NCBI RefSeq assembly: GCF_001427785.1 | Contig: NZ_LMHM01000018.1 | Location: 184,360 to 248,359, forward strand | Source of the DNA: Lysobacter sp. Root690 | GTDB lineage: Bacteria > Pseudomonadota > Gammaproteobacteria > Xanthomonadales > Xanthomonadaceae | Length of the DNA: 64,000 nucleotides | Direction: 5' to 3' | Position numbers and translations under genes: made by a program | In this document: one piece after another, positions 1-64,000 of the stretch | How the letters are laid out: every line of letters starts with the position of its first letter | How positions within the stretch are numbered: position 1 is the first letter of the stretch | The notes under the pieces: generated by a model | What the model saw: only the letters and a program-made list of their open reading frames with translations | What the model was told of the DNA's origin: nothing | Database searches by the model: none

Positions 1-60
1 AACGCAACCTCGTTCACCGGCAAGGCGGCCGATCACACCGCCCTGCTCTCGTGGCTCGCG

Positions 61-2079
61 CTATTTCTTGCCCGCCGCCTCGACCTTGACCGGCGCCGCG
101 GTCTTCCCGCCCAACGACCGCGATAAAAACGCCAACAGCCGCGAATAGAACTCGCGCTTATGCGCTTCCTCGTAGAAGCCATGGCCTTCGGTCTTGTAAT
201 ACAGCGTCTCCACCGGCACGCCGGCCTGGCGCAGCGCCTTCTCCATCTTCTCGCTGTGCGCCTGCGGCGCGCGCTGGTCTTCGCCGCCCGCGGCGAGGAA
301 CACCGGCACCTTGATCCGGTCGGCCAGGCGCGTGGGCGATACCTTGTCGAGCGTGTCCGGCGGGCCGAGCCAGCTGCGCAGATAGCTTTCGCCCGAGCCG
401 CGCTTCTGCACGTCGCCGGTGGTGTGCATCATCGGCAGGTCGTACACGCCGACATAGCCGGCCGCGCACTTGTACAGGGTCGGCTCCTTGGCCACGCCCA
501 TCAGCGAGGCATAGCCGCCGTAGCTCGCGCCGTACAAGCAGATGCGCGACGGATCGGCGATGCCCTGCTCGATCGCCCAACGCGTCGCGTCGGTCAGATC
601 GTCCTGCATCTTGCCGCCCCACTCGCGCTTGCCCGCGTGCAGGAACGCGCGGCCGTAGCCGCCCGAGCCGCGATAGTTGAGCTGCAGCACCGCGTAACCG
701 GCGGCCGCAAGCAACTGCGGGTCGTCGTCGAAATACCACAGGTCCTGGATGCCGAACGGACCGCCGTGCGGCATCACCACCAGCGGCAGCGATTTGCCGT
801 TGCTGCCGTTGGGCGTGGTCAACAGGCCCGACAGGCTCAGCCCGTCGCGCGCCTTGAGCGTGACCGCGCGCACCGGCGCGGACTTGGCCGGATCGAACCA
901 GGCGCGCCGGCTGACCGCATGCGCGGCATGCTTGCTCTCGTTGTCGAACAGGTACACGTCGCCGGGATTGCGGTCGTTCCAGACCTGCACCAGCGCCAGC
1001 TTGCCATCGTCGGTCTGCGAGGTGATGCGCACCGCGTCGCCGGCGAACGCCGCTTCCAGGCTGCGGTATTGGCGTGCTTCCGGCGAGGTCTTGTCGAAGA
1101 ACGCGGTGCGCGGCTTGCCGTCGTAATAGAACACCCCGACCGGTACGTGGCTGCGCGGCTTGTAGATGATCCGCGCCGGGTCGGCGACCTTGTCGCGCAG
1201 CAGTTCCTTGCGGGTCTTGGCCGCCGTGTCATAGGCGACGATCGCGTCGGGCCCTTGCGCCTGTTCGCTGCGGAAATACGCGGTGACGTTGTCAGCGGAA
1301 AAGCCGATCGGGATGTCCATGCCCTCGTCGTCATCGTCCGAACGCAGCAGTTCCCACTCGACCTTGTCGTTGCCGCGGTAGAACAGCTTGCGCACGTAGT
1401 CGGTGCCGTAGCCGAGCGCGAAGCGGACCACGCCGGCGTTGTCGGTGTAGTAGTCGGCGTTGCGCACCGGCGCGATGGTGATGGCGTTGCGGCGGCCGCT
1501 GAACACGTCCAGGTGTTCGGCGCGGGTGTAGGCGTCGGCGCTGAACTGCTGCACCGAGATCACCACGCGCTTGTCGTCGCCCGGCAGGTCGTCGACCAGG
1601 TAGGCGGCCACCGCTTCGACCTTCTTCGGCTGGATGCGGGTGCCGGTGTTGTTCACCTGCAGGCGGTAGCCGACCAGCACGTCGACGCCGGTGCCGTTGG
1701 CGTTGATCGCGTAGATCTCGCCGGTCGGGATCGGCTCGTCGCGCGAACCGAGTTTCTGCGCCATGCTGATCAGCAGCCGGGTCGGGCTGACCCAATCGAA
1801 ATCGGCGACGTGGTTGTTCTTGCCGAGCCGGAACGAGCCGGCCATCTTCATGTCGGTGCGGGTGAAGATCACCAGGCCGGTTTCATCGCCCATCGGCACC
1901 GAGGCGGCGTAGAACTCGCCGGTCGGCGACAGCTTGATGTCGCTGAAGGTGTCGGCCTTGACGAAGGCGTCGACATCGACGGTGGCGGCGCTGGCCGATT
2001 CGGTCGCCGCAAGCGCCGAGGTCATGGCGGCGGCCGTGAGCAGGCCCGCAAGCAGCAGCGCGCATCGCAGATGATTCAT
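61..2079 (-). CDS. Secreted S9 family (prolyl oligopeptidase-type) serine peptidase
   Basis: The product is 672 residues. An N-terminal signal peptide (MNHLRCALLLAGLL..., ending near ALAA) sends it to the periplasm or outside. The first ~400 residues look like the beta-propeller that gates S9 peptidases; the C-terminal ~250 form the alpha/beta-hydrolase domain. The catalytic triad is visible: Ser519 in GASYGGYAS, Asp601 in GGEDQRAP and His633 in EGHGFYE. The ATG at 2079 was chosen over an upstream in-frame start because AGGGGA precedes it and the signal peptide starts there. The family cleaves short peptides, often after proline or in dipeptidyl mode; the actual substrate cannot be read from sequence. 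It is monocistronic as far as can be seen. Confidence 0.9.
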   Translation of the reverse strand: MNHLRCALLLAGLLTAAAMTSALAATESASAATVDVDAFVKADTFSDIKLSPTGEFYAASVPMGDETGLVIFTRTDMKMAGSFRLGKNNHVADFDWVSPTRLLISMAQKLGSRDEPIPTGEIYAINANGTGVDVLVGYRLQVNNTGTRIQPKKVEAVAAYLVDDLPGDDKRVVISVQQFSADAYTRAEHLDVFSGRRNAITIAPVRNADYYTDNAGVVRFALGYGTDYVRKLFYRGNDKVEWELLRSDDDDEGMDIPIGFSADNVTAYFRSEQAQGPDAIVAYDTAAKTRKELLRDKVADPARIIYKPRSHVPVGVFYYDGKPRTAFFDKTSPEARQYRSLEAAFAGDAVRITSQTDDGKLALVQVWNDRNPGDVYLFDNESKHAAHAVSRRAWFDPAKSAPVRAVTLKARDGLSLSGLLTTPNGSNGKSLPLVVMPHGGPFGIQDLWYFDDDPQLLAAAGYAVLQLNYRGSGGYGRAFLHAGKREWGGKMQDDLTDATRWAIEQGIADPSRICLYGASYGGYASLMGVAKEPTLYKCAAGYVGVYDLPMMHTTGDVQKRGSGESYLRSWLGPPDTLDKVSPTRLADRIKVPVFLAAGGEDQRAPQAHSEKMEKALRQAGVPVETLYYKTEGHGFYEEAHKREFYSRLLAFLSRSLGGKTAAPVKVEAAGKK

Positions 2080-2282
2080 GGTGGTCCCCTGTGACCGTAT
2101 CGATTCGATCGCAACCGTCAGGCGGCGAAGTCCCTGTTCGTCCGCCGTGCGCAATGGCGCGCGGCGAACCCCGACCGCCGCGTCCTCCCCGGACCCGCGA
2201 CGGCCGTCGCATCCGCGACGCGGCGATCATAGGCACGAGGGCGGGGCCGGCACAATCGGCCGGGTGCGGTTGTATGAGCTTC

Positions 2283-2312
2283 CTGCAGGAGCGGCGCGAT
2301 CCGCGACCACGA
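2283..2312 (+). repeat. REP-like repeat, left copy
   Basis: Reads CTGCAGGAGCGGCGCGAT followed by CCGCGACCACGA. It matches the (C)TGTAGGAGCGGC...GCCGCGACC family of short dispersed repeats that I know from Xanthomonas, Stenotrophomonas and Lysobacter genomes. The right copy at 2431-2462 is the reverse complement with a few mismatches. Confidence 0.6.
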
Positions 2313-2430
2313 GGTCGCCGGATCGCTTCGTCGCTGTCGATACCAGCAGCGGCAACGGCAACACCGCACTATTCCCGGTGTATGCGTCGAACAACGGCAC
2401 GGGCGATTGTGGTTACGACGCGGTTGTCGA

Positions 2431-2462
2431 TTCGCGGTCGCGGCTTGCGCCGCTCCTACACG
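2431..2462 (-). repeat. REP-like repeat, right copy (inverted)
   Basis: On the minus strand it reads CGTGTAGGAGCGGCGCAAG then CCGCGACCGCGAA. Together with 2283-2312 it makes a head-to-head pair that could fold into a large cruciform or hairpin just downstream of rmlD, where such repeats often act as transcript ends. Confidence 0.6.
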
Positions 2463-2477
2463 GAGCCGGCGCGGGGG

Positions 2478-3380
2478 TTATGCGCCGGGCTTGTCGCGAT
2501 CCAGGGTCGTGCGCAAGGCGTCGCGCCATTGCGGAATCGTCAGGCCGTACTCGTCCTGCAGGTGGCGGCTGTCGAGCACCGAATAGGCCGGACGGCGGGC
2601 CGGGGTCGGGTATTCGGCGGTGGTAATCGGCAGCACCCGCGGCTTGCGTTCGATCAGGCCGCGCGCATGGGCTTCGTCGAAGATCGCCTCGGCGAACCCG
2701 TGCCAGCTGGTCTGGCCGGCGGCGACCAGATGGCGCACGCCCGATTCGGCGATGCCCTGGCCCAACACCTGCGCGGCCGCGTCGGCCAGCAGCCAGGCCG
2801 GAGTCGGCGAACCGTGCTGGTCGGCGACCACGCGCAGTTCCTCGCGCTCGGCGCCCATGCGCAGCATGGTGCGCAGGAAGTTGCCGCCGCGGGTCGCGTA
2901 GACCCAGGCGGTGCGCAGGATCAGATGACGCGCGCCGCTGGCGGCGATCGCCTGTTCGCCGGCGAGTTTGCTCTCGCCGTACGCGCCGAGCGGGCCGGTC
3001 GGATCGGTGTCGAGGTACGGGCGGGTGCCGCTGCCGTCGAACACGTAATCGGTCGAATAATGCAGCAGGCCGATGCCGTCGGCCGCGCACAGCTCGGCCA
3101 GCCGGCCCGGCGCCTGCGCGTTGACGGTGAAGGCGAGCTCGCGTTCGGTTTCGGCGCGATCCACCGCGGTGTAGGCGGTGGCATTGACCACATGGTCGGG
3201 GCGCACCCGCCGCAGCAGCGGTTCGATCGTATCGACCTGGGCCAGATCCAGGGCTTCGCAGGCGCCGCCGTCGGCGAGCGTCCCGCCGCGGGTGGTGACG
3301 ACGACCTCGCCCAGCGGCGCCAGCGCACGGCGCAGTTCGAAACCGACCTGACCGTCGCCGCCGAGCAGCAACAGCTTCAT
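2478..3380 (-). CDS. rfbD: dTDP-4-dehydrorhamnose reductase
   Basis: RmlD carries out the last step of dTDP-L-rhamnose synthesis, the NADPH-dependent reduction of dTDP-4-keto-L-rhamnose. The 300-residue product starts MKLLLLGGDGQVGFELRRAL, a Rossmann nucleotide-binding start, and has the SDR Ser/Tyr/Lys set in the STDYVFDG and YGESKLAGE regions. It is the last gene of rmlBACD and shares its promoter. The start is uncertain: a 15-bp repeat just upstream supplies further in-frame ATGs at 3395, 3410 and 3425, the last overlapping the rmlC stop as ATGA. The start at 3380 gives the normal family N-terminus; the one at 3425 adds (MTxPA)3. Confidence 0.93.
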   Translation of the reverse strand: MKLLLLGGDGQVGFELRRALAPLGEVVVTTRGGTLADGGACEALDLAQVDTIEPLLRRVRPDHVVNATAYTAVDRAETERELAFTVNAQAPGRLAELCAADGIGLLHYSTDYVFDGSGTRPYLDTDPTGPLGAYGESKLAGEQAIAASGARHLILRTAWVYATRGGNFLRTMLRMGAEREELRVVADQHGSPTPAWLLADAAAQVLGQGIAESGVRHLVAAGQTSWHGFAEAIFDEAHARGLIERKPRVLPITTAEYPTPARRPAYSVLDSRHLQDEYGLTIPQWRDALRTTLDRDKPGA

Positions 3381-3425
3381 GGCCGGCCCTGTCATGGCCG
3401 GCCCTGTCATGGCCGGCTCTGTCAT
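3381..3425 (-). repeat. Three tandem 15-bp repeats between rmlC and rmlD, each with an ATG
   Basis: Read on the minus strand, the unit ATGACAGGGCCGGCC occurs three times in a row (the first copy has one change, GAG for GGG). The unit length is a multiple of three, so all copies are in frame with rmlD and encode MTEPA-MTGPA-MTGPA. Changes in copy number would add or remove start codons without shifting the frame. Confidence 0.9.
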
Positions 3426-3979
3426 GGCATGTACACCGGCAACCGGTCTTCGGCGATGTCCTTGAGCAACGGCGCGGTGGTGTCCTTGGCCGACAGCAGC
3501 GGTTCGCTGACCGGCCAATCGATGGCCAGCTCGGGGTCGTCCCAGCGCACGCCGGCATCGGCCTTGGGGTCGTAGGTGGCGGTGCACAGATAACTGAAGA
3601 CCGCGCGTTCGCTGAGCACGGCGAAGCCGTGGGCGAAGCCTTCGGGGATCCAGAACTGGCGCTTGTTCTCGGCGCTGAGCAACACCGCGGTCCAGCGTCC
3701 GTAATGCGGCGAACCCCGGCGGATGTCGACCGCGACATCCCACACCTCGCCTTCGATCACCGACATGAACTTGCCCTGCGGATTGGGCCACTGGTAATGC
3801 ACGCCCCGCAGCACGCCGCGCGCCGAGGACGACACGTTGCCCTGGACGAAGTTCGGCTTCAGCCCGACCGCCGCCAGTTTGTCGTGATTGAACGATTCGT
3901 AGAAATACCCACGCGCATCGCCGAACACCTGCGGTTCGACGATCAGACAGCCCGGCAGATCGGTTTCGATGATCTTCAA
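3422..3979 (-). CDS. rfbC: dTDP-4-dehydrorhamnose 3,5-epimerase
   Basis: RmlC epimerises dTDP-4-keto-6-deoxyglucose at C3 and C5. The cupin-fold product has the family landmarks RGYFYESF, the HYQWPNPQGK loop carrying the catalytic His, and WIPEGFAHGFAVLS. A TTG start at 3979 is preferred: it gives the usual N-terminus (M)KIIETDLPGC and 185 residues, and a GAGGA ribosome binding site lies 7 bases before it, overlapping the rmlA stop. The alternative ATG at 4006 would overlap rmlA by 17 bases and has no good ribosome site. Confidence 0.92.
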   Translation of the reverse strand: MKIIETDLPGCLIVEPQVFGDARGYFYESFNHDKLAAVGLKPNFVQGNVSSSARGVLRGVHYQWPNPQGKFMSVIEGEVWDVAVDIRRGSPHYGRWTAVLLSAENKRQFWIPEGFAHGFAVLSERAVFSYLCTATYDPKADAGVRWDDPELAIDWPVSEPLLSAKDTTAPLLKDIAEDRLPVYMP

Positions 3980-3989
3980 AACGGTTTCC

Positions 3990-4874
3990 TCAGGGCACGA
4001 AGCCACGCTCGGCTAGGCCGAGCAGGTATTGGCCGTAGCCGTTCTTGGCCAGCGGCCGGGCCAGTTCGCTCAGTTGCGCGTTGTCGATCCAGCCGTTGTT
4101 CCAGGCGATCTCTTCCGGACAGCAGATGCGCAGGCCCTGGCGCGCTTCGATGGTTTCGATGAAGTTGGACGCTTCCAGCAACGACTGATGCGTGCCGGTG
4201 TCGAGCCAGGCGTAACCGCGGCCGAGCTGTTCCAGATGCAGCGAGCCTTCGTCCAGGTACAGACGGTTGAGATCGGTGATCTCCAGTTCGCCGCGCGCCG
4301 AGGGTTTCAAGGTCGCGGCGAAGTCGCTGGCGCGGCCGTCGTAGAAATACAGTCCGGTGACGGCGTAGTTCGAACGCGGCTTGAGCGGTTTTTCCTCCAG
4401 CCCGATGACCTTGCGGTCGGCATCGAACTCGGCCACGCCGTAACGCTCCGGATCGCGCACCCAATAGCCGAACACGGTCGCGCCGTGCTCGCGCTGATCG
4501 GCGCGCTTGAGCATCGCGGTCAGGCCCGGGCCGTGGAAGATGTTGTCGCCTAGCACCAGACAGCTGGGCTGGCCGGCGACGAACTCGCGGCCGATCAGAT
4601 ACGCCTGCGCCAGTCCGTCCGGGCTGGGCTGCTGCGCGTATTCGATCTTCATGCCCCAGCGCGAACCGTCGCCGAGCAAGGTCTTGAACAGCGCCTGCTC
4701 ATGCGGGGTGTTGATGATCAGCACCTCGCGGATGCCCGCCAGCATCAGCACGCTGAGCGGGTAATAGATCATCGGCTTGTCGTACACCGGCAACAGCTGT
4801 TTGCTGATGCTCTGGGTCAGCGGATACAGCCGCGTGCCGGAGCCGCCGGCGAGGATGATGCCCTTGCGGTTCAT
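3990..4874 (-). CDS. rfbA: Glucose-1-phosphate thymidylyltransferase
   Basis: RmlA makes dTDP-glucose from glucose-1-phosphate and dTTP, the entry step to dTDP-rhamnose for lipopolysaccharide or other surface glycans. The 294-residue product begins [20 protein letters not shown], the nucleotidyltransferase signature loop, and has LGDNIFHG for metal and nucleotide binding and [15 protein letters not shown] for the sugar site. AGGAG precedes the ATG. It sits 24 bases after rmlB and directly before rmlC in the same transcript. Confidence 0.95.
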
Positions 4875-4898
4875 GCCTAACTCCTCAGTGTGCCGGGC

Positions 4899-5951
4899 TC
4901 AGGCCTGGCCGATGCGTTCGAGCCGGTAGCTGCCGTCGAGCACGCGCTGCACCCACGGCTGGTTGTCCAGGTACCAGTCGACGGTGCGGGCGATGCCTTG
5001 TTCGAAGGTCAACGTCGGGGTCCAGCCCAGTTCGTTCTTGAGCTTGGATGCGTCGATCGCATAGCGGCGATCGTGGCCCGGGCGGTCCTTGACGTAGGTG
5101 ATCAGCGACTCGCGCGCGCGGCCGTCGGCGAGCGGGCGGCGCTGATCGAGCAGTGCGCAGATGGTCTGGACCACGACGATGTTGGGACGCTCGGCATCGC
5201 CGCCGACGTTGTAGGTCTCGCCGACGCGGCCGGCTTCGAGCACGCGCGCGATCGCCGAGCAATGATCGCCGACGAACAGCCAGTCGCGCACGTTGAGGCC
5301 GTCGCCATAGACCGGCAGCGGCTCGCCGGCCAGGGCCTTGGCGATGATCAACGGAATGAGTTTTTCCGGGAACTGGAACGGCCCGTAGTTGTTCGAGCAG
5401 TTGGTGGTCAGCACCGGCAGGCCGTAGGTGTGATGGAACGCGCGGACCAGATGATCCGACGCCGCCTTCGACGCCGAGTACGGCGAGTTCGGCGCGTACG
5501 GCGTGGTCTCGCTGAACTTGCCGCTGTCGCCGAGCGAGCCGTAGACCTCGTCGGTCGATACATGCAGGAAGCGGAACGCGTCGCGCGCCGGCGCATCGAG
5601 CGCCTTCCAGTAGTCGCGCACCTGCTCGAGCAGGCTCAGGGTGCCGACCACGTTGGTCTGCACGAACGCGGCCGGACCGTCGATGGAGCGGTCGACATGG
5701 CTCTCGGCGGCGAAATTGATCACCGCGTCGGGCCGGTGCTCGGCCAGCAGGCGCTTGAGCAGGTCCGCATCGCCAATGTCGCCCTGGACGAAGACGTGAC
5801 GCGCATCGCCATCGAGAACGCTCAGGGTGTCGAGGTTGCCGGCGTAGGTCAGGACATCGAGGTTGACGACCTTGATGCCGCGCTGGACCGCATCGAGGAC
5901 GAAATTACCGCCAATGAAGCCGGCGCCGCCGGTTACAAGCCAAGTAGGCAC
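4899..5951 (-). CDS. rfbB: dTDP-glucose 4,6-dehydratase
   Basis: RmlB converts dTDP-glucose to dTDP-4-keto-6-deoxyglucose using bound NAD. The 350-residue extended SDR has the Rossmann motif TGGAGFIGGN (residues 7-16), the STDEVYGSL active-site segment and the YSASK catalytic pair Tyr158/Lys162. The start is GTG at 5951 with AGGAG eight bases upstream. It is the first gene of the minus-strand rmlBACD operon. Confidence 0.95.
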   Translation of the reverse strand: MPTWLVTGGAGFIGGNFVLDAVQRGIKVVNLDVLTYAGNLDTLSVLDGDARHVFVQGDIGDADLLKRLLAEHRPDAVINFAAESHVDRSIDGPAAFVQTNVVGTLSLLEQVRDYWKALDAPARDAFRFLHVSTDEVYGSLGDSGKFSETTPYAPNSPYSASKAASDHLVRAFHHTYGLPVLTTNCSNNYGPFQFPEKLIPLIIAKALAGEPLPVYGDGLNVRDWLFVGDHCSAIARVLEAGRVGETYNVGGDAERPNIVVVQTICALLDQRRPLADGRARESLITYVKDRPGHDRRYAIDASKLKNELGWTPTLTFEQGIARTVDWYLDNQPWVQRVLDGSYRLERIGQA

Positions 5952-6338
5952 TCAGGACACTCCTTACAAATGATCGACGGGCGAAGTTCGATTGATCCGG
6001 CCCGGGCCTCGTGTCGCGCGGCTCGGGACCGCCACCGGTTCACCTTGACGGGGCCGGCCCGAACAATCGCGGGATTGTAAAGCCTATCGCCCCGCGGCCG
6101 GCGTCGACACGGTCGCATCGATAAGTTGCGCTACAGCTTCCATGCGGAAATCAGCTAAAAAAACGGCATTTCGCCACGCAACCCAGCCCAGGGATGCACA
6201 GTTGAAATCATCGAATCGGCCACAGATTTACGTCTTGCGATCACATCGCAACGCGGCGCGCGCTTTGCCGATCCGGCCATCCGCGGCGATCGGGCCCGGC
6301 GGGATCCTGCCCCCGCAGCGACGGCTCGCGGCCTGCGC
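5952..6338. other. Gap carrying the rml promoter region
   Basis: No gene is supported here. On the minus strand a TACAAT hexamer (6074-6079) is a possible -10 box for rmlB about 120 bases upstream of its start, but no matching -35 box was found. The part next to the helicase stop (about 6160-6260) is less GC-rich and has no obvious terminator. Confidence 0.4.
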
Positions 6339-8369
6339 TCACGACCCGGCCGCGCCCACCTCGAAATCGCGCTGCGCATCCTTGAGCCGGTCCAGGCCAT
6401 CGCCCGGCGTCCACACCTCGAAGCGCGCGCGGGTCATGGCCAGGTAGGCGGCGCGGACCGGGCTGTGCGGTTCGCCGTCGCGGTTCACCAGGTAGCAGCA
6501 CGGGCTCAGCACCACCGCGTCGGCCTCCATGTTCTTGCAGTGCTGGACCAGGCTGAGGGTGACCTGTTCGGTGCCCGGCTCGGCCTGCGCGGCCATCAGC
6601 GCATCGATATCGTCGCTGCCGAAGCCGCGTTCGATCATCCGCGCCACCGACCCCAGCCCGGTGTCGGCCAGGTGCTGCGAAAACGCCGACCACGAACGGA
6701 AATCGCCGAGACTGCGGCGCCCGTAGGTGTCGCCGCTCAGGTGCAGGGAAATCGCCGCCCGCGCCAGCCGGGCGACTTCGTCGGCCGAAGCCGGCACCAG
6801 GCGGAAGCGGCCGCCGGCGGCCTTGATCCGCAGCGCCTCTTCCAGCAAGGCCCAGGCGCCGCCGAAGACGCGCAGCGCGCGGCCCGGCAACTCGTCGCGG
6901 TTGCGGTAGATCCGGTGGCGGGTCAGGCGATCGGGCGCGCCGATCAGCGGAAACTCGATCAGGCGCTCCTGCGCCACCGCCAGGGTCTGGTCGATCAACG
7001 GCGCGGCCTGCACGCCCATGCGCAGCGACTGGCTCATCACGATGGTCTTGGCCTGGGTGGCCCTGGGCACATGACCGAACAAACGCTGATACGGGTCGCC
7101 CATCAGCACGCAGCCGTGGGGATACGCCTGCAGCAAGGCCCGCCACGGCGCGGACAGGTCGTGGGCCTCGTCGACCAGCAAGGTGCCGTAGCCGTCGGGA
7201 ACGACCGCGCCGCGCACCGACAGCCACTTGACCAGATGCACGGTGTTGATATCGAAGGCCGCGCCGGCGTCGTTGCTGCCGAGCCCGGCGAACATGCACT
7301 CCCACACCCGCTGGCCGATCTCGATCCAGCGCTTGGCCTCGATCGCCGCATACGGCACATGGCGCGCGAAATGGAACTGGCCCAGCGCCGGCGCCGCGCT
7401 GTAGCACCATGCCCGCAGCGCCTTGTGCACGATCGCCAGGACCGCTTCGGGCGGACGTCCGTCGATGCTGGGGACGCCGGCGATCTTGGTCTGCGCGGTC
7501 AGGCTCTGGGTGGTCTTGATCACCCGCGGCGCCCAGCGCAGGCGCGCGGCGCGGGCGTGGGCCGCGGCGGTCGCATTGGCCAGCACGGTCTGGGTCACGG
7601 TCTGGATGCCCGCCGCGGCGCCGCCGGCGCGGATCTTGAAACCGTGGATATGCGCGACGGTGGGCGCCAGATAGGTCATGCCGCCGGCCAGACCGCCGGC
7701 CATCGCCAGCAACAAGTGGGTCTTGCCGGTGCCGGCGTAGGCGTCGAGGTTGACCAGTTCGTCCGGCGCCGCCGCGATCACCTGGGCGGCGACGGCTTGA
7801 TCGCGGGTGCCCTCCATGACCAGACGGGTCCTACGCGGCGCGGCCTGGGTATCGGCGGCTTGCGTGTCGTAAGGAATATCCGCGTCGGTGGCCGGCTCGT
7901 CGATCTGGTCGGCGCGATCGAAACCGATCTCGAAGCGGTCCATCGGCTGACGATAGCGCTCCTGGAACGCGTGCGCGTAGCGGCCGTCGTCGTCGCGCCA
8001 GGCCTCGTGCTGCATGTCCTCGGGGTCGGCGAAATTCACGCCCTTGTCGGCCAGCCGGTCCAGCATGTCGGCGCGCTGCGCTTGCGCGATGGCGCGTCGG
8101 CCCGTGTCCAGATGCGCCGCGGCCACCTCGGGCGAACTCGCCGTCATCAAGCCGTGGGTCTCGAAGATCAGGCGGCTGATCGCGGCGTTGGAATACTCCT
8201 GGGTCAGCACCACCAGCATCACCGACAGCGCCGCGCGCTCGATCGACGACGCGGGCAGCGTCCCGTCGTCGACGAAGGCCTGCGCGACCTCGCGGGTCAC
8301 CGGCAGGTAGTACGGAGTGGTGTTGGGGATCACGTGGCGATGCTCGGCGCGGTTGGCGTCATTGTCCAT
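6339..8369 (-). CDS. Superfamily 1 (UvrD/Fbh1-like) DNA helicase with a novel N-terminal region
   Basis: The product is 676 residues. Residues ~1-190 match nothing I recognise. From ~205 on the SF1A helicase motifs follow in order: Walker A in LDAYAGTGKTHLL, Walker B in TLLVDEAHDLSA, motif III in LMGDPYQRLFG, an LRMG motif IV-like segment, motif V in LSLVQHCKNMEADAVVLSP and motif VI in YLAMTRAR. The AYAGTGKT start and the H-K-x-E motif V resemble Fbh1-type helicases, which remove recombinase from DNA, more than RecB or UvrD. It stands alone: the next genes are the rml operon downstream and a divergent SDR. There is no strong ribosome site before the ATG. Function in repair or phage defence is not shown. 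Confidence 0.75.
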   Translation of the reverse strand: MDNDANRAEHRHVIPNTTPYYLPVTREVAQAFVDDGTLPASSIERAALSVMLVVLTQEYSNAAISRLIFETHGLMTASSPEVAAAHLDTGRRAIAQAQRADMLDRLADKGVNFADPEDMQHEAWRDDDGRYAHAFQERYRQPMDRFEIGFDRADQIDEPATDADIPYDTQAADTQAAPRRTRLVMEGTRDQAVAAQVIAAAPDELVNLDAYAGTGKTHLLLAMAGGLAGGMTYLAPTVAHIHGFKIRAGGAAAGIQTVTQTVLANATAAAHARAARLRWAPRVIKTTQSLTAQTKIAGVPSIDGRPPEAVLAIVHKALRAWCYSAAPALGQFHFARHVPYAAIEAKRWIEIGQRVWECMFAGLGSNDAGAAFDINTVHLVKWLSVRGAVVPDGYGTLLVDEAHDLSAPWRALLQAYPHGCVLMGDPYQRLFGHVPRATQAKTIVMSQSLRMGVQAAPLIDQTLAVAQERLIEFPLIGAPDRLTRHRIYRNRDELPGRALRVFGGAWALLEEALRIKAAGGRFRLVPASADEVARLARAAISLHLSGDTYGRRSLGDFRSWSAFSQHLADTGLGSVARMIERGFGSDDIDALMAAQAEPGTEQVTLSLVQHCKNMEADAVVLSPCCYLVNRDGEPHSPVRAAYLAMTRARFEVWTPGDGLDRLKDAQRDFEVGAAGS

Positions 8370-8773
8370 GACGAAGGGATTTTCGAGCGCCCGTCGCGCG
8401 TGAAGCGCCTGGAAACGAAAACTCCCTCGAAGTATCGCGGATCAGACCGTGCCCGGCCCGGACCGCGCTTGACCCTGGCGGCCGGCAACCTTAGCCTTGC
8501 GCCCGCAGTCGCCTCAACGGCGCTGTCGTAGGCGTTACCGTCATCCAACGCACCCTTCGTCGAGCGGGCCCCAGCAGGGGATCTCGATGCAACAGGTGCC
8601 ACGGTACGCCATCACGTCCCTGCTCCGCGGGCCTTCGCCCGATCGAGCCCCGCCCGAACAGGGTTCCTCGTGATGCTGACTGTCTTGCCGGAACGACGCC
8701 GCGGCGCGTTCCGGAGCTTGCCGTGGCCTTTCCCTTATCTGGCCCGAAACCCGGGCCCGACCACGAGGCAAGC
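8370..8773. other. Intergenic region without a supported gene
   Basis: This 404-base divergent gap between the helicase and the SDR has short open frames on both strands, but none with a recognisable product. Promoters for both flanking genes should lie here; no clear hexamer pairs were found. Confidence 0.4.
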
Positions 8774-9529
8774 ATGAAGACGACCGGCAACACCCTGCTT
8801 ATCACCGGCGGCACCAGCGGCATCGGCCGCGCACTCGCCGAAGCCTTCCACGATCGCGGCAACCGCGTCATCGTCGCCGGCAGGCGACGCGCGCTGCTCG
8901 ACCGGATGACCGCGGCGCGCCCCGGCATGGTCGGCCTGTGCGTCGATCTCGACGATCCAGTGTCGCTGTCCTCGTTCGCGAGCGAGGTCCGCGCGCGCTT
9001 CCCCGAACTCAATGCGCTCATCGCCAACGCCGGCATTTCGCGCAGCGAGAACCTGGCCGCGGACGATTGGAACGCCGACGACGCGCAGGCGATCGTGCAG
9101 ACCAACATCCTCGGCGTGTTGCGGGTCACCGCGGCATTTCTGCCCATGCTGAAACGGCAAGCGAACGCGACGATCATGGCGACCAGTTCCAACCTCGCCT
9201 TCGTACCGCGCGCCGACTTTCCGACCTACTGCGCCAGCAAGGCGTTTGTGCATTCGTGGCTGCAATCGTTGCGTCATCAGCTGCGCAAGATTCCGGTCGA
9301 AGTGCTGGAACTCGCCCCGCCCTACGTGCGGACGCAACTCACCGGCCCGCAACAGGCCGAGGATCCGCGCGCCACCCCGGTCGAGGAATACGTCGCGGAG
9401 GTGATGCAGTTGCTCGAGCGCGCAGATCATCCGCGCGGCGAAGTGCTGGTCGAACGCGACCGCGCGCGGCGATGGGCGGAACGCGACGGACGCTACGAAG
9501 AGACCTTCGCGGCCATGAATCCGGATTGA
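8774..9529 (+). CDS. Short-chain dehydrogenase, DltE-like
   Basis: The product is a 251-residue classical SDR with the NAD(P) motif TGGTSGIGRALAEAF near the N-terminus, the NAGI motif, a Ser in MATSSNLAF and the catalytic YCASK. The closest family I recognise is the DltE/SDR_c2 group, whose physiological substrates are mostly unknown. The ATG at 8774 follows GAGG; the longer in-frame start at 8723 would add a stretch with no SDR similarity. A GC-rich hairpin follows the stop. Confidence 0.8.
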   Translation: MKTTGNTLLITGGTSGIGRALAEAFHDRGNRVIVAGRRRALLDRMTAARPGMVGLCVDLDDPVSLSSFASEVRARFPELNALIANAGISRSENLAADDWNADDAQAIVQTNILGVLRVTAAFLPMLKRQANATIMATSSNLAFVPRADFPTYCASKAFVHSWLQSLRHQLRKIPVEVLELAPPYVRTQLTGPQQAEDPRATPVEEYVAEVMQLLERADHPRGEVLVERDRARRWAERDGRYEETFAAMNPD

Positions 9530-10069
9530 GCGCGGCGTCGGCGAGTTACCCGGCCCGGGAGCGAGCGCCTCGCTCCCGGTTCGGTCAGCGAACTGGCGCG
9601 TAGATCGGCGCCGAATCGAAGCAATCGCCGCGCGCGAGTGAGCACGAGCCAACCCAATGACTTGAACCGATCGCGGCGAGACGACACAAGACATTCCGCC
9701 TGTCGCTTCGAAAGTCCTCGCGACTGTCCCGCCGTCGCGGCCACGACAGCGCAACTACTCGCTCGAACTTCCGCGCGGCAATCGACATTGGCGTGGATCT
9801 ATCGCCCTCACGCATCGAACGGGCCTGCGTCACGCATCCGCGCGAAAGCGAAAAAGCTGTGGCGCAGCGCCCTGCGCGGGCGCATGCGCTCGCATAGGAT
9901 CGAGCGCATCCGCGACCGTACTGAAGAGTTCGCGTTCGCCGGAGGACGGAACGGATTCGCGCCGTCGCTGCATGCGGATTGTTTTCGCGGGTGTCGCTTA
10001 CGCGCGGCGGCTTCGCGCCGCCTGGCGGCGTGATCCGGCACTCATGTTTCCCCACGAGGAGAAGACAGC
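9530..10069. other. Intergenic region with a transcript-end hairpin
   Basis: Apart from the hairpin at 9555-9579 and the AGGAG ribosome site of the glucanase at its right edge, nothing recognisable was seen in these 540 bases. The promoter of the glucanase gene should be here. Confidence 0.4.
9555..9579 (+). terminator. GC-rich hairpin after the SDR gene
   Basis: A perfect 11-bp stem CCGGGAGCGAG / CTCGCTCCCGG with a 3-base loop begins 25 bases after the stop codon. It lacks a T-run, so it may end or protect the transcript rather than act as a classical intrinsic terminator. Confidence 0.45.
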
Positions 10070-11218
10070 ATGAAACTGTTGATGAAAGGCATGGTGTTCC
10101 TCGTCGTTTCCCTGTTCGCCGGCGGCGCCTGGGCGCAGAACTGGCAACTGGTATGGAGCGACGAGTTCAACGGATCGATCGGACCGGACTGGGTGTTCGA
10201 AACCGGCAACGGCAGCAGCGGCTGGGGCAACAACGAGCTGGAGTACTACCGGCGCGAGAACGCCGGCATCGAGAACAACGCCCTGGCCATCACCGCCCGG
10301 CGCGAGGATTTCGGCGGTTTCCGTTACACCTCCGCGCGCATGAAGACCCAGGGCATCCGCAACTTCAAGTACGGCAAGATCGAAGCGCGGATGAAGCTGC
10401 CCTCGTTCATGGGCGCGTGGCCGGCGTTCTGGGCGCTGGGCGCCAATCTGCCCCAGGTCGGTTGGCCCGACTCGGGCGAGATCGACATCATGGAACACGT
10501 CAACAACGAGGACCGCACCTACGGCACCATCCACTGGCGCGACCACAACGGCAACTACGCTCAGTACGGCGGTAATACCCTGCTCAGCGTCACCGACTGG
10601 CATGTGTACTCGGTGGAGTGGGACGCGAATGCGATCCGCTGGTACGTCGATGGCAACAAGTTCCACGAAGCCAGCATCCAGAACAGCGTCAACGGCACCG
10701 AGGAGTTCCATCGCGACTTCTTTCTGCTGCTGAACTTCGCCATCGGCGGCAACTGGCCGGGCTTCAACGTCGACGAAAGCAAGTTGCCGGCGAAGATGCT
10801 CGTCGACTACGTTCGCGTGTATAACGCCGGCGGCAGCAGCCCGTGGTCGCGCACGCTGGAGGCCGAAAGTTTCGCCGCGCAGAGCGGCGTGCAAGTGGAA
10901 GCCTGCTCGGAAGGCGGCTCCAACGTCGGCTGGATCGACAGCGGCGACTGGCTGTCGTACAGCAACGTCAACTTCCCCAGCAGCGGCAGCTATCGGGTGG
11001 AGTACCGCGTGTCGAGCCCCGGCGGCGGCGCGTTGTCGCTCGACCTCAACGCAGGCGGCACGGTGCTGGGCCAGGTGCAGGTGCCGGCGACCGGCGGCTG
11101 GCAGAACTGGCAGACCGTCGCGCATACGGTCAACGTCAACGCGGGCACGTACAACCTCGGCGTATACGCGCAGCAAGGTGGATGGAACATCAACTGGATT
11201 CGTATCACCCGGTTGTGA
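10070..11218 (+). CDS. Secreted GH16 beta-1,3-glucanase (laminarinase) with C-terminal CBM6
   Basis: This 382-residue secreted enzyme should cut beta-1,3-glucans such as fungal or oomycete cell walls or laminarin. A signal peptide (MKLLMKGMVFLVVSLFAGGAW) ends near WAQ. The GH16 domain covers about residues 22-250, with the signature GEIDIMEH giving nucleophile Glu137, Asp139 and acid/base Glu142. After a short GGSS linker a CBM6-type carbohydrate module fills residues ~262-382 (LEAESFAAQSG... to NINWIRITRL). AGGAG precedes the ATG. The architecture matches beta-1,3-glucanases reported from antifungal Lysobacter strains. It is monocistronic, with a terminator about 130 bases downstream. Confidence 0.92.
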   Translation: MKLLMKGMVFLVVSLFAGGAWAQNWQLVWSDEFNGSIGPDWVFETGNGSSGWGNNELEYYRRENAGIENNALAITARREDFGGFRYTSARMKTQGIRNFKYGKIEARMKLPSFMGAWPAFWALGANLPQVGWPDSGEIDIMEHVNNEDRTYGTIHWRDHNGNYAQYGGNTLLSVTDWHVYSVEWDANAIRWYVDGNKFHEASIQNSVNGTEEFHRDFFLLLNFAIGGNWPGFNVDESKLPAKMLVDYVRVYNAGGSSPWSRTLEAESFAAQSGVQVEACSEGGSNVGWIDSGDWLSYSNVNFPSSGSYRVEYRVSSPGGGALSLDLNAGGTVLGQVQVPATGGWQNWQTVAHTVNVNAGTYNLGVYAQQGGWNINWIRITRL

Positions 11219-11663
11219 GTGTGGCCAGTGATGATTTTGGCTGGCTCGGTGGGCGCTGCCACGAAGCGGCGCCCACCGCGATCATCGCCAACGGGTGTTC
11301 TCCCGGCACTCTTCAAACCGACGAACACCCGAGGCCCGCATGAAAAACCAAGGACGCCGAAGCGTCCTTGCTTTGTTTCGATATACCACTCGCGCCAGTT
11401 ACATTTTGAAGTACCGGTTCTTCGACGCGACACGCATGCGACGTTGATCGCAGCGCCGGGATCGTGACCGCTTGAACGCCTTGATCATGAAGAACCGCAT
11501 AGAATCGCGGTCGATGTCGATGCGCGTCCGGATCTGACGATCGCCGCGATGACGCCACGGCGTTGCGGACATTCGTCACCGATCGATCGTGCTGTGGGTC
11601 CGTCGCGAATGCGCGACGGCGCGGCGCGCATCTGCATCGCCCCACTCCACTGCGCGCGCCATC
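11219..11663. other. Gap with two hairpins
   Basis: It holds a stem CGGTGGGCGC / GCGCCCACCG (11247-11278) shortly after the glucanase stop and the stronger terminator at 11350-11377. The rest, before the thioesterase start, has no supported gene. Confidence 0.4.
11350..11377. terminator. Rho-independent terminator (bidirectional look)
   Basis: A perfect 8-bp stem AAGGACGC / GCGTCCTT with loop CGAA is followed by GCTTTGTTT on the plus strand and by GGTTTTT on the minus strand. It fits termination of the glucanase transcript. Confidence 0.75.
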
Positions 11664-12434
11664 ATGAAACCTTCGCCCTGGCTGGTCCGATCCGGCAATT
11701 CCGAACACGCGCTCCTGCGCTTGGTCGCATTTCCTTTTTCCGGGGGCAGCGCGAGTTCGTACGCGTCCTGGCGCAAATGGCTGAGCCCGCAGGTCGAGCT
11801 GTTGTGCGTGCAACCGCCCGGACGCGGCATGCGCATGGCCGAGCCGCTGATCCGCGACATAGACGACCTGCTGACGCAGTTGTTGCCCGACCTGCTGCCG
11901 CTGCTCGACCGGCCTTATCTGCTGTACGGCCACAGCAACGGCGCGCTGATGGCCTTTTCCGCCGCCAACCGCCTGCTGCAACTCGGCGCGCCGCCGCCAC
12001 GCGCGATCGCATTGTCGGCCAAGTGTTCGCCTACCGTGGACCGCCCGCGCGAGCGGGTCAGCGAACTTCCGGACGATCGTTTTCTGGCCAAGCTGCGCAG
12101 CCTCAACGGCACGCCGCGCGAACTGCTCAACGACCCGGAGGTCATGCAACTGTTCTTCCCCGCGCTGCGCGCCGATTTCGCCCTCGGCGAGAACTTCCGC
12201 CTGCCGCCGCTGCATCCGGATCTGGCGCGGATCCCGGCGTTGATCCTGGCCGGGGAACAGGACGAAACCCGGGTCGAGGACGTGTTCGCCTGGGCCGATC
12301 TGTTCGCGGATGCGCAACAGGCGGCGATGACCGGCGGTCATTTTTTCATCAACACCAATCCGGGCTTCGCCCGCAGGCTGGACGCATTCGTGCGCGTGCA
12401 CTGCCCGCCCGAAACCGAGCCGGTCGCGGGCTGA
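11664..12434 (+). CDS. Type II thioesterase (alpha/beta hydrolase, GrsT family)
   Basis: External thioesterases of this family remove stalled or wrong acyl groups from carrier proteins of NRPS and PKS assembly lines. The 256-residue product shows the family start LVAFPFSGGSASSYASWRKWL, the motif CVQPPGRGMRMAEP, the nucleophile elbow YGHSNGA (Ser91), an acidic residue in GEQDE and the C-terminal GGHFFI with the catalytic His. The start ATG at 11664 is chosen because similarity begins there, although its ribosome site is weak. No NRPS or PKS gene lies in the window, so its partner must be elsewhere. It converges with the next gene. Confidence 0.87.
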   Translation: MKPSPWLVRSGNSEHALLRLVAFPFSGGSASSYASWRKWLSPQVELLCVQPPGRGMRMAEPLIRDIDDLLTQLLPDLLPLLDRPYLLYGHSNGALMAFSAANRLLQLGAPPPRAIALSAKCSPTVDRPRERVSELPDDRFLAKLRSLNGTPRELLNDPEVMQLFFPALRADFALGENFRLPPLHPDLARIPALILAGEQDETRVEDVFAWADLFADAQQAAMTGGHFFINTNPGFARRLDAFVRVHCPPETEPVAG

Positions 12435-12468
12435 ATGCATGGGCCGCGGCGCGGTCGGGCTATCGCAC

Positions 12469-13014
12469 TCAAGCCGCGGGCTGCCGCGGCGGCCATCCGA
12501 TGCGCGCGGCGTGGCGCAGGCAGGAACGCAGGATCAGCCGGTGAAACGGCGCGATCACCGCGATATACGCGCGGCCCAGGCGGTTGTGGCAATGCACCGC
12601 GGTCGAGACGATCAATCGCCTCCGCGCGACGGCCACGTCGGGCGGCTGGCACAGCACCGACAGCTTGAAATCCAGATGCTTGTCGTCTTCGCCCATCACG
12701 ATCTCACAGGGCAGTCGTTCGTAGATGCGGAACATGCCGACGCGCTCGCCGCCATCCGCGCCGAGCCGGTGCAGTCGCCGCGCGGTCTTCAGCCCGAGAC
12801 CCGCCACCAGCGCATCGCGCACGCGCATCAGCCCGCCGATCCAGGCCGGACTGCGCGCGAACACGAATCTCGCCAAGGTTTCCGGATCGCCGCAAGCCTC
12901 GTCCGGCAGCTCGATCGAATAGGCGTCGTACAAATCCATCGACGGGTACACGCCCGCCACCCGCGAATGCGGCGGCGGCACGACGTCGGTCACTCGATGC
13001 AGCGCAATCGACAT
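12469..13014 (-). CDS. DUF2867 domain protein
   Basis: The 181-residue product matches the DUF2867 pattern: PSMDLYDAYSIELPD near the start, a central WIGGLMRVRDALVAGLGLK, GMFRIYER, DDKHLDFKLSV, then a C-terminal helical part ending HRLILRSCLRHAA. The family is of unknown function and is sometimes found fused to SDR-type domains; it resembles START/SRPBCC-like proteins. No signal peptide is seen. The ATG at 13014 is preceded by GGGAG and GGAG; the longer open frame upstream is arginine-rich and not family-like. It converges with the thioesterase gene. Confidence 0.75.
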   Translation of the reverse strand: MSIALHRVTDVVPPPHSRVAGVYPSMDLYDAYSIELPDEACGDPETLARFVFARSPAWIGGLMRVRDALVAGLGLKTARRLHRLGADGGERVGMFRIYERLPCEIVMGEDDKHLDFKLSVLCQPPDVAVARRRLIVSTAVHCHNRLGRAYIAVIAPFHRLILRSCLRHAARIGWPPRQPAA

Positions 13015-13388
13015 GCTCCGGACTCCCTGGTTTCGGCCCGGTCCGCGGCCGCGCACCGTCGCCGACGTCAGTATCGTCCCATCGCCGCCGACATGCCTGC
13101 GACGCAGGGTCGCAGGCGCGACGCTGCACGCGCGCGCTCGACGCCTCATGCGTATGAGCGCGTCCAGACCCGATGGCGGCGCTGTGGCGGTATGCGCCGC
13201 CGCGATGCCCGCCATCGCCTCATCCATGATTCGTATTCGAATGCGAACCAGTGCTCGGCCTGCGAACCTTCGCCGCCGTGGTCGACGTCACGAGTCTTTC
13301 GCGGACAGGGCCGCATCGCCCCGATCCGTCTTCGCCCGCGCTGACCGGGCGGGAGGTCGCAACCGCCGATATCGCGCCGCGGCTCGCG

Positions 13389-13421
13389 CGCAACAAAAAG
13401 CCGCGTCCCAGGACGCGGCTT
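13389..13421 (-). terminator. Rho-independent terminator of the TonB receptor transcript
   Basis: On the minus strand an 11-bp perfect stem AAGCCGCGTCC / GGACGCGGCTT with a 2-base apex is followed by TTTTGTTG. It lies about 110 bases after the receptor stop, behind a second long hairpin. Confidence 0.8.
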
Positions 13422-13491
13422 CACGGCATTCACCGGCAAGTTACTTGTCGCACCGCATACCCATCGGCCGCAAGCGACGAACCCAGCCGAA

Positions 13492-13521
13492 GATCGCGCC
13501 GGCGACATCGCCGGCGCGATC
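13492..13521 (-). repeat. Perfect 14-bp inverted repeat just after the TonB receptor stop
   Basis: GATCGCGCCGGCGA and its reverse complement are separated by two bases and lie only six bases beyond the stop codon. There is no T-run, so an mRNA-protecting 3' hairpin is more likely than a terminator; the real terminator follows at 13389-13421. Confidence 0.7.
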
Positions 13522-13527
13522 CAACCC

Positions 13528-16500
13528 TCAGAACTTGTAGCCGACCGTGAAGCTGTAGCTGCGGCCGAAGATGCTGGCGTAGTCGCTGGAATCGCCAAGG
13601 AAGCTGTTGGGATCGTAGAACGGCGTGCGATCGAACAGGTTCTTGACGGTGACGCCGACGTTGAGCTTCTCGGTCGGACGCCAGGTCAGGCTCAGGTTGG
13701 CCGTCCACCACGCCGGCACGCCGTCGCAATGAGACTTGGCCACCGGCAGGTAACCGGCGGTGCAGGTCTGCGGGTTGTTGTCCTCCGCGTCGATGCGTTC
13801 CCAGGCCCACTTGGTGGTGCCGACGTAGTTCACGAAGAAGCTGGTGCTCACCTGGCGGTAGTTCCAGTCGGCGTTGATCGTCGCGCGCAGACGCGGATTG
13901 CCGTAATAGCCGACGGTGTTGCCGTAGTACCAGCCGTTTTCGTCGTCCAGATACGCCTGGTTGCGGCGCGCGATGGTCGCGGCCAGACCGATGTTGAGGC
14001 TGCCCCACTCGCCCAGCGAGAAGCGGCTGCGCGCGTCGACGTCGAAGCCGTCGATCAGGGTGCGGCCCTTGTTCTTGTACTGGCCGACGACGCTGGCGAC
14101 ATTGCCGACGCTGTAGCCCGGCAGCGCGCCCGGACAGCTCACGCCGCTGGCCGGATCAGCGCACATCGCCGCCAGCGCGGCCACCGCGGCGCGGTCGGAC
14201 TCGGTGATCGGCGAACGGGTCGACGACAGAATGTCTTCGTCCTTGCTGTAGTCCGGCGCGGCGATTTCGTTGCGGCGATAGATGAACCAATAATCGGCCG
14301 ACACCGACAACCAGTCGAGCGGCTCGAACACGAAGCCCAGGGTGCCGATCTTGGCCTTCTCCGGCTTGAGATCCTGGTTGGGCTGGGTCATGCGCGCCAC
14401 GGTGCGGCTGCAGTCGGCGTTGAGCAGCGAATTGCCCAGGTCGACGTCGCCACTGCGGCGCGATTGACGCAGCAGGTTGGCGATGGCGTTGGTTTCATCG
14501 CAGCGGACTTCGTCGCGGTAGCCGCCGAGCTGGGCGAACACGCCGCCGGTGCCGGACTCAGCCAGGCTCGGCGCGCGGAAGCCTTCCGAGTAGGTGCCGC
14601 GCAACAGCAGTTGCGGCAGCACCTGGTACTTCAGGCCGATCTTCGGCGCGACGTTGGCGCTGAAGTTCGGGTACTTGTCCACGCGCAGCGCGGCGTCGAG
14701 TTCGAGCTTGTCGGTCAGCGGCGCGACCGCCTCGGCGAACACGGCATAGGTGTTGCGCTTGCCGTCGAACCACGAGCCGCCCTGCTGGGTGATCAGGCCG
14801 TTGGCGGCGTCCGCGTTGCCCGGGGTGTAGAAGGTCTCGCGGCTGACGTTGAAGCCGAACGCGGCGCGCACTTCACCGGCCGGCAGCTTGAACAGCGGGC
14901 CTTCGATCTTGCCGTCGAGGGTGTGCAGGCGGGTCCACGACTGGATGTCGAAGGTCGGGAACGCGGCGCGGATCAGCGCCGCGTTGGCCTCGTTGATCTG
15001 ACCGAACTTGTACGCTGGGTGGTCGGAGATGATCACCCGGCCCGTGCCCGGGTCGGTGGTATATGGGCCGAACGCTTTCTCGAAGCCTTCCAGATTGACG
15101 TTGATGGTCTGGTAGGTGGTCGAGTGGGTGCCTGCGGTGGCGAACGCGGTTTCCCAGTTCCAGTCGCCGATGGCGCCGCGCAGGCCGCCGAGCGCGCGAT
15201 AACTCTTGTCGGTGTTGCGCTGACCGAAGTAGTTCGCGCCCGCGTCCTGCAACAGGTACTGCAGGCCCACTACCCCGCCCATCATCGCCTTGAGCTGCGG
15301 GCTGGCGTGGTTGTACTCATTGTTCGGGCCGAGGAAGGGATACAGGAACTGATTGACCGAGGTGCCGGTGTTGCGCGAGAACCAACTGGTCGGATTGCCG
15401 GTGGTGGTGCCGTAGGCGCGCGGCGTGCCGCCGTTGGCGCGCAGGTCGATGTCGGTGTAGGTCGCTTCGGCGAAGGCCTCGGTGCTGTCGCCGATCAGGA
15501 AGTGCGCGTTGACGTAGGCGGTGTTGCGTTCGGACTTGGCGCCGGCGTCGATCTCGTTGTTCATCCAGGTCTGCCAGATGCAACGCGGGCCCGCGGCTTC
15601 GGTGGTGAGCACGTTGTTGCAGCCCGGCGCGGGCTCCTGCACGCGCCGGCCGGTGACCGGATCGAAGGCGAAGTAGCTGCCGGGATTGAACACGCCCGGC
15701 TTGCTGCCGGTGCCCAGGCGCAGGTTGGTGAGGTAGTTCGGGTTGTTGAGGTAGTACTGGTTCGGACGCTTGTCGTAGAAATCGCTCAACGGGATCGCGT
15801 CGCGGCGGTACAGATTGACCGCGGCGTAGACGTTGTAGCGGTCTTCGTCGAGGTCGCCGAAACCGGCGGTGATGCTGGCCTGGTGCTCGCCGTAGGAATC
15901 GATGCGCGAGGACATGTCGGTGGTCAGGTTGACCTCCGCACCCTGGTAATTGCGCTTGGTGATCACGTTGATCACGCCGGCCACCGCGTCGGTGCCGTAC
16001 ACCGCCGAGGCGCCGTCGGTCAGCACCTCCATGCGTTCGATCGCTGCGGCCGGAATGGCGTCGATGTTGACGAACTGGGTCTGGAACCCGGCCGGCGCGC
16101 CGTAATACGACAGACGCCGACCGTTCAACAGCACCAGCGTGCCCTGCGCGCCGAGGCCGCGCAGATTGGCCTGCGAGGCGCCGTCGGAACCGGTGAACAG
16201 CGAGCGCGAATCCTGCTGCGCTGGCCGCGCCGCAGGCAGGTTGTCGAGCACCTGCAACAGGGTGCGCGCGCCCATGTTCTCGATGTCCTGCTTGCTGACG
16301 ATCTGCACCGGCGATGCGGTTTCCACGTCGGTGCGGCGGATGTTGGAACCGGTGACTTCGACCCGCGACAGCTCGGTGGTCTTGTCCTTGCTGTCCGTGC
16401 CGGCCGCGCCATCCTGTGCGGCAGCGAGGGACATGTGACCCAGCAGCGCGACGGCCAGGGCCAGCGACAACGGGGTGGCGGGGATGCGGTTGGCGCGTTG

Positions 16501-16530
16501 ACGGCGCGTACGGCGGCTTGCGGGCAACAT
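13528..16530 (-). CDS. TonB-dependent outer-membrane receptor of the GalNAc locus
   Basis: The 1000-residue product has a long signal peptide (LSLALAVALLGHMSLAAAQ), a plug domain opening with LSRVEVTGSNIRRTDVETASPVQIV and QVLDNLPAARPAQ, the plug signature IERMEVLTDGASAVYGTDAVAGVINVITK, and a large beta-barrel ending in FTVGYKF with the usual terminal Phe. AGGAG precedes the ATG at 16530. It lies 191 bases downstream of the GH31 gene on the same strand, so the two are probably co-transcribed. By context it should import GalNAc or GalNAc-containing oligosaccharides, like AgaO of the Shewanella GalNAc pathway; the substrate is inferred only. Confidence 0.9.
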   Translation of the reverse strand: MLPASRRTRRQRANRIPATPLSLALAVALLGHMSLAAAQDGAAGTDSKDKTTELSRVEVTGSNIRRTDVETASPVQIVSKQDIENMGARTLLQVLDNLPAARPAQQDSRSLFTGSDGASQANLRGLGAQGTLVLLNGRRLSYYGAPAGFQTQFVNIDAIPAAAIERMEVLTDGASAVYGTDAVAGVINVITKRNYQGAEVNLTTDMSSRIDSYGEHQASITAGFGDLDEDRYNVYAAVNLYRRDAIPLSDFYDKRPNQYYLNNPNYLTNLRLGTGSKPGVFNPGSYFAFDPVTGRRVQEPAPGCNNVLTTEAAGPRCIWQTWMNNEIDAGAKSERNTAYVNAHFLIGDSTEAFAEATYTDIDLRANGGTPRAYGTTTGNPTSWFSRNTGTSVNQFLYPFLGPNNEYNHASPQLKAMMGGVVGLQYLLQDAGANYFGQRNTDKSYRALGGLRGAIGDWNWETAFATAGTHSTTYQTINVNLEGFEKAFGPYTTDPGTGRVIISDHPAYKFGQINEANAALIRAAFPTFDIQSWTRLHTLDGKIEGPLFKLPAGEVRAAFGFNVSRETFYTPGNADAANGLITQQGGSWFDGKRNTYAVFAEAVAPLTDKLELDAALRVDKYPNFSANVAPKIGLKYQVLPQLLLRGTYSEGFRAPSLAESGTGGVFAQLGGYRDEVRCDETNAIANLLRQSRRSGDVDLGNSLLNADCSRTVARMTQPNQDLKPEKAKIGTLGFVFEPLDWLSVSADYWFIYRRNEIAAPDYSKDEDILSSTRSPITESDRAAVAALAAMCADPASGVSCPGALPGYSVGNVASVVGQYKNKGRTLIDGFDVDARSRFSLGEWGSLNIGLAATIARRNQAYLDDENGWYYGNTVGYYGNPRLRATINADWNYRQVSTSFFVNYVGTTKWAWERIDAEDNNPQTCTAGYLPVAKSHCDGVPAWWTANLSLTWRPTEKLNVGVTVKNLFDRTPFYDPNSFLGDSSDYASIFGRSYSFTVGYKF

Positions 16531-16721
16531 CGGAACTCTCCTGGCAGGACTGCGGCGCGGATGGCGAACGAAGGGCAACAGCGATCCCGGGCCGCGGCCG
16601 GATGGCCGCAGTCGGTTTGGGCGGGGGAGGAGCGGTGTTACGGGTTCGGTTAGTGGTTCGGTGTTAGGGATTCGATGTGGGTGGTTCGGTGTCGCGTGTT
16701 GCGGTTATGGATTCGGATGGT

Positions 16722-19700
16722 TCATGGCGCGACGATGCTGGCGCTGTCGCCCTCCTGGCCGATCAGCACGGCGTTGGCCCAGTTCGCGCAGACCTGCGCG
16801 GGTTGGTTGCCCTGTGCGCCTAAGGTGCGCAGGCTCAAGGACGACAGACCGCGGATGTCGAGTTCCGGCTTGACCACGCCGGGCGCCTTCACCAAGCCAC
16901 TGTCGTAAAGCAGGCGCTCGTCGCCCCAGACCTGGAACTGCAGACCGCCGGCGGCGCGACAGGCATCGTCGATGCCGAGATCGGCGCGCAATACACGCCA
17001 CTGACCTTGCAGGCGCAGATCGATACGGCTGGCCGGGCCGACGCCCAGGCCGCGGCGGAACAGCAGACCGTTCATGCGCAGCGCATCGTCGCCGCGAAAC
17101 GCACGATCGGCATGCACCTGGCTCTTCAACGTGGCCGGTAACGGCAACTCGGACAGGTAACGCTGCTGCGCCGGACGCTCGGGCTCCTGGTGTTCGAGGA
17201 TATGGAAACTCGACAATGCGATCGGGCCGACATCGCGCGGCTGCAGCGCATCGACCGCGCGCGCCGCATTGGCTTGCGCCGCGGTGACCATCGGATCGGT
17301 CGCCGACGCGCCATCACCCTCGGGGTTCTGCACGCTGAGCACGCGGAAGCGCAACAACCGGCCGGCGCGCGCGGGGAACTCGATTCGCTGCGGTTCCTGC
17401 TTGAGCTGCAGATGACCACGCGCGATCGGTTCGCCCCATTCGCCGTTGCTGTCGCCCAGGTACACCTCGTAGTCGCGGACCTGACCGTGCTTCCAGTTCT
17501 TGTCGTTGCGCGGCGCGATTTCGATGCCGTCGATCAACTTGCGTTCGCCGAATCCGATCGACCATTCGTGCGCGCCGGTACGCACGGCCTGATTACGCAC
17601 GCTGCGGAACCACGTCGCGGGATCGTCGTCGAACGCATTTTCCAGCGCATGCCCGGGTTCTTCGGCCGGACGATTGACCACCAGCAGACTGTCCGCCGGC
17701 AACGCGCGGCCGAGCGCCGGCGCGGCCGGGAACGCATCGTCGCCGGGCGCCGCGGCGATGGCGATATCGAGCGCGAACTGCAGCGGCTTGCGAATATCGA
17801 CCGCGGCGGTACGCACATGCACGCTGCCCTTGCGTTCGGCTGGATCGAAATACCAACCTTCGCTCGCCGCCTGCAACGCGGCGGCATCAGCCAGCTTCGG
17901 CAGCGCGCGGCCGTCGACCGACACCGCGCGCGGCGCCTGCCGGCTGAGCACGCGCAAGCCGTAGCGACGTTGCGGCAGCTGGCCCTGGTACTGACCCTGC
18001 ACCGCGTCGATCCGCACACTGACCGGGCCACTGCCCTGCGCCGGCGCGTTCATGCGCACTTGCTGAGTGCTTGACTCGCCCTGCTCGTAACGACGCGTGT
18101 TGCCATCGTCTTCGTACATCGTGTACTGCGAATCGCCCTGCGGGTATAGGTCGAAAGTGATTTCGTCGAGCGGCTTTTCGCCGTCGAACAGCATCGCCGG
18201 ATGCATCGGCACGATCGCGCCGGCGCGGACGAACAACGGCAGCGTGGCGAGGTCAACCTGGCGGTCGAGTTCGCGACCGGCGGCGCCGGCCTGCACGCTG
18301 CGCCCGTCCCAGTAATCGATCCAGCGGCCGGCCGGCAGATGGATACCGCGCCGCCAGCCACGGCTCGCGGCCTGACTGCGGTACACCGGCGCCACCAGCA
18401 GATCGCGACCGAGCAGGAACTGATACTTGTAGGCCTCGTCGCGCGCATGCGGATCTTGCGGGTAATCCCACATCAACCCGCGCACCGGCGGCGCGCCGGT
18501 CTGCGCGGCGTCGTGGGTGAGGCCGTACATGTACGGCGTCAGCCGCATCTTCAATTTCAGATAATCGCGATTGATGCTGCGGTACGGCTCGTCGAACCAC
18601 CACGGATGCTTGCGCGCGTTCGACGACCAACCCGACATGCCCATGAGTACCGGCGTGAACGCCTTCCACTGCAGATCGCGGGTATAGGTTTCGGCGCTGC
18701 CACCGAAGATCGCATCGACGTCGCCGGTGGCGTAAGCCATGCCCGACAGGCCCGAACCGATCAGGGTCGGCACATGCCAGCGGATATAATCCCAGCTCGC
18801 GCTCTGATCGCCGGTCCAGGCCACTGCATACCGCTGGATGCCGGCCCAGCCCATCACTGTCCACAGGAACGGGCGCGAATCGGAGTTGTGCAGGATGCCG
18901 TTGAACGCCGATTGATTGGCGTCCATTGCGAACTGGTAGCCCTTGCCGGTCCAGGCCACGTCGAGCTTCTGCACCCGGCTGCCGGCGGTGCCGACTTCCC
19001 AGGCGATCTTGTCGACGCCGTTCTCGGTCCACAGGCCAGTGCGGAAGCCGTATTTCGCCAGCCCCTTCACCGTCTCGGGCAATTGTTTGTAACCGCAGCC
19101 GTAACCGTCGTTGGGCAGGATCCAGCCGCCGGGCATGTCGTGTTCGCGGTACTGGCGCGCGACGCTCTCGACTACATCGATCGTGGTGCCGGTCGGACCG
19201 TCGCGCCAGCCTTCGGGCACGGTGCCGGGTTTCTTGCCGTTGTCGCCGTCGTTGTAGCAATCGGCGTCGCCGTACGACAGCGCCCAGCGCGGCAACAGGC
19301 CGGGACGGCCAGTCAGTTGTGTGTAACGTTCGAGCAGGCGCGGCAGTTCGCCGACGAAGTAATAGGCGTCGAAGCGATCTTCGCGATGCAACAACGTGGA
19401 TTGATCGGGCTGGCGCAGATCGTAACTGCCGTCGCTCCAGGTGTTGCGCAACATGCCCCAGCCGCGCGAGCTCAGCAGCATCGGCGCCGGGCTCGGGCGA
19501 TCGCCTTCTTCCCAACCGCCGGAATACGACACGTCCAGTTCGCGGCCTTTGAATTGGTAACGGCCGTTCTGCTGGCCTCCGCCGTAGAACGCTTCGTCGG
19601 CCTGCGACGACAGCACTTGCACGCTCTGGGTCGCATCGAGATCCAGCGGTTGCAGTTCCTGCCACAGCGAGGTGCGGCGCTCGCCGTCGATACGTTCCAG

Positions 19701-20099
19701 CCGCAGCTTCAACGGTTGCCGCTGCACGTGCAGCACCAGCGCGCCGGTGCGCACGCGCACTTCGGCGGCGTCTTCCTCGAGCGTGGCGTCAACCTTGGCC
19801 GCCGTTTGCGGCAGCGGCAGCACGATCGGCGCGGCCTTGTCGCCGGCCGGGGTCAACTTGCCGCTACGTCCGGCCTGCACCCGCACGATGTCGTCGGCCA
19901 GCACCTCGATGCGCAGCACGCTGCCGGTGTCGGTGCTCAGTTCCCAGCCCGGCGTCGCGCCGGCATCGGCGCGGACCGCGTGCAGATTGCCGACCGGCTC
20001 GGCCGCAACCGGCAGCGCCGACAGCAACAGCGCGGCCGGGATCGTGATCGAGAGCATCGTTCTCGACAAACTCGCGATCGGCGGACACGGACGACGCAT
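16722..20099 (-). CDS. Secreted GH31 glycosidase with F5/8C and NPCBM modules, probable alpha-N-acetylgalactosaminidase
   Basis: The product is 1125 residues. A signal peptide (MLSITIPAALLLSALPVAA) follows a short basic start. The GH31 catalytic domain covers about 150-700. The nucleophile is most likely Asp393 in QFAMDANQSAF, with acid/base Asp431 in AWTGDQSASW; this differs from the WNDMNEP region of ordinary alpha-glucosidases. An F5/8-type C domain lies around 760-890 (DDDPATWFRS) and an NPCBM domain around 970-1110. It faces agaS, the kinase, agaZ, agaR and agaA across a shared control region, so release of alpha-linked GalNAc is the likeliest activity, as in the GH31 subfamily known to do this. 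Alpha-galactosidase is the main alternative. GTG at 20111 is an alternative start. Confidence 0.85.
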   Translation of the reverse strand: MRRPCPPIASLSRTMLSITIPAALLLSALPVAAEPVGNLHAVRADAGATPGWELSTDTGSVLRIEVLADDIVRVQAGRSGKLTPAGDKAAPIVLPLPQTAAKVDATLEEDAAEVRVRTGALVLHVQRQPLKLRLERIDGERRTSLWQELQPLDLDATQSVQVLSSQADEAFYGGGQQNGRYQFKGRELDVSYSGGWEEGDRPSPAPMLLSSRGWGMLRNTWSDGSYDLRQPDQSTLLHREDRFDAYYFVGELPRLLERYTQLTGRPGLLPRWALSYGDADCYNDGDNGKKPGTVPEGWRDGPTGTTIDVVESVARQYREHDMPGGWILPNDGYGCGYKQLPETVKGLAKYGFRTGLWTENGVDKIAWEVGTAGSRVQKLDVAWTGKGYQFAMDANQSAFNGILHNSDSRPFLWTVMGWAGIQRYAVAWTGDQSASWDYIRWHVPTLIGSGLSGMAYATGDVDAIFGGSAETYTRDLQWKAFTPVLMGMSGWSSNARKHPWWFDEPYRSINRDYLKLKMRLTPYMYGLTHDAAQTGAPPVRGLMWDYPQDPHARDEAYKYQFLLGRDLLVAPVYRSQAASRGWRRGIHLPAGRWIDYWDGRSVQAGAAGRELDRQVDLATLPLFVRAGAIVPMHPAMLFDGEKPLDEITFDLYPQGDSQYTMYEDDGNTRRYEQGESSTQQVRMNAPAQGSGPVSVRIDAVQGQYQGQLPQRRYGLRVLSRQAPRAVSVDGRALPKLADAAALQAASEGWYFDPAERKGSVHVRTAAVDIRKPLQFALDIAIAAAPGDDAFPAAPALGRALPADSLLVVNRPAEEPGHALENAFDDDPATWFRSVRNQAVRTGAHEWSIGFGERKLIDGIEIAPRNDKNWKHGQVRDYEVYLGDSNGEWGEPIARGHLQLKQEPQRIEFPARAGRLLRFRVLSVQNPEGDGASATDPMVTAAQANAARAVDALQPRDVGPIALSSFHILEHQEPERPAQQRYLSELPLPATLKSQVHADRAFRGDDALRMNGLLFRRGLGVGPASRIDLRLQGQWRVLRADLGIDDACRAAGGLQFQVWGDERLLYDSGLVKAPGVVKPELDIRGLSSLSLRTLGAQGNQPAQVCANWANAVLIGQEGDSASIVAP

Positions 20100-20178
20100 G
20101 CGGAATTTCACCTTGCCCCCAAGGAGCCCGCTCGGCGGGCATACGAAACCTGTTGCGGCCGACTCTAGGGCAGTGATT

Positions 20179-20396
20179 CGAAAGCTGTCAATGAATTGAA
20201 AGAAAAAAGGAAGAATTTATCGGGCAAAACGAAAGATTGTGCAATGCAATACTTTCTAAACATGGCAAAAATCCCTGTTAAGCACGCAACGAAAGCTTAT
20301 CCAAGTCGATCTTTCGTTTTTTCCGAGCCGGTGCTGAGAATAAGCTCGTTCGGCCAATTTCTTTTGTTTTACTTTCGATAATTGACATTCCGAAAG
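20179..20396. promoter_or_regulatory. Array of CGAAAG boxes, probable AgaR operators
   Basis: The AT-rich divergent region between the GH31 gene and agaS carries the hexamer CGAAAG at 20179, 20230, 20290 and 20391 and its complement CTTTCG at 20311 and 20372. Two inverted pairs stand out, 20290-20316 and 20372-20396, each spanning 25-27 bases. Reduced copies (GAAAG at 20198, CTTTC at 20252) add to the array. DeoR-family AgaR proteins are known to bind TTTCG-rich repeats, and the regulator gene lies at the end of the facing operon. The region of 335 bases between the two start codons has no gene. Confidence 0.65.
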
Positions 20397-20434
20397 AAAA
20401 CGCAGATCGTCACCGCGCTCAACAGGGATTCTCC

Positions 20435-21589
20435 ATGGACCTCACCCCGCTCCCCGACTCGACCGCCTGGCAGCGCCTGGGCGGAGCCGATACCGCCGCC
20501 GAAATCGCCCAGCAACCGGCTTTATGGGACGAAATGGCCGGCGATCTGGCGCAGGTGCAAGAACGCGTGCAAGCCTTTCTCGGCGACTGCCTCGACGACC
20601 CGCGCCAGCGCGTGCTGTTCACCGGCGCCGGCAGTTCGGGCTTCATCGCCGATCTCGTCGCCGACAGCATCAACGCGCAATGGCCGGCCGAAGTGCGCGC
20701 GCTGCACACCACCAACCTGCTGACCCATCCGGCGCTGTACCTGCAGCGCGACCGCCCGACCCTGCTGGTGTCGTTCGGCCGCAGCGGCTCCAGCCCGGAA
20801 AGCGTGGCCGCGGTCGAACTGGTGCGCGCGCAGGTCGAGCACGCGCGCTTTCTCGACATCACCTGCAATCCCGACGGCGAACTCGCGCGCCGCGGCGCCG
20901 GCCGCGACGACACCTGCACCGTGCTGATGCCGGCGGCGAGTTGCGACCGCGCCTTCGCCATGACCAGCAGCCTGAGCTGCATGCTGTTGACCGCGCTCAG
21001 CGTGTTCGACCGCGCGCCGTGGCCGCGGCGGATCGAACGCCTGCAACAACTGGCCGCGCTCGCGCGCGAAGGCCTCGCGCAGTGGGACGCACCGGTCGCG
21101 GCCTTGGCCCAGCGGCCGTTCAACCGTGTGATCTATCTGGCCAGCGGCCCACTGGAAGCCTTGGCGCGCGAAGCCGCGCTGAAGGTGCTCGAACTCACCG
21201 CCGGCCGCGTTCTGGCGTTGGCCAATACGCCGCTGGGGTTTCGTCACGGGCCCAAGTCCACGCTCGACGATCAAACCTTGGTGGTGGTGATGCGCAGCAA
21301 CCACGCGCTCGCACGCCGTTACGAACACGATCTGCTCGACGAGCTGCGCCGCGACGGCGTGGCCGGACAGGTGCTGTCGATCGGCCCGCACGCCGATATC
21401 GGTGGCGACGACGACCACAGCCTGCACGTGCCAGCGCTGGAGGACACGTGGCTGGCGCCGGTGTGGCTGACCTTCGCGCAGATGTACGCGCTGCAACGTT
21501 CGGCCGCGCTCGGCCTGACTCCCGACAATCCCTTCCCGGACGGCACCGTCAACCGGGTGGTCAAGGGCGTCACCATCCACCATGGCTGA
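20435..21589 (+). CDS. agaS: AgaS, galactosamine-6-phosphate deaminase/isomerase (SIS domains)
   Basis: AgaS turns galactosamine-6-phosphate into tagatose-6-phosphate plus ammonia. The 384-residue product has two SIS sugar-isomerase domains; the first shows LFTGAGSSGFIADLVA and SFGRSGSSPES, the phosphosugar-binding Ser/Thr loops, and the second shows YLASGPLEALAREAALKVLELT and the family hallmark FRHGPKS. It is the first gene of the plus-strand aga operon, directly behind the CGAAAG array, and overlaps the next gene by 8 bases. A GlmS/FrlB-like isomerase is the alternative, but the neighbours favour AgaS. Confidence 0.9.
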   Translation: MDLTPLPDSTAWQRLGGADTAAEIAQQPALWDEMAGDLAQVQERVQAFLGDCLDDPRQRVLFTGAGSSGFIADLVADSINAQWPAEVRALHTTNLLTHPALYLQRDRPTLLVSFGRSGSSPESVAAVELVRAQVEHARFLDITCNPDGELARRGAGRDDTCTVLMPAASCDRAFAMTSSLSCMLLTALSVFDRAPWPRRIERLQQLAALAREGLAQWDAPVAALAQRPFNRVIYLASGPLEALAREAALKVLELTAGRVLALANTPLGFRHGPKSTLDDQTLVVVMRSNHALARRYEHDLLDELRRDGVAGQVLSIGPHADIGGDDDHSLHVPALEDTWLAPVWLTFAQMYALQRSAALGLTPDNPFPDGTVNRVVKGVTIHHG

Positions 21590-22523
21590 CGCCGCCGCTC
21601 CCGCGATCCGCTACGGCATCGACATCGGCGGCACCAAGATCGAATTGGTCGCCTGCGATGCCGCGCTGGAAGTGCGCCATCGTCGGCGCATCGCCACGCC
21701 GCAGGGCAAATACCCGGCGTTCCTGACAGCGCTCGAAGCGCTGGTCGCCGCGGCCGACGCCGAACTCGGACTCGCCGATACCGCGATCGGCATCGCCCTG
21801 CCCGGCGTGCGCGACCCGCGCAGCGGCCGTCAGCTCAGCGCCAACGTGCCGGCCTTGACCGGCCGCACCGTCGCCGCCGACTTGCAGTCGCGACTGCAAC
21901 GACCGCTGCACTTCGGCAACGATCTGCAATGCTTCGCGCTGTCCGAAGCGCATGGCGGCGCTGCCGAAGGGTATCCGAGCATGTTCGGCGCGATCCTCGG
22001 CACCGGCGCGGGCGGCGGTTATTGCCTGCACGGTCGATTGGTGACCGGCTTCAACGGCCTGGCCGGCGAATGGGGCCACTGGAGCGTGCCGGGGCAACTG
22101 CTGCAACGCTATGCGCTGCCGGTGCTGGACTGCGCCTGCGGTTTGCGCGGCTGCGTCGAGCGCTATGTCTCGGGCAGCGGCCTGGTCGCGCTGCACCGTC
22201 ATTTCGGCGGCGAAGCGGACGACGCCGCCGCCGTGCTCGCCCTGGCCGACGCGGGCGATGTGCGCGCGCGCGAGGTGATGGCGATCCATCTGGATCTGCT
22301 CGGCCACAGTCTGGCCAAGCTGGTGCTGGTGCTGGATCCGCACGTGATCGTGCTCGGCGGCGGTCTGTCGCAACACGCACCGCTGTACGGCGTGTTGCCG
22401 GCGGCGGTCGCCGCGCATCTGTTCGATGGCGTGCAGGTACCGCCGATCGTGCCGCCGCGCTTCGGCGGCGCCGGCGGCGCGCGCGGCGCCGCGTTGCTGG
22501 CGTGGGCGCCGGCCTTGTCCTGA
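21582..22523 (+). CDS. ROK family sugar kinase, probable GalNAc kinase
   Basis: The 313-residue product starts with the phosphate loop YGIDIGGTKIELVA and has the ROK signatures LGTGAGGGYCLHGRLV, EWGHW and the zinc motif CACGLRGCVERYVSG. Family members such as NagK phosphorylate GlcNAc or glucose; here the position between agaS and agaZ points to phosphorylation of N-acetylgalactosamine at O6. This would replace PTS uptake, for which no genes are present. It overlaps agaS by 8 bases, which suggests translational coupling. Confidence 0.85.
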   Translation: MADAAAPAIRYGIDIGGTKIELVACDAALEVRHRRRIATPQGKYPAFLTALEALVAAADAELGLADTAIGIALPGVRDPRSGRQLSANVPALTGRTVAADLQSRLQRPLHFGNDLQCFALSEAHGGAAEGYPSMFGAILGTGAGGGYCLHGRLVTGFNGLAGEWGHWSVPGQLLQRYALPVLDCACGLRGCVERYVSGSGLVALHRHFGGEADDAAAVLALADAGDVRAREVMAIHLDLLGHSLAKLVLVLDPHVIVLGGGLSQHAPLYGVLPAAVAAHLFDGVQVPPIVPPRFGGAGGARGAALLAWAPALS

Positions 22524-22571
22524 GTTTCCCGGCTCGTACCGAGTCGTCCTGAATCGCGTTGGAGTTTCGCC

Positions 22572-23900
22572 ATGTCGTCCGTGCAATCGCTGATCGCCTC
22601 CCACCGCCAGGGCCGCAACGTCGGCCTGTACAGCGTGTGCTGCAGCAACGAACTGGTGCTGCGCGCCGCGATGGAGGTGGCCCGCCGTCATGACACTTTG
22701 CTGCTGATCGAAGCGACCTCCAACCAGGTCGACCAGTTCGGCGGCTACACCGGCATGACCCCGCCGCAGTACCGCGACTACGTGCTGACCTTGGCGCGCG
22801 AAGAAAACTTCCCGGCCGATCGGCTGGTGCTCGGCGGCGATCACCTCGGCCCCAACGCCTGGCAGAAGCAGCCGGCCGAAGAAGCCATGGCGCATGCGCG
22901 GGTGCTGATCGAAGCTTATGTGGCCGCCGGTTTCCACAAGATCCATCTGGATTGCAGCATGTCCTGCGCCGACGATCCCACCCCGCTGCCCGACGCGACC
23001 GTCGCCGCGCGTTCGGCCGAACTGGCGCGCATCGCCGAACGCACCGCCGCCGCGCACGGCCTGCCGCCGCCGGTGTACGTGATCGGCACCGAAGTGCCGA
23101 TCCCCGGCGGCGAAGCCTCGCTGGCCGGCGGCCTCGCGGTGACCACGCCGCAAGCCGCCGAACAGACCCTGACGATCCACCGCGACGCCTTCGCCGCGCC
23201 CGACCTGGCGTCGGCGTGGGAACGCGTGATCGCGATGGTGGTGCAGCCGGGCGTCGACTTCGACCACAGCAGCGTGCACGACTACGATCCGCTCGCGGCG
23301 CGGGCCCTGGCCGATTTTCTCGAACGCCAGCCGCGCATCGTGTTCGAAGCGCACTCCACCGATTACCAGCGCGAGGACGGCCTGCACGCGCTGGTGCGCG
23401 ATCACTTCGCCATCCTCAAGGTCGGCCCGGCCGCGACCTTCGCCTATCGCGAGGCGCTGTTCGCGCTGGCCGCGATCGAAGCCGAACTGCTGCCGCCGGA
23501 GCAACGCTCGAACCTGCCGCGGGTGCTCGAACAATGCATGCTCGACAACCCGCGCCACTGGCAGCAGCACTACCACGGCGACGAGCACGAACTGCATCTG
23601 CTGCGCCTGTACGCGCTCAGCGACCGCTGCCGCTACTACTGGGGCGAACCGGCCCTGGTCGCCGCGGTGCAGCGCCTGTTCGACAATCTGCGCGCGCATG
23701 CGCCGCCGCTGTTCCTGCTGAGCCAGCACCTGCCCGAGCAATACCGCGCGGTGCGCGCCGGCACCCTGGCCAACACACCCGAGGCGCTGGTGCGTCATCG
23801 CATCGGCCTGTGCCTGGACGAATACGCCCGCGCCTGCTCGGCGAACACGGCCGGTGAGCGCGGTGCCGGTGAACGCGCCGCCGCCGCGGCGAACGGCTAA
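22572..23900 (+). CDS. agaZ: AgaZ/KbaZ/GatZ family tagatose-1,6-bisphosphate aldolase protein
   Basis: The 442-residue product is a full-length COG4573 member: SHRQGRNVGLYSVCCSNELV at the start, LIEATSNQVDQFGGYTGMTP, LGGDHLGPNAWQ, VIGTEVPIPGGE, and KVGPAATFAYREALFALAAIE. In enterobacteria the family was described as the non-catalytic partner of KbaY/GatY. No KbaY homologue is in the window, so here it may work alone, as proposed for pathways with only AgaZ. A short run of GERGAGERAAAAANG at the C-terminus is a low-complexity tail. It is the third gene of the operon. Confidence 0.9.
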   Translation: MSSVQSLIASHRQGRNVGLYSVCCSNELVLRAAMEVARRHDTLLLIEATSNQVDQFGGYTGMTPPQYRDYVLTLAREENFPADRLVLGGDHLGPNAWQKQPAEEAMAHARVLIEAYVAAGFHKIHLDCSMSCADDPTPLPDATVAARSAELARIAERTAAAHGLPPPVYVIGTEVPIPGGEASLAGGLAVTTPQAAEQTLTIHRDAFAAPDLASAWERVIAMVVQPGVDFDHSSVHDYDPLAARALADFLERQPRIVFEAHSTDYQREDGLHALVRDHFAILKVGPAATFAYREALFALAAIEAELLPPEQRSNLPRVLEQCMLDNPRHWQQHYHGDEHELHLLRLYALSDRCRYYWGEPALVAAVQRLFDNLRAHAPPLFLLSQHLPEQYRAVRAGTLANTPEALVRHRIGLCLDEYARACSANTAGERGAGERAAAAANG

Positions 23901-23927
23901 TCTTCGACCTTCAGCGCTTCGACTTTC

Positions 23928-24725
23928 ATGGCGGACCCACCGATGGCCATTCGCAACACCCGCGCCCGCCGGCAACAGATCCTGCAATGCCTGATCGAAC
24001 TCGGCTCGGTGCAGGTGGCCGAGCTGGTCGAGCGCTTCGGCGTGTCGGCGGTGACCATCCGCGCCGACCTGAGCCATATCGAATCGCAGGGCCTGGCCAC
24101 CCGCACCCACGGCGGCGCCGCGCTGGTGCGCACGCCGCCGCAGGAACAGGACATCCACGAGAAGGACGCGCTGAACCTGCCGCTGAAAGAGCGCATCGGC
24201 GCGCGCGCCGCGCAACTGGTGCAGGCCGGCGACAACATCATCATCGACTCGGGTTCCACCACCATGACCCTGGCACGCCATCTGCGCGGCCATCGCGACG
24301 TCACGGTGATGACCAACGGCCTCAACATCGCCTGGGAACTCGCCAACGCGCCCGGCGTCGACGTGCTGCTCAGCGGCGGCGTGCTGCGCAAGCAATCGCT
24401 GTCGCTGCAGGGCAGCCAGGCCGAGGCCAGCCTCAATGCCTACAGCTTCGACACCTTGTTTCTCGGCGTGGACGGCCTGGACCTGCAGTTCGGCCTGACC
24501 ACCCACGACGAGGCCGAGGCGCGCCTCAACCATCGCATGGTCGAACACGCGCGCCGAATCGTGGTGCTGACCGACGCATCGAAATTCGGCCGGGTCAGCC
24601 TGCACCGCATCGCCCGCCTCGATCAGATCCACGCCATCATCACCGACGCCGGCATCGACGAGCGCTATCGCGAAGGCCTGCAGCAACTGGGCATCGAAGT
24701 GATCATCGCCGAGGCGACGCCGTGA
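23928..24725 (+). CDS. agaR: DeoR family transcriptional repressor, AgaR-like
   Basis: The 265-residue product has an N-terminal DeoR winged helix (RRQQILQCLIELGSVQVAEL, then GVSAVTIRADLSHIESQGL and THGGA) and a C-terminal sugar-phosphate sensing domain (IIIDSGSTTMTLARHL, TNGLNIAWELA, FLGVDGLD, LTDASKFGRV). It most likely represses both arms of the locus through the CGAAAG array until a galactosamine-6-phosphate type inducer appears. The start could also be the ATG at 23943. Its stop overlaps the GTG start of the next gene by 4 bases (GTGA). Confidence 0.88.
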   Translation: MADPPMAIRNTRARRQQILQCLIELGSVQVAELVERFGVSAVTIRADLSHIESQGLATRTHGGAALVRTPPQEQDIHEKDALNLPLKERIGARAAQLVQAGDNIIIDSGSTTMTLARHLRGHRDVTVMTNGLNIAWELANAPGVDVLLSGGVLRKQSLSLQGSQAEASLNAYSFDTLFLGVDGLDLQFGLTTHDEAEARLNHRMVEHARRIVVLTDASKFGRVSLHRIARLDQIHAIITDAGIDERYREGLQQLGIEVIIAEATP

Positions 24726-25846
24726 CCGAATTGCATCACCTGCAAGGCCGGATCCTGACGTCAGAGGGTTGGCGCGTCGGCCGCATCGGCTTCGACCGCC
24801 AGATCCGCACCATCGAAGAGCGCGCGCTCGAAGCGCGCGCGTTCGAAAGCGGCGGCGACGAATTCATCATCCTGCCCGGCTTCATCGACCTGCACGTACA
24901 CGGCGCCGCCGGCGTCGACCTGATGCAGGGCGGCGACGCCGCGCGCACCGTCGCGCGCGCGCACGTGCGTTACGGCACCACCGCCCTGCTCGGCACCACC
25001 ATGACCGCGGCGGAACCCGATATCGTGCACGCGCTGCGCGGCCTCGCCACCGCCATCGCCGAACCCGATCCAAATGCCGCGCGCGTGCTCGGCGTGCATC
25101 TGGAAGGACCGTTCATCAGCCCGCAGCGTCTCGGCGCGCAACCGCCGCTGACGGTGGAAGCCACCCTGGAATCGGTGCAACGCCTGCATGCGATGGCGCC
25201 GATCAAGGTGTTGACCTTGGCGCCGGAGATCGGCTCGCACACCGAGTTGATTCCGCAATTGAGCGCTATGGGCATCCGCGTCCAGATCGGCCACAGCGCC
25301 GGCAGTTACGAAGACGGCGTCGCCGCGCTGCGCGCCGGCGCGGTCGGCTTCACCCATCTGTTCAACGGCATGACCGGCGTCGACCACTACAAACCCGGCA
25401 TCGCCGCGGCCGCGCTGGCCCATGCCGAATACGCCGAGCTGATTCCCGATCTGCAGCATGTGCATCCCGGCGCGATCCGCCTTGCCGTGCGCGCCATTCC
25501 GCGCCTGTACGCGGTCACCGACGCGACCGCCGCGACCGGCATGCCCGACGGCGAATACGCGCTGGGTTCGCAGCGCGTGCACAAATGCCTCGGCTGCGTG
25601 CGCCTGGCCAGCGGTTCGCTGGCCGGCAGCGCGCTGACCATGGATCAGGCGCTGCGCAATCTGGTCGAGGTCGGCCTGGATCTCGCCGACGCCGCGCATC
25701 GCGTCTCCACCTTCCCGGCCGATTACCTGGGCCTGTCCGACCGCGGCCGCATCGCGCCCGGCGCCTGCGCCGATTTCGTGGTGTTGGACGCGCAGTTGCG
25801 CATCGTCGAGGTATATGTCGCCGGGCGCGCGATCGCATTGTCCTGA
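24722..25846 (+). CDS. agaA: N-acetylgalactosamine-6-phosphate deacetylase (NagA/AgaA family)
   Basis: The enzyme removes the acetyl group from GalNAc-6-phosphate so that AgaS can act. The 374-residue amidohydrolase has the metal motif IDLHVHGAAG (His58, His60), GVHLEGPFISP, IGHSAGSYEDGV, FTHLFNGMTG with a substrate His, and the catalytic Asp in VTDATAATGMPDG. The start is GTG at 24722 inside the agaR stop. It ends the aga operon. NagA specificity for GlcNAc-6-phosphate cannot be excluded from sequence, but the neighbours are all of the GalNAc type. A decayed partial copy lies downstream at 26951-27070. Confidence 0.88.
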   Translation: MTELHHLQGRILTSEGWRVGRIGFDRQIRTIEERALEARAFESGGDEFIILPGFIDLHVHGAAGVDLMQGGDAARTVARAHVRYGTTALLGTTMTAAEPDIVHALRGLATAIAEPDPNAARVLGVHLEGPFISPQRLGAQPPLTVEATLESVQRLHAMAPIKVLTLAPEIGSHTELIPQLSAMGIRVQIGHSAGSYEDGVAALRAGAVGFTHLFNGMTGVDHYKPGIAAAALAHAEYAELIPDLQHVHPGAIRLAVRAIPRLYAVTDATAATGMPDGEYALGSQRVHKCLGCVRLASGSLAGSALTMDQALRNLVEVGLDLADAAHRVSTFPADYLGLSDRGRIAPGACADFVVLDAQLRIVEVYVAGRAIALS

Positions 25847-25974
25847 TATCCGCCGCGGGCGCGCCGGCAGACGCGCCAGACACGCCAAGCGATCCACAGA
25901 ACAGCGACAGTTTCCGTGCCTTTGCGGTGCAAGTTCGCGCCGACAAAGCCACTTGGCACATGCCACTCGCCCGC

Positions 25975-26000
25975 GTTCGAGTTCTAGTTCGAGTTCGAGT
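25975..26000 (+). repeat. GTTCGA hexamer microsatellite
   Basis: Four consecutive hexamers GTTCGA, GTTCTA, GTTCGA, GTTCGA lie in the 284-base gap between agaA and the outer-membrane protein gene, upstream of its promoter region. Nothing else was recognised in that gap. Confidence 0.7.
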
Positions 26001-26130
26001 GATTCGGGCCCGGAACGTGTCGCCGCGCGCACACGACCTCGCGCCGCGCAGGTTTCGCAGACTTGATCGCAGTAAAATCGGGCACAAGCCGCTAAAATTT
26101 TCCGCTTTCGCAATAACCGGGGAAAATCTA

Positions 26131-26784
26131 ATGACCGTCTTCTCGAGATCCGCGCTCGTCGCGGCCCTGTGCCTGGCGTCCGCTCAGGCGATGGCGCAGC
26201 AACCGCGCAGCCATACGTATCTGGAAGCCGGCTACGTCGCCCAGAAGATCGAATCCGGCGGCTCGGATCCCCAGCTCAAGCTCGACGACATCGATGTGGA
26301 CGGCGCGTATGCCGCCGGCTCGGTCGAACTGGGCAGCCGATTCTTTCTGAGCGGCGGCCTGCACAAGGGCAATGGCGATATCGACCTGCGCTTCGACGGC
26401 GCCAGCCTGGCGAACCTCGATGTCGACGCGCAGCAGGTCGTCGTAGGCATCGGTTATTTCCAGCCGATCAACGAGCGGCTGGAATGGACCGCCGAGCTGG
26501 CCTATCAGAACACCCGGCTCGAATTCGAGAACGACAACCTGGCGTTTCGGGAAAAGATCGATGGCGACGACTACCGGCTCTCGCTCGGCCTTCGCGGCGA
26601 TCTCAGCGAAAACCTGGAGGGCTGGGTCAAAGGCAGCTACACCGACGGCGACGTCTACGAGCAGGAGTTCAGCGGCACGGTCGGTGTCTTGCTGAAGATC
26701 AACCCGATCTGGGGCCTGGTCGCCGAAGGCAACGCGGGCGCCGGCAATCATCGCTATACGATCGGCTTCCGCGCGAGCTTCTGA
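26131..26784 (+). CDS. Outer-membrane beta-barrel protein of unknown function
   Basis: The 217-residue product has a signal peptide (SRSALVAALCLASAQAMAQ) and then alternating beta-strand segments with acidic turns, such as HTYLEAGYVAQKI, RFFLSGGLHKG and WTAELAYQNTRLEF, ending IGFRASF with the terminal Phe typical of outer-membrane barrels. The length fits an 8-stranded OmpA/OmpX-like barrel. GGGGA precedes the ATG. It is followed by a strong terminator, so it is its own transcription unit, unrelated to aga. Confidence 0.75.
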   Translation: MTVFSRSALVAALCLASAQAMAQQPRSHTYLEAGYVAQKIESGGSDPQLKLDDIDVDGAYAAGSVELGSRFFLSGGLHKGNGDIDLRFDGASLANLDVDAQQVVVGIGYFQPINERLEWTAELAYQNTRLEFENDNLAFREKIDGDDYRLSLGLRGDLSENLEGWVKGSYTDGDVYEQEFSGTVGVLLKINPIWGLVAEGNAGAGNHRYTIGFRASF

Positions 26785-26845
26785 GCGACCTTGGTTTTGT
26801 CTCCAACGCGCTACACAAGCAGGCGGCAGCAACTGTAATCAGCGC

Positions 26846-26881
26846 AAAAAAGACGGAAGGCACTGGCCTTCCGTCTTTTTG
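26846..26881 (+). terminator. Rho-independent terminator after the outer-membrane protein gene
   Basis: A long stem AAGACGGAAGGC / GCCTTCCGTCTT (loop ACTG) is flanked by an A-run on the left and TTT on the right, so it should stop transcription from either side. Confidence 0.9.
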
Positions 26882-26917
26882 GTAAATGCATCACTGAACT
26901 GGACAACGACCAGGGAC

Positions 26918-26951
26918 GCGACGTCGTCATCGGCGAAGTCGTCGCCGAATC
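26918..26951 (-). pseudogene. Fragment resembling the acidic C-terminal tail of ssb
   Basis: On the minus strand the frame reads [10 protein letters not shown], almost the tail of the intact SSB in this window ([12 protein letters not shown]); about 30 of 36 bases agree with the ssb copy near 56143-56178. No SSB core domain is present on either side. It directly abuts the agaA fragment. It may be a remnant of a second ssb or a chance acidic run; the base-level match favours a remnant. Confidence 0.5.
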
Positions 26952-27070
26952 TGAAAGGACCGTTCATCGCCCGCTGCACCAGCACCGACCTGGCGATGCC
27001 GGACGCGCATTTGCGCATCGTCCAGATGCATGTCGCCAGGCGGGCTGCCGCCTTGTCATGGCGTCCGCCC
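26951..27070 (+). pseudogene. Decayed, internally deleted copy of agaA/nagA
   Basis: Two pieces of the agaA coding sequence recur here in the same order and strand. CTGAAAGGACCGTTCATC matches the LEGPFI segment (agaA 25102-25125). After a short spacer, GGACGCGCATTTGCGCATCG to CTTGTCATG matches the agaA 3' end (25787-25845) at roughly 80 percent, including the reading DAHLRIVQMHVARR against DAQLRIVEVYVAGR. About 660 bases between the two pieces are missing, so no function is possible. The rest of the 26785-27161 gap has no gene. Confidence 0.7.
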
Positions 27071-27161
27071 CGGCGCCATGCGCGCGCGAATCACAAGCCG
27101 ATAAACCAACGCCGCAACAAGCGCAAGCCAGGGCGTCGAGCCGCGCATGATCGCGGACGGC

Positions 27162-28769
27162 CTAATTAACCACCCGCATCCATTGCTGCGCCGTCATGCT
27201 TATCTTTCCGGCGCCCATTGACGCGCGCAAGGCGCCGAGCTCATCGACCTGATGCAGCGTCATCGGATACGCAGGCACGCCATTGCGCCAGACGAACGGA
27301 ACCTGCGCCGCCTGAGCCGGACCGAGCGTGCTTCCGGCCGCGCCGCTGTCTCCTTCCCAACGGGCCCACACGACGCCGCGATCGAGGAAGGTCGCCTGCT
27401 GCGACGACACCGGCATGTACTGGGTATCGCTCGCAAACAGCACATGGCGAACGCCGAAGGCCCGGATCGCGCCGGTGTAACGCGAATCGTCGGGATCGGT
27501 CTGATTGTTCCGCAGCGGGGTGAACACACCCCAGAACAGGCTGCGCTCGACCTGGACCGCGCCGCCTTCGGTCGACACCGAGCCATTCAACACCACATCG
27601 AACTTGTAGGTCGGCGAGCTGCCCTCGAGTTTGGAACGCAGCGCCGGATTGGCCTGAACGACAGCGTCGCGGGTGGCCTTCATGATCCGCGCATTGGAGC
27701 TGTCGACGTACAGGTTGTACGCATGCACGTCTCCGCCGCGCAAACGCGGCATGCGGTCTTGCAGGTCGCGATAGTGGTTGTGATGCAGGGTCACCGTATA
27801 CGACGAAATCCCTTCGAGATCGTTGGAGCCGATCAGGTGCCCCTTCTTCTGCGGCAGCGAGATGTCGATGATCTGCTGTTTGGTGAAGAAACCGCGCAGG
27901 AAGTCGTACATCGCATTGGCCGATCGATTGGCTTCGAGGTAATCGAACTGGCGTGCTACAAAGCTGCCCGGCCCACTGGCCGGAGGAACGGTTTCGATCC
28001 ACGACACGGTGATGTTGTTCGCGCCCTTCTTGATGTCGAGCACACCGTCGTAGGCTTTAGTGAAACTGCAATGGTCGATCCAGATGCCCGAGGTCACGCC
28101 GCCGCCGTCGCCGAGGGTGACGAAATCCCAATCGTTGCTGTCGTAATCGCCGCGCGTCCCCTCGTCCCATTCCCACAACTCGTCGAAGCGCAGATTGCGC
28201 AACACCAGATTGGTTCCGCTTTTGATGTTCAGCTCGACATGCCGCAGGGTCGATCCGTTCTTGGAATAGATCGTCAATCCGTTGAAGTTCGTCACATCGA
28301 GCAGGGACACGCCGCTGGCGATCAACGAGGGATGCTTCTTGGGTGCCTTGTTCTGGCGCAGCAGCCCATCGGCGCGGGCCGCGTCGTCGACTTCGTTCCA
28401 GCCCATGTCGAGATCGTTGGCGATCTCGATGACCTTGACCGGCGTGGCGCTCGACGTGCGCGCGGCGCGCAGCGCGGCGATGAAACCCGCCGGCGTGGTC
28501 ACGCGCCGGTACTTGGCGTCGGTTTCGGCGATATAGCCGCCGCCGGTGACGCTGGCCGCCGCATAGCCTTCGATGTTGTACATCGAAATACCCGCCGCCG
28601 CGGCCGGCATGAGGCTTGCGACAACGAATATCAGCGACGCAATCAAGCATCGGCCACTGATGAAGCCGCGGCCGCGCCGTTGCCTGGCACGGTGGCGCAA
28701 GCGTGACGAGGATGCTGGAACGACTGCGCGCGCGATCTGCAGCACACGACGACTGGCGACGGTTTGCAT
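27162..28769 (-). CDS. Secreted pectate lyase, PL1 family
   Basis: The product is 535 residues. An arginine-rich start is followed by a hydrophobic export segment (LIASLIFVVASLMPAAAA). The parallel beta-helix shows the PL1 signatures WIDHCSFTKAYDGVLDIKKG (calcium site) and HHNHYRDLQDRMPRLRGG, which carries the catalytic Arg. It cuts polygalacturonate by beta-elimination to unsaturated oligogalacturonides. The ATG at 28769 follows GGAG. It is the outermost gene of the pectin locus, 172 bases downstream of the PL3 gene on the same strand. Confidence 0.9.
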   Translation of the reverse strand: MQTVASRRVLQIARAVVPASSSRLRHRARQRRGRGFISGRCLIASLIFVVASLMPAAAAGISMYNIEGYAAASVTGGGYIAETDAKYRRVTTPAGFIAALRAARTSSATPVKVIEIANDLDMGWNEVDDAARADGLLRQNKAPKKHPSLIASGVSLLDVTNFNGLTIYSKNGSTLRHVELNIKSGTNLVLRNLRFDELWEWDEGTRGDYDSNDWDFVTLGDGGGVTSGIWIDHCSFTKAYDGVLDIKKGANNITVSWIETVPPASGPGSFVARQFDYLEANRSANAMYDFLRGFFTKQQIIDISLPQKKGHLIGSNDLEGISSYTVTLHHNHYRDLQDRMPRLRGGDVHAYNLYVDSSNARIMKATRDAVVQANPALRSKLEGSSPTYKFDVVLNGSVSTEGGAVQVERSLFWGVFTPLRNNQTDPDDSRYTGAIRAFGVRHVLFASDTQYMPVSSQQATFLDRGVVWARWEGDSGAAGSTLGPAQAAQVPFVWRNGVPAYPMTLHQVDELGALRASMGAGKISMTAQQWMRVVN

Positions 28770-28941
28770 GTGGACTCCAGTGACCGCGCGCGGCACGCGT
28801 GGTCGGATGGTTGATCTATGGATCGGGACAGCGGGCCGGCATGCCGTCGCGCTGTCCGGCGATGGCCTCCGAAAACGCCCGCGATGCCCGCGAGTCGGCG
28901 GCTGCGGACGACGGCATCGGCGCGGCGTTCGCGACGCGGCC

Positions 28942-29736
28942 TTACCTGATCGTGCAGGCCCCTGGAACCGGCGATATTTCACCGGGTTCGCCGCTGGTCA
29001 GCCCGAGATACTCGACGCATTTGCGCCCGGAGGTCGAAACGCTGGTAAGCACGGCCTTGTCGCCGGCCACGCCGTTGGCGTAGCGCGAGTTGATGCCGGC
29101 GATCGCGCCGGTCTCGGTGGCGACCACATTGCTGACCTGCACGGTGCGGCTGTACTGGGTCGAGCAATTGCCGCATGAGCGGTACAACTTTCCGGCTTTC
29201 TCGATCTCGAAGTATTCGATCTTCATCGTGCCCGGGCCGTTGTGCTGGAAGACCTTGTCCTTCGCCAGCCGCGCCCCGCCGCCCTGGATGAGAAACACGT
29301 CGGATGCCTTGTTGTTCTTGAAGGTCGCCGCGTCTTCGCCGACATCGTCCCAATAGACCTCCGACAGCGTGCAGGTGCCGTAGCAATGGATACCATCGCC
29401 GCCGCGGCCGCGATAATCGCGGTTGGTTCCGGATTTAGAACCGTCGCCGATCACCACGTTCCTGAGCACCGCGTTGTTCCTCAGGATGAAGGTCGGCTTC
29501 TGCTTTTCGGTCTGGTCGCCGGGATCGCCGACATAACGCACCGCGGTGCCGGCGGCGCAGTTGTTGCGCTGGGCCGCATCGTAGGTCTCGCCATCGACGG
29601 TGATGGTCTTGATAGCGCTGCCGCTGCCTATGTCGATGGTCTTGCACACGTTCGGAAGATCCAGCGCGAAGCAGGAAGGAGACACCAACAGCAGCGCCAG
29701 ATAGATGCAGTGCCGGAAGCTTTGTACTTGGTTCAT
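28942..29736 (-). CDS. Secreted pectate lyase, PL3 family
   Basis: The 264-residue product has a signal peptide (FRHCIYLALLLVSPSCFA) and the PL3 motif region DGIHCYGTCTLSEVYWDDVG followed by EDAATFKNN, which corresponds to the VGEDA core of the family, plus several cysteines (CYGTC, CGNC) able to form disulfides in the periplasm or outside. PL3 enzymes favour low-methylated pectate and need calcium. AGGAGAG precedes the ATG at 29736. It and the PL1 gene are divergent from the first LacI regulator gene. Confidence 0.88.
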   Translation of the reverse strand: MNQVQSFRHCIYLALLLVSPSCFALDLPNVCKTIDIGSGSAIKTITVDGETYDAAQRNNCAAGTAVRYVGDPGDQTEKQKPTFILRNNAVLRNVVIGDGSKSGTNRDYRGRGGDGIHCYGTCTLSEVYWDDVGEDAATFKNNKASDVFLIQGGGARLAKDKVFQHNGPGTMKIEYFEIEKAGKLYRSCGNCSTQYSRTVQVSNVVATETGAIAGINSRYANGVAGDKAVLTSVSTSGRKCVEYLGLTSGEPGEISPVPGACTIR

Positions 29737-29889
29737 GATCGAACTCTCCTTCAGCAGGTTGATTGGAATGTCATCCGTGCTGCATCGACGTCGTCGCATG
29801 GCTGCAGCGGGCGTCAGTTATAGGAAGCTCATACGGCGCAGCATGATGATGCGAGTCACAACGCCCGCATCGGATCGCTGTCCCGGCGA

Positions 29890-29920
29890 TGTCCCCGGAC
29901 AAGCGCGTTGTCCGGGGACA
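29890..29920. repeat. Perfect 13-bp inverted repeat
   Basis: TGTCCCCGGACAA and its reverse complement TTGTCCGGGGACA are separated by GCGCG. There is no T-run. In a divergent promoter region this could be an operator or a cruciform; its sequence is unlike the CGGTGTCAT operator nearby. Confidence 0.7.
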
Positions 29921-30200
29921 AGCGTTCAATGCCGCGTTGCGGGTCGTTGCGCGCAACCGCGCGGCCAGTCGATTCGATGGTTTTTTCCTGGCGCACACGA
30001 TCGTTGCGTCCACGATGTCGGTCGCAACGGAACAGACGAATTCGACGGTTCGATTCGACGATCGGATCGCGACTGTTGACGCAGCGCACGAAAGCGCCGG
30101 TGCGGCGTATGACGCCGGTTCCAGATCAGCCCCGTCTTAGGCTAATTCAGCGATATTCCCGCATCGCAGCATGCGCCGCGTAAGGGCCTCTGCTAGCGTA

Positions 30201-30215
30201 TGACTACCGGTGTCA
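30201..30215 (+). promoter_or_regulatory. LacI-type operator, site A (before lacI-1)
   Basis: TGACTACCGGTGTCA is an imperfect palindrome centred on CCGG, typical for LacI-family operators, and ends 16 bases before the regulator start codon, which suggests autoregulation. Confidence 0.65.
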
Positions 30216-30231
30216 TATTCTGGCGATCAGG

Positions 30232-31371
30232 ATGATGCAAGACGACATGTCCAGGGCGAAACGCGCGCGTGGGCTTCGTGGCGGGACATCGAGCGGATCG
30301 ACGCTCGCGAACCGCATGGCGCTGGCCGGGGCGTCGACCGTCGACGACATCGCGCGGCTGGCGAATGTCTCGACCAAGACGGTTTCGCGGGTGATCAACA
30401 AGTCGCCCTTGGTCAATGCCGAGACCCGCAACCGCATCCTGGCGTTGATGAGCGGCCTGCATTATCCCAGCGGCAGTCAAATGCCGGTCGTAGCGGCCTC
30501 GCGACCGAAGTTGATCGGACTGGTCTACGACAACCCCACCGCGCACTACGTCATCGACATTCAGCGCAGCGTGCTCGACGCCTTGAAGGACACCGGCTTC
30601 GAACTGGTCGTACATCCCTGCGACAGCAATCGCTCCGATTACGTCGACGGCGTACGCCGTTTCGCCCTGCAGCACAAATTGCACGGGTTGATCCTGATTC
30701 CGCGCGTTTCGGAGGATGAACTGCTGGCGACGGCGCTGCGCGAAACCGGCTGCCGCTATGTCCGCGTCGCCTCGATTCCATTGGACGACCCGATGCGCAC
30801 CGTGCTGACGCGCGATCGCCAGGCCGGTATCGAAGCCGCCCAACACCTGCTTTCGCTGGGACATCGGCAACTGGGCGTGATTACCGGGCCACGGCGCTAT
30901 CGCTCATCGATCGAACGCGCGGAAGGTTTCGCCCAGCATCTGGCCGAAAGCGACGTCGGGCTGCCGTCGAAGTGCGTGTATCTGGGCGGCTATACCTTCG
31001 AGTCCGGCGTGGCCGGCGCGGAGTATCTATTGGCGCAGACGCCGCGCCCGACCGCGATCTTCGCCTGCAACGACGAGATGGCGGCGGGCATCTACAAAGC
31101 GGCCATGCGTCTGGGGCTGTCGATCCCGGACGACCTGTCGGTGGTCGGTTACGACGACAGCCCGCTGGCGTCGCAGCTATGGCCCAGCCTGACCACCATC
31201 CACTTGCCGGTGTCCGATGTCGGACGCCTGGCTGTGCAATCGTTGCTGGGTCGCCCGGCAGCGGACAAAGCCGCGGCCGCGATCGTCGGTTGGCAGGCGG
31301 CGGTGACGCCTCGCCTCACCATTCGCGACTCCACCGGGGTACCGATCGGGCATCCAGCGGATGCGTACTGA
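30232..31371 (+). CDS. LacI family transcriptional regulator of the pectin locus (paralogue 1)
   Basis: The 379-residue product has a ~30-residue N-terminal extension, then the LacI helix-turn-helix STVDDIARLANVSTKTVSRV with hinge NKSPLVNAETR, then a periplasmic-binding-protein-like sensor domain (GLVYDNPTAHYV, ITGPRRYRSSIERAEGF, IFACNDEMAAGIYKAAMRLG, VVGYDDSPLASQLWPSLTTI). It most likely binds the CGGTGTCAT operators and responds to a uronate intermediate such as KDG. It is clearly related to the second LacI gene of the locus. Starts at 30235 or 30247 are also possible. Confidence 0.88.
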   Translation: MMQDDMSRAKRARGLRGGTSSGSTLANRMALAGASTVDDIARLANVSTKTVSRVINKSPLVNAETRNRILALMSGLHYPSGSQMPVVAASRPKLIGLVYDNPTAHYVIDIQRSVLDALKDTGFELVVHPCDSNRSDYVDGVRRFALQHKLHGLILIPRVSEDELLATALRETGCRYVRVASIPLDDPMRTVLTRDRQAGIEAAQHLLSLGHRQLGVITGPRRYRSSIERAEGFAQHLAESDVGLPSKCVYLGGYTFESGVAGAEYLLAQTPRPTAIFACNDEMAAGIYKAAMRLGLSIPDDLSVVGYDDSPLASQLWPSLTTIHLPVSDVGRLAVQSLLGRPAADKAAAAIVGWQAAVTPRLTIRDSTGVPIGHPADAY

Positions 31372-31403
31372 ATTCGCCGCAAACCCGCCGTTGCCTCGAA
31401 CCG

Positions 31404-31844
31404 TCAGCGTTTGCGCCTGTAGACGACGATGATGCTCAGGTCTTGCGCACCGATCTGGCGAAGGCCATGGCGGCTGCCGTTTCGGGTCAGCACCGCATCG
31501 CCGGCAACGACCTTGCTTCGTTTTCCATCCAGCATCAGCTCTCCCTGCCCCGACACGATGTAATAAATCTCGTCCTTGTCGTTGGTGTGTTCGCCGATCG
31601 ACGCGCCGGGATGCAGCGCGCGTCGGCGAAACACGATGTCGAAATCGCTGGCCTGTTCGAAGAACGGATACGCGGTCGTCGTGCCCTCGCCTTCGTGCGG
31701 CCCAGGCTGCTGCACCGCGATGTCGGCGGCCCGCTCGACATACGAATCCGAGCGCAATGACTGATCGCGATCGGCGGCCAGGGCCGTGGGTGCCGCGATC
31801 GCCGACGCAATGACGACGGCATGTTTGAAGACCTGGAGATTCAC
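31404..31844 (-). CDS. Secreted cupin-domain protein in the kdu operon
   Basis: The 146-residue product has a signal peptide (VFKHAVVIASAIAAPTALAA) and one cupin barrel with IGEHTNDKDEIYYIVSGQGE and GDAVLTRNGSRHGLRQIG, which give the usual His/Glu/His metal set. It is the third gene after kduI and kduD, 21 bases from kduD, with a GTG start after GGGAG. KdgF, a cupin that opens unsaturated uronates, is the natural comparison, but KdgF is cytoplasmic and its motifs differ. A role in processing unsaturated uronates in the periplasm is a guess. Confidence 0.75.
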   Translation of the reverse strand: MNLQVFKHAVVIASAIAAPTALAADRDQSLRSDSYVERAADIAVQQPGPHEGEGTTTAYPFFEQASDFDIVFRRRALHPGASIGEHTNDKDEIYYIVSGQGELMLDGKRSKVVAGDAVLTRNGSRHGLRQIGAQDLSIIVVYRRKR

Positions 31845-31865
31845 GATGAAAGCTCCCTATGGAGG

Positions 31866-32627
31866 TCAGCGAGCCAGCCAGCCTCCGTCGACCGGCAGGA
31901 TCGCGCCGTTGACGTAATCCGAAGCGCGGCTGGCCAGAAACACCGCCGCGCCGCCGAGATCGGAGGGCTCGCCCCAGCGCCCGGCCGGAATCCGCGCGAG
32001 GATGTCGCGGTTGCGCGACTCGTCGGCACGCAGTTGCGCGGTGTTGTCGGTGCTCATATAGCCCGGCGCGATCGCGTTGACGTTCAGCCCCTTGCCGGCC
32101 CATTCGTTGGCGAGCAGACGAGTGATTCCGGCCAGGCCGGATTTGCTGGCGGTGTAGGAAGGAACGCGGATCCCGCCCTGGAACGACAGCATCGAGGCGA
32201 TGTTGATGATCTTGCCGCGCCCGCCGGCAATCATGTGCTTGCCGGCGGCCTGGGCGAGAAAGAACGCGCTCTTGAGATTGACGTTCATCACCGCATCCCA
32301 ATCGGCCTCGCTGAAATCGATCGCGTCCATGCGCCGGATCAGGCCGGCGTTGTTGACCAGGATGTCGATGCCGCCCAGCGTCCGCACCGTGTCGTCAACG
32401 ATGCGCGCGATCGGTTCCAGGCTCGACAGGTCGGCCTGGATCGCATGCGCGCGCCGGCCCAGGCCGCGCACCTGCTCGACGGTGTCCTGCGAGGAGCCGC
32501 TGGCGACGCAGGCGATGTCGGCGCCGGCCTGCGCGAGCGCGAGCGCGATGCCCTGACCCAGTCCGCGATTGGCGCCGGTGACCAGGGCGACTTTGCCGCT
32601 CAGGCTGAAAGGGTTGTCGTGACTCAC
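31866..32627 (-). CDS. kduD: 2-dehydro-3-deoxy-D-gluconate 5-dehydrogenase
   Basis: KduD reduces 2,5-diketo-3-deoxygluconate to 2-keto-3-deoxygluconate with NADH in pectin breakdown. The 253-residue SDR has VALVTGANRGLGQGIALALA, NNAGLIRRM, a Ser in INIASMLSFQGG and catalytic YTASKSG, and ends YVNGAILPVDGGWLAR, all typical of KduD. The start is GTG at 32627 with GAGGA overlapping the kduI stop, 10 bases away. It forms an operon with kduI and the cupin gene. Confidence 0.93.
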   Translation of the reverse strand: MSHDNPFSLSGKVALVTGANRGLGQGIALALAQAGADIACVASGSSQDTVEQVRGLGRRAHAIQADLSSLEPIARIVDDTVRTLGGIDILVNNAGLIRRMDAIDFSEADWDAVMNVNLKSAFFLAQAAGKHMIAGGRGKIINIASMLSFQGGIRVPSYTASKSGLAGITRLLANEWAGKGLNVNAIAPGYMSTDNTAQLRADESRNRDILARIPAGRWGEPSDLGGAAVFLASRASDYVNGAILPVDGGWLAR

Positions 32628-32637
32628 GCGCGCATCC

Positions 32638-33483
32638 TCACTTGAGCTGGCAGATGTCGAGTTGATGCATGTCGGTGTAGTCGAGGTTCTCTCCGCCCAT
32701 CGCCCAGATGAAGCAGTAGTTCTTGGTGCCCGAGCCCATGTGGATCGACCACGGCGGCGAGACCACGGCCTCGTCGTTGCCGATCACCAGATGGCGCATG
32801 TCGGCCGGTTCGCCCATGAAATGCATGACCCGCTGATCGCCCAGATCGAAGTAGAAATACACCTCCGAACGACGATCGTGCAGATGCGGCGGCATGGTAT
32901 TCCACACGCTGCCCGGCTTGAGCACGGTCAATCCCAGCAGCAACTGGCACGAGCGGCAGGTGGCCGGAACGATGTACTGATAGATCGTGCGTTCGTTCGA
33001 GGTTTCCAGTGCGCCGCGCTGCAGCGGCACGGCCTGGTCGATCGAGATATGCACGGTCTCGAAGCGCGCGTGCGCCGGCGTCGACGCGAGATAGAACTTG
33101 GCCGGCTGCGCGGCATCGGCCGAGGCGAACGTCACTTCGGCGCTTCCCATCGGCACGTACAAGCCGTCTCTGGGTTGCAGCAAATAGCTTTGCCCATCGA
33201 CCAGGACCGTACCGGCGCCGCTGCCGACGTTGACGATGCCCAGCTCGCGACGCTCGAGAAACGGCTTGCCCGCGGCCGAGGCCGGTTCGCTATGGACCGG
33301 CAGACTGACCGGCGCGTGCGTGGGCGCCGCGCCGCCGATCACGAAACGTTCGTTGTGCGAATAGTTCAGGCGTACCTCGCCCTCGGCGAACAGATCGCCG
33401 ATCAGATAGCGATCGCGCAGTTGCTGGTTGCTGGCGCCGGCCATCATGTCCGGGTGGGTCGCGTGATACGTCTTTTGGAACAT
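32638..33483 (-). CDS. kduI: 5-keto-4-deoxyuronate isomerase
   Basis: KduI isomerises 5-keto-4-deoxyuronate, formed from unsaturated galacturonate, to 2,5-diketo-3-deoxygluconate. The 281-residue bicupin has the zinc residues in [18 protein letters not shown] and [11 protein letters not shown] and the family tail [19 protein letters not shown]. The ATG at 33483 follows GGGAG; the longer frame to 33522 adds unrelated residues. It is the first gene of the kduI-kduD-cupin operon and has a CGGTGTCAT operator about 70 bases upstream. Confidence 0.95.
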
Positions 33484-33844
33484 CGGGGAACTCCCTGGAA
33501 GCGGGTGCGCACGGCGCGGCATCGGTTTCGAGCGATTCTAGTCCCGAAAGGTAACCGGTGTCATTAGTCTGGACAAGGGCTGCCCGAAGGGTGTTGGCGG
33601 TCGGAATTCATGGCCGCGGACCTGCCTGGCCGGCAACCCGACGGGCGAGGCATCGCGGTTCGGCATGCGTAGCGTTGTGATCGCGTTCGCTACGCCGCAT
33701 TCGCCACGGGATTGGTCTGCGACGCGACGCCAATCGGTGGCCGGCGTTCTATTGCGCAGCCGCTCGCGAGCGACGCGCAGTCACAGGCTCAGGAGGGTGC
33801 GTGTTTAGCGCCATCGCTGTCGACGCGGCCGTACTTGCGCTCGC
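33484..33844. other. Gap between kduI and the second lacI gene
   Basis: No gene is supported in these 361 bases. The right-hand part lies downstream of lacI-2 (no clear terminator seen) and the left-hand part is the kduI promoter region with operator site B. Confidence 0.5.
33549..33565 (-). promoter_or_regulatory. LacI-type operator, site B (before kduI)
   Basis: AGGTAACCGGTGTCATT shares the AACCGGTGTCATT core with the site before the PL1 gene at 38800 and lies about 66 bases upstream of the kduI start. Confidence 0.65.
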
Positions 33845-34915
33845 TCAGTACGCCGGCGGCTGACAGGAATCGCGCACGATCAGATGCGGCCGCACGCTGG
33901 CCGACGCCACCACCGCGGCGGCGCCGGACTCGGGCTGCAGCAGCATCGAGGCGGCGATCCGGCCCATGTCGCGCACCGGCAGACGCACCGAACTGAGCGC
34001 CGGCCACAGCCGCGATGCCAGCGGGCTGTCGTCGAAACCGATCACCGACAATTGCTGCGGAATGCTGATGCCCGAGCGCAGCGCGACCTTGTACACACCC
34101 GCGGCCATTTCGTCGTTGCCGGTGAAGATCGCGCTGGGCCGCTGACTGCCGGAGAGCAGCAGTTCCGCCGCCGCGACGCCCGATTCGAAGGTGTAACCGG
34201 CCTCGACGATGCGCGTGGACGGCAGTTCTATGCCGCGCTTGGCCAGCGCATCGACGAAACCGGCGGTGCGCTCGTGGGCCGAGCGGTAGCTGGACGGACC
34301 GGTGATCAGGGCGATGTCGCGATGACCCAGCGATTGCAGGTAATCGGCCGCTTCGGCGGCGCCGTCGCGGTCGTGGGTGATGACCATGCGCGAGGCTTCG
34401 TCCAGCGACACCGAGGCGATGCGCGAGTAGCGACAGCCGATGTCGGCAAGCATGTCAGCCAGCGCCTGATCTTCCGACACGCGCGGCACCAGCATCACCC
34501 CGTGCAGCTTCTGCTGCTGGACGAAGCGGCGCACGCCGTCGATATAGCCCGGGCTGCGGCTGTCGCAAGGATGCACGACCAGCTCGAAGCCCGAATCGCG
34601 GATCGCGTCGAGCGCGCCGTACTGCATGTTGACGATGTATTGCGCGGTCGGATTGTCGTAGACCATGCCGATCAGGAACGAGCGGCGGAACGCCAGCCCG
34701 CGCGCGAACGGATCGGGCGTGTAGTTGAACTCGCGCATCACCGCTTCGACCCGCTCGCGGGTCTCTTGATGCACCAGCGGCGATTGGTTGAGCACCCGCG
34801 ACACGGTCTTCTTCGATACGTCGGCCAGGCGCGCGATGTCGTTGATCGTCTTGGCCCGATCCGGGACCGTCCGCGCCTGGGCCGGAACAGGTGCTTCAGT
34901 TTTCTTGCGCGGCAT
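33845..34915 (-). CDS. LacI family transcriptional regulator of the pectin locus (paralogue 2)
   Basis: The 356-residue product has the helix-turn-helix KTINDIARLADVSKKTVSRV with hinge NQSPLVHQETR and a sensor domain with GMVYDNPTAQYIV, HPCDSRSPGYIDGVRRF, ITGPSSYRSAHERTAGF and IFTGNDEMAAGVYKVALRSG. It is a paralogue of the product of 30232-31371: most of these blocks agree residue for residue, and the DNA-contact core TVSRVxNxSPLV is the same, so both may recognise the same operator. It is transcribed towards kduI. Confidence 0.88.
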   Translation of the reverse strand: MPRKKTEAPVPAQARTVPDRAKTINDIARLADVSKKTVSRVLNQSPLVHQETRERVEAVMREFNYTPDPFARGLAFRRSFLIGMVYDNPTAQYIVNMQYGALDAIRDSGFELVVHPCDSRSPGYIDGVRRFVQQQKLHGVMLVPRVSEDQALADMLADIGCRYSRIASVSLDEASRMVITHDRDGAAEAADYLQSLGHRDIALITGPSSYRSAHERTAGFVDALAKRGIELPSTRIVEAGYTFESGVAAAELLLSGSQRPSAIFTGNDEMAAGVYKVALRSGISIPQQLSVIGFDDSPLASRLWPALSSVRLPVRDMGRIAASMLLQPESGAAAVVASASVRPHLIVRDSCQPPAY

Positions 34916-35049
34916 GGGCGACGGAACCGGAGGAGCGTTGCGGGGATTCTAGCCCGCATCGCCGGTTCGGGGCGCCCGGCCCTGCCCTCGCGTGTCCGCG
35001 TCCCGGCGATTGCCCGTGCCTGGATGAACCCGGCGCGGACGCGGGCGCC

Positions 35050-36333
35050 TCAGTGTTTGAGCAAGGACGGCAGCCACAACGACAACTGCGGGACGAAGGT
35101 CACCACCAGCAATACCGCCAGCGCCGACAGCCAGAACGGCCAGATCGTGCGCAGGGATTCGCCAATGGTGATCTTGCCGATCGCGGTACCGACGAACAGC
35201 ACCGAGCCCAGCGGCGGCGAGATCAGGCTGATGCCGCCCTTGAGGATCAGGATGATGCCGAAATGCACCGGGTCCACCCCGATGGCCTTGGCCAGCGGCA
35301 GGAAGATCGGGGTGCAGATGATGATCATCGGCGCCAGATCCATGAACGTGCCCAGCACCAGCAGGATCAGGATCATCAGCAGCAACAGCAGGTTCTTGTC
35401 GGTGGTCACGCTGGTCAACGCGTCTACCGCGGCGGTCGGCACCTGCAGGTAGGCCAACAGCCAGCCGAACGATGCGGCCGACGCGATCACGAACAAGATC
35501 ATGCCGGTGGTGCGCGCCGCGCTGGCCACGGTTTCGAGAAAATCGCCCCAGCGCAGGTTGCGGTATACCAGTGCTGTGACCAGCAGCGCATACACCACCG
35601 CGATCGCCGCGCTCTCCACCGCGGTGAAGATGCCGGCGCGGATGCCGACAAAGATCAGCGCGACCAGCAGCAAACCCGGCAGCGCGGCGACGAAGCGGCG
35701 CGCGACCATGGCGAAGCCGGGGAACGCTTCGACCGCGTAGCCGCGACGGCGGGCGATGATCCAGGTCGTGGTCATCAATGTCACCGTCATCAGCAGCGCG
35801 GGCACGATGCCGGCGGCGAACAGGTCGGCGATGGAAATGCTGCCGCCGGCCGAAGCCGAGTACAGGATCAGATTGTGCGAGGGCGGCACCAGCAGCGCGA
35901 CCATCGCCGCGGTCATGGTGACATTGACGGCGAAATCGCGATCGAAGCCACGCTTGGCCATCTGCGGAATCATCGCGCCGCCGATCGCGGACACGTCGGC
36001 GATGGCCGAGCCGGACACGCCGCCGAAGAACAGCGACGACAGCACGCTGACCTGCCCCAAGCCGCCGCGCAGGTGTCCGACCAAGGCCGATGCGAGACCG
36101 ATCAGGCGCTCGGAGATGCCACCGCGCAACATGATCTCGCCGGCGAAGATGAACAACGGAATCGCGATCAGCGAGGCCGAGCCCGCGCCCGCGGCGGTCT
36201 GCTGCACCACCACGATCGGCGGCAGGCCGATGTAGATCAGGGTCGCCAGCGCCGAAGCCGACAACGAGTACGCCACCGGCACGCCGATGATCAGCAACGC
36301 GGCGAAGACGCCGAACAAAATCGCGACTTCCAT
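35050..36333 (-). CDS. TRAP transporter large permease subunit (DctM-type)
   Basis: The 427-residue inner-membrane protein has about 12 hydrophobic segments and the DctM hallmarks SSLFFGGVSGSAIADVSAIG, LVPPSHNLILYS and LISPPLGSVLFVG. It is the ion-coupled channel of the three-part TRAP system. The ATG at 36333 overlaps the dctQ stop by one base (TAATG), which shows translational coupling. By location the substrate is galacturonate, unsaturated uronate or a short oligogalacturonide. Confidence 0.92.
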   Translation of the reverse strand: MEVAILFGVFAALLIIGVPVAYSLSASALATLIYIGLPPIVVVQQTAAGAGSASLIAIPLFIFAGEIMLRGGISERLIGLASALVGHLRGGLGQVSVLSSLFFGGVSGSAIADVSAIGGAMIPQMAKRGFDRDFAVNVTMTAAMVALLVPPSHNLILYSASAGGSISIADLFAAGIVPALLMTVTLMTTTWIIARRRGYAVEAFPGFAMVARRFVAALPGLLLVALIFVGIRAGIFTAVESAAIAVVYALLVTALVYRNLRWGDFLETVASAARTTGMILFVIASAASFGWLLAYLQVPTAAVDALTSVTTDKNLLLLLMILILLVLGTFMDLAPMIIICTPIFLPLAKAIGVDPVHFGIILILKGGISLISPPLGSVLFVGTAIGKITIGESLRTIWPFWLSALAVLLVVTFVPQLSLWLPSLLKH

Positions 36334-36860
36334 TATTCGCTCCGGGCCGAGGCGGGGGAAACCAGCACGGCGAACAGCCGTTGCAGCGCGAACAACGCCA
36401 TCAACGCGCCGCCCATCGCCATCGGCGCGAACACCGCGCTCTGCGGCAGCGGCGCGCCCGCCATCGGGATGTCGATGCCGTCGAGCAGCAATTGCGTCCC
36501 CCACACCGCCAATGCGCCGCCGATGATCGCGATCACGCTGTTGGACAACGCCAGCAGCACGCGCTTGATCGGCGGCGATGCGGTATGTACGAGCACGAAG
36601 AAACCGAAGTGCGAACCGCGATGCACGCCCGCGGCGGCGCCGAAGCTCATCGCGGTGTTGAGCAGGATCAACGCCACAGGTTCGGTCCAGCCCGGCGAGT
36701 CGTTGATCACGTAGCGCGCGAACACCTGCAGCGCCTGCACCACGACCATGCCGAGTAAGGCGGCCCCGGCGACCGCGACCGCGCCGGCGGCGACGCGGTC
36801 CAGCAGGCCGAGCGCCACCGGTTGTTCGGCGTGCTCATGCGTATCGAGAGTCTCTTCCAC
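36333..36860 (-). CDS. TRAP transporter small permease subunit (DctQ-type)
   Basis: The 175-residue product has four hydrophobic segments and the DctQ core QVFARYVINDSPGWTEPVAL with NTAMSFGAAAGVHRGSHFGF. It pairs with the large permease and docks the binding protein. It sits 10 bases after dctP and overlaps dctM by one base. Confidence 0.9.
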   Translation of the reverse strand: MEETLDTHEHAEQPVALGLLDRVAAGAVAVAGAALLGMVVVQALQVFARYVINDSPGWTEPVALILLNTAMSFGAAAGVHRGSHFGFFVLVHTASPPIKRVLLALSNSVIAIIGGALAVWGTQLLLDGIDIPMAGAPLPQSAVFAPMAMGGALMALFALQRLFAVLVSPASARSE

Positions 36861-36870
36861 GGTCGATGCC

Positions 36871-37863
36871 TCAAGCCAGGGAGCGGATGTCGCGGTACAG
36901 CGCTTCCAGCGCCGGCACGCGGTGGTAGTCGGACAGCAGCGGCTGCACCGCCTTGCGGAACGCGGGCAGGTCGCATTGGTTCATCTGCACGCCAGCGGCG
37001 ATCAGGGCGGTGCGCGCCTGCGCTTCGGATTCGTCCCACAGCGTGCGCATCACCGCGACCGAGCGACGCGCGATGTCGAGCAACAAGATTCGATCATCGG
37101 CGCGCAGCGAATCGAAGCTGCGCCTGGACATCAGCAGCACGTCGGGCGCGTAGGAGTGCTCGCTCTGCGACCAGTAACGCGCCGCTTCGAAGTGGCGACT
37201 GGAATGGAAGCTGCGCAGATTGTTCTCGGCGCCGTCGATCAAATGGGTCTGCAGCGCGGAGAACACCTCGCCGTATGCGAGCGGAGTCGGATTTCCGCCG
37301 AGCATGCGGATCATGCGCATGAAGATGTCGGACGACGGCACCCTGAACTTCAACCCGTGCAGATCGGCCGGGCCGACGATCGGCTTGCGCGCGTTGTAGA
37401 AGCAGCGCGCGCCGCAGTCGTAGATCGCCAGGCCGACCAGATCGCGCGCGCCGAAGCCGCGCAGCACCTGCGCGCCGACCGGGCCGTCGAGCGCGCGGCG
37501 CAGATGCCCCACCGAATCGAACACATACGGCAACGACAGCACCTGGGTCAGCGGAAAGGCATTGTTGAGCGCGCCGCTGTAGACGCGGGTGATGTCGATC
37601 GCGCCGAAGCGCGCCATGTCGATGGCTTCGGACTCGCGACCGAGTTGGCCGGAGTGATACATGCGCAGTCGCAGGCGCCCGCCGGTCGCGCGTTCGAGTT
37701 CGCGGCCGATCCACTCGATCGCCGCGACGGTCGGGTAATCCTTGACGTGCACATCGGTCGCGGTCAGCAGCCGCTGGCCGTCGGTCGCCCGCAGCGCGGC
37801 CGGTACCGCGGTCGCTACGCCGGCGGCGCCCAGGCCCAACAGGAAGTCGCGTCGCGTCGTCAT
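36871..37863 (-). CDS. TRAP transporter substrate-binding protein (DctP-type), Tat-exported
   Basis: The 330-residue product starts MTTRRDFLLGLGAAGVATAV, a twin-arginine signal. The mature protein has DctP features: ATGGRLRLRMYHSGQLGRES, FGAIDITRVYSGAL, a substrate-carboxylate Arg in GLKFRVPSSDIF, NPTPLAYGEVFSALQTHLIDGAENN. In the family that conserved Arg binds the acid group, which fits uronates. The Tat signal is unusual for DctP proteins but known. One base separates its ATG from the stop of the hydratase gene upstream. Confidence 0.9.
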   Translation of the reverse strand: MTTRRDFLLGLGAAGVATAVPAALRATDGQRLLTATDVHVKDYPTVAAIEWIGRELERATGGRLRLRMYHSGQLGRESEAIDMARFGAIDITRVYSGALNNAFPLTQVLSLPYVFDSVGHLRRALDGPVGAQVLRGFGARDLVGLAIYDCGARCFYNARKPIVGPADLHGLKFRVPSSDIFMRMIRMLGGNPTPLAYGEVFSALQTHLIDGAENNLRSFHSSRHFEAARYWSQSEHSYAPDVLLMSRRSFDSLRADDRILLLDIARRSVAVMRTLWDESEAQARTALIAAGVQMNQCDLPAFRKAVQPLLSDYHRVPALEALYRDIRSLA

Positions 37864-37864
37864 G

Positions 37865-38695
37865 TCATGCGTTCCTCGGATCGGTGGCCGCCATCGTTTC
37901 GCACAACACACTGCCCCAGCGGCCGAAATCGACCCGCGAGCGCTGACCGGCGACGATATCGTGAATGCCGGTGGTCGCGCCGGTGGCGATGTGCATGCCG
38001 GCCTTGAGCGGATAGCCGCGACGCGCGCAACGCGCAAGCGCGAACCGCAATGCCGCCAGCAGGCCGCCGGGAATGGAGGCGCTGCCGCCTCGACCCACCG
38101 AACGATCGTCGATGAAGGTTTCGCAGACCAGTTCGGCGCCGTCGATGTGTTGCCAGTCCTCGATCCGCGGCCCGAGGATCAGGCCGGAGTTGTTGCCGAA
38201 GTCGGAGACCACCACCGCCGGGCCGAGAATATTGATCAAGGGCAGCGGACTGCCGGCCAATTCGACGCCGACCGAGAGCGAATCCACCAACGCCGCCGCT
38301 TCGGCCGCGCTGTACTCGATCTTGTCCGCGGGCGCGTCGTCGCGCAGGGTGAACACGTACTCGGCCTCGACCGCGGCGAAGCCGTCGCGAATGATCGGAA
38401 AGCGGCCGCTCTGTCCGGCCGCGACGCGCTGCACCGCGTCGGCGAAAATCGGGCCGACCAGGCGTTCCTCGCCGAGTACGCGCTGCCATTGCTCGGGAAT
38501 GCGCCCGACCTTCCAGCCGGCCAGCGGCCGATCCCACAGCGCGATCGCGCGATCCTGCACGCGGTAGCCCTCATCCAGGCTCTGCGGCTGCGGCCCCGGG
38601 TAAAGCGCGAGTGCCTGGGCGCCCAGGCGGGCGTCGACCAACCGGGTCGCGAGAGCGGACTCGTCGATAGGGTCGTGGAAAGGTTGGTTCGCCAT
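37865..38695 (-). CDS. FAH-superfamily 2-keto-4-pentenoate hydratase-like protein
   Basis: The 276-residue product resembles MhpD/hydratase members of the fumarylacetoacetase superfamily: LDEGYRVQDRAIAL, GWKVGRIPEQW, VEAEYVFTL with metal-binding acidic residues, CETFIDDRSVG and MHIATGATTGIHDIVAGQRS. Such enzymes hydrate or decarboxylate 2-keto-enoic acids. It is the first gene of a minus-strand operon with dctP, dctQ and dctM, and shares a bidirectional control region with the facing pectate lyase. No aromatic meta-cleavage genes are near, so a step on a uronate-derived 2-keto-enoate is likely but unproven. Confidence 0.8.
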   Translation of the reverse strand: MANQPFHDPIDESALATRLVDARLGAQALALYPGPQPQSLDEGYRVQDRAIALWDRPLAGWKVGRIPEQWQRVLGEERLVGPIFADAVQRVAAGQSGRFPIIRDGFAAVEAEYVFTLRDDAPADKIEYSAAEAAALVDSLSVGVELAGSPLPLINILGPAVVVSDFGNNSGLILGPRIEDWQHIDGAELVCETFIDDRSVGRGGSASIPGGLLAALRFALARCARRGYPLKAGMHIATGATTGIHDIVAGQRSRVDFGRWGSVLCETMAATDPRNA

Positions 38696-38741
38696 GCTTG
38701 AGCCGATCCCGGGGCAAATCCTGTCTGCGGCTGTTGTATAG

Positions 38742-38756
38742 GAAACCGGTGTCATT
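38742..38756. promoter_or_regulatory. LacI-type operator, site C (between hydratase-TRAP and PL1 genes)
   Basis: GAAACCGGTGTCATT lies 44 bases before the pectate lyase start and 47 bases before the hydratase start, so a bound repressor could control both divergent transcripts. Confidence 0.65.
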
Positions 38757-38799
38757 GACAATCCGGTCGTATGCTTGGCTCACAACCTGGGAGGGTGGG

Positions 38800-40203
38800 A
38801 TGGGGATTGGACACGTGCTGCGGGACTTCGGCGGCATCGCCGCGCAAGCGAGCCTGATGGCTTACGGCAAGGCCACGGCGCGAGGATTTCTGCTCGCCTC
38901 GCTGACCGCCGCGTCGCTTGGCGCCATGGCCAAAGAACGCATTTCAGCAGGGGAAAACGCAGCCCTGGCGTTTCCGGGCGCGCAGGGCTGGGCCGCGCAC
39001 ACGCCCGCCGGACGGGGTGGAAAACTGTTGCGGGTGACCACGCTGGCGTCGAGCGGTCCAGGCTCTTTCGCCGAGGCGGTCGCCACGCCCGGGCCGCGCA
39101 TCGTGGTGTTCGAGGTCGGCGGCGTGATCGATCTGGAGCGCAAGGAGCTGAGGATCAGCGAACCGTATTTGACCATCGCTGGACAAACCGCCCCGCAGCC
39201 CGGAATCACCTTCATCCGCGGGGGCCTGACGATCGCGACCCACGACGTCGTTGTCCGCCATATCCGGGTACGCCCCGGCGAGGCGGGCCTGGCCAAGCGC
39301 GCCGGTGTCGACTTCGACGCGATCAACACGGTGCGCGGCGCGGCCGACGTGATCGTCGACCACTGCTCGCTGACCTGGGCCACCGATGAGAACCTGTCGG
39401 CCTCGAGCACGCGCTTCTTCGGCGAAAGCGAAACCGACTGGATGCGCGCCGCCTCCAGGCGGATCACCTTCAGCAACAACCTGATCGCCGAAGGCCTGGC
39501 CAACGCCACCCACGGCAAGGGCGAGCATTCAAAGGGCTCGTTGATTCACGACCACGTCAACGACATCCTGATCGTCGGCAATCTGTACGCGCACAACTAC
39601 GAGCGCAACCCGCTATTCAAGGGCGGCGCGCGCGGCCAGGTGATCAACAACCTGATCTACAACCCCGGCCAACGCGCCGTGCATTACAACCTGATCGCCG
39701 AGGAGTGGCTGGGCCATCCGTACTCGACCGGGCAGATGGCGGTACGCGGCAACGTGATGCGCGCCGGCCCTTCGACCCAGACGCTGGCGTTCTTCAGCAT
39801 CGGCGGATCCGGCGACCTGGACTATTACGCCGACGACAACCTGGTCGTCGATCGCATCGGCCAGCCGCTGCCGCAGAGCGGGCGTTACACCACCGCGCCG
39901 GTGAAGTTGAACGAACTCGCACAGGCGCCGCAGCTTCCGTTCGGGGTGAAGCTGTTGCCGTCGGCGCAGGTGCAGGACGCGGTGATCGCCACCGTCGGCG
40001 CGCGGCCGTGGGACCGCGACGACATCGATCGCCGCATCCTGGCCGACACCATCGAAGGCCGCGGCAAGATCATCGACGGCGAAAGCGAGGTCGGCGGCTA
40101 TCCGAAGTTCGACGAAACCCGGCAGGCCTTCGTACCCGCCGATTGGGATCTGGCGACGATGGAGCCGTTGAAACCGTTGCCCCGACGCGCGCCATTGCGC
40201 TGA
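38800..40203 (+). CDS. Secreted pectate lyase-like protein, second PL1-type
   Basis: The 467-residue product starts at the ATG after GGAGGGTGGG. A hydrophobic segment at residues ~28-45 (FLLASLTAASLGAMA) serves as export signal. The beta-helix shows ALAFPGAQGWAAHTPAGRGG, GPRIVVFEVGGVIDLE, ITFIRGGLTIATHDVVVRHI, RPGEAG, and ADVIVDHCSLTWATDEN, the pattern of the bacterial PL1 subgroup also found in Bacteroidetes pectin loci. The sequence is unlike the PL1 enzyme at 27162, so the two probably prefer different pectins. It is followed after 7 bases by the esterase gene. Confidence 0.85.
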   Translation: MGIGHVLRDFGGIAAQASLMAYGKATARGFLLASLTAASLGAMAKERISAGENAALAFPGAQGWAAHTPAGRGGKLLRVTTLASSGPGSFAEAVATPGPRIVVFEVGGVIDLERKELRISEPYLTIAGQTAPQPGITFIRGGLTIATHDVVVRHIRVRPGEAGLAKRAGVDFDAINTVRGAADVIVDHCSLTWATDENLSASSTRFFGESETDWMRAASRRITFSNNLIAEGLANATHGKGEHSKGSLIHDHVNDILIVGNLYAHNYERNPLFKGGARGQVINNLIYNPGQRAVHYNLIAEEWLGHPYSTGQMAVRGNVMRAGPSTQTLAFFSIGGSGDLDYYADDNLVVDRIGQPLPQSGRYTTAPVKLNELAQAPQLPFGVKLLPSAQVQDAVIATVGARPWDRDDIDRRILADTIEGRGKIIDGESEVGGYPKFDETRQAFVPADWDLATMEPLKPLPRRAPLR

Positions 40204-40210
40204 GACGGAC

Positions 40211-41800
40211 ATGCGACGTCGTGATGTGCTCAAGGCGATAGCCGGCGGCGCTGCCATGGCGATGCCACACGCCGCCCAGGCCGCCCTCGCCCATCGCGGC
40301 AACGAGGCGCCGCTGGCGAACACGCGCAGTGGACGCATCCGCGGCTACCGCGACCGCGGTATCCAGGTGTTCAAGGGCGTGCCCTACGGCGCCGACACCG
40401 CCTCGCGCCGCTTCATGCCCGCGCTGCGCGAACTGCCGTGGCGGGGCGTGCGCGACAGCGTCGAATGCGGGCCTTCCGCGCCGCAGAAGCGCGCCGACGA
40501 CCGCATCAGCGAAGACTGCCTGTACTTGAACGTATTCACGCCGGCGCTGCGCGACGGTGCGCGGCGCCCGATCCTGGTTTATCTCCACGGCGGCGGCTAC
40601 GACAGCGGCTCGGGCAGCAGCCCGTTATACGACGGCGTCAACCTGTGCCGGCGCGGCGATGCGGTGGTGATCACGCTCAATCACCGCCTCAACGCCTTCG
40701 GTTATCTGTATCTGGCCCAGTTGGGCGACGACAGCTTCGCCTGGTCCGGCAACGTCGGTCAGTTGGATCTGATCCAGGCGCTGACCTGGGTACGCGAACA
40801 CGCGGCGCAGTTCGGCGGCGATGCCGGCAACGTCACCGTGTTCGGCCAGTCCGGCGGCGGCGCCAAGATCGCCACTCTGATGGCGATGCCGGCCGCGCGC
40901 GGGCTGTTTCATCGCGCGATGACCATGAGCGGGCAGCAAATCACCGCGGCCGGGCCGCGCGCGGCCAGCCAACGCGCGCAACGTTTTCTCGATGAGCTGC
41001 GAATCGCGCCGACGGATCTGCAGCGCCTGCGCACGCTGCCGTTCGAACGGCTGATCGAGGCGAGCCGGGTGCGCGACCCATCGCGGATCGAAGACACGTC
41101 GCTGTACTTCGGCCCGGTGCTCGACGGGAAGTCCCTGCCCCGGCATCCGTTCTATCCCGATGCGCCCGAGCAATCGGCGCGGATCCCGATGCTGATCGGC
41201 ACTACCCGCGACGAAACCCGCGCGTTTCTCGGTCACGATCGCGCCAATTTCGACTTGAGCTGGGAGCAGTTGCCGGACAAGTTGCGCGATCATCAATATG
41301 TCGATCTGAATCCGCACACGGTGATCGCGGAGTATCGACGCCTGTACCCCGACTACACGCCATCGCAGGTGTTCTTCGCCGCGACCACGGCCGGGCGTTC
41401 GTGGCGCGCCGCGATCGTGGAAGCCGAAGCGCGCGCGGGCCAGGGCGCGCCGACCTGGGCTTATCAACTGGATTGGGGCTCGCCGCTGGAAGAAGGTCGC
41501 TGGGGTGCGATGCACACGCTGGATATCGCATTGGTGTTCGACAACACCGCGCAGCCCGGCTCGAACACCGGCGACGGCGCGCAGGCACGCGCGATGGCCG
41601 CGTTGATGAGCGATGCGTTACTGGCATTGGCGCGCAATGGCGACCCCAGCCACGCCGGGCTGCCCGTGTGGCCCCAGTACTCGCTGCAGCGGCGCGAAAC
41701 CCTGCTGTTCGATGTCCAGCCGCGGTTGGCCCACGATCCTCGCGGCGGCGAACGCAGGCTGTATGAGCGCGTGCCGTTCGTGCAGCGCGGAACGTTCTAG
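40211..41800 (+). CDS. Exported type B carboxylesterase
   Basis: The 529-residue product has a twin-arginine-like start (MRRRDVLKAIAGGAAMAM) and the carboxylesterase/lipase domain: EDCLYLNVFTPA, the oxyanion segment VYLHGGGYDSGSG, nucleophile elbow FGQSGGGAKIATLMAMP and a Glu/His pair later in the chain. It is co-transcribed with the PL1 gene 7 bases upstream, so removal of acetyl, methyl or feruloyl groups from pectin is a sensible guess. Its stop overlaps the convergent CE12 stop in a shared CTAG. Confidence 0.87.
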   Translation: MRRRDVLKAIAGGAAMAMPHAAQAALAHRGNEAPLANTRSGRIRGYRDRGIQVFKGVPYGADTASRRFMPALRELPWRGVRDSVECGPSAPQKRADDRISEDCLYLNVFTPALRDGARRPILVYLHGGGYDSGSGSSPLYDGVNLCRRGDAVVITLNHRLNAFGYLYLAQLGDDSFAWSGNVGQLDLIQALTWVREHAAQFGGDAGNVTVFGQSGGGAKIATLMAMPAARGLFHRAMTMSGQQITAAGPRAASQRAQRFLDELRIAPTDLQRLRTLPFERLIEASRVRDPSRIEDTSLYFGPVLDGKSLPRHPFYPDAPEQSARIPMLIGTTRDETRAFLGHDRANFDLSWEQLPDKLRDHQYVDLNPHTVIAEYRRLYPDYTPSQVFFAATTAGRSWRAAIVEAEARAGQGAPTWAYQLDWGSPLEEGRWGAMHTLDIALVFDNTAQPGSNTGDGAQARAMAALMSDALLALARNGDPSHAGLPVWPQYSLQRRETLLFDVQPRLAHDPRGGERRLYERVPFVQRGTF

Positions 41801-42591
41801 CGCGGCGTGGGCGCGGGGTCGTTCGCTCGCAGGCATCGCGCCGGCAGCGGCCGCTGCAACATCCGGCTCAACGGCAACCGCAGCGCGCTCAGGCCGTCGG
41901 CGACTTCGGCGGCTATGCAGCGCGCGCCCAGCGGCGAGAAATGAGTATCGTCTTGCAGGCCGTCGGGATAGTTGGCGCTGTCGCCAGGCCGCAGCCACAG
42001 GAACAGCTGCTTTGAAGCTTCGGCGCCCTGCGAGGCCAACACCGCCTCGCTGCGCCGCTCCAGATCGATCAAGGCCACGCCACGCTCGGACGCGACCGCG
42101 CGCACCAGGTCAGGGTATTCGCCGTGGCTATGCAACAGCGTGCCGCTCAGATCGAACCGCCGCCGCGCGACCGGCGTCAACAGGATCGCGGTAGCGCCGC
42201 GTTCGCGCGTCTGATCGACGAATCGTTCGAGATTGCGGCGGTAGTCGGCCGGTGGCGTGTAGCGGTCGGGTTTGTTCTGCGATTGGTCGTTGTGGCCGAA
42301 CTGGATCAACACGTAGTCGCCGGCGACGATGGCATCCAGCAGCGCCTGCCAGCGGCCTTCGTCGACGAAGGTGCGAGTGCTGCGTCCGTTCAAGGCGCGA
42401 TTGTCGATCTTCACGCCACTGCCGGCGAACGCCTCGCCCAGGGCTTCGCCCCAGCCGGTTTCCGGCCGTTTTTCCGCGCGTTTGATCGCGATCGTCGAAT
42501 CGCCGGCCAAGCGCAGCGTCGGTGCGTCACCAGCGACAGCGTGCCCGGGTAAAGCCATCAGCCACAAGGCGAGCAACACGATCGTGCGCAT
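41797..42591 (-). CDS. CE12-type rhamnogalacturonan/pectin acetylesterase (SGNH hydrolase)
   Basis: The 264-residue product has a signal peptide (IVLLALWLMALPGHAVA) and the SGNH blocks: LAGDSTIA (catalytic Ser), GWGEAL, NGRSTRTF, IQFGHNDQSQNKPDRYTPP and the C-terminal DDTHFSPLGA with catalytic Asp and His. The spacing matches rhamnogalacturonan acetylesterases, which clear acetyl groups from pectin backbones before lyases act. It lies downstream of the TonB receptor gene on the same strand. Confidence 0.88.
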   Translation of the reverse strand: MRTIVLLALWLMALPGHAVAGDAPTLRLAGDSTIAIKRAEKRPETGWGEALGEAFAGSGVKIDNRALNGRSTRTFVDEGRWQALLDAIVAGDYVLIQFGHNDQSQNKPDRYTPPADYRRNLERFVDQTRERGATAILLTPVARRRFDLSGTLLHSHGEYPDLVRAVASERGVALIDLERRSEAVLASQGAEASKQLFLWLRPGDSANYPDGLQDDTHFSPLGARCIAAEVADGLSALRLPLSRMLQRPLPARCLRANDPAPTPR

Positions 42592-42682
42592 GAGTACCGA
42601 ACCATTAGGAAGTTATCGCTGCACACGCGATGCCTTACCGCCATCGCGCGCTGAAGCCGCTATGACCTTGGGTTGAGCCCAC

Positions 42683-42714
42683 GACGGCATGGCGACCTGC
42701 GTCGCCATGCCGTC
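42683..42714 (-). repeat. Perfect 14-bp inverted repeat after the pectin TonB receptor
   Basis: GACGGCATGGCGAC / GTCGCCATGCCGTC with loop CTGC begins 25 bases beyond the receptor stop, with no T-run. A like-sized hairpin follows the other TonB receptor gene at 13492-13521. It may limit read-through into the CE12 gene or protect the receptor mRNA. Confidence 0.65.
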
Positions 42715-42739
42715 ATGAGTTCCCGGCCTCAGGTCCGCA

Positions 42740-45538
42740 TCACATCTTGTAGCGCAGCCCGAGGAAGTACTGGCGCCCGGTGTGGTGATAGACCGAAACC
42801 CGATCGGCGGCCGAATCCACCCACTGATCGTTGTACTCATCGGTGAGGTTGAGCCCTTCCACGGTCAGCTCCAACTGGTCGTTGATCTTCCAGGACGCCG
42901 ACATGTCGATGGTCGTCGTGCCCTTGGTGCCTTCGACATCGGCATTGTTGCGGCCGGGCACGGTGGTCAGGTAATCGTCGCGGTAGGCGGCCGACACGCG
43001 CGCACTGAAGCGATCGCCTTCGTAGTAGAGCGTGGCGTTGTAGGCGTTCTTGGACAGACCCACCAGATCGGTCTTGAGCGACGAAGCACCGGCCGCGGTG
43101 ACGTACTGGATCTTCGAATCGACGTAGGTGTAATTGAACTGCACGCCGAAGTCGTGCCAGAAGCTCGGCAGGAAGGTGAAGGGCTGCTGGTAGCTCAGCT
43201 CCAGGCCGCGCAGCTTTCCGCCCGGCGTGTTGACCGGAATGTTGAACTGGAACTCATCGGTCGGCAGCGCGCCGGTGCCGGCCAGCAGTTCGTCGGGAAG
43301 CCCGGAGGTGTTGTACGGCCGGATCTCGCGCGAGGTCTGCACGAAGGTGTCGATGTCCTTGTAGAACAAGCCGAGCCCCAACAGCGCTTCTTCGGCGAAG
43401 TACCACTCGAAACCCAGGTCGTAGGTCTTGGCGCGGAACGGGTCGAGCAGCGGATTGCCGCCAGACACCACGCGGTTACCGCCGCTCACGCTCACCGTCA
43501 CGCCCGGGGTGAGATTGCCCAGGCCCGGACGCGACATCACCTTGGAGGCGCCGAAGCGGATCAGGAAATCCGGAGTGATGTCGGCGACCAGATTCAACGA
43601 CGGCAAGGTGTCGCTGTAATCGCGGCCAACCGTGGTCAACACTGGCGTGGTTCCGGCCAGGGCGAAACCGGTGGAGGACTGTTTGGTCTTGACATGGCGC
43701 ACGCCGAAATTGCCGCTCAATGGGATCTGGCCCACTTGGGTGGAGAAATCGGCCTGCAGGTAGTAGCCCAGGTCCTTTTCCTCGACGCTGCGATTGTTGC
43801 CGCGCGCGCTGGCGACGTCGGGCGAGACCACGAAAATCCCGCTGTTGCTGTAGATGCCGAACAACCGGTTGAAGGCGTCGATGTCCGGAATCAGCCAACT
43901 GGAATCGTTGTTGCCGCCGACGCTGGTTCCCTGCAGTCCGATCCGCTTGGTCAGATCGACCAGGTTGGTGCCGGGTGGCAGCGCCGGCACCACCAGTTCC
44001 GATGCGCGTCGGCTTTCGCTGCTTTCGAACTGATATTTCTTGGACTGCACGCCGCCCTTGATCTTGAAGCCCGGCGCCACATTCCAGCGGAAATCCAGCT
44101 GACGATTGTCGAAGGTGTTCTCGGAGGCTTGCGGACGCAAACGGATTTCCGACACCCCGTTGGCGAAGCTCCAGGCGTTGGGGTCGTTGACGTCGAAGCC
44201 GTTGTCGATCACCGGCAAGCGGCTGTTGCCGCGGTAGTCGTAGCTGTAGCCCTGCACATTGTTGCGATCCAGGGTGACCGTGGTCTGGATCGGGTTGTCG
44301 AACTCGGACTTGGCTCGGCCGATCTGGCCGCTGAGCACGAAGTCGTCGCTGAACTTGTGCTCGCCGTAGAAATTGGCCTGGGTGAACTTGGTGGTGAGTT
44401 CGTCGTAACGCGCTTCCGAACGCACGTCGACGTTGTTGAAACGGCCGAAGACCAGATTGCCGTGTTCGTCGACCTCGCCGTCCAGCACCACGGTCTGCGG
44501 CTTGCCGGTACCGGTGCGGCTGAAGGAAATGCCGTTGAGGAAGTTCTCGGTGCGGGTCGCGTCGAATTTTGCGTACAGCAGGTCCAGCCCCAACTCGGTC
44601 TTGTCGCTGACCTTGAACTGCAAGGCGCTGGTGACGCCCAGGCGTTGTTGATCGTGCTCCATCACTCCGTAACGCGGAATGCGCGGGTGAAAGGTGGTCG
44701 GAAGGCGCGCGGCGGCAAACGGCGAGCTGGCGGCGAAACCACCGCTGCTCGGCCCGTTGTCCCAACGCACGGTGCTGTGCCCTTCCTCGGTCAGGCGGCG
44801 ATCGGTGTAGGCCACCGACAGCAACGCGCCGAAACGGCCGTCCATCCAGGTGTTGCTGATCAACGCGGTGGCGCGCGGATCGGTGTCCTTGGACAAATCG
44901 TTGAAGCCGAGTTGGCCGCCGGCGACGAAGGTCAGTCCGTCGTAGTCGAAAGGCCGCGCGGTCTGCAGATCCACGGTGGCGCCGAGCGAGCCTTCTTCGA
45001 CATCGGCCGACGCGGTCTTGCGTACCTTGAGGCTGTTGAACAACTCCGATGCGAACACGTTGAAGTCGAAGCCGCGGCCGCGATTGGCGCCGCCGGAACT
45101 GTCGGTGCCGCCGGCGGTGGTCAGCGCCTCCATGCCGTTGATGCGTACCCGGGTGAAATCGGGGCCCAGGCCGCGCACCGAAATCTGCCGGCCTTCGCCG
45201 GCATCGCGCGCGATCGACACGCCCGGAATGCGCTGCAGCGATTCGGCCAGGTTGAGGTCGGGAAAATCGGCGATGTCCTCGGCGACGATCGCGTCGACGA
45301 CGCCGACTTCCTCGCGCTTGATGTCCAGCGCCTGCTGCAGGCTGGCGCGGAAGCCGGTGACGATCACCGCGTCCAGGTTCTTGGCGTCCTGCGTCGATTC
45401 CGCGCCCGCCTGCGCGGGCGGTGCCGGATCGGCGGTGGTCTGCGCGTGCCCGGTCACGGGCGCGATCGACAGTGCCAGCGCGATCGCGCCGGCCAGCATG
45501 GTAACCGGTGTCTTTCCTATCACTGACTGCACTTGCAT
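42740..45538 (-). CDS. TonB-dependent receptor of the pectin locus (Xanthomonas/Caulobacter type)
   Basis: The 932-residue product has a signal peptide (MLAGAIALALSIAPVTGHAQ), a plug domain with LDAVIVTGFRASLQQALDIK, the block VGVVDAIVAEDIADFPDLNL then AESLQRIPGVSIARDAGEGR, and ISVRGLGPDFTRVRINGMEA, which are hallmarks of this receptor group, and a barrel ending YFLGLRYKM. GGGAGGGGAG precedes the ATG. It should carry oligogalacturonides across the outer membrane. It is divergent from kdgK and shares an operator region with it. Confidence 0.92.
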   Translation of the reverse strand: MQVQSVIGKTPVTMLAGAIALALSIAPVTGHAQTTADPAPPAQAGAESTQDAKNLDAVIVTGFRASLQQALDIKREEVGVVDAIVAEDIADFPDLNLAESLQRIPGVSIARDAGEGRQISVRGLGPDFTRVRINGMEALTTAGGTDSSGGANRGRGFDFNVFASELFNSLKVRKTASADVEEGSLGATVDLQTARPFDYDGLTFVAGGQLGFNDLSKDTDPRATALISNTWMDGRFGALLSVAYTDRRLTEEGHSTVRWDNGPSSGGFAASSPFAAARLPTTFHPRIPRYGVMEHDQQRLGVTSALQFKVSDKTELGLDLLYAKFDATRTENFLNGISFSRTGTGKPQTVVLDGEVDEHGNLVFGRFNNVDVRSEARYDELTTKFTQANFYGEHKFSDDFVLSGQIGRAKSEFDNPIQTTVTLDRNNVQGYSYDYRGNSRLPVIDNGFDVNDPNAWSFANGVSEIRLRPQASENTFDNRQLDFRWNVAPGFKIKGGVQSKKYQFESSESRRASELVVPALPPGTNLVDLTKRIGLQGTSVGGNNDSSWLIPDIDAFNRLFGIYSNSGIFVVSPDVASARGNNRSVEEKDLGYYLQADFSTQVGQIPLSGNFGVRHVKTKQSSTGFALAGTTPVLTTVGRDYSDTLPSLNLVADITPDFLIRFGASKVMSRPGLGNLTPGVTVSVSGGNRVVSGGNPLLDPFRAKTYDLGFEWYFAEEALLGLGLFYKDIDTFVQTSREIRPYNTSGLPDELLAGTGALPTDEFQFNIPVNTPGGKLRGLELSYQQPFTFLPSFWHDFGVQFNYTYVDSKIQYVTAAGASSLKTDLVGLSKNAYNATLYYEGDRFSARVSAAYRDDYLTTVPGRNNADVEGTKGTTTIDMSASWKINDQLELTVEGLNLTDEYNDQWVDSAADRVSVYHHTGRQYFLGLRYKM
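45502..45515 (-). promoter_or_regulatory. Possible LacI-type operator inside the receptor start region, site E
   Basis: TAACCGGTGTCTTT lies within the first codons of the receptor gene and differs from sites B and C only at the end of the right half (TCT for TCA). It could be a second operator acting as a roadblock, or a chance match forced by codons. Confidence 0.35.
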
Positions 45539-45621
45539 TCCGCTCCCCTCCCAAAGGTGTCAGGCCGCTTCTGAGCGGCCTTGACGGGCTTGCTGCGCCT
45601 GTTATGGTGTCCCCTGAATGA

Positions 45622-45639
45622 AAATGACACCGCTGGTCA
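45622..45639. promoter_or_regulatory. LacI-type operator, site D (between TonB receptor and kdgK)
   Basis: AATGACACCGCTGGTCAA is a near-perfect palindrome (TGACACC / GGTCA). Read on the other strand it gives CGGTGTCATT, the same half-site as sites A-C. It sits in the 201-base divergent region and could control both genes. Confidence 0.6.
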
Positions 45640-45739
45640 AAACCCTAACAAAACCTTGAGCGAACAGCATGCTGCGGTGCGCAAATAGTTACGAGAGCTC
45701 GGTCACAGGTGACCGTGCCGGCAACCTTGAGGAGGCCGT

Positions 45740-46759
45740 ATGAGCCGGAAAGTGCTGTGTTTCGGCGAGTTGCTGCTCCGCCTTGCGGCGCCGGCCAGCG
45801 AGCGCCTGTTGCAGTCGCCACGCCTGGATATCTGCGTGGGCGGGGCCGAGGCGAATGTCGCGGTGTCGTTGGCTCGACTCGGTCACGACGTGGGCATGGT
45901 CAGTGTCGTTCCCGACAACGCCCTGGGCCAGGCCGCGGTGGGCGAATTGCGCCGGCACGGCGTGGATACACGGACGATACGCACCGGCGCGGGGCGGATG
46001 GGATTGTATTTTCTCGAAGCCGGGGCAATCCAGCGGCCGAGCCGGGTGCTGTACGACCGCGCCGGCTCGGCATTCGCGCGCGCCGATGCCGACAGCTACG
46101 ACTGGCCGACGCTGCTGGACGGTGCCGCGTGGCTGCATTTGTCCGGCGTTACTCCGGCGCTGGGCCCGTCGGGCGCGGCCGCGGCGATCGCCGCCGCGCG
46201 CGCGGCGCGTCAAGCCGGCGTACGCATTTGCTTCGACGGCAACTTCCGCAGTTCGTTGTGGCAGGACTGGGGTGTCGATCCCGCGCCGATCCTGCATGAG
46301 TTGATGAGTCACGCCGATGTGCTCGTCGCCGACCATCGCGACATCGCCGTCGCCCTGGCGACGCAGATCGAGCCGCATGCCGCCGACAGCGGCTTGGCCA
46401 AGGCGGCCGAGCTCGCATTCGCCGCATTCCCGAACCTGCAACGGCTGGCCTGCACCCAGCGCCAGCAGCGCAATGTCGATCACCATGCCTTGTCGGCGGT
46501 GCTGTTCCATCGCGACGGCTCGGTGATCTGGACGCCATCGTACGAGTTGCCATCGATCGTGGATCGCATCGGCACCGGCGATGCGTTCGCCGCGGGACTG
46601 CTGCATGGACTGTTGCGCGCAATGAGCGACGAGGACGGGCTGCGTTTCGCGTTGGCCGCGGCCAGCCTGAAACACTCGGTGCCCGGTGATTTCAATCTGG
46701 TCGATGCGCAGGAAATAGAAGATCTGCTTGGCGGCAGTGGGTTTCACGTACGACGCTGA
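45740..46759 (+). CDS. kdgK: 2-dehydro-3-deoxygluconokinase
   Basis: KdgK phosphorylates KDG to KDPG, the step after KduD. The 339-residue PfkB kinase opens LCFGELLLRLAAP, has the sugar-binding segment CVGGAEANVAVSLARLGHDV, and ends with the PfkB signature DRIGTGDAFAAGLLHGL, in which Asp281 is the catalytic base. GAGG precedes the ATG. The aldolase (kdgA/eda) that would follow in the pathway is not in the window. Confidence 0.92.
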   Translation: MSRKVLCFGELLLRLAAPASERLLQSPRLDICVGGAEANVAVSLARLGHDVGMVSVVPDNALGQAAVGELRRHGVDTRTIRTGAGRMGLYFLEAGAIQRPSRVLYDRAGSAFARADADSYDWPTLLDGAAWLHLSGVTPALGPSGAAAAIAAARAARQAGVRICFDGNFRSSLWQDWGVDPAPILHELMSHADVLVADHRDIAVALATQIEPHAADSGLAKAAELAFAAFPNLQRLACTQRQQRNVDHHALSAVLFHRDGSVIWTPSYELPSIVDRIGTGDAFAAGLLHGLLRAMSDEDGLRFALAAASLKHSVPGDFNLVDAQEIEDLLGGSGFHVRR

Positions 46760-46851
46760 AACCTAGCCCCCGTTGCAAGGCGCTTGCCGAGCGGGCGCCG
46801 CATGCGCCGTTGCACGCTGCGCTCTCGAATGAAAGCGTCATGCGTTTTACA

Positions 46852-47736
46852 TTATTCCCAGCGGCTCCACACTGCACCGTCGAACGAGAATAAATTCCGT
46901 TGACCGACTGACCACAGCACATCTTCCGCGTCGGTCAGCTTGTAACAACTTTCGGGCGCATCGGCTCCGAACTCGACCGGTACCAGTGCGTCGCCATACA
47001 GCGCGTACAAGCTGCTCGTGCTTGCGACGTAGACTCGCCCCTTGTACCAGCGCACGTCCCAAAAATCGTCCGTCAGCCCTTCGGTATTCAGCGCCTCCCA
47101 CTCACGGCCTCGACCGCGCAGCAAAGTCCCGGACTGGCCGCAGGCGTAGACCAGACCATCGCCGCCGCAACAGATACCGGACAACACGATATCGACTCTG
47201 GTTTCGCATCGGCTCCAGGCATCGCCCCGCCAATGCCACACCTCGCCGCCCCAGCCCGCGGCATAGAGATCGTTCGCACCGAACCCGTCGATCGCCTCAA
47301 AGCCCGCGACCTCGTTATCGGCCTCCACACCCGGCGCGTGCATGGCGGTCCATCGCCGTTCGTGTCCACGCCGGAAAACCGTACGGTTCATCCCGAAGGC
47401 ATAAGCGTAACCATCGACCGTCGCGCAACCGCGCAGATCGAAAGCACCCGCTATCTTTTCGCTGCCTTCCTGTCCGCCGACATAGGTGAAGACCGTGCCG
47501 TCGCCCGCGACGACCACGAGCTTTTCACTCGGCAGCTTCGCCACGCACATTCCGACCGCGTGCCAGGCCAGATCCTTCACATTGGCGATCTCGCCTTCGT
47601 CAAGGCTCCCGAGCCGCGTATGCACGGTTCCGTTGCGCTGCAGCTTCTTGTCCTGCAGCGCGAGATAGACCAGATCGTTGAAACGCGCCGCGCCGCGGGA
47701 GATGAGATTTTGCTTGGACAAGCCCAGTCGCGCCAT
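46852..47736 (-). CDS. Beta-propeller-like repeat protein of unknown function
   Basis: I do not recognise this 294-residue protein. Several loose repeats of about 45 residues share the pattern Y-A-x-G-x-x-G-x-x-x-x-x-x-G-x-x-W, for example LYAAGWGGEVWHWRGDAW, VYACGQSGTLLRGRGREW and LWSVGQRNLFSFDGAVW, which suggests a 5-7 bladed propeller. No signal peptide is present, so it is cytoplasmic or exported by a non-Sec route. AAGGA precedes the ATG. A GC-rich hairpin lies about 30 bases upstream. Similar single-propeller proteins are sometimes found near secretion-effector genes, but nothing here supports that role. Confidence 0.6.
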   Translation of the reverse strand: MARLGLSKQNLISRGAARFNDLVYLALQDKKLQRNGTVHTRLGSLDEGEIANVKDLAWHAVGMCVAKLPSEKLVVVAGDGTVFTYVGGQEGSEKIAGAFDLRGCATVDGYAYAFGMNRTVFRRGHERRWTAMHAPGVEADNEVAGFEAIDGFGANDLYAAGWGGEVWHWRGDAWSRCETRVDIVLSGICCGGDGLVYACGQSGTLLRGRGREWEALNTEGLTDDFWDVRWYKGRVYVASTSSLYALYGDALVPVEFGADAPESCYKLTDAEDVLWSVGQRNLFSFDGAVWSRWE

Positions 47737-48153
47737 TTCGCGTTTCCTTGGATACAGATCGCTTCACCCCGGGCATCTTGCCCGGGTTCGATGCGGCGCC
47801 TCACAAGGCGCGCAAGCGCATAGGCTGCCAAGGGCGATCCAGACGGTCAACATCCGCCTCGGGCTTCGACTTGAGCTTCACGCAGCGGATCTGCCGGGTC
47901 ATGCAATTCGAAGCCGCCAGTGATGCAGCTGATACCGATGCGCCGGTCCGTGACGGGCCATCATCTGACCTCATTACGGTTACCGCCACGAAAACATTTT
48001 CGCTCGGCGTGCCGAATGGGCTTGGGTAGTCAGCCGCATCGCGGATCAGCGCGCACCTGCGGATCGGGCTTGTTCGGTGTAGATGGCGATATCTGCCGGC
48101 GCTGCGTTTACAAAACGTCCAGGGCCCTTTCGATGCGGCGAGCGCGACTCGCG
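47737..48153. other. Gap with a hairpin and a gene stub
   Basis: A stem CCCGGGCA / TGCCCGGG (47768-47786) lies upstream of the propeller gene. On the minus strand a short frame within 47817-47903 reads MTRQIRCVKLKSKPEA then DVDRLDRPWQP, weakly like the start of YggX-type iron-trafficking proteins, and then stops; it is not called as a gene. Confidence 0.35.
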
Positions 48154-48651
48154 TCAGGTCATCGACGCGAGCGCCTCATAGTCCAGCAGCGTCGCGCCGG
48201 TGTTCGCCAACGCAGCGCCGAGCCGCTCGTGCACCGACGATTCGGCGTCGACCAGCACCAGGATGCGACCGGCGGCGATCTCGTCGTCGAATTTCTGCCG
48301 GATGGGATCGGGCAAGGCCGCGCCCATGAGCGCCGACGCCCAGGTGCCGACCAGCGCCCCGACCGCGCCGACCACCGCCGCGCCCGCCAGGGTGATGCCG
48401 ACCGGAGTGATGACGGTCGCGGCCAGGCCGGCCAGCAACCCGGTCGCGCCGCCTAAGCCGGCGCCGCGGATCGCCGCCGGCATGAAATCCGTGTCGGCTT
48501 CCTTGTGCCGGTTGGGAATACTCTGCAGTTCGATATCCGAACGCGCCACCAGCGAAATATCGTCGTCGCTGACTCCCTGGGCGCGCAATGCGTCGACGGC
48601 GCGCGTGGCCTGGGCGATGTCGTCGGTTCGGTAAACGCGGCGCTGTTTCAT
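48154..48651 (-). CDS. General stress protein-like protein with glycine-rich membrane segment
   Basis: The 165-residue product has an N-terminal domain like the YflT/17M general stress fold (VYRTDDIAQATRAVDALRAQ, VSDDDISLVARSDIEL), then a long small-residue hydrophobic stretch (GAGLGGATGLLAGLAATVIT and beyond) able to insert in membranes, then a C-terminal part ILVLVDAESSVHERLGAAL. The role is unknown; such proteins are often in the general stress regulon. It is divergent from a stress-type SDR gene. Confidence 0.7.
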   Translation of the reverse strand: MKQRRVYRTDDIAQATRAVDALRAQGVSDDDISLVARSDIELQSIPNRHKEADTDFMPAAIRGAGLGGATGLLAGLAATVITPVGITLAGAAVVGAVGALVGTWASALMGAALPDPIRQKFDDEIAAGRILVLVDAESSVHERLGAALANTGATLLDYEALASMT

Positions 48652-48875
48652 ATGAATGACCTGCCGTTGGATGACTCAAACCTGCACGGCCGTTCGTTAG
48701 CCGCCCGCGAAGATCGCGAGCCGCCACGCATTCATCCGCTTCGACATTAACCGTACAGCTGCGATCGCATGTCGAGCACATCGCCGTCTATTTCATCGTC
48801 TATCGCCGCGGATTTCACGTCGATGAAAGATGCGCTGGCTTAGGTTCGGTGCTGATCGCATCAGCAGGAGGCGTC

Positions 48876-49934
48876 ATGGCCAAGAAGACCGGGAATGGAG
48901 AACGCTCGATTCCGTCGCCGGACAGCCCATCGGGTCCATCGGGTTCCGGTTCTGACTCCGGCGCGGGCGCGACCGTTCGCCGCCAAAAGGCCATCCAGCG
49001 CCGGGTCGACGCGCTCGATCGAGGCAAGCCCGACAAGCAAGGGAAAACCGCGAAAAAACCCGCGGTCCAGGCCGGCGAGCGCGCGCAACCGGAAAACCCG
49101 TTGCCGAAACAACATCAGGTCAAGCCCGGGCACGAGCACATGCTCAATCCGGCGCCGAAGTTCATGGCGCCCGATTACCGCGGCAGCGGAAAGCTACAGG
49201 GCAAGGTCGCGCTGATCACCGGCGGCGATTCCGGCATAGGCCGCGCGGTGGCGGTGCTGTTCGCGCGCGAAGGCGCCGACGTCGCGATCGTCTATCTCAA
49301 CGAGCATCAGGACGCGCAGGACACGCGCATGTTCATCGACCAGGAAGGCCAGCGCAGCCTGGCGATCAGCGGCGACGTGCGCGACCGGGCGTTCTGCGAC
49401 GACGCGGTCGCGCAAACCATCGCCGCGTTCGGCCGACTCGACATTCTGGTCAACAACGCCGCGTTCCAAGCGCATTGCGATTCGCTTGAAGACCTCGGCG
49501 ACGAACATCTGCAGGAGACCCTGCAGACCAACATCGCCGGTTATTTTCATATGGCGCGCGCGGCCCTTCCGCACCTGGGCAACGGTTCGGCGATCATCAA
49601 CACTGGCTCGGAGACCGGTCTTTTCGGCCACAAGACCTTGCTGGACTACTCGGCGACCAAGGGCGCGATCCACGCCTTCACCCTGTCGCTCGCCAGCCAG
49701 TTGCTGCCGCGTGGCATCCGCGTGAACGCGGTGGCGCCCGGTCCGGTCTGGACTCCGCTCAATCCCGCCGACAAATCGGCCGAGGACGTGGCGAAATTCG
49801 GCGCCGACAGCGACATGGGCCGGCCCGCCCAGCCCGAGGAAATTTCTCCCGCCTACGTATTCCTCGCTTCGCCGGTGACCGCGTCCTATGTCAACGGCGT
49901 GGTGCTGCCGGTCATGGGAGGGCCCAGAGGATGA
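48876..49934 (+). CDS. Stress-associated SDR oxidoreductase (YghA/YhdF family)
   Basis: The 352-residue product has a disordered, Lys/Pro-rich tail of ~100 residues and then a classical SDR domain: KVALITGGDSGIGRAVAVLF, NNAAFQAHCDSLEDL, Ser in NTGSETGLFGH, catalytic YSATKGAIHAF, ending YVNGVVLPVMGG. The QHQVKPGHEHMLNPAPKFMA linker before the Rossmann fold is typical of the general stress protein 39/YghA group, whose substrates are poorly known. AGGAGG precedes the ATG. The N-terminal tail is longer than usual. Confidence 0.85.
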   Translation: MAKKTGNGERSIPSPDSPSGPSGSGSDSGAGATVRRQKAIQRRVDALDRGKPDKQGKTAKKPAVQAGERAQPENPLPKQHQVKPGHEHMLNPAPKFMAPDYRGSGKLQGKVALITGGDSGIGRAVAVLFAREGADVAIVYLNEHQDAQDTRMFIDQEGQRSLAISGDVRDRAFCDDAVAQTIAAFGRLDILVNNAAFQAHCDSLEDLGDEHLQETLQTNIAGYFHMARAALPHLGNGSAIINTGSETGLFGHKTLLDYSATKGAIHAFTLSLASQLLPRGIRVNAVAPGPVWTPLNPADKSAEDVAKFGADSDMGRPAQPEEISPAYVFLASPVTASYVNGVVLPVMGGPRG

Positions 49935-50073
49935 CCGAACGCGCTGCATCGTTGCCAGCGCCTGCGTGCCGCGCTGAATCGTTCACGACGCCGCGCGGAA
50001 CTTCACACCGATCGAATCCCGTGGCTTCTAAGTTTCCTCATCGGCGTCATAAGGCGCTCTGAGGAGAACTTCA

Positions 50074-50691
50074 ATGGCCAAGAACGCACAAGATTCCGCG
50101 CAAGTCGAAGAACTGCTGTATCAGGCATTGGAAACCGAACTCGGCGGCATCCAGATATACGAAACCGCGATCCGTTGCGCGGTTAACGACGATCTGCGAA
50201 AGGAATGGAACGAGTATCTGGATGAAACCCGCACCCATCGCAAGGTGCTGTTGAACGTGTTCGAGGAACTCGGTCTCGATCCCGATACCCCCACGCCCGG
50301 ACGCAAAGTGGTCGGCCACATCGGCAAATCACTGGTCAAGGCAATGGAGATGGCGTTGGCGGCGGGCGACCCGGCCGCGGCCGAACTGGTCGCCGGCGAA
50401 TGCGTGGTACTGGCCGAAACCAAGGATCATCTGAACTGGGAGCTGATCGGCCACGTCGCCAAGCACGGCAAGGGCCCGCAGGTGAAAGTCCTCCAGGCCG
50501 CATTCGAAGCGGTCGAACAGGACGAAGACCATCACCTGTATCACACTCAGGGTTGGACCCGAGAGTTGTGGATCCAGTCGCTGGGTTTCCCCGCGGTGCT
50601 GCCGCCGCCGGAAGAGATCAAGCAGGTCGAAACCGCGATCGGCGCGTCGCGCGCCGAGCAGGCGCGCGATCAGATGTTGAAGAAGAACTGA
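50074..50691 (+). CDS. Ferritin-like domain protein
   Basis: The 205-residue all-helical product has pairs of Glu and His in the right places for a diiron four-helix bundle: EELLYQALETELGGIQIYE, LDETRTHRKVL, ECVVLAETKDHLNWELI and EAVEQDEDHHLYH. The C-terminal helix is charged (RAEQARDQMLKKN). Likely roles are iron storage, peroxide protection or rubrerythrin-like oxidation. It follows the SDR gene within a run of stress genes and has AGGAG upstream. Confidence 0.75.
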   Translation: MAKNAQDSAQVEELLYQALETELGGIQIYETAIRCAVNDDLRKEWNEYLDETRTHRKVLLNVFEELGLDPDTPTPGRKVVGHIGKSLVKAMEMALAAGDPAAAELVAGECVVLAETKDHLNWELIGHVAKHGKGPQVKVLQAAFEAVEQDEDHHLYHTQGWTRELWIQSLGFPAVLPPPEEIKQVETAIGASRAEQARDQMLKKN

Positions 50692-50734
50692 CCCGCAAGC
50701 GACCAGCGACAGATTGCGTGGAAAACCCGACGCC

Positions 50735-51580
50735 GTGACCGCGCGCACCCTCAAGCTGGCAACCTTCAACATCAACGGAGTGCGCACGCGCCTTCCGCAT
50801 CTGCTGCAATGGTTGCAACGCGAATCCCCGGACATCGTGTGTCTGCAGGAACTTAAGGCCGAGGACGCTGCGTTTCCGCTGCAAGCGGTGAACGATGCGG
50901 GGTATGGCGCGCTGTGGCGCGGACAGCGGGCGTGGAACGGCGTCGCCATTCTCGCCCGCGACGCGGACCCGATCGAGAGCCGCAGGGCGCTTCCAGGCGA
51001 TCGCAACGACGATCAAGGCCGTTATCTGGAAGCGGCCGTCCATGGCCTGATCGTCGCATGTCTTTATCTGCCCAACGGCAATCCACGGCCGGGACCGAAA
51101 TTCGACTACAAACTGCGCTGGTTCGACCGATTGATCGCGCACGCGAACGAGTTGGTGCGCAGCGGTCATCCCGTGGTGCTGGCCGGCGACTTCAATGTCG
51201 TGCCCACCGACGCGGATATCTACGATCCGCGCTCGTGGCGCAAGGACGCTCTGCTGCAACCCGAAAGCCGCGAGCGTTACGCTCGTTTGCTCGCGCAGGG
51301 TTGGACCGACGCGCTGCATGAGCGTCATCCCGATCCACCGCTGTTCACGTTCTGGGACTATTTCCGCCAGCACTGGCAACGCGATGCGGGCCTGCGCATC
51401 GACCACATCCTGCTGAGTCCGCAGCTGGCCCCGCGATTGAAAGACGTCGGCGTCGATCGCTGGGTCCGCGGTCTGGTCAAGCCCAGCGATCACGCGCCCG
51501 CGTGGGTCACGCTGGGGAGATCCGCATCGCGCGCGAAGCCGCGCGGCCGATCCAAGCGACCGACCGCAGACGCCGGATGA
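50735..51580 (+). CDS. Exodeoxyribonuclease III family AP endonuclease
   Basis: The product repairs abasic sites and trims 3' ends. The 281-residue endonuclease/exonuclease/phosphatase fold shows LATFNINGVRTRLPHLLQWL, CLQELKAED (metal Glu), YLPNGNPRPG, LAGDFNVVPTDADIYDP and the catalytic pair Asp252-His253 in SDHAP. The GTG at 50735 is chosen; a TTG at 50714 would add seven residues. The gene is XthA-like; whether it is the only such enzyme of the genome is unknown. The C-terminus is basic and disordered. Confidence 0.88.
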   Translation: MTARTLKLATFNINGVRTRLPHLLQWLQRESPDIVCLQELKAEDAAFPLQAVNDAGYGALWRGQRAWNGVAILARDADPIESRRALPGDRNDDQGRYLEAAVHGLIVACLYLPNGNPRPGPKFDYKLRWFDRLIAHANELVRSGHPVVLAGDFNVVPTDADIYDPRSWRKDALLQPESRERYARLLAQGWTDALHERHPDPPLFTFWDYFRQHWQRDAGLRIDHILLSPQLAPRLKDVGVDRWVRGLVKPSDHAPAWVTLGRSASRAKPRGRSKRPTADAG

Positions 51581-51842
51581 TGCGTGGCGGACACATCGGT
51601 ACGAACGCGACGCGGCATTAACTATTCGAACGCTAGCTTTTGCGAAGCAAGAACCGACGCCGAGGCGTGCGGGCGCGGGCTCCGGGCGACGACTGTTCGC
51701 CGGATGAAGCTGGGGATTTTGGTGAGGATCGGTACGGCCCGCGGGCACGGTCACCGGTTGCCTGTCGTCTCCGATTCATTACGCCGAGCACGCGCCGCCT
51801 GCCCGCCTACGAACATCCACCCACCTTCGCCGAGCACGTCCA

Positions 51843-53135
51843 ATGGCTCCGCATCGCAATGGCCGCCCCATGCTTGCAACGATTATCCTTACAGCGCTTC
51901 TGACCCTGGCGGTGGTGATCGTCGTCGCCAACGTGACCGGACCGGAGAAGAAGGTCCAACGGCTGGTGCAACATCGCTTCGACGTCACCGATCCGCAGTT
52001 CCGTCGCGAGATGAGCGTGATGCTTGGGCCGCCGGTGCTGAGCGGAAACCGCGTCCGTCATCTGCGCAACGGCGAAGAAATCTTTCCGGCGATGATCGCG
52101 GCCATCGCGGCGGCGCGGCGCTCCATCGTCTTCGAAACCTATATCTACTGGTCCGGGGAGGTGGGCCAACGCTTCAGCGACGCGCTGTCCGAACGCGCGC
52201 GCGCCGGCGTCCAGGTGCATGTCACCCTGGACTGGGTCGGCAGCAGCAAAATGGATTCGCGCTTGATCGACGGCATGAAACAGGCCGGGGTGCAGGTCGA
52301 GCGCTACCGGCCCTTGCGTTGGTACAACCTCGACCGGATCAATCACCGCACCCATCGCAAGCTGCTGGTGATCGACGGCGAAACCGCGTTTACCGGCGGC
52401 GTGGGCATCGCCGACCAATGGCAGGGCCACGCTCAGGACCCCAAGCACTGGCGCGACAGCCATTTCCTGATCGAAGGTCCGGCGGCCGCGCAGATGCAGG
52501 CCGCGTTCGGCGACAACTGGGTCAAGATGACCGGCCGCGTGCTGCATGGGCCGTCCTACTACCCGGACTTGTCCCGGCGCGGCGACATGGATGCGCAGGT
52601 ATTCCTGAGCTCGCCGTCGGGCGGCAGCGAAAGCATGCACCTGATGTACTTGATGTCGATCGCAGCCGCGTCGCAGTCCATCGATCTGGCGGCGGCCTAT
52701 TTCGTCCCCGACGAACTCACCCAGCGCGCCTTGCTGGAAGCGAGAAAACGCGGGGTGCGCGTGCGCATCCTCGTGCCCGGCGAGCACATCGACTCCGATG
52801 CCGTGCGCCTGGCGTCCAGGGCGCAGTGGGGCCCGCTGCTGCAACAAGGCGTCGAGCTGCACGAGTACCGACCCACGATGATGCACGTGAAGCTGTTGAT
52901 CGTGGATCGCCACCTGGTGTCGGTGGGATCGACCAATTTCGATTCGCGCTCGTTCCAGCTCAACGACGAGGCCAGCTTGAACGTCTACGAATCCGGGTTC
53001 GCCGACGAGATGACCAGGGTGTTCGAGGACGATTTGTCTCAGGCCAAGGCGTACACCTACGAGGCCTGGACGAATCGCCCGTGGACGGAGAAAGCCATGG
53101 AGCGGTTCGTGCTGCCGATCAAGTCGCAGCTTTGA
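51843..53135 (+). CDS. Cardiolipin synthase (phospholipase D superfamily)
   Basis: The 430-residue membrane enzyme has one N-terminal transmembrane helix (LATIILTALLTLAVVIVVAN) and two PLD HKD motifs, His171-Lys173-Asp178 in THRKLLVIDGE and His348-Lys350-Asp355 in MHVKLLIVDRH. It resembles the ClsB/ClsC-type single-helix enzymes that join phosphatidylglycerol or PE into cardiolipin. The start could also be the ATG at 51870; neither has a strong ribosome site. It lies among stress-type genes. Confidence 0.88.
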   Translation: MAPHRNGRPMLATIILTALLTLAVVIVVANVTGPEKKVQRLVQHRFDVTDPQFRREMSVMLGPPVLSGNRVRHLRNGEEIFPAMIAAIAAARRSIVFETYIYWSGEVGQRFSDALSERARAGVQVHVTLDWVGSSKMDSRLIDGMKQAGVQVERYRPLRWYNLDRINHRTHRKLLVIDGETAFTGGVGIADQWQGHAQDPKHWRDSHFLIEGPAAAQMQAAFGDNWVKMTGRVLHGPSYYPDLSRRGDMDAQVFLSSPSGGSESMHLMYLMSIAAASQSIDLAAAYFVPDELTQRALLEARKRGVRVRILVPGEHIDSDAVRLASRAQWGPLLQQGVELHEYRPTMMHVKLLIVDRHLVSVGSTNFDSRSFQLNDEASLNVYESGFADEMTRVFEDDLSQAKAYTYEAWTNRPWTEKAMERFVLPIKSQL

Positions 53136-53283
53136 GCGGCGTGCGCGGTCGGGACTGACGTTCGACATCGATGCTTGGTACCCGACGCGAAGACAAAGCC
53201 GGACTCGGGTCATCCACGCCGTAAAAGACTCCCACAGCGTCGAAGGCACCGCCCCGACCGCGCCCGCGTACCCGGAGACCCGC

Positions 53284-53937
53284 ATGTCCCTATCCGCATC
53301 GACGTTCTGGCGCCGCAACGGCTTGTCCATCGTCTTGCTCACCTGCCTGCTCGCCGCCTTGTTCGGCCAGATCGCCACCGGCCGCTCGGTTTACAACGCC
53401 GAGCGGTTGGAGCATCACCTGTTGGCGCTGACGCTGGGCCAGTATCTGACCAGCGGCCACTTCGTTTCGGCCACGTTCGAGAACTGGGAAAGCGAGTTCC
53501 TGCAGATGGGGCTGTACGTGCTGCTGACCGTGAGCTTGCGTCAGCAAGGCTCGGCGGAATCACGACCGCTGGAACCGCGCAGCGAACGCATCGAACCGGG
53601 CCCCGCGCCATGGCCGGTCAAGGCCGGCGGACTGTGGCGACGGCTGTACGAAAACTCTTTGTCGATCGCATTCGGCCTGCTGTTCTCGGCTTCGTTCGTG
53701 CTGCACCTGTGCGGGAGCTGGCGCGCGCGCAACGCCGAACAGGCGATGAAAGGCGAACCTCAAACCGGACTGGTGTCGTTTCTGGGCGATGCGCAGTTCT
53801 GGTTCGAGTCGTTTCAAAACTGGCAGAGCGAATTTCTGGCGGTAGCCGCATTGGTGATCCTCACGATCTGGTTGCGTCAGAAGGACTCGCCGCAATCCAA
53901 GCCGGTCGAGGCGCCGCATTCGCAAACGGGTGTGTGA
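53284..53937 (+). CDS. DUF6766-type membrane protein with internal duplication
   Basis: The 217-residue product has four hydrophobic segments in two similar halves. Each half has a transmembrane helix, then a segment FxNWxSEFL and a second helix ending LT-x-x-LRQ: FENWESEFLQMGLYVLLTVS then LRQQGSAESRPLE, and FQNWQSEFLAVAALVILTIW then LRQKDSPQSKPVE. The function of the family is unknown; it often sits next to stress and desiccation genes. The repeat shows an old gene duplication and fusion. Confidence 0.7.
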   Translation: MSLSASTFWRRNGLSIVLLTCLLAALFGQIATGRSVYNAERLEHHLLALTLGQYLTSGHFVSATFENWESEFLQMGLYVLLTVSLRQQGSAESRPLEPRSERIEPGPAPWPVKAGGLWRRLYENSLSIAFGLLFSASFVLHLCGSWRARNAEQAMKGEPQTGLVSFLGDAQFWFESFQNWQSEFLAVAALVILTIWLRQKDSPQSKPVEAPHSQTGV

Positions 53938-54113
53938 TCCGGCGTTTATGTCTTAATGATTCAGCCGCAATGTGCGCAGCGTGTTGTGAATACGAGGCGT
54001 CGACCGCCGATGTTAAAAGCGCTTTCGCAACACGACGACATCGCGCATATGCGCCGCGGTGAATTCTGGACTCCTATCCGCGGACGTTTCCGCCGAAGGC
54101 AAGGAGCGACAGA

Positions 54114-54890
54114 ATGAGCAACAGCAACGACAAGCGAGACCTCAACCGCGATCCGATCACCGGAACGCCCGGCGCGCATCCGGTGGGCGTCGGCGTGGGC
54201 GGCGTAAGCGGCGCGGTGGCCGGCGCATTCGTCGGCGCGTTCGGCGGCCCGATCGGCATGCTGGTTGGCAGCGGCATCGGCGCGATCGCTGGCGCGGCCG
54301 CCGGCAAGGGCGTGGCCGAGCGCATCGATCCCACCGGCGAAGCGCAGTACTGGCAGGAAGAACATGCGCGTCGCCCGTACTACAACCCCGAGTACAACTA
54401 CGCCACCGACTACGCGCCGGCGTATTCGTACGGCGCCGAAGCCAGGTCGCGCCTGGGCGACCGGCCTTGGGACGAGCAGACCGCGGCCGAGCTGGAACGC
54501 GATTGGGCCGGCGCGCGCGGCCAATCGAAGCTGGATTGGGAGGCCGCCCGGCCGGCCGTGCAGGATTCATGGACCCGCGCCGATCGCACCTACCGCACCT
54601 ACGACGCGAGCGATCGTTATCACCAGTCGCAGTTCGAGCAGACTTCGTACCGTGATCCCGATGCGGAGTTTTCCGATTATCGTCCGGCCTATCGGTACGG
54701 CACGCATGCGCGCCAGCAGTACCGCGATCGTGACTGGGACGACAAGCTCGAAGCCGAACTGGGACAGCGCTGGGACACGGTGAAGGGCGAATCCAAACTC
54801 GGCTGGGAGAAGGCCAAGGCCGCGACCAAGGACGCCTGGCACAACGTCGAGCGCGCGCTGCCTGGCGACGCCGACAAAGACGGCCGATAA
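54114..54890 (+). CDS. Glycine-zipper protein with two charged repeats
   Basis: The 258-residue product has a glycine/alanine-rich zipper around residues 24-66 (GVGGVSGAVAGAFVGAFGGP and on) that could span or associate with membrane, then two copies of a ~75-residue charged unit: DYAPAYSYGAEARSRLGDRP with SKLDWEAARPAVQDSW, and DYRPAYRYGTHARQQYRDRD with SKLGWEKAKAATKDAW. There is no cleavable signal. The unit is common in hydrophilic stress proteins of Xanthomonadaceae; the function is unknown. AGGAG lies upstream. Confidence 0.7.
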   Translation: MSNSNDKRDLNRDPITGTPGAHPVGVGVGGVSGAVAGAFVGAFGGPIGMLVGSGIGAIAGAAAGKGVAERIDPTGEAQYWQEEHARRPYYNPEYNYATDYAPAYSYGAEARSRLGDRPWDEQTAAELERDWAGARGQSKLDWEAARPAVQDSWTRADRTYRTYDASDRYHQSQFEQTSYRDPDAEFSDYRPAYRYGTHARQQYRDRDWDDKLEAELGQRWDTVKGESKLGWEKAKAATKDAWHNVERALPGDADKDGR

Positions 54891-54992
54891 AAGACCGCCG
54901 ATAATCCAATAGACCGTCACGCAAGCGGCGCGAATGCGCCGCTTGCGTCTGTGCGAAGCCCGCGACCGATCACCGCGCAAAGGAATTCCACG

Positions 54993-55244
54993 ATGCAAGC
55001 CTCTCATCCACCGGCCACTCCGACCGACTACGCCGCTCGCGGCGCTTTCAACACACCGACCGTCGACGTCGCCAGCCCGATTCCGGCGCTCGATGTCGCC
55101 GATCGCGGCAGGCCGGCGGGGATGCTCGATCAGGCCGTCGCGATCGCGCGCCGACACCCTGCCCAGACCTTTCTTATCGCGGTCGTCGCGGGTTGGGCGA
55201 TCGGTGCGTGGACGCGCCGACGGAATGGGCCGTCCGATCGATAG
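54993..55244 (+). CDS. Small single-pass membrane protein
   Basis: The 83-residue product has a polar N-terminus and one C-terminal hydrophobic helix (AQTFLIAVVAGWAIGAWTRR) followed by basic residues. This layout resembles ElaB/YqjD (DUF883) proteins, which tether ribosomes or act in stress, though the amphipathic helix of that family is not obvious. AAAGGA precedes the ATG. It is the last gene of the stress-type run. Confidence 0.65.
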   Translation: MQASHPPATPTDYAARGAFNTPTVDVASPIPALDVADRGRPAGMLDQAVAIARRHPAQTFLIAVVAGWAIGAWTRRRNGPSDR

Positions 55245-55399
55245 CAACTTGTGTCGGTGCGTTGCGGATGCGGGGAGCCAGCGAGCTTTCTATTCACGAA
55301 GCGGTGCTGTGGCCGTGTCCAGATTCACCTTAGCAGCGGATCGATCACCCATCCTCTTCAAGAAGGCCGTTGCGCTGTTCGTCTACGCGAACTAGAACT

Positions 55400-55680
55400 A
55401 ACGCCAATGGGCATGGCGACCTTGGAGAACTGGTGGCGGTTTGCGGCCAGGATGCCTGTTGCGGCGCGTTGTTGGCGAAGCTAATTACGCCGCAGTCCGA
55501 CGATTTCTACATCCTCAAGCCCAAGCAATCCGCGTTCCATTCGACTCCGCTTGCGGTGTTGCTGGATCACTGCGGCGTCCGGCGCGTGGTGATTACCGGA
55601 ATTAACCGCGGACCTATGCGTCGCGGCCACCGCGATCAACGCGACCATGCGCGATGCGCTTACCGCGATGCGCTTACGAC
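55400..55680 (+). pseudogene. Decayed isochorismatase-family (cysteine hydrolase) gene
   Basis: A frame from about 55415 reads DLGELVAVCGQDACC then ALLAKLITPQSDDFYILKPK and QSAFHSTPLAVLLDHCGV, ending RRVVITGIN at 55606, which follows the central part of isochorismatase-like hydrolases. The frame then shifts by one: from 55611 it continues DLCVAATAINATMRDA with the family's catalytic Cys (codon 55617). The N-terminal third with the catalytic Asp is missing. The surrounding 892-base gap (55245-56136) has no other gene. Confidence 0.65.
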
Positions 55681-56075
55681 GCTGGCCGGTTCCATTCACG
55701 CCTCTTGCGAGGCGTCGCGGTCGATTCGCCCTTGATCGACGGTGCGCGATTGCGCATACGATGCCGTCGCGGATCGAACGATGCGCACAGGATTAAACAG
55801 ATCCCATCGCAACGTTTGCCTCGCCGAAACCGAGCGGCCTGTGCCCATGCCGAGATCCGGTCTGAAGTGACTAGCCGAGCGGCTGGCACGACGTCGGACC
55901 TTACAGCCAGCAAACGCGATCGATGCTACGTGATCGCGACCGTCGTCCGCGGCAATACCTCAAACCGGAGGATGCCGCGGCGGTTCGACCCAGCCTTGCG
56001 TCGCGACCCGATGCGCCCTGCCCTTGACGGCCGCCACCGCTGCACGTTCTCAATACGACAAGGCCGGCCGTAAAA

Positions 56076-56105
56076 ACAAAAGACCCGCGTCAGCGGGCCT
56101 TTTGC
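56076..56105 (-). terminator. Rho-independent terminator of ssb
   Basis: On the minus strand AAGGCCCGC, loop TGAC, GCGGGTCTT, followed by TTGTTTTTA. It begins about 32 bases after the ssb stop codon. Confidence 0.85.
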
Positions 56106-56136
56106 GGCAGAAGCAAGACGCTGCTCGATGCCGGAA

Positions 56137-56694
56137 TCAGAACGGGATGTCGTCGTCCGCGAAATCGTCGCCGAAATCGTTCGACTTGGCCGGGGGCGCT
56201 TCGCGGCGCGGCGGGCCGGCATCGCGATTGCCGCCGTAATTGCCGCCACCACCACCGCCGCCAGCCGCGCGTGCCGGGCGATCGCCACCGCCACCGCCGC
56301 CACCACGGAAGTCGCTGCGGCCGCCGCCTTCGCGCGCGCCACCGCCACCGCCGCCTTCACCGCCGCCGCCGAGCATCTGCATCTCGTCGGCGATGATGTC
56401 GGTGAAATACTTTTCGACGCCGTCTTGACCGGTGAACTTGTCGTAACGGATCGAGCCTTCGATGTAGACCTGACGGCCTTTCTTCAGGTATTCGCCGGCG
56501 ATCTCGCCGAGCTTGCCGAACAGCTTGACCCGGTGCCACTCGGTGCGTTCCTGTTGGTTGCCGTCCTTGTCCTTGCGGACGCTGGTGGTCGCCAGGCTGA
56601 GGGTGGTCACGGCCATGCCGCCCTGGGTGTATTTGGTCTCCGGATCGTTACCGAGGTTGCCGACCAGGATGACTTTGTTGACGCCGCGTGCCAT
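56137..56694 (-). CDS. ssb: Single-stranded DNA-binding protein
   Basis: The 185-residue SSB coats single-stranded DNA in replication and repair. Residues 1-110 form the OB fold ([55 protein letters not shown]). A long glycine-rich linker (~110-165) leads to the acidic tip DDDIPF that recruits partner proteins. The linker is richer in Gly runs than in E. coli SSB. It is transcribed alone, with its own terminator. Confidence 0.96.
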
Positions 56695-57145
56695 GGGATT
56701 CCTTAACTATTGCCGGGATACGGCTGAGATGATGGATTATAGCCCCCCGCTCCGCCATGGGTCCCCGGCGCGGAGCCGGGTCGGACTAATCTGGTTGAAG
56801 CGTAGGTGGGGCGGGCCTTGCCGGGTGGGCTTGGGGCTCGAACGGAGCCGCGGATGGCTCTGTGCCGGCGCCTGTCGAAGCCGGCTTCGGCCCGGCGCGC
56901 CGGCCAGGGCAAGCACCGTAGCGCCTGCGACGGAAGGCATCGGGGCTCAAGCCTCTACCACCACAGCACCGGGCCAGCCGGGGTTGCGGCCGGACAGGAC
57001 GGCATAGTCGTGGTCGGGGCCAGCCCCGCGGTCCTGGGCTCAGTTCGCGCCGCGCTGCCCATGCCTCTCGCCCGGTCGCGGGCTTCGGCGCGATCTACCT
57101 CGTCCAGGCACCCGCCGAGCCGCGGCGATCCGACCGCCTCGCGGC
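56695..57145. other. Gap between ssb and the flagellar cluster
   Basis: No gene is supported in these 451 bases. The stretch CATCGGGGCTCAAGCCTCTA (56939-56958) followed by CCACCACAGC resembles a second Xanthomonad dispersed repeat (TCGGG-CTGAAG-CCC-TCCCACA); the match is imperfect. No clear terminator was seen for the flagellar operon. Confidence 0.4.
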
Positions 57146-57838
57146 CTACTGCATATCCCGCAAACTCTCGCGCAGCTTGGTCAAGGCCGCGTGGTGCAGT
57201 TGCGACACCCGGCCCTTGGTCAGGCCGAGGCTCTGGGCGATGTCCTGGAACGGGACGTAGTGGAAATAGTGGGTCTGGATGATCAGCTTCAGCCGCTCGG
57301 GCAGGTTGTTCAGCGCCGCGCTCAGGCGATGCTCGGTCTGCTGGCGGTCGACATAGGCCAGCCCGTCGCGAGTGTCGCTGGCGCCGCCGTGACGGCCGGC
57401 TTCGTCGAGCAGGAAACCCAGGCCCAGGCCGACCACCGAGTCGACGATGCTTTCCAATGTGTCCTGGCCGCCGTTGTCCTGCAGGCTCTGCAGGCGCTCG
57501 CGGATGGTGGCCTCGTCGCGCGGCGGCGGACGGTCGCCGAGGATCGCGCGCAAGCCGTTGAACACCGCGCCGCGCACGCGCGGCTTGGCGTAGACGCGGA
57601 AGGTCACGCCGCGCTCGGGGTTGAAGCGACTCATCGCATCGAGCAGCCCGATGGTCGCGTTCTGGATGAAATCCTGACGGTCGACCGGATAGGCGCGAAT
57701 GCGGCCGTGCACCTGCGAGGCGATCGCCCTGGCCCAGCCGACGTGACGCAGGAACAGCCGGTCGCGCGCGTCGTCGCTGCCGCCGCGGTAGCGCTGCCAC
57801 AGTTCGGCGTCCTCGCCTTCGGCCGTCGCCGCTTCCAT
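57146..57838 (-). CDS. FliA-like RNA polymerase sigma factor, diverged
   Basis: The 230-residue product has sigma region 2 (DRQDFIQNATIGLLDAMSRF, VTFRVYAKPRVRGAVFNGLR) and region 4 (FQDIAQSLGLTKGRVSQLHH). The usual sigma-28 segment DWVPRSVRR after region 2 is replaced by ILGDRPPPRDEATI, and the middle part differs, so its promoter preference may not be the standard sigma-28 one. It is the last gene of the flagellar operon, 15 bases after fliP. ATG at 57838 with GGGAC upstream is preferred to GTG at 57841. Confidence 0.82.
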   Translation of the reverse strand: MEAATAEGEDAELWQRYRGGSDDARDRLFLRHVGWARAIASQVHGRIRAYPVDRQDFIQNATIGLLDAMSRFNPERGVTFRVYAKPRVRGAVFNGLRAILGDRPPPRDEATIRERLQSLQDNGGQDTLESIVDSVVGLGLGFLLDEAGRHGGASDTRDGLAYVDRQQTEHRLSAALNNLPERLKLIIQTHYFHYVPFQDIAQSLGLTKGRVSQLHHAALTKLRESLRDMQ

Positions 57839-57853
57839 CACGTCCCGGCGTCC

Positions 57854-58618
57854 CTACGTCCAGTAACTGCTTAACAAGGCCCTGGACACCAGCACCCAGC
57901 CGTCGATCAATACGAACAGCAATATCTTCAGCGGCAGGCTGATCGTCGCCGGCGGCACCATGATCATGCCCAAGGCCATCAGCACCGCGCCCACCACCAG
58001 GTCGATCAACAGAAACGGCAGGAAAATCACGAAGCCAATCTGGAACGCGGTCTTGAGCTCGCTGAGCAGGAACGCCGGCAGCAGATGACGGAAGCGGATG
58101 TCGTCGATGGTCTTCGGCGCCGGCACGCGAGCCATTTCCAGCACCGCGGTCAGGTCCGATTCGCGGGTCTGGCCGACCATGAACTCGCGCATCGGCAGCA
58201 AGCCGCGCCGCACCGCTTCGCCGCTGCCGATCTGCTCGGCCATGTATGGCTGCAATGCGTTGTCGTTGACCTTGTCCAGCACCGGCGCCATCGAGAAATA
58301 GGTCAGGCAGATCGACAAGGTCACCACCACCGCGTTCGGCGGCGTTTGCGGCAAACCCAGGGCATGGCGCAGCAAGGACAGCACGATCACGATGCGGGTG
58401 AACGAGGTCATCGCGATCAGCGCCACCGGCAACAGCGACAACGCGGTCAGCGCGATGAGATTACGGATCGCCGGCGAATAGTCCTGCTTGAGCGCTTCGC
58501 CGACCAGGTCGCTCGGCGCGGTCGCGCCCGCGGCCACGGCGGCGCCGGCGAACAGCAATGCGCCGGTCATCGCACCGATCACGATCGGCCAACGGCGGCG
58601 GTCAGGCGTGCGGGTCAT
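57854..58618 (-). CDS. fliP: Flagellar type III export gate protein FliP
   Basis: FliP forms the core of the export gate with FliQ and FliR. The 254-residue product has an N-terminal signal-like helix, then LTALSLLPVALIAMTSFTRI with VIVLSLLRHALG, NDNALQPYMA, LLPAFLLSELKTAFQIGFVI and DLVVGAVLMALGMIMVPP, all conserved in FliP. It overlaps fliO by 17 bases. fliQ, fliR, flhA and flhB are not in the window; instead a sigma factor gene follows. Confidence 0.95.
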   Translation of the reverse strand: MTRTPDRRRWPIVIGAMTGALLFAGAAVAAGATAPSDLVGEALKQDYSPAIRNLIALTALSLLPVALIAMTSFTRIVIVLSLLRHALGLPQTPPNAVVVTLSICLTYFSMAPVLDKVNDNALQPYMAEQIGSGEAVRRGLLPMREFMVGQTRESDLTAVLEMARVPAPKTIDDIRFRHLLPAFLLSELKTAFQIGFVIFLPFLLIDLVVGAVLMALGMIMVPPATISLPLKILLFVLIDGWVLVSRALLSSYWT

Positions 58619-59054
58619 GGGACGGGGTCGCTTGATCGAGAGGTTGCGCGGGACCGAGCTGGGCGCTGGCGGTCGATTCGAGAATCAGATAACGGTTGCG
58701 TTCGTCGGCGACGCGATACAGCACGGTACGCGGGCTCAGTCGCAGCACCTGCTCCACGCGCAGGCGCGAAGCGTCGTCGGCCGCGCCGCTCGGCGCCGGC
58801 AGCCAGCGGTTCAACCAGCCCTTGCGCTTGGCGAACAGCAGGCCGCCGAGGCAGGCGCCGAGCAACACCACCAGCACCAGCAGCACGCCGACCGCCGAAT
58901 CGGCGACCGATTCGTGCTCATCGCGAAAACCGATCGGCGCGGCACTGTGCACCGCGCCGGGCGCGACGACAGGTGCCGTCGCAGGCGCAACGACAGGCGT
59001 GGTCGCCGGCGCCGCGGTTTGCTTCGCGGCGGGTTGCGTTGCGTCAGCGCTCAC
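58602..59054 (-). CDS. fliO: Flagellar assembly protein FliO
   Basis: FliO assists FliP assembly. The 150-residue product has an Ala/Pro/Thr-rich N-terminal stretch, one transmembrane helix (SAVGVLLVLVVLLGACLGGL) and a small cytoplasmic domain (LRLSPRTVLYRVADERNRYL). Sequence is weakly conserved in this family, so the name rests on topology plus position between fliN and fliP. It overlaps fliN by 4 bases. Confidence 0.8.
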   Translation of the reverse strand: MSADATQPAAKQTAAPATTPVVAPATAPVVAPGAVHSAAPIGFRDEHESVADSAVGVLLVLVVLLGACLGGLLFAKRKGWLNRWLPAPSGAADDASRLRVEQVLRLSPRTVLYRVADERNRYLILESTASAQLGPAQPLDQATPSHDPHA

Positions 59055-59359
59055 GCCAGTTCCAGGATCCGCACGCCGAAGTGATCGTCCACCGCGAGCA
59101 ACTCGGCGCGCGCGACCGCGCGACCGTTGAGCATCAAGGTGATCGGCGCTTCCAGCGCTTCGTTCATGTCGATCACGTCGCCGGCCTTGAGGCCGAACAA
59201 ACGCTCGACCGACAGATTGATCGTGCCGACCTGGGCGGCCAGCGAGACCTGCACATGGCCGATCAGGCCTATGTCCTGGCGCGCGCCCGCGTCGCGCAGG
59301 CTGCTGTCGAGGGTGGTCTTGTCGGCCGGGATGACTTCGGCGGCTGCACTGTTCTTCAT
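59051..59359 (-). CDS. fliN: Flagellar switch/C-ring protein FliN
   Basis: The 102-residue product is one SPOA domain (HVQVSLAAQVGTINLSVERL, then FGLKAGDVIDMNEAL and ITLMLNGRAVARAELLAVDD) with a short N-terminal tail, the normal FliN size for short forms. With FliM it builds the C-ring that receives export cargo through FliH-FliI. It overlaps both neighbours by 4 bases. Confidence 0.88.
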   Translation of the reverse strand: MKNSAAAEVIPADKTTLDSSLRDAGARQDIGLIGHVQVSLAAQVGTINLSVERLFGLKAGDVIDMNEALEAPITLMLNGRAVARAELLAVDDHFGVRILELA

Positions 59360-60126
59360 GAGGTTGCCCCTTGCTGCATGGAAATCGAGGAAATACGAAT
59401 GGCGCGTTGGCCGTCCTGGGCGATCAGCTGACCGCGCGCGAGCGCCGCGCCGGATGCCGAACGCAAGGTCAATGCGGTGTCGAGCTTGACCGCGGTGCGG
59501 ATGATTTCGCCCGGGCGCAGATCGAAGGCCTGGCCGATCTCGGCCATGCCCAGATCGAGCACGACCTCCAGGCCGACCTGCGCCTGGGTCATCGCGTCGC
59601 CGCGCTTGCTCAGCGCGAGCGCCGCGGCGGGTTTATCGACCGGCACCAGCGCATCGCAGACGCCGGCGTCGAGGTACAAGGCAATGCGCACGCCGGCCAC
59701 CTGCACCAGCAGACCGACCACGCCATGACGCGCGGTCAGCGCGCGTTCGCTCGGCGCGGCCGCGTCGCTCAATGCATCGGCTTCGGACGCGGCGGCAAAC
59801 CAGGCGCGCATCAAATCGCTCCAGGCGCGGCGGCCGACGCCTTCGGCCAGACCGAGCGTGTCGGATTCGTTGCTGCCGAGCAGGCGTCGTCCGAGCTGAT
59901 CGAACGCAGCCGAGGCCATGCACGCATGCACCGTTCCGCCGCTGGCGCGCGTGGCGAACCATTGACCTGCGCCGACGCCGCTGTCGAGCGGTTCCAGATT
60001 GAACTCCAGCGCGGCCTTTTCGCTCGACCACTCGCGCAGCCATTCGCCGCCGCGCGCCGACAACAGCGAACGCAGACGCGCCAACCGGCTCGCGCCGTGC
60101 CAGCGCACCGGCAACAACACGGCCAT
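59356..60126 (-). CDS. fliM: Short FliM-like SPOA-domain protein
   Basis: The 256-residue product occupies the fliM position and ends with a SPOA domain (VVLDLGMAEIGQAFDLRPGE, ALARGQLIAQDGQRAIRISS). Ordinary FliM has about 330 residues with an N-terminal CheY-binding peptide (LSQxEIDALL) and a CheC-like middle domain with a GGxG motif. Here the start reads MAVLLPVRWHGASRLARLRS and neither feature is found. It is closer in size to HrcQ/SctQ-type C-ring proteins. It overlaps flgE by one base and fliN by 4. Confidence 0.78.
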   Translation of the reverse strand: MAVLLPVRWHGASRLARLRSLLSARGGEWLREWSSEKAALEFNLEPLDSGVGAGQWFATRASGGTVHACMASAAFDQLGRRLLGSNESDTLGLAEGVGRRAWSDLMRAWFAAASEADALSDAAAPSERALTARHGVVGLLVQVAGVRIALYLDAGVCDALVPVDKPAAALALSKRGDAMTQAQVGLEVVLDLGMAEIGQAFDLRPGEIIRTAVKLDTALTLRSASGAALARGQLIAQDGQRAIRISSISMQQGATS

Positions 60127-61292
60127 CAGCTGCCCCTCGTGCTGTTGTAGAGCTGCTCGATCATCTCGTTGCTCACGGTCATCACCCGCGAGCTGGCCTG
60201 ATAGCCGCGCTGGATGATGATCATGTCGGCGAACTCGCGGGTCAGGTCGATGTTGGACAGTTCCAGGCTGCGGCCGACGATGCGGCCGTAGCGCGACTCG
60301 CCGGGACGGCCGAGTTCCTTGTCCTGCACGCTCGGTCCCGATACCAGTCGGCCGCCGTCGAGCTTGAGCGAGCTTTCGTTGGGCAGCGAGGCCAGCGCCA
60401 GACGCGGGCCCTGGCGTTTTTCCTTGGCCGAATACGACAGCTGCAGCACGCCCTTCTCGTCGAAAGCCACGTCGTTGTAGCCGAGGATGGCGTGACCGTC
60501 GGCGACCGTCGCGGTGACGTTGACGCTGCCGCCGCTGAACGAATAAATGCCGTCGAAGCCGCCTGGCGTGCCGAAGTTGAAGGTCACCGGCTGCGGCGTG
60601 GCGCCGCCGAAGGCGAACTGGGCGGTGAACTCGTTGGTCTCGCGGGTCGGCGTGCCGAGCGTGTCGAACTTCAAGGTATGCGTGGCGATGGTGGCGTCGG
60701 TGGAATCCTTGATCACCACGTTGAACTCGGCCGGCATGTTGTTGGCGCTGGTGCGGGTGAACACCGCCGACAAACGCCGCGCGGTGCCGTTGGAATCGAA
60801 CACGTCGATCGAGGTGATCGTGTACGGCGTGGTCATGCTCGGGGTCAGCGTGCCCTTGAAGTTGACCTTGCTGGTCAGCTCCGGCGGCAAGGTGCGCATC
60901 GGGGTGAGATCGATCGCGGCCAGGTTGCCGTCGCCGTCGTAGCCCATCACTTCGTAATCCGACACCGTGTCGACCAGCACGCCCTTTTCGTTGAAACGGA
61001 ATTGGCCGGCGCGGGTGTAGTGCAACTCGCCGCTGCGATCGCGAAGAATGAAATAGCCGTCGCCGTCGACCGCCATGTCGGTGGCGTTGCCGGTCTGACG
61101 AATATCGCCGGGTTCAGTGCGCATGCCCTCGCCGCTGATGCGCGAGCCTAGGCCGCCACGCACGTTCTCGAAGAACGCATCGCTGCCGCGGAACCCGGGC
61201 GTGTTCATGTTGGACACGTTGTTGCTGATCGTGTTGAGCCCGCGCGAGAAACTGAAAAGTCCCGACAGGCTGTTGAACAAGGCTTGGAACAT
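60126..61292 (-). CDS. flgE: Flagellar hook protein FlgE
   Basis: The 388-residue product begins with the rod/hook N-terminal motif MFQALFNSLSGLFSFSRGLN and TISNNVSNMNTPGFRG, has a FlgE middle region (FNEKGVLVDTVSDYEVMGYD, ITSIDVFDSNGTARRLSAVF) and the C-terminal basal-body motif ELSNIDLTREFADMIIIQRG then YQASSRVMTVSNEMIEQL. It is a full-length hook protein. AGGAG precedes the ATG; 78 bases separate it from flgD, the only real gap in the cluster. Confidence 0.95.
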   Translation of the reverse strand: MFQALFNSLSGLFSFSRGLNTISNNVSNMNTPGFRGSDAFFENVRGGLGSRISGEGMRTEPGDIRQTGNATDMAVDGDGYFILRDRSGELHYTRAGQFRFNEKGVLVDTVSDYEVMGYDGDGNLAAIDLTPMRTLPPELTSKVNFKGTLTPSMTTPYTITSIDVFDSNGTARRLSAVFTRTSANNMPAEFNVVIKDSTDATIATHTLKFDTLGTPTRETNEFTAQFAFGGATPQPVTFNFGTPGGFDGIYSFSGGSVNVTATVADGHAILGYNDVAFDEKGVLQLSYSAKEKRQGPRLALASLPNESSLKLDGGRLVSGPSVQDKELGRPGESRYGRIVGRSLELSNIDLTREFADMIIIQRGYQASSRVMTVSNEMIEQLYNSTRGS

Positions 61293-61370
61293 GAGCGCGC
61301 TCCTGCGACTTAAGACTGCTTGGTGTAGCTGCTGGTTACGACGGTTGACTCGGGCTGCCGCGGCGGTCGG

Positions 61371-61790
61371 TTACGGCTGCTTGACCAGGGTGACCTGGGA
61401 CAGGCGGATGCCGGTGGTGACCTGTTTGTTGGCGTCGGTGACGCTCAAGGTCGGGCCGTTTTCGGTGAACTGCACCGCGGTGACCGAACCGGTCAGCGGA
61501 ATCGCCTGGCCCTGCACGTCGACGCCGCGGCCGATCAGCGCCAGCGCCTGGCTGGTGGCGTTCATCGACAGCAGCTCGTTGGTGTTCTCGCTGGTCTGGC
61601 GCGATTGCTCCAGCGAAGTGAACTGCGCCAACTGGGCCAGGAACTCGCGGTTGTCGACCGGTTCCAGCGGGTCCTGGAACTGCAGCTGGGCCAGGAACAG
61701 CTTGATGAAATCCTCCTGATCGATGCTTTTCTGCCGGGTCAGGACCTGGTTCTGCGGGTTCGGCGTGCTGCCGATGGCGTCGATGGCCAT
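61371..61790 (-). CDS. flgD: Flagellar hook-capping protein FlgD, short form
   Basis: FlgD caps the growing hook. The 139-residue product has the conserved N-terminal block SIDQEDFIKLFLAQLQFQDP then LEPVDNREFLAQLAQFTSLE, and ALIGRGVDVQG, followed by one short beta-region. Typical FlgD is about 220 residues with a tudor and an FnIII-like insert, so this is a minimal form. Its start overlaps the fliK stop by one base (TAATG). Confidence 0.92.
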   Translation of the reverse strand: MAIDAIGSTPNPQNQVLTRQKSIDQEDFIKLFLAQLQFQDPLEPVDNREFLAQLAQFTSLEQSRQTSENTNELLSMNATSQALALIGRGVDVQGQAIPLTGSVTAVQFTENGPTLSVTDANKQVTTGIRLSQVTLVKQP

Positions 61791-62587
61791 TAGACGTTCT
61801 CCTGTGACGTGTTGCGATCGGCGCGCCAGTATTCGCGGCCGTTGACGACGATGCGTTGCAGTCGGGTGCCGTGTTCTTCGGCGAGCGCGTGCATCAGGCG
61901 GCCGAGCCGTTGCGCGGCATCCGGGTCGAGGCGGTAGTCGCGAATCCACAAGGTGGCGTCGCCGCCTTCGCTCTCGATCCAGCGCAGCACACGGCTTGCC
62001 CACGGCGCGGCCGCGCCGTCGGACGCGTTGCGCGGCGCGCTCGCCGAAGCAGTGGATTCGCCGGATGTCGTGGCGCTCGATTGCAGCGGATCGGCCAGGT
62101 TCGGCATCGGCAACACCTGCGGCGACGCCGCGTCGGCCTGGGCCAGATGGCGAATGCTGTATTCGACCCAGGCATCGGCCAGGCTCGCGTTGGCGCGGGT
62201 CGCGGCCTCGCGCGCGGGCGACGAGGCCAGGCCCTGCCCGCCCGGTCGCTGGGTTGCGCTGAGCAATTGCGACAGGCGGCCGTTGGCCGACAACCGCCAT
62301 GGCATGGCCAGCAATTCCTGCTCGCCGCCGCGGCCGCTTACGTGGAACTCCAGCAGCAGATCGGCTTGATCGGCCTTCGCGATATCGAACGCCAGCGACG
62401 GCGCATCGATGTCGCCGGCCGCGCGCGATTCGCGCTGGGTATCGCTTTGGATATCGCGCGCATCCGGGGCCGCGGCGCGGCCCTGGTCGGAGCCGATCCA
62501 ACGGCTGAAATCGGAGCCGCCTTCGCGCGGCGTCGCGTTGTGGCGCGGCAACAGCGCCGCGGCGGCGATGGAGGTGGGTTTGATCAT
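61790..62587 (-). CDS. Probable hook-length control protein FliK
   Basis: The 265-residue product lies between fliJ and flgD, the usual place for fliK. It has a polar, disordered N-terminus, a mixed middle and a C-terminal folded part (ATLWIRDYRLDPDAAQRLGR, LQRIVVNGREYWRADRN). Sequence similarity to FliK is weak, so the name rests on order, length class and composition. It overlaps fliJ by 4 bases. Confidence 0.6.
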   Translation of the reverse strand: MIKPTSIAAAALLPRHNATPREGGSDFSRWIGSDQGRAAAPDARDIQSDTQRESRAAGDIDAPSLAFDIAKADQADLLLEFHVSGRGGEQELLAMPWRLSANGRLSQLLSATQRPGGQGLASSPAREAATRANASLADAWVEYSIRHLAQADAASPQVLPMPNLADPLQSSATTSGESTASASAPRNASDGAAAPWASRVLRWIESEGGDATLWIRDYRLDPDAAQRLGRLMHALAEEHGTRLQRIVVNGREYWRADRNTSQENV

Positions 62588-63033
62588 GCGCGATCGCTCC
62601 GGTGACTCGCGTACAGATCGGCCATGCGGTCGAACATCAGTTTTTCCTCTTGATCGCGTTCGCCGGCGCGCAGGCGCTCATGCCGGGTCTGGGCCACGCG
62701 GGTGCGGGCACGCGCGGCGACGTGTTCGTCCTGCGCGGCATCCTGTTGGCGGCGCGCGGCGGCGTGTTCGTCGCGGCGAGTGTCGAGCCGGCTCCAGGCC
62801 TGCGCTTCGAAACTATCGACCGCCTGCAACAGCACCAGATCGACGCTGTCGGCGGCGAGCAGTTCCTCGCGACGCGCGTTGATCGCTTGCAGCACGCCCT
62901 GCGCTTCTTGCATGCGCTCGAGCGCCTGACGGGTTTCGTGGCAACGCTGCAGGAACGCGGTCGAGGCGCGCGCTTCCTCGAATTCGCGCCAGCGCAGCAA
63001 GGTCGAGACGGCGGCGGATGGTTTGCGGTTCAT
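62584..63033 (-). CDS. fliJ: Flagellar export chaperone FliJ-like coiled-coil protein
   Basis: The 149-residue product is nearly all charged helix with heptad character (EEARASTAFLQRCHETRQAL, HAAARRQQDAAQDEHVAARA, ERDQEEKLMFDRMADLYASH), as expected for FliJ, which acts as the stalk in the FliI ATPase ring. It overlaps fliI and fliK by 4 bases each. Confidence 0.82.
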   Translation of the reverse strand: MNRKPSAAVSTLLRWREFEEARASTAFLQRCHETRQALERMQEAQGVLQAINARREELLAADSVDLVLLQAVDSFEAQAWSRLDTRRDEHAAARRQQDAAQDEHVAARARTRVAQTRHERLRAGERDQEEKLMFDRMADLYASHRSDRA

Positions 63034-64000
63034 GCCGCGCCGCCTTCGTGCTTGATCGCGGCGGCGAGCTGGCGATAGGCCTCGGCGCGCGCGGTCGCTT
63101 CCAGCGGGGTCTGCTGCATGATCTTGTCCAGCGCCGGCTTAAGGTCGACCGCGCGATCCAGCGCCGGATTAGCCCCACGCTGATGCGCGCCCAGTTCGAT
63201 CAGATCGCGCGAGGCGGCATAGGCGGCGATCTGCTTGCGCGCATCGCGGGCGATGGCCTGTTCGGATTCGCTGGCGACCTGACTCATCAGGCGACTGGTG
63301 CTTTGCAGCAGGTCGATCGCCGGATGATGGCCGCGCGCGGCGAGGTCGCGGGTCAGCACGATGTGGCCGTCGAGAATCGCGCGCATGTGGTCGGTGACCG
63401 GCTCGTTCATGTCGTCGCCTTCGACCAGCACGCTGTAGATGCCGGAGATCGAACCGCCACCGCGCAGGCGCCCGCAGCGTTCGAGCAATTTCGGCAACTG
63501 GCTGAACACCGACGGCGTGTAGCCGCGGAAAGTCGGCGGCTCGCCGATCGCCAGTCCGATCTCCCGCTGGGCCATGGCGAAGCGGGTCATCGAATCGACG
63601 ATCAGCAGCACCGAGCGGCCCTGGTCGCGGAAGTATTCGGCGATCGCGTGCGCGGCGTGGGCGGCATGCGCGCGCAGCAGCGCCGGTTCGTCGGACGTAG
63701 CCGCCACGACCACCGAACGCTTGAGCCCTTCGGCGCCGAGCGCATGGGTCAGGAATTCGCCGACTTCGCGGCCGCGTTCGCCGACCAGCGCCAACACGGT
63801 CACATCGCTGCGCACCTGGCGCGCGAGCATGCCGAGCAAGGTGCTCTTGCCCACGCCGCTGCCGGCGAACACGCCCACGCGCTGGCCGGCGCCGAGGGTC
63901 AGCAAGGTGTCGATCGCGCGCACGCCGGTGTCGAGCGCGCTGTCGATCGGCGCGCGCGCCATCGGATTGATCGGCTCGCGGTACAGCGGGTACGCGTCGG
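63030..64000 (-). CDS. fliI: Flagellum-specific ATPase FliI (5' end outside the window)
   Basis: The 323 visible residues start in frame at the window edge with DAYPLYREPINPMARAPIDS and continue with GVRAIDTLLTLGAGQRVGVF, Walker A AGSGVGKSTLLGML, Walker B LLIVDSMTRFAMAQREIG, and IYSVLVEGDDMNEPVTDHMR, the FliI/SctN signature. The N-terminal ~130 residues are missing. FliI hydrolyses ATP to unload cargo at the export gate. It is the most upstream gene of the cluster in the window, so the operon promoter lies outside. Confidence 0.95.
   Translation of the reverse strand, partial: DAYPLYREPINPMARAPIDSALDTGVRAIDTLLTLGAGQRVGVFAGSGVGKSTLLGMLARQVRSDVTVLALVGERGREVGEFLTHALGAEGLKRSVVVAATSDEPALLRAHAAHAAHAIAEYFRDQGRSVLLIVDSMTRFAMAQREIGLAIGEPPTFRGYTPSVFSQLPKLLERCGRLRGGGSISGIYSVLVEGDDMNEPVTDHMRAILDGHIVLTRDLAARGHHPAIDLLQSTSRLMSQVASESEQAIARDARKQIAAYAASRDLIELGAHQRGANPALDRAVDLKPALDKIMQQTPLEATARAEAYRQLAAAIKHEGGAA

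Follow-up and report, generated by a model that had tools for sequence, protein, structure and literature searches.

How might a bacterium carry N-acetylgalactosamine (GalNAc) through to central metabolism when its aga genes include AgaZ and no KbaY-type catalytic aldolase, and where would that GalNAc come from? Both questions are raised by the window, the whole 64,000-nucleotide stretch of Lysobacter DNA analysed here, in which a plus-strand arm agaS-ROK-agaZ-agaR-agaA (20435-25846) lies opposite a minus-strand arm made of a GH31 glycosidase gene and then a TonB receptor gene. The features are as follows.

13528..16578, minus strand: TonB-dependent receptor, with plug and beta-barrel domains.
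16722..20111, minus strand: predicted GH31 alpha-N-acetylgalactosaminidase (GH31_18-like) with F5/8C and NPCBM domains; best PDB hits 6m76, 7f7r and 7f7q.
20112..20434, no strand: divergent regulatory region with eight CTTTC/GAAAG boxes (20180-20396), putative AgaR operators.
20162..20191, minus strand: putative GH31 promoter, TTGACA-18-TAGAGT, box in the spacer (by eye).
20382..20410, plus strand: putative agaS promoter, TTGACA-17-GATCGT, weak -10, box in the spacer (by eye).
20435..21589, plus strand: agaS, galactosamine-6-phosphate deaminase/isomerase of the SIS family; TIGR02815, 410.7 bits against a cut-off of 529.2; PDB 3odp, 3c3j.
21582..22523, plus strand: ROK kinase, putative GalNAc-6-kinase (AgaK role); PF00480; GlcNAc kinase nearest.
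22572..23900, plus strand: agaZ (GatZ/KbaZ-like), putative D-tagatose-6-phosphate 4-epimerase; TIGR02810, 606 bits; PDB 2fiq, 419 bits.
23928..24725, plus strand: agaR, DeoR-type repressor; NF040755, 332.1 bits against a cut-off of 260.
24722..25846, plus strand: agaA, GalNAc-6-phosphate deacetylase (NagA family); TIGR00221, 228.6 bits against a cut-off of 225.65.

The genes are closely packed, with overlaps of 8 nt between agaS and the ROK gene and 4 nt between agaR and agaA (GTGA, agaA starting at 24722; junction read by eye), and gaps of 48 nt from the ROK gene to agaZ and 27 nt from agaZ to agaR. The receptor gene runs in the same direction as the GH31 gene, 143 nt downstream of it when counted from the first possible start. 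The first-pass annotation had described a tight aga operon facing the glycosidase and the receptor, and the genes indeed lie where it placed them; its range of 16722..25846 holds the aga genes and GH31 but leaves the receptor outside. The domain families found were GH31 with DUF5110, F5/8C and NPCBM, SIS, ROK, GatZ/KbaZ, DeoR and amidohydrolase. Gene-level calls were made with the curated NCBIfam cut-offs, which AgaZ, AgaR and, narrowly, the agaA product exceed. AgaS (410.7 versus 529.2) and the ROK protein, whose best model is GlcNAc kinase (273.9 bits versus 380), score below theirs and are therefore family-level calls.

We think it probable, if well short of certain, that these co-regulated genes serve both the import and the breakdown of alpha-linked GalNAc, with AgaZ acting as an epimerase. 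The TonB receptor would bring a glycopeptide or oligosaccharide that carries alpha-GalNAc into the periplasm, where GH31, as its family suggests, would release GalNAc. The sugar would then cross the inner membrane by an MFS permease, the operon-end gene in most relatives and presumably an unlinked substitute here, and be phosphorylated to GalNAc-6-P by the ROK kinase; AgaA would deacetylate GalNAc-6-P and AgaS would yield tagatose-6-P and ammonia, two steps for which the protein families speak. The main revision concerns the last step, in which AgaZ would convert tagatose-6-P to fructose-6-P by C4 epimerisation, and therefore neither a tagatose-6-P kinase nor a KbaY aldolase would be needed. 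The most likely route is thus GalNAc to GalNAc-6-P to GalN-6-P to tagatose-6-P to fructose-6-P, with no aldolase, a shortcut by which the last two usual enzymes of GalNAc breakdown may be skipped.

That a KbaY-type aldolase is missing from the window had been remarked before, and the absence extends to the genome, where the class II aldolase family (KbaY/GatY, PF01116) has no match; a KbaY encoded elsewhere in the genome is thereby rejected, and the catalytic subunit (KbaY/GatY) of a KbaYZ tagatose-bisphosphate aldolase was not found. Among the genomes sampled across the order, 36 belong to the same family, 18 of them with AgaZ, and none of the 36 has a PF01116 match over the cut-off; lack of this aldolase is a family-wide trait, shared by the AgaZ-negative members. 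A search of the sequence stretches of 80 relatives' loci with a class II aldolase as query also gave no match, a tally in which any match at E 1e-10 would count, distant ones included (as for L113).

AgaZ itself keeps every residue that has been proposed to form the active site of GatZ/KbaZ. Those given for GatZ in excerpts of PMC11907403 (C20, E44, D87, H88, E171, H257 and K279) were transferred through the alignment with the PDB 2fiq match to C23, E47, D90, H91, E174, H261 and K283. All seven are identical in 94/94 aligned relatives, which are not independent sequences because several genomes (e.g. L029, L069) occur in both of the sets (18 + 80, 98 loci in all, 4 without a match each time) that were aligned. 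AgaZ matches PF08013, and since these residues characterise GatZ/KbaZ proteins in general they point to no epimerase subgroup. According to parts of the same report, GatZ and KbaZ of E. coli turn fructose-6-P into tagatose-6-P, and with hxpA co-expressed kbaZ rescued the tagatose production of a gatZ mutant where kbaY, gatY and fbaA did not (PMC11907403). The earlier suggestion that AgaZ may act alone is kept as to "alone"; rather than as an aldolase, AgaZ is better read, by analogy with E. coli GatZ/KbaZ, as a tagatose-6-phosphate 4-epimerase.

In the classical alternative, AgaZ would either phosphorylate tagatose-6-P or serve as an accessory subunit, and an unlinked class I aldolase, which would need to accept tagatose-1,6-bisphosphate, would cleave it. 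According to a review, AgaZ has been put forward as Tag6P kinase (excerpts of PMC12118421), and because the genome carries a class I FBP aldolase and eight PfkB-family matches, a route through tagatose-1,6-bisphosphate with unlinked enzymes keeps some plausibility. We regard it as unlikely, given that the proposed epimerase residues are kept in all aligned relatives, that no class II aldolase turned up in their loci, and that E. coli KbaZ is reported, in the sections available, to be an epimerase in vivo (PMC11907403). The locus offers a natural setting in which the contested GatZ/KbaZ/AgaZ family seems to act in a cell with no class II aldolase, so that its role as chaperone, kinase or epimerase might be decided in one strain.

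The source of the sugar is suggested by the glycosidase. Against the PDB it scores 374-377 bits with solved alpha-GalNAcases (6m76, 7f7r, 7f7q) and 167 bits with the next GH31, so that it is closest to characterised GH31 alpha-GalNAcases and not to other GH31 enzymes, in keeping with the alpha-GalNAc-cutting activity predicted from the first pass. Residues D384 and D435 (GTG start = 1), which we take to be the catalytic nucleophile and acid/base Asp, align with D455 and D508 of the 6m76 enzyme; both are present in 94/94 aligned relatives, some genomes being counted twice. That enzyme (GH31_18), which we take to be the Enterococcus faecalis GH31 alpha-N-acetylgalactosaminidase, shares 377 bits and the two aligned Asp with ours, and differs in that here F5/8C and NPCBM domains follow the catalytic part and the gene is linked to an aga operon.

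The N-terminus carries a Sec-like leader (by eye), which would also suit a secreted GH31 that cuts outside the cell, the receptor then importing free GalNAc or a short oligosaccharide; only the first two steps of the pathway would differ. The F5/8C and NPCBM domains speak for such an arrangement and type II secretion is present in such bacteria, but a free monosaccharide hardly requires an outer-membrane receptor. Moreover, for Akkermansia and B. thetaiotaomicron, both Gram-negative, prediction or modelling puts the GH31_18 enzymes in the periplasm (parts of PMC11790493 and PMC11992087). We therefore hold extracellular cleavage to be possible but doubtful and periplasmic cleavage more likely, and the order "cut outside, then imported" of the first-pass annotation is, from the leader and these two placements, more likely reversed. 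Within the text available, subfamily GH31_18 has so far shown alpha-GalNAc activities only (PMC13096917; see also PMC11790493), and one member was active on pNP-alpha-GalNAc but cut no native substrate with which it was tested (PMC13096917). An O-glycopeptide-type GalNAcase appears linked to a GalNAc catabolic operon in, for example, Lysobacter, Stenotrophomonas, Massilia and Duganella.

Further analysis concerned whether the sugar could instead be GlcNAc, from chitin or peptidoglycan, with the GalNAc labels misassigned. NagK is nearest to the ROK protein, AgaA passes a NagA model, and no other NagK-like kinase was recognised among the placed ROK matches of the genome (four matches, three of them placed; the fourth is C1:743321, 25 bits). 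A separate GntR / NagB-II-like / NagA gene group lies on contig C12, however (NagB-II 342 bits, below the cut-off of 430), AgaS, AgaZ and AgaR belong to GalN/tagatose-pathway families, and an alpha-GalNAcase is closest to the GH31 protein. A GlcNAc locus is accordingly very improbable, and the C12 group argues for the GalNAc reading over a GlcNAc-only one. A BadF-type HexNAc kinase has no match in the genome; because of this, and because the ROK kinase is the only NagK-like one of the three placed, it may serve GlcNAc too. The locus holds no PTS gene, in agreement with the kinase-based entry proposed earlier.

The two arms are probably co-regulated, since their shared divergent promoter carries eight CTTTC/GAAAG boxes, a sequence we take to be the AgaR motif. 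Only 1.6 boxes are expected, none of 300 dinucleotide shuffles reached eight, and three control words show no enrichment. An AgaR-type DeoR regulator (332.1 versus 260) and multiple boxes upstream of the aga genes, as putative operators, together point to an AgaR regulon, in which AgaR would repress both divergent transcripts through the box array, one box lying in each putative -35/-10 spacer. Box counts exceed the shuffle mean in 15/15 regions (the window and 14 relatives), the weakest being L037 with 3 versus 0.8, and in 72 of 75 relatives' regions at most 5 of 100 shuffles reach the observed count, the five of 80 loci without the core order being left out. The co-regulation implied at first pass gains support from relatives as well. 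Four Duganella loci (L116, L123-L125) have about 4.6 kb between agaS and GH31, and box enrichment is absent from three of them. A block resembling the putative GH31 promoter recurs in relatives' regions. The string TGACATTYCGAAAG at the putative agaS promoter has a single exact match in the genome, at its own locus; as a second AgaR operator we rejected the only other match, which has one mismatch, lies on C12 and lacks a surrounding box cluster.

Relatives' loci were found through GH31, 80 of 241 GH31 relatives being taken in. The order agaS-ROK-agaZ-agaR opposite GH31 is kept in 75 of the 80, which exceeds chance; the proposed synteny search for the GH31-TonB-agaS order found the core with the receptor after GH31 in 66/80, and 59/80 have agaA and the permease in addition. 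This permease, an MFS sugar porter after agaA in most relatives, was found in 62/80 loci by the same E 1e-10 tally. It has no match in the window and no close homologue in the genome, where the best of five matches reaches 34% over ~121 aa, so relocation of the gene was rejected; candidates for a substitute permease lie on C12 near 53 kb and on C1 near 789 kb. The cluster thus lacks the inner-membrane permease of the Shewanella-type PTS-free GalNAc pathway; the first-pass annotation was right that it is missing here, but in most relatives it belongs to the system, its absence being particular to this lineage. A plasmid search returned 204 records, every one below 60% identity, and no close plasmid copy.

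Literature searches (titles and abstract openings) found no description of the locus or pathway in Lysobacter or Stenotrophomonas, and no biochemistry for the locus; Leyn 2012 is reportedly the closest genomic reconstruction. On balance we lean towards a complete GalNAc pathway that dispenses with aldolase and second kinase (AgaZ without KbaY), has one AgaR-controlled divergent promoter joining glycopeptide uptake to alpha-GalNAc release, and is spread over Lysobacteraceae and Burkholderiales. The E. coli aga/kba cluster contains AgaR, AgaS, AgaZ/KbaZ and AgaA, all matched by models here, whereas our locus has no PTS gene and no KbaY and adds a kinase, a glycosidase and a receptor. The Agrobacterium tagatose-6-P 4-epimerase, presumably also of PF08013 and so of the same family as AgaZ, reportedly serves hexitol catabolism, not GalNAc. 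It is cited in the excerpts of PMC11907403. The Bacteroides thetaiotaomicron PUL BT4240-50 with BT3169-GH31 is alike in its modelled import, periplasmic alpha-GalNAc release, MFS transporter and GalNAc kinase, but the kinase there reportedly targets O1, and the main text, as far as available, does not use the word tagatose (PMC11992087). The Shewanella GalNAc pathway (AgaP-AgaK-AgaAII-AgaS and an outer-membrane protein) shares the PTS-free kinase entry, deacetylase, AgaS and outer-membrane transporter (parts of PMC2996990 and PMC12118421); from it our locus differs in having a predicted GH31 alpha-GalNAcase within the divergent operon and in lying in a genome where no class II aldolase turned up.

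The locus consists of two divergent arms, made up of the following genes.

13528-16578, minus strand: TonB receptor gene, beginning 143 nt after the GH31 gene
16722-20111, minus strand: GH31 gene, divergent from agaS
20435-21589, plus strand: agaS, galactosamine-6-phosphate pathway gene, family-level match only
21582-22523, plus strand: ROK kinase, family-level match only
22572-23900, plus strand: agaZ, above the curated NCBIfam cut-off
23928-24725, plus strand: agaR, above the curated NCBIfam cut-off
24722-25846, plus strand: agaA, narrowly above the curated NCBIfam cut-off, start read by eye at the junction

The plus-strand genes, with their two overlaps (8 nt and 4 nt), and the facing GH31 gene agree with the first-pass annotation, but the receptor gene lies outside the interval it gave for the locus. 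Just past the aga operon are two adjoining pectate lyase genes (Pectate_lyase_4 and Pectate_lyase families, 27162-29799), and 10070-11218 encodes a CBM6-bearing enzyme of family GH16.

Among 200 sampled genomes of the order, PF08013, the AgaZ (GatZ/KbaZ) family, was found in 19, the window's own included, and in 15 of these (the window and 14 relatives) GH31 faces agaS-ROK-agaZ-agaR. Of the 15, only L030, a relative's locus cut short by a contig end, shows no receptor after GH31, and two (L037 and L039) yielded no agaA; the remaining four PF08013 loci (L032, L033, L036 and L042) belong to other types. Searching named genomes with a GH31 alignment gave 241 relatives, of which the 80 listed include Lysobacter antibioticus (92% identity), Stenotrophomonas, Pseudoxanthomonas, Luteimonas and Thermomonas, as well as the Burkholderiales Duganella, Massilia and Janthinobacterium (65-69% identity). 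Counting any match at E 1e-10, and with some loci cut by contig ends, these 80 of 241 loci include 77 with AgaS, 77 with AgaR, 76 each with ROK and AgaZ, 71 with the receptor, 65 with AgaA and 62 with the permease. The gene order singled out in the first-pass annotation recurs in other genomes, the core being kept in 75 of the 80 listed loci; 66 of these also have the receptor, and 59 add agaA and the permease to that. Because the loci were gathered through GH31, these figures describe GH31 coming with the operon, not the operon coming with GH31, and are silent on how often the operon has GH31. In four Duganella loci (L116, L123, L124 and L125) agaS and GH31 lie about 4.6 kb apart, and the available stretch showed neither agaA nor the permease. 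One locus (L098) belongs to a record titled Bacillus subtilis SK7B5, with GH31 80% and permease 79% identical, like the Stenotrophomonas rhizophila loci; the record is probably a mislabelled or contaminated assembly.

The GH31 and aga arms are probably co-regulated, a reading that the sequence between them supports well. This 323-nt region holds 8 CTTTC/GAAAG words (boxes, putative AgaR operators) versus 1.6 expected, a count reached in none of 300 dinucleotide shuffles, while the control words TTTTC, CTTTG and CATTC show no enrichment there and the boxes occur at chance over the whole window (76 versus 79.6 expected). CTTTC was reportedly described as the consensus of proteobacterial AgaR by Leyn et al. 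in 2012. As judged by eye, each side has a TTGACA element and a possible -10 with one box in the spacer. The 15 regions from the window and its 14 relatives carry 3 to 9 boxes versus 0.8 to 1.9 expected, the weakest being that of L037 (3 versus 0.8, matched in 3.3% of shuffles). The 75 regions from named loci total 498 boxes versus 67.9 expected, and in 72 of them no more than 5 of 100 mononucleotide shuffles reached the observed count, a cruder control than the dinucleotide one; raw, unshuffled counts there are 93 for CTTTG, 49 for CATTC and 278 for TTTTC. A loose pattern of TTGACA next to a box is present in 53 of the 75; most of these are Lysobacteraceae and few are Burkholderiales.

The solved structures nearest to the GH31 protein are alpha-N-acetylgalactosaminidases (6m76, 7f7r and 7f7q; 374-377 bits, versus 167 bits for the next GH31 structure). 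Two aspartates align with the putative nucleophile and acid/base residues, and all 94 aligned relatives retain them. According to published work, GH31_18 so far gathers only alpha-GalNAc-active enzymes, several acting on peptide-linked GalNAc (PMC13096917, PMC11790493), although one recombinant member cleaved pNP-alpha-GalNAc but left every native substrate offered to it uncut (PMC13096917). A prediction puts the Akkermansia enzyme in the periplasm, and a model does so for that of B. thetaiotaomicron (PMC11790493, PMC11992087). As these placements are joined by a Sec-like leader (judged by eye) on the window's protein, uptake first and cleavage second appears more likely than the cutting outside before import that had been proposed.

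A class II aldolase (KbaY/GatY, PF01116) had no match in the 6.3-Mb genome, whereas 11 of 14 control genomes were positive. Across the 200 genomes, PF01116 exceeds the cut-off in 38; among the 19 AgaZ-positive genomes it does so only in G053, which is of another family, with a sub-threshold match (20.1 bits) in G032. Taking the AgaZ and PF01116 samples as identical from their matching handles, and reading family members from a kinship-ordered list, none of 36 same-family genomes is above the cut-off, 18 with AgaZ and 18 without. As AgaZ-positive and AgaZ-negative members are alike in this, lacking the aldolase characterises the family rather than marking a loss that goes with AgaZ, and AgaZ here is without KbaY to assist. 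In an E. coli gatZ mutant, kbaZ expressed with hxpA restored tagatose production, whereas kbaY, gatY and fbaA failed to do so; the authors propose a Zn-dependent retro-aldol/aldol mechanism for GatZ/KbaZ and name the residues involved (PMC11907403). Transferred via alignment, all seven residues occur in the window's AgaZ, and none of 94 aligned relatives departs from them; as a whole-family trait they support activity and do not tell subgroups apart. From the lack of KbaY, the E. coli kbaZ result and the seven kept residues, we propose that AgaZ is a tagatose-6-phosphate 4-epimerase, which would yield fructose-6-phosphate without KbaY. The suggestion that AgaZ may act alone thus holds as to the missing partner, but is recast as to the reaction. 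That an unlinked PfkB kinase and the genome's class I aldolase instead handle tagatose-6-phosphate via the bisphosphate is a less likely alternative, though the low epimerase activity also inferred by the E. coli authors counts toward it (PMC11907403). With AgaZ as epimerase, we consider the whole chain, from uptake of GalNAc-bearing material to fructose-6-phosphate, fairly probable.

A separate GntR / NagB-II-like / NagA group lies on contig C12 of the same genome (about 96.5-99.6 kb; L148:6564-9560), its NagB-II match scoring 342 bits, below the cut-off of 430; the existence of this GlcNAc gene group argues against a GlcNAc-only role for the aga locus. A BadF-type kinase was not found in the genome, and its four ROK matches are the operon kinase, a protein best matched by the models for the regulators Mlc and NagC, one inside a glucokinase, and a weak one at C1:743321. 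The operon kinase may serve both GalNAc and GlcNAc.

The permease noted earlier as missing is indeed absent from the window, but in most relatives agaA is directly followed by a roughly 600-aa MFS sugar porter (PF00083, TIGR00879), as in 11 of the 14 main-type relatives. Since this porter was not found in the window, in the rest of the genome (five matches, the best at 34% over about 121 aa) or at the loci of the three closest relatives (L063-L065), it was likely lost or replaced in this lineage. Three glucose/galactose-type MFS matches in the genome, two of them above cut-off, are possible substitutes; one of them resembles NagP, below the NagP model's cut-off.

Each separate part has been described before: Shewanella has a PTS-free GalNAc route, which the present one resembles (PMC2996990, PMC12118421), and GH31_18 and GatZ/KbaZ epimerase activity are likewise on record. 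That they come together in a single divergent locus, putatively under box control, in bacteria without KbaY appears new as far as our literature search showed, no title or opening lines of an abstract describing it.

A second GalNAc-like type (L032, L036 and L042) has an agaZ 52% identical to the window's beside an agaS 44-46% identical, a distant AgaR (about 42%) and a TonB receptor, whose domains were seen in L032; L032 and L036 include a melibiase/GH31-like enzyme, and L042 a BadF-type kinase. The locus L033 (7677-12417) reads agaS - PfkB kinase - agaZ - MFS; its genome belongs to another family and has a class II aldolase elsewhere.
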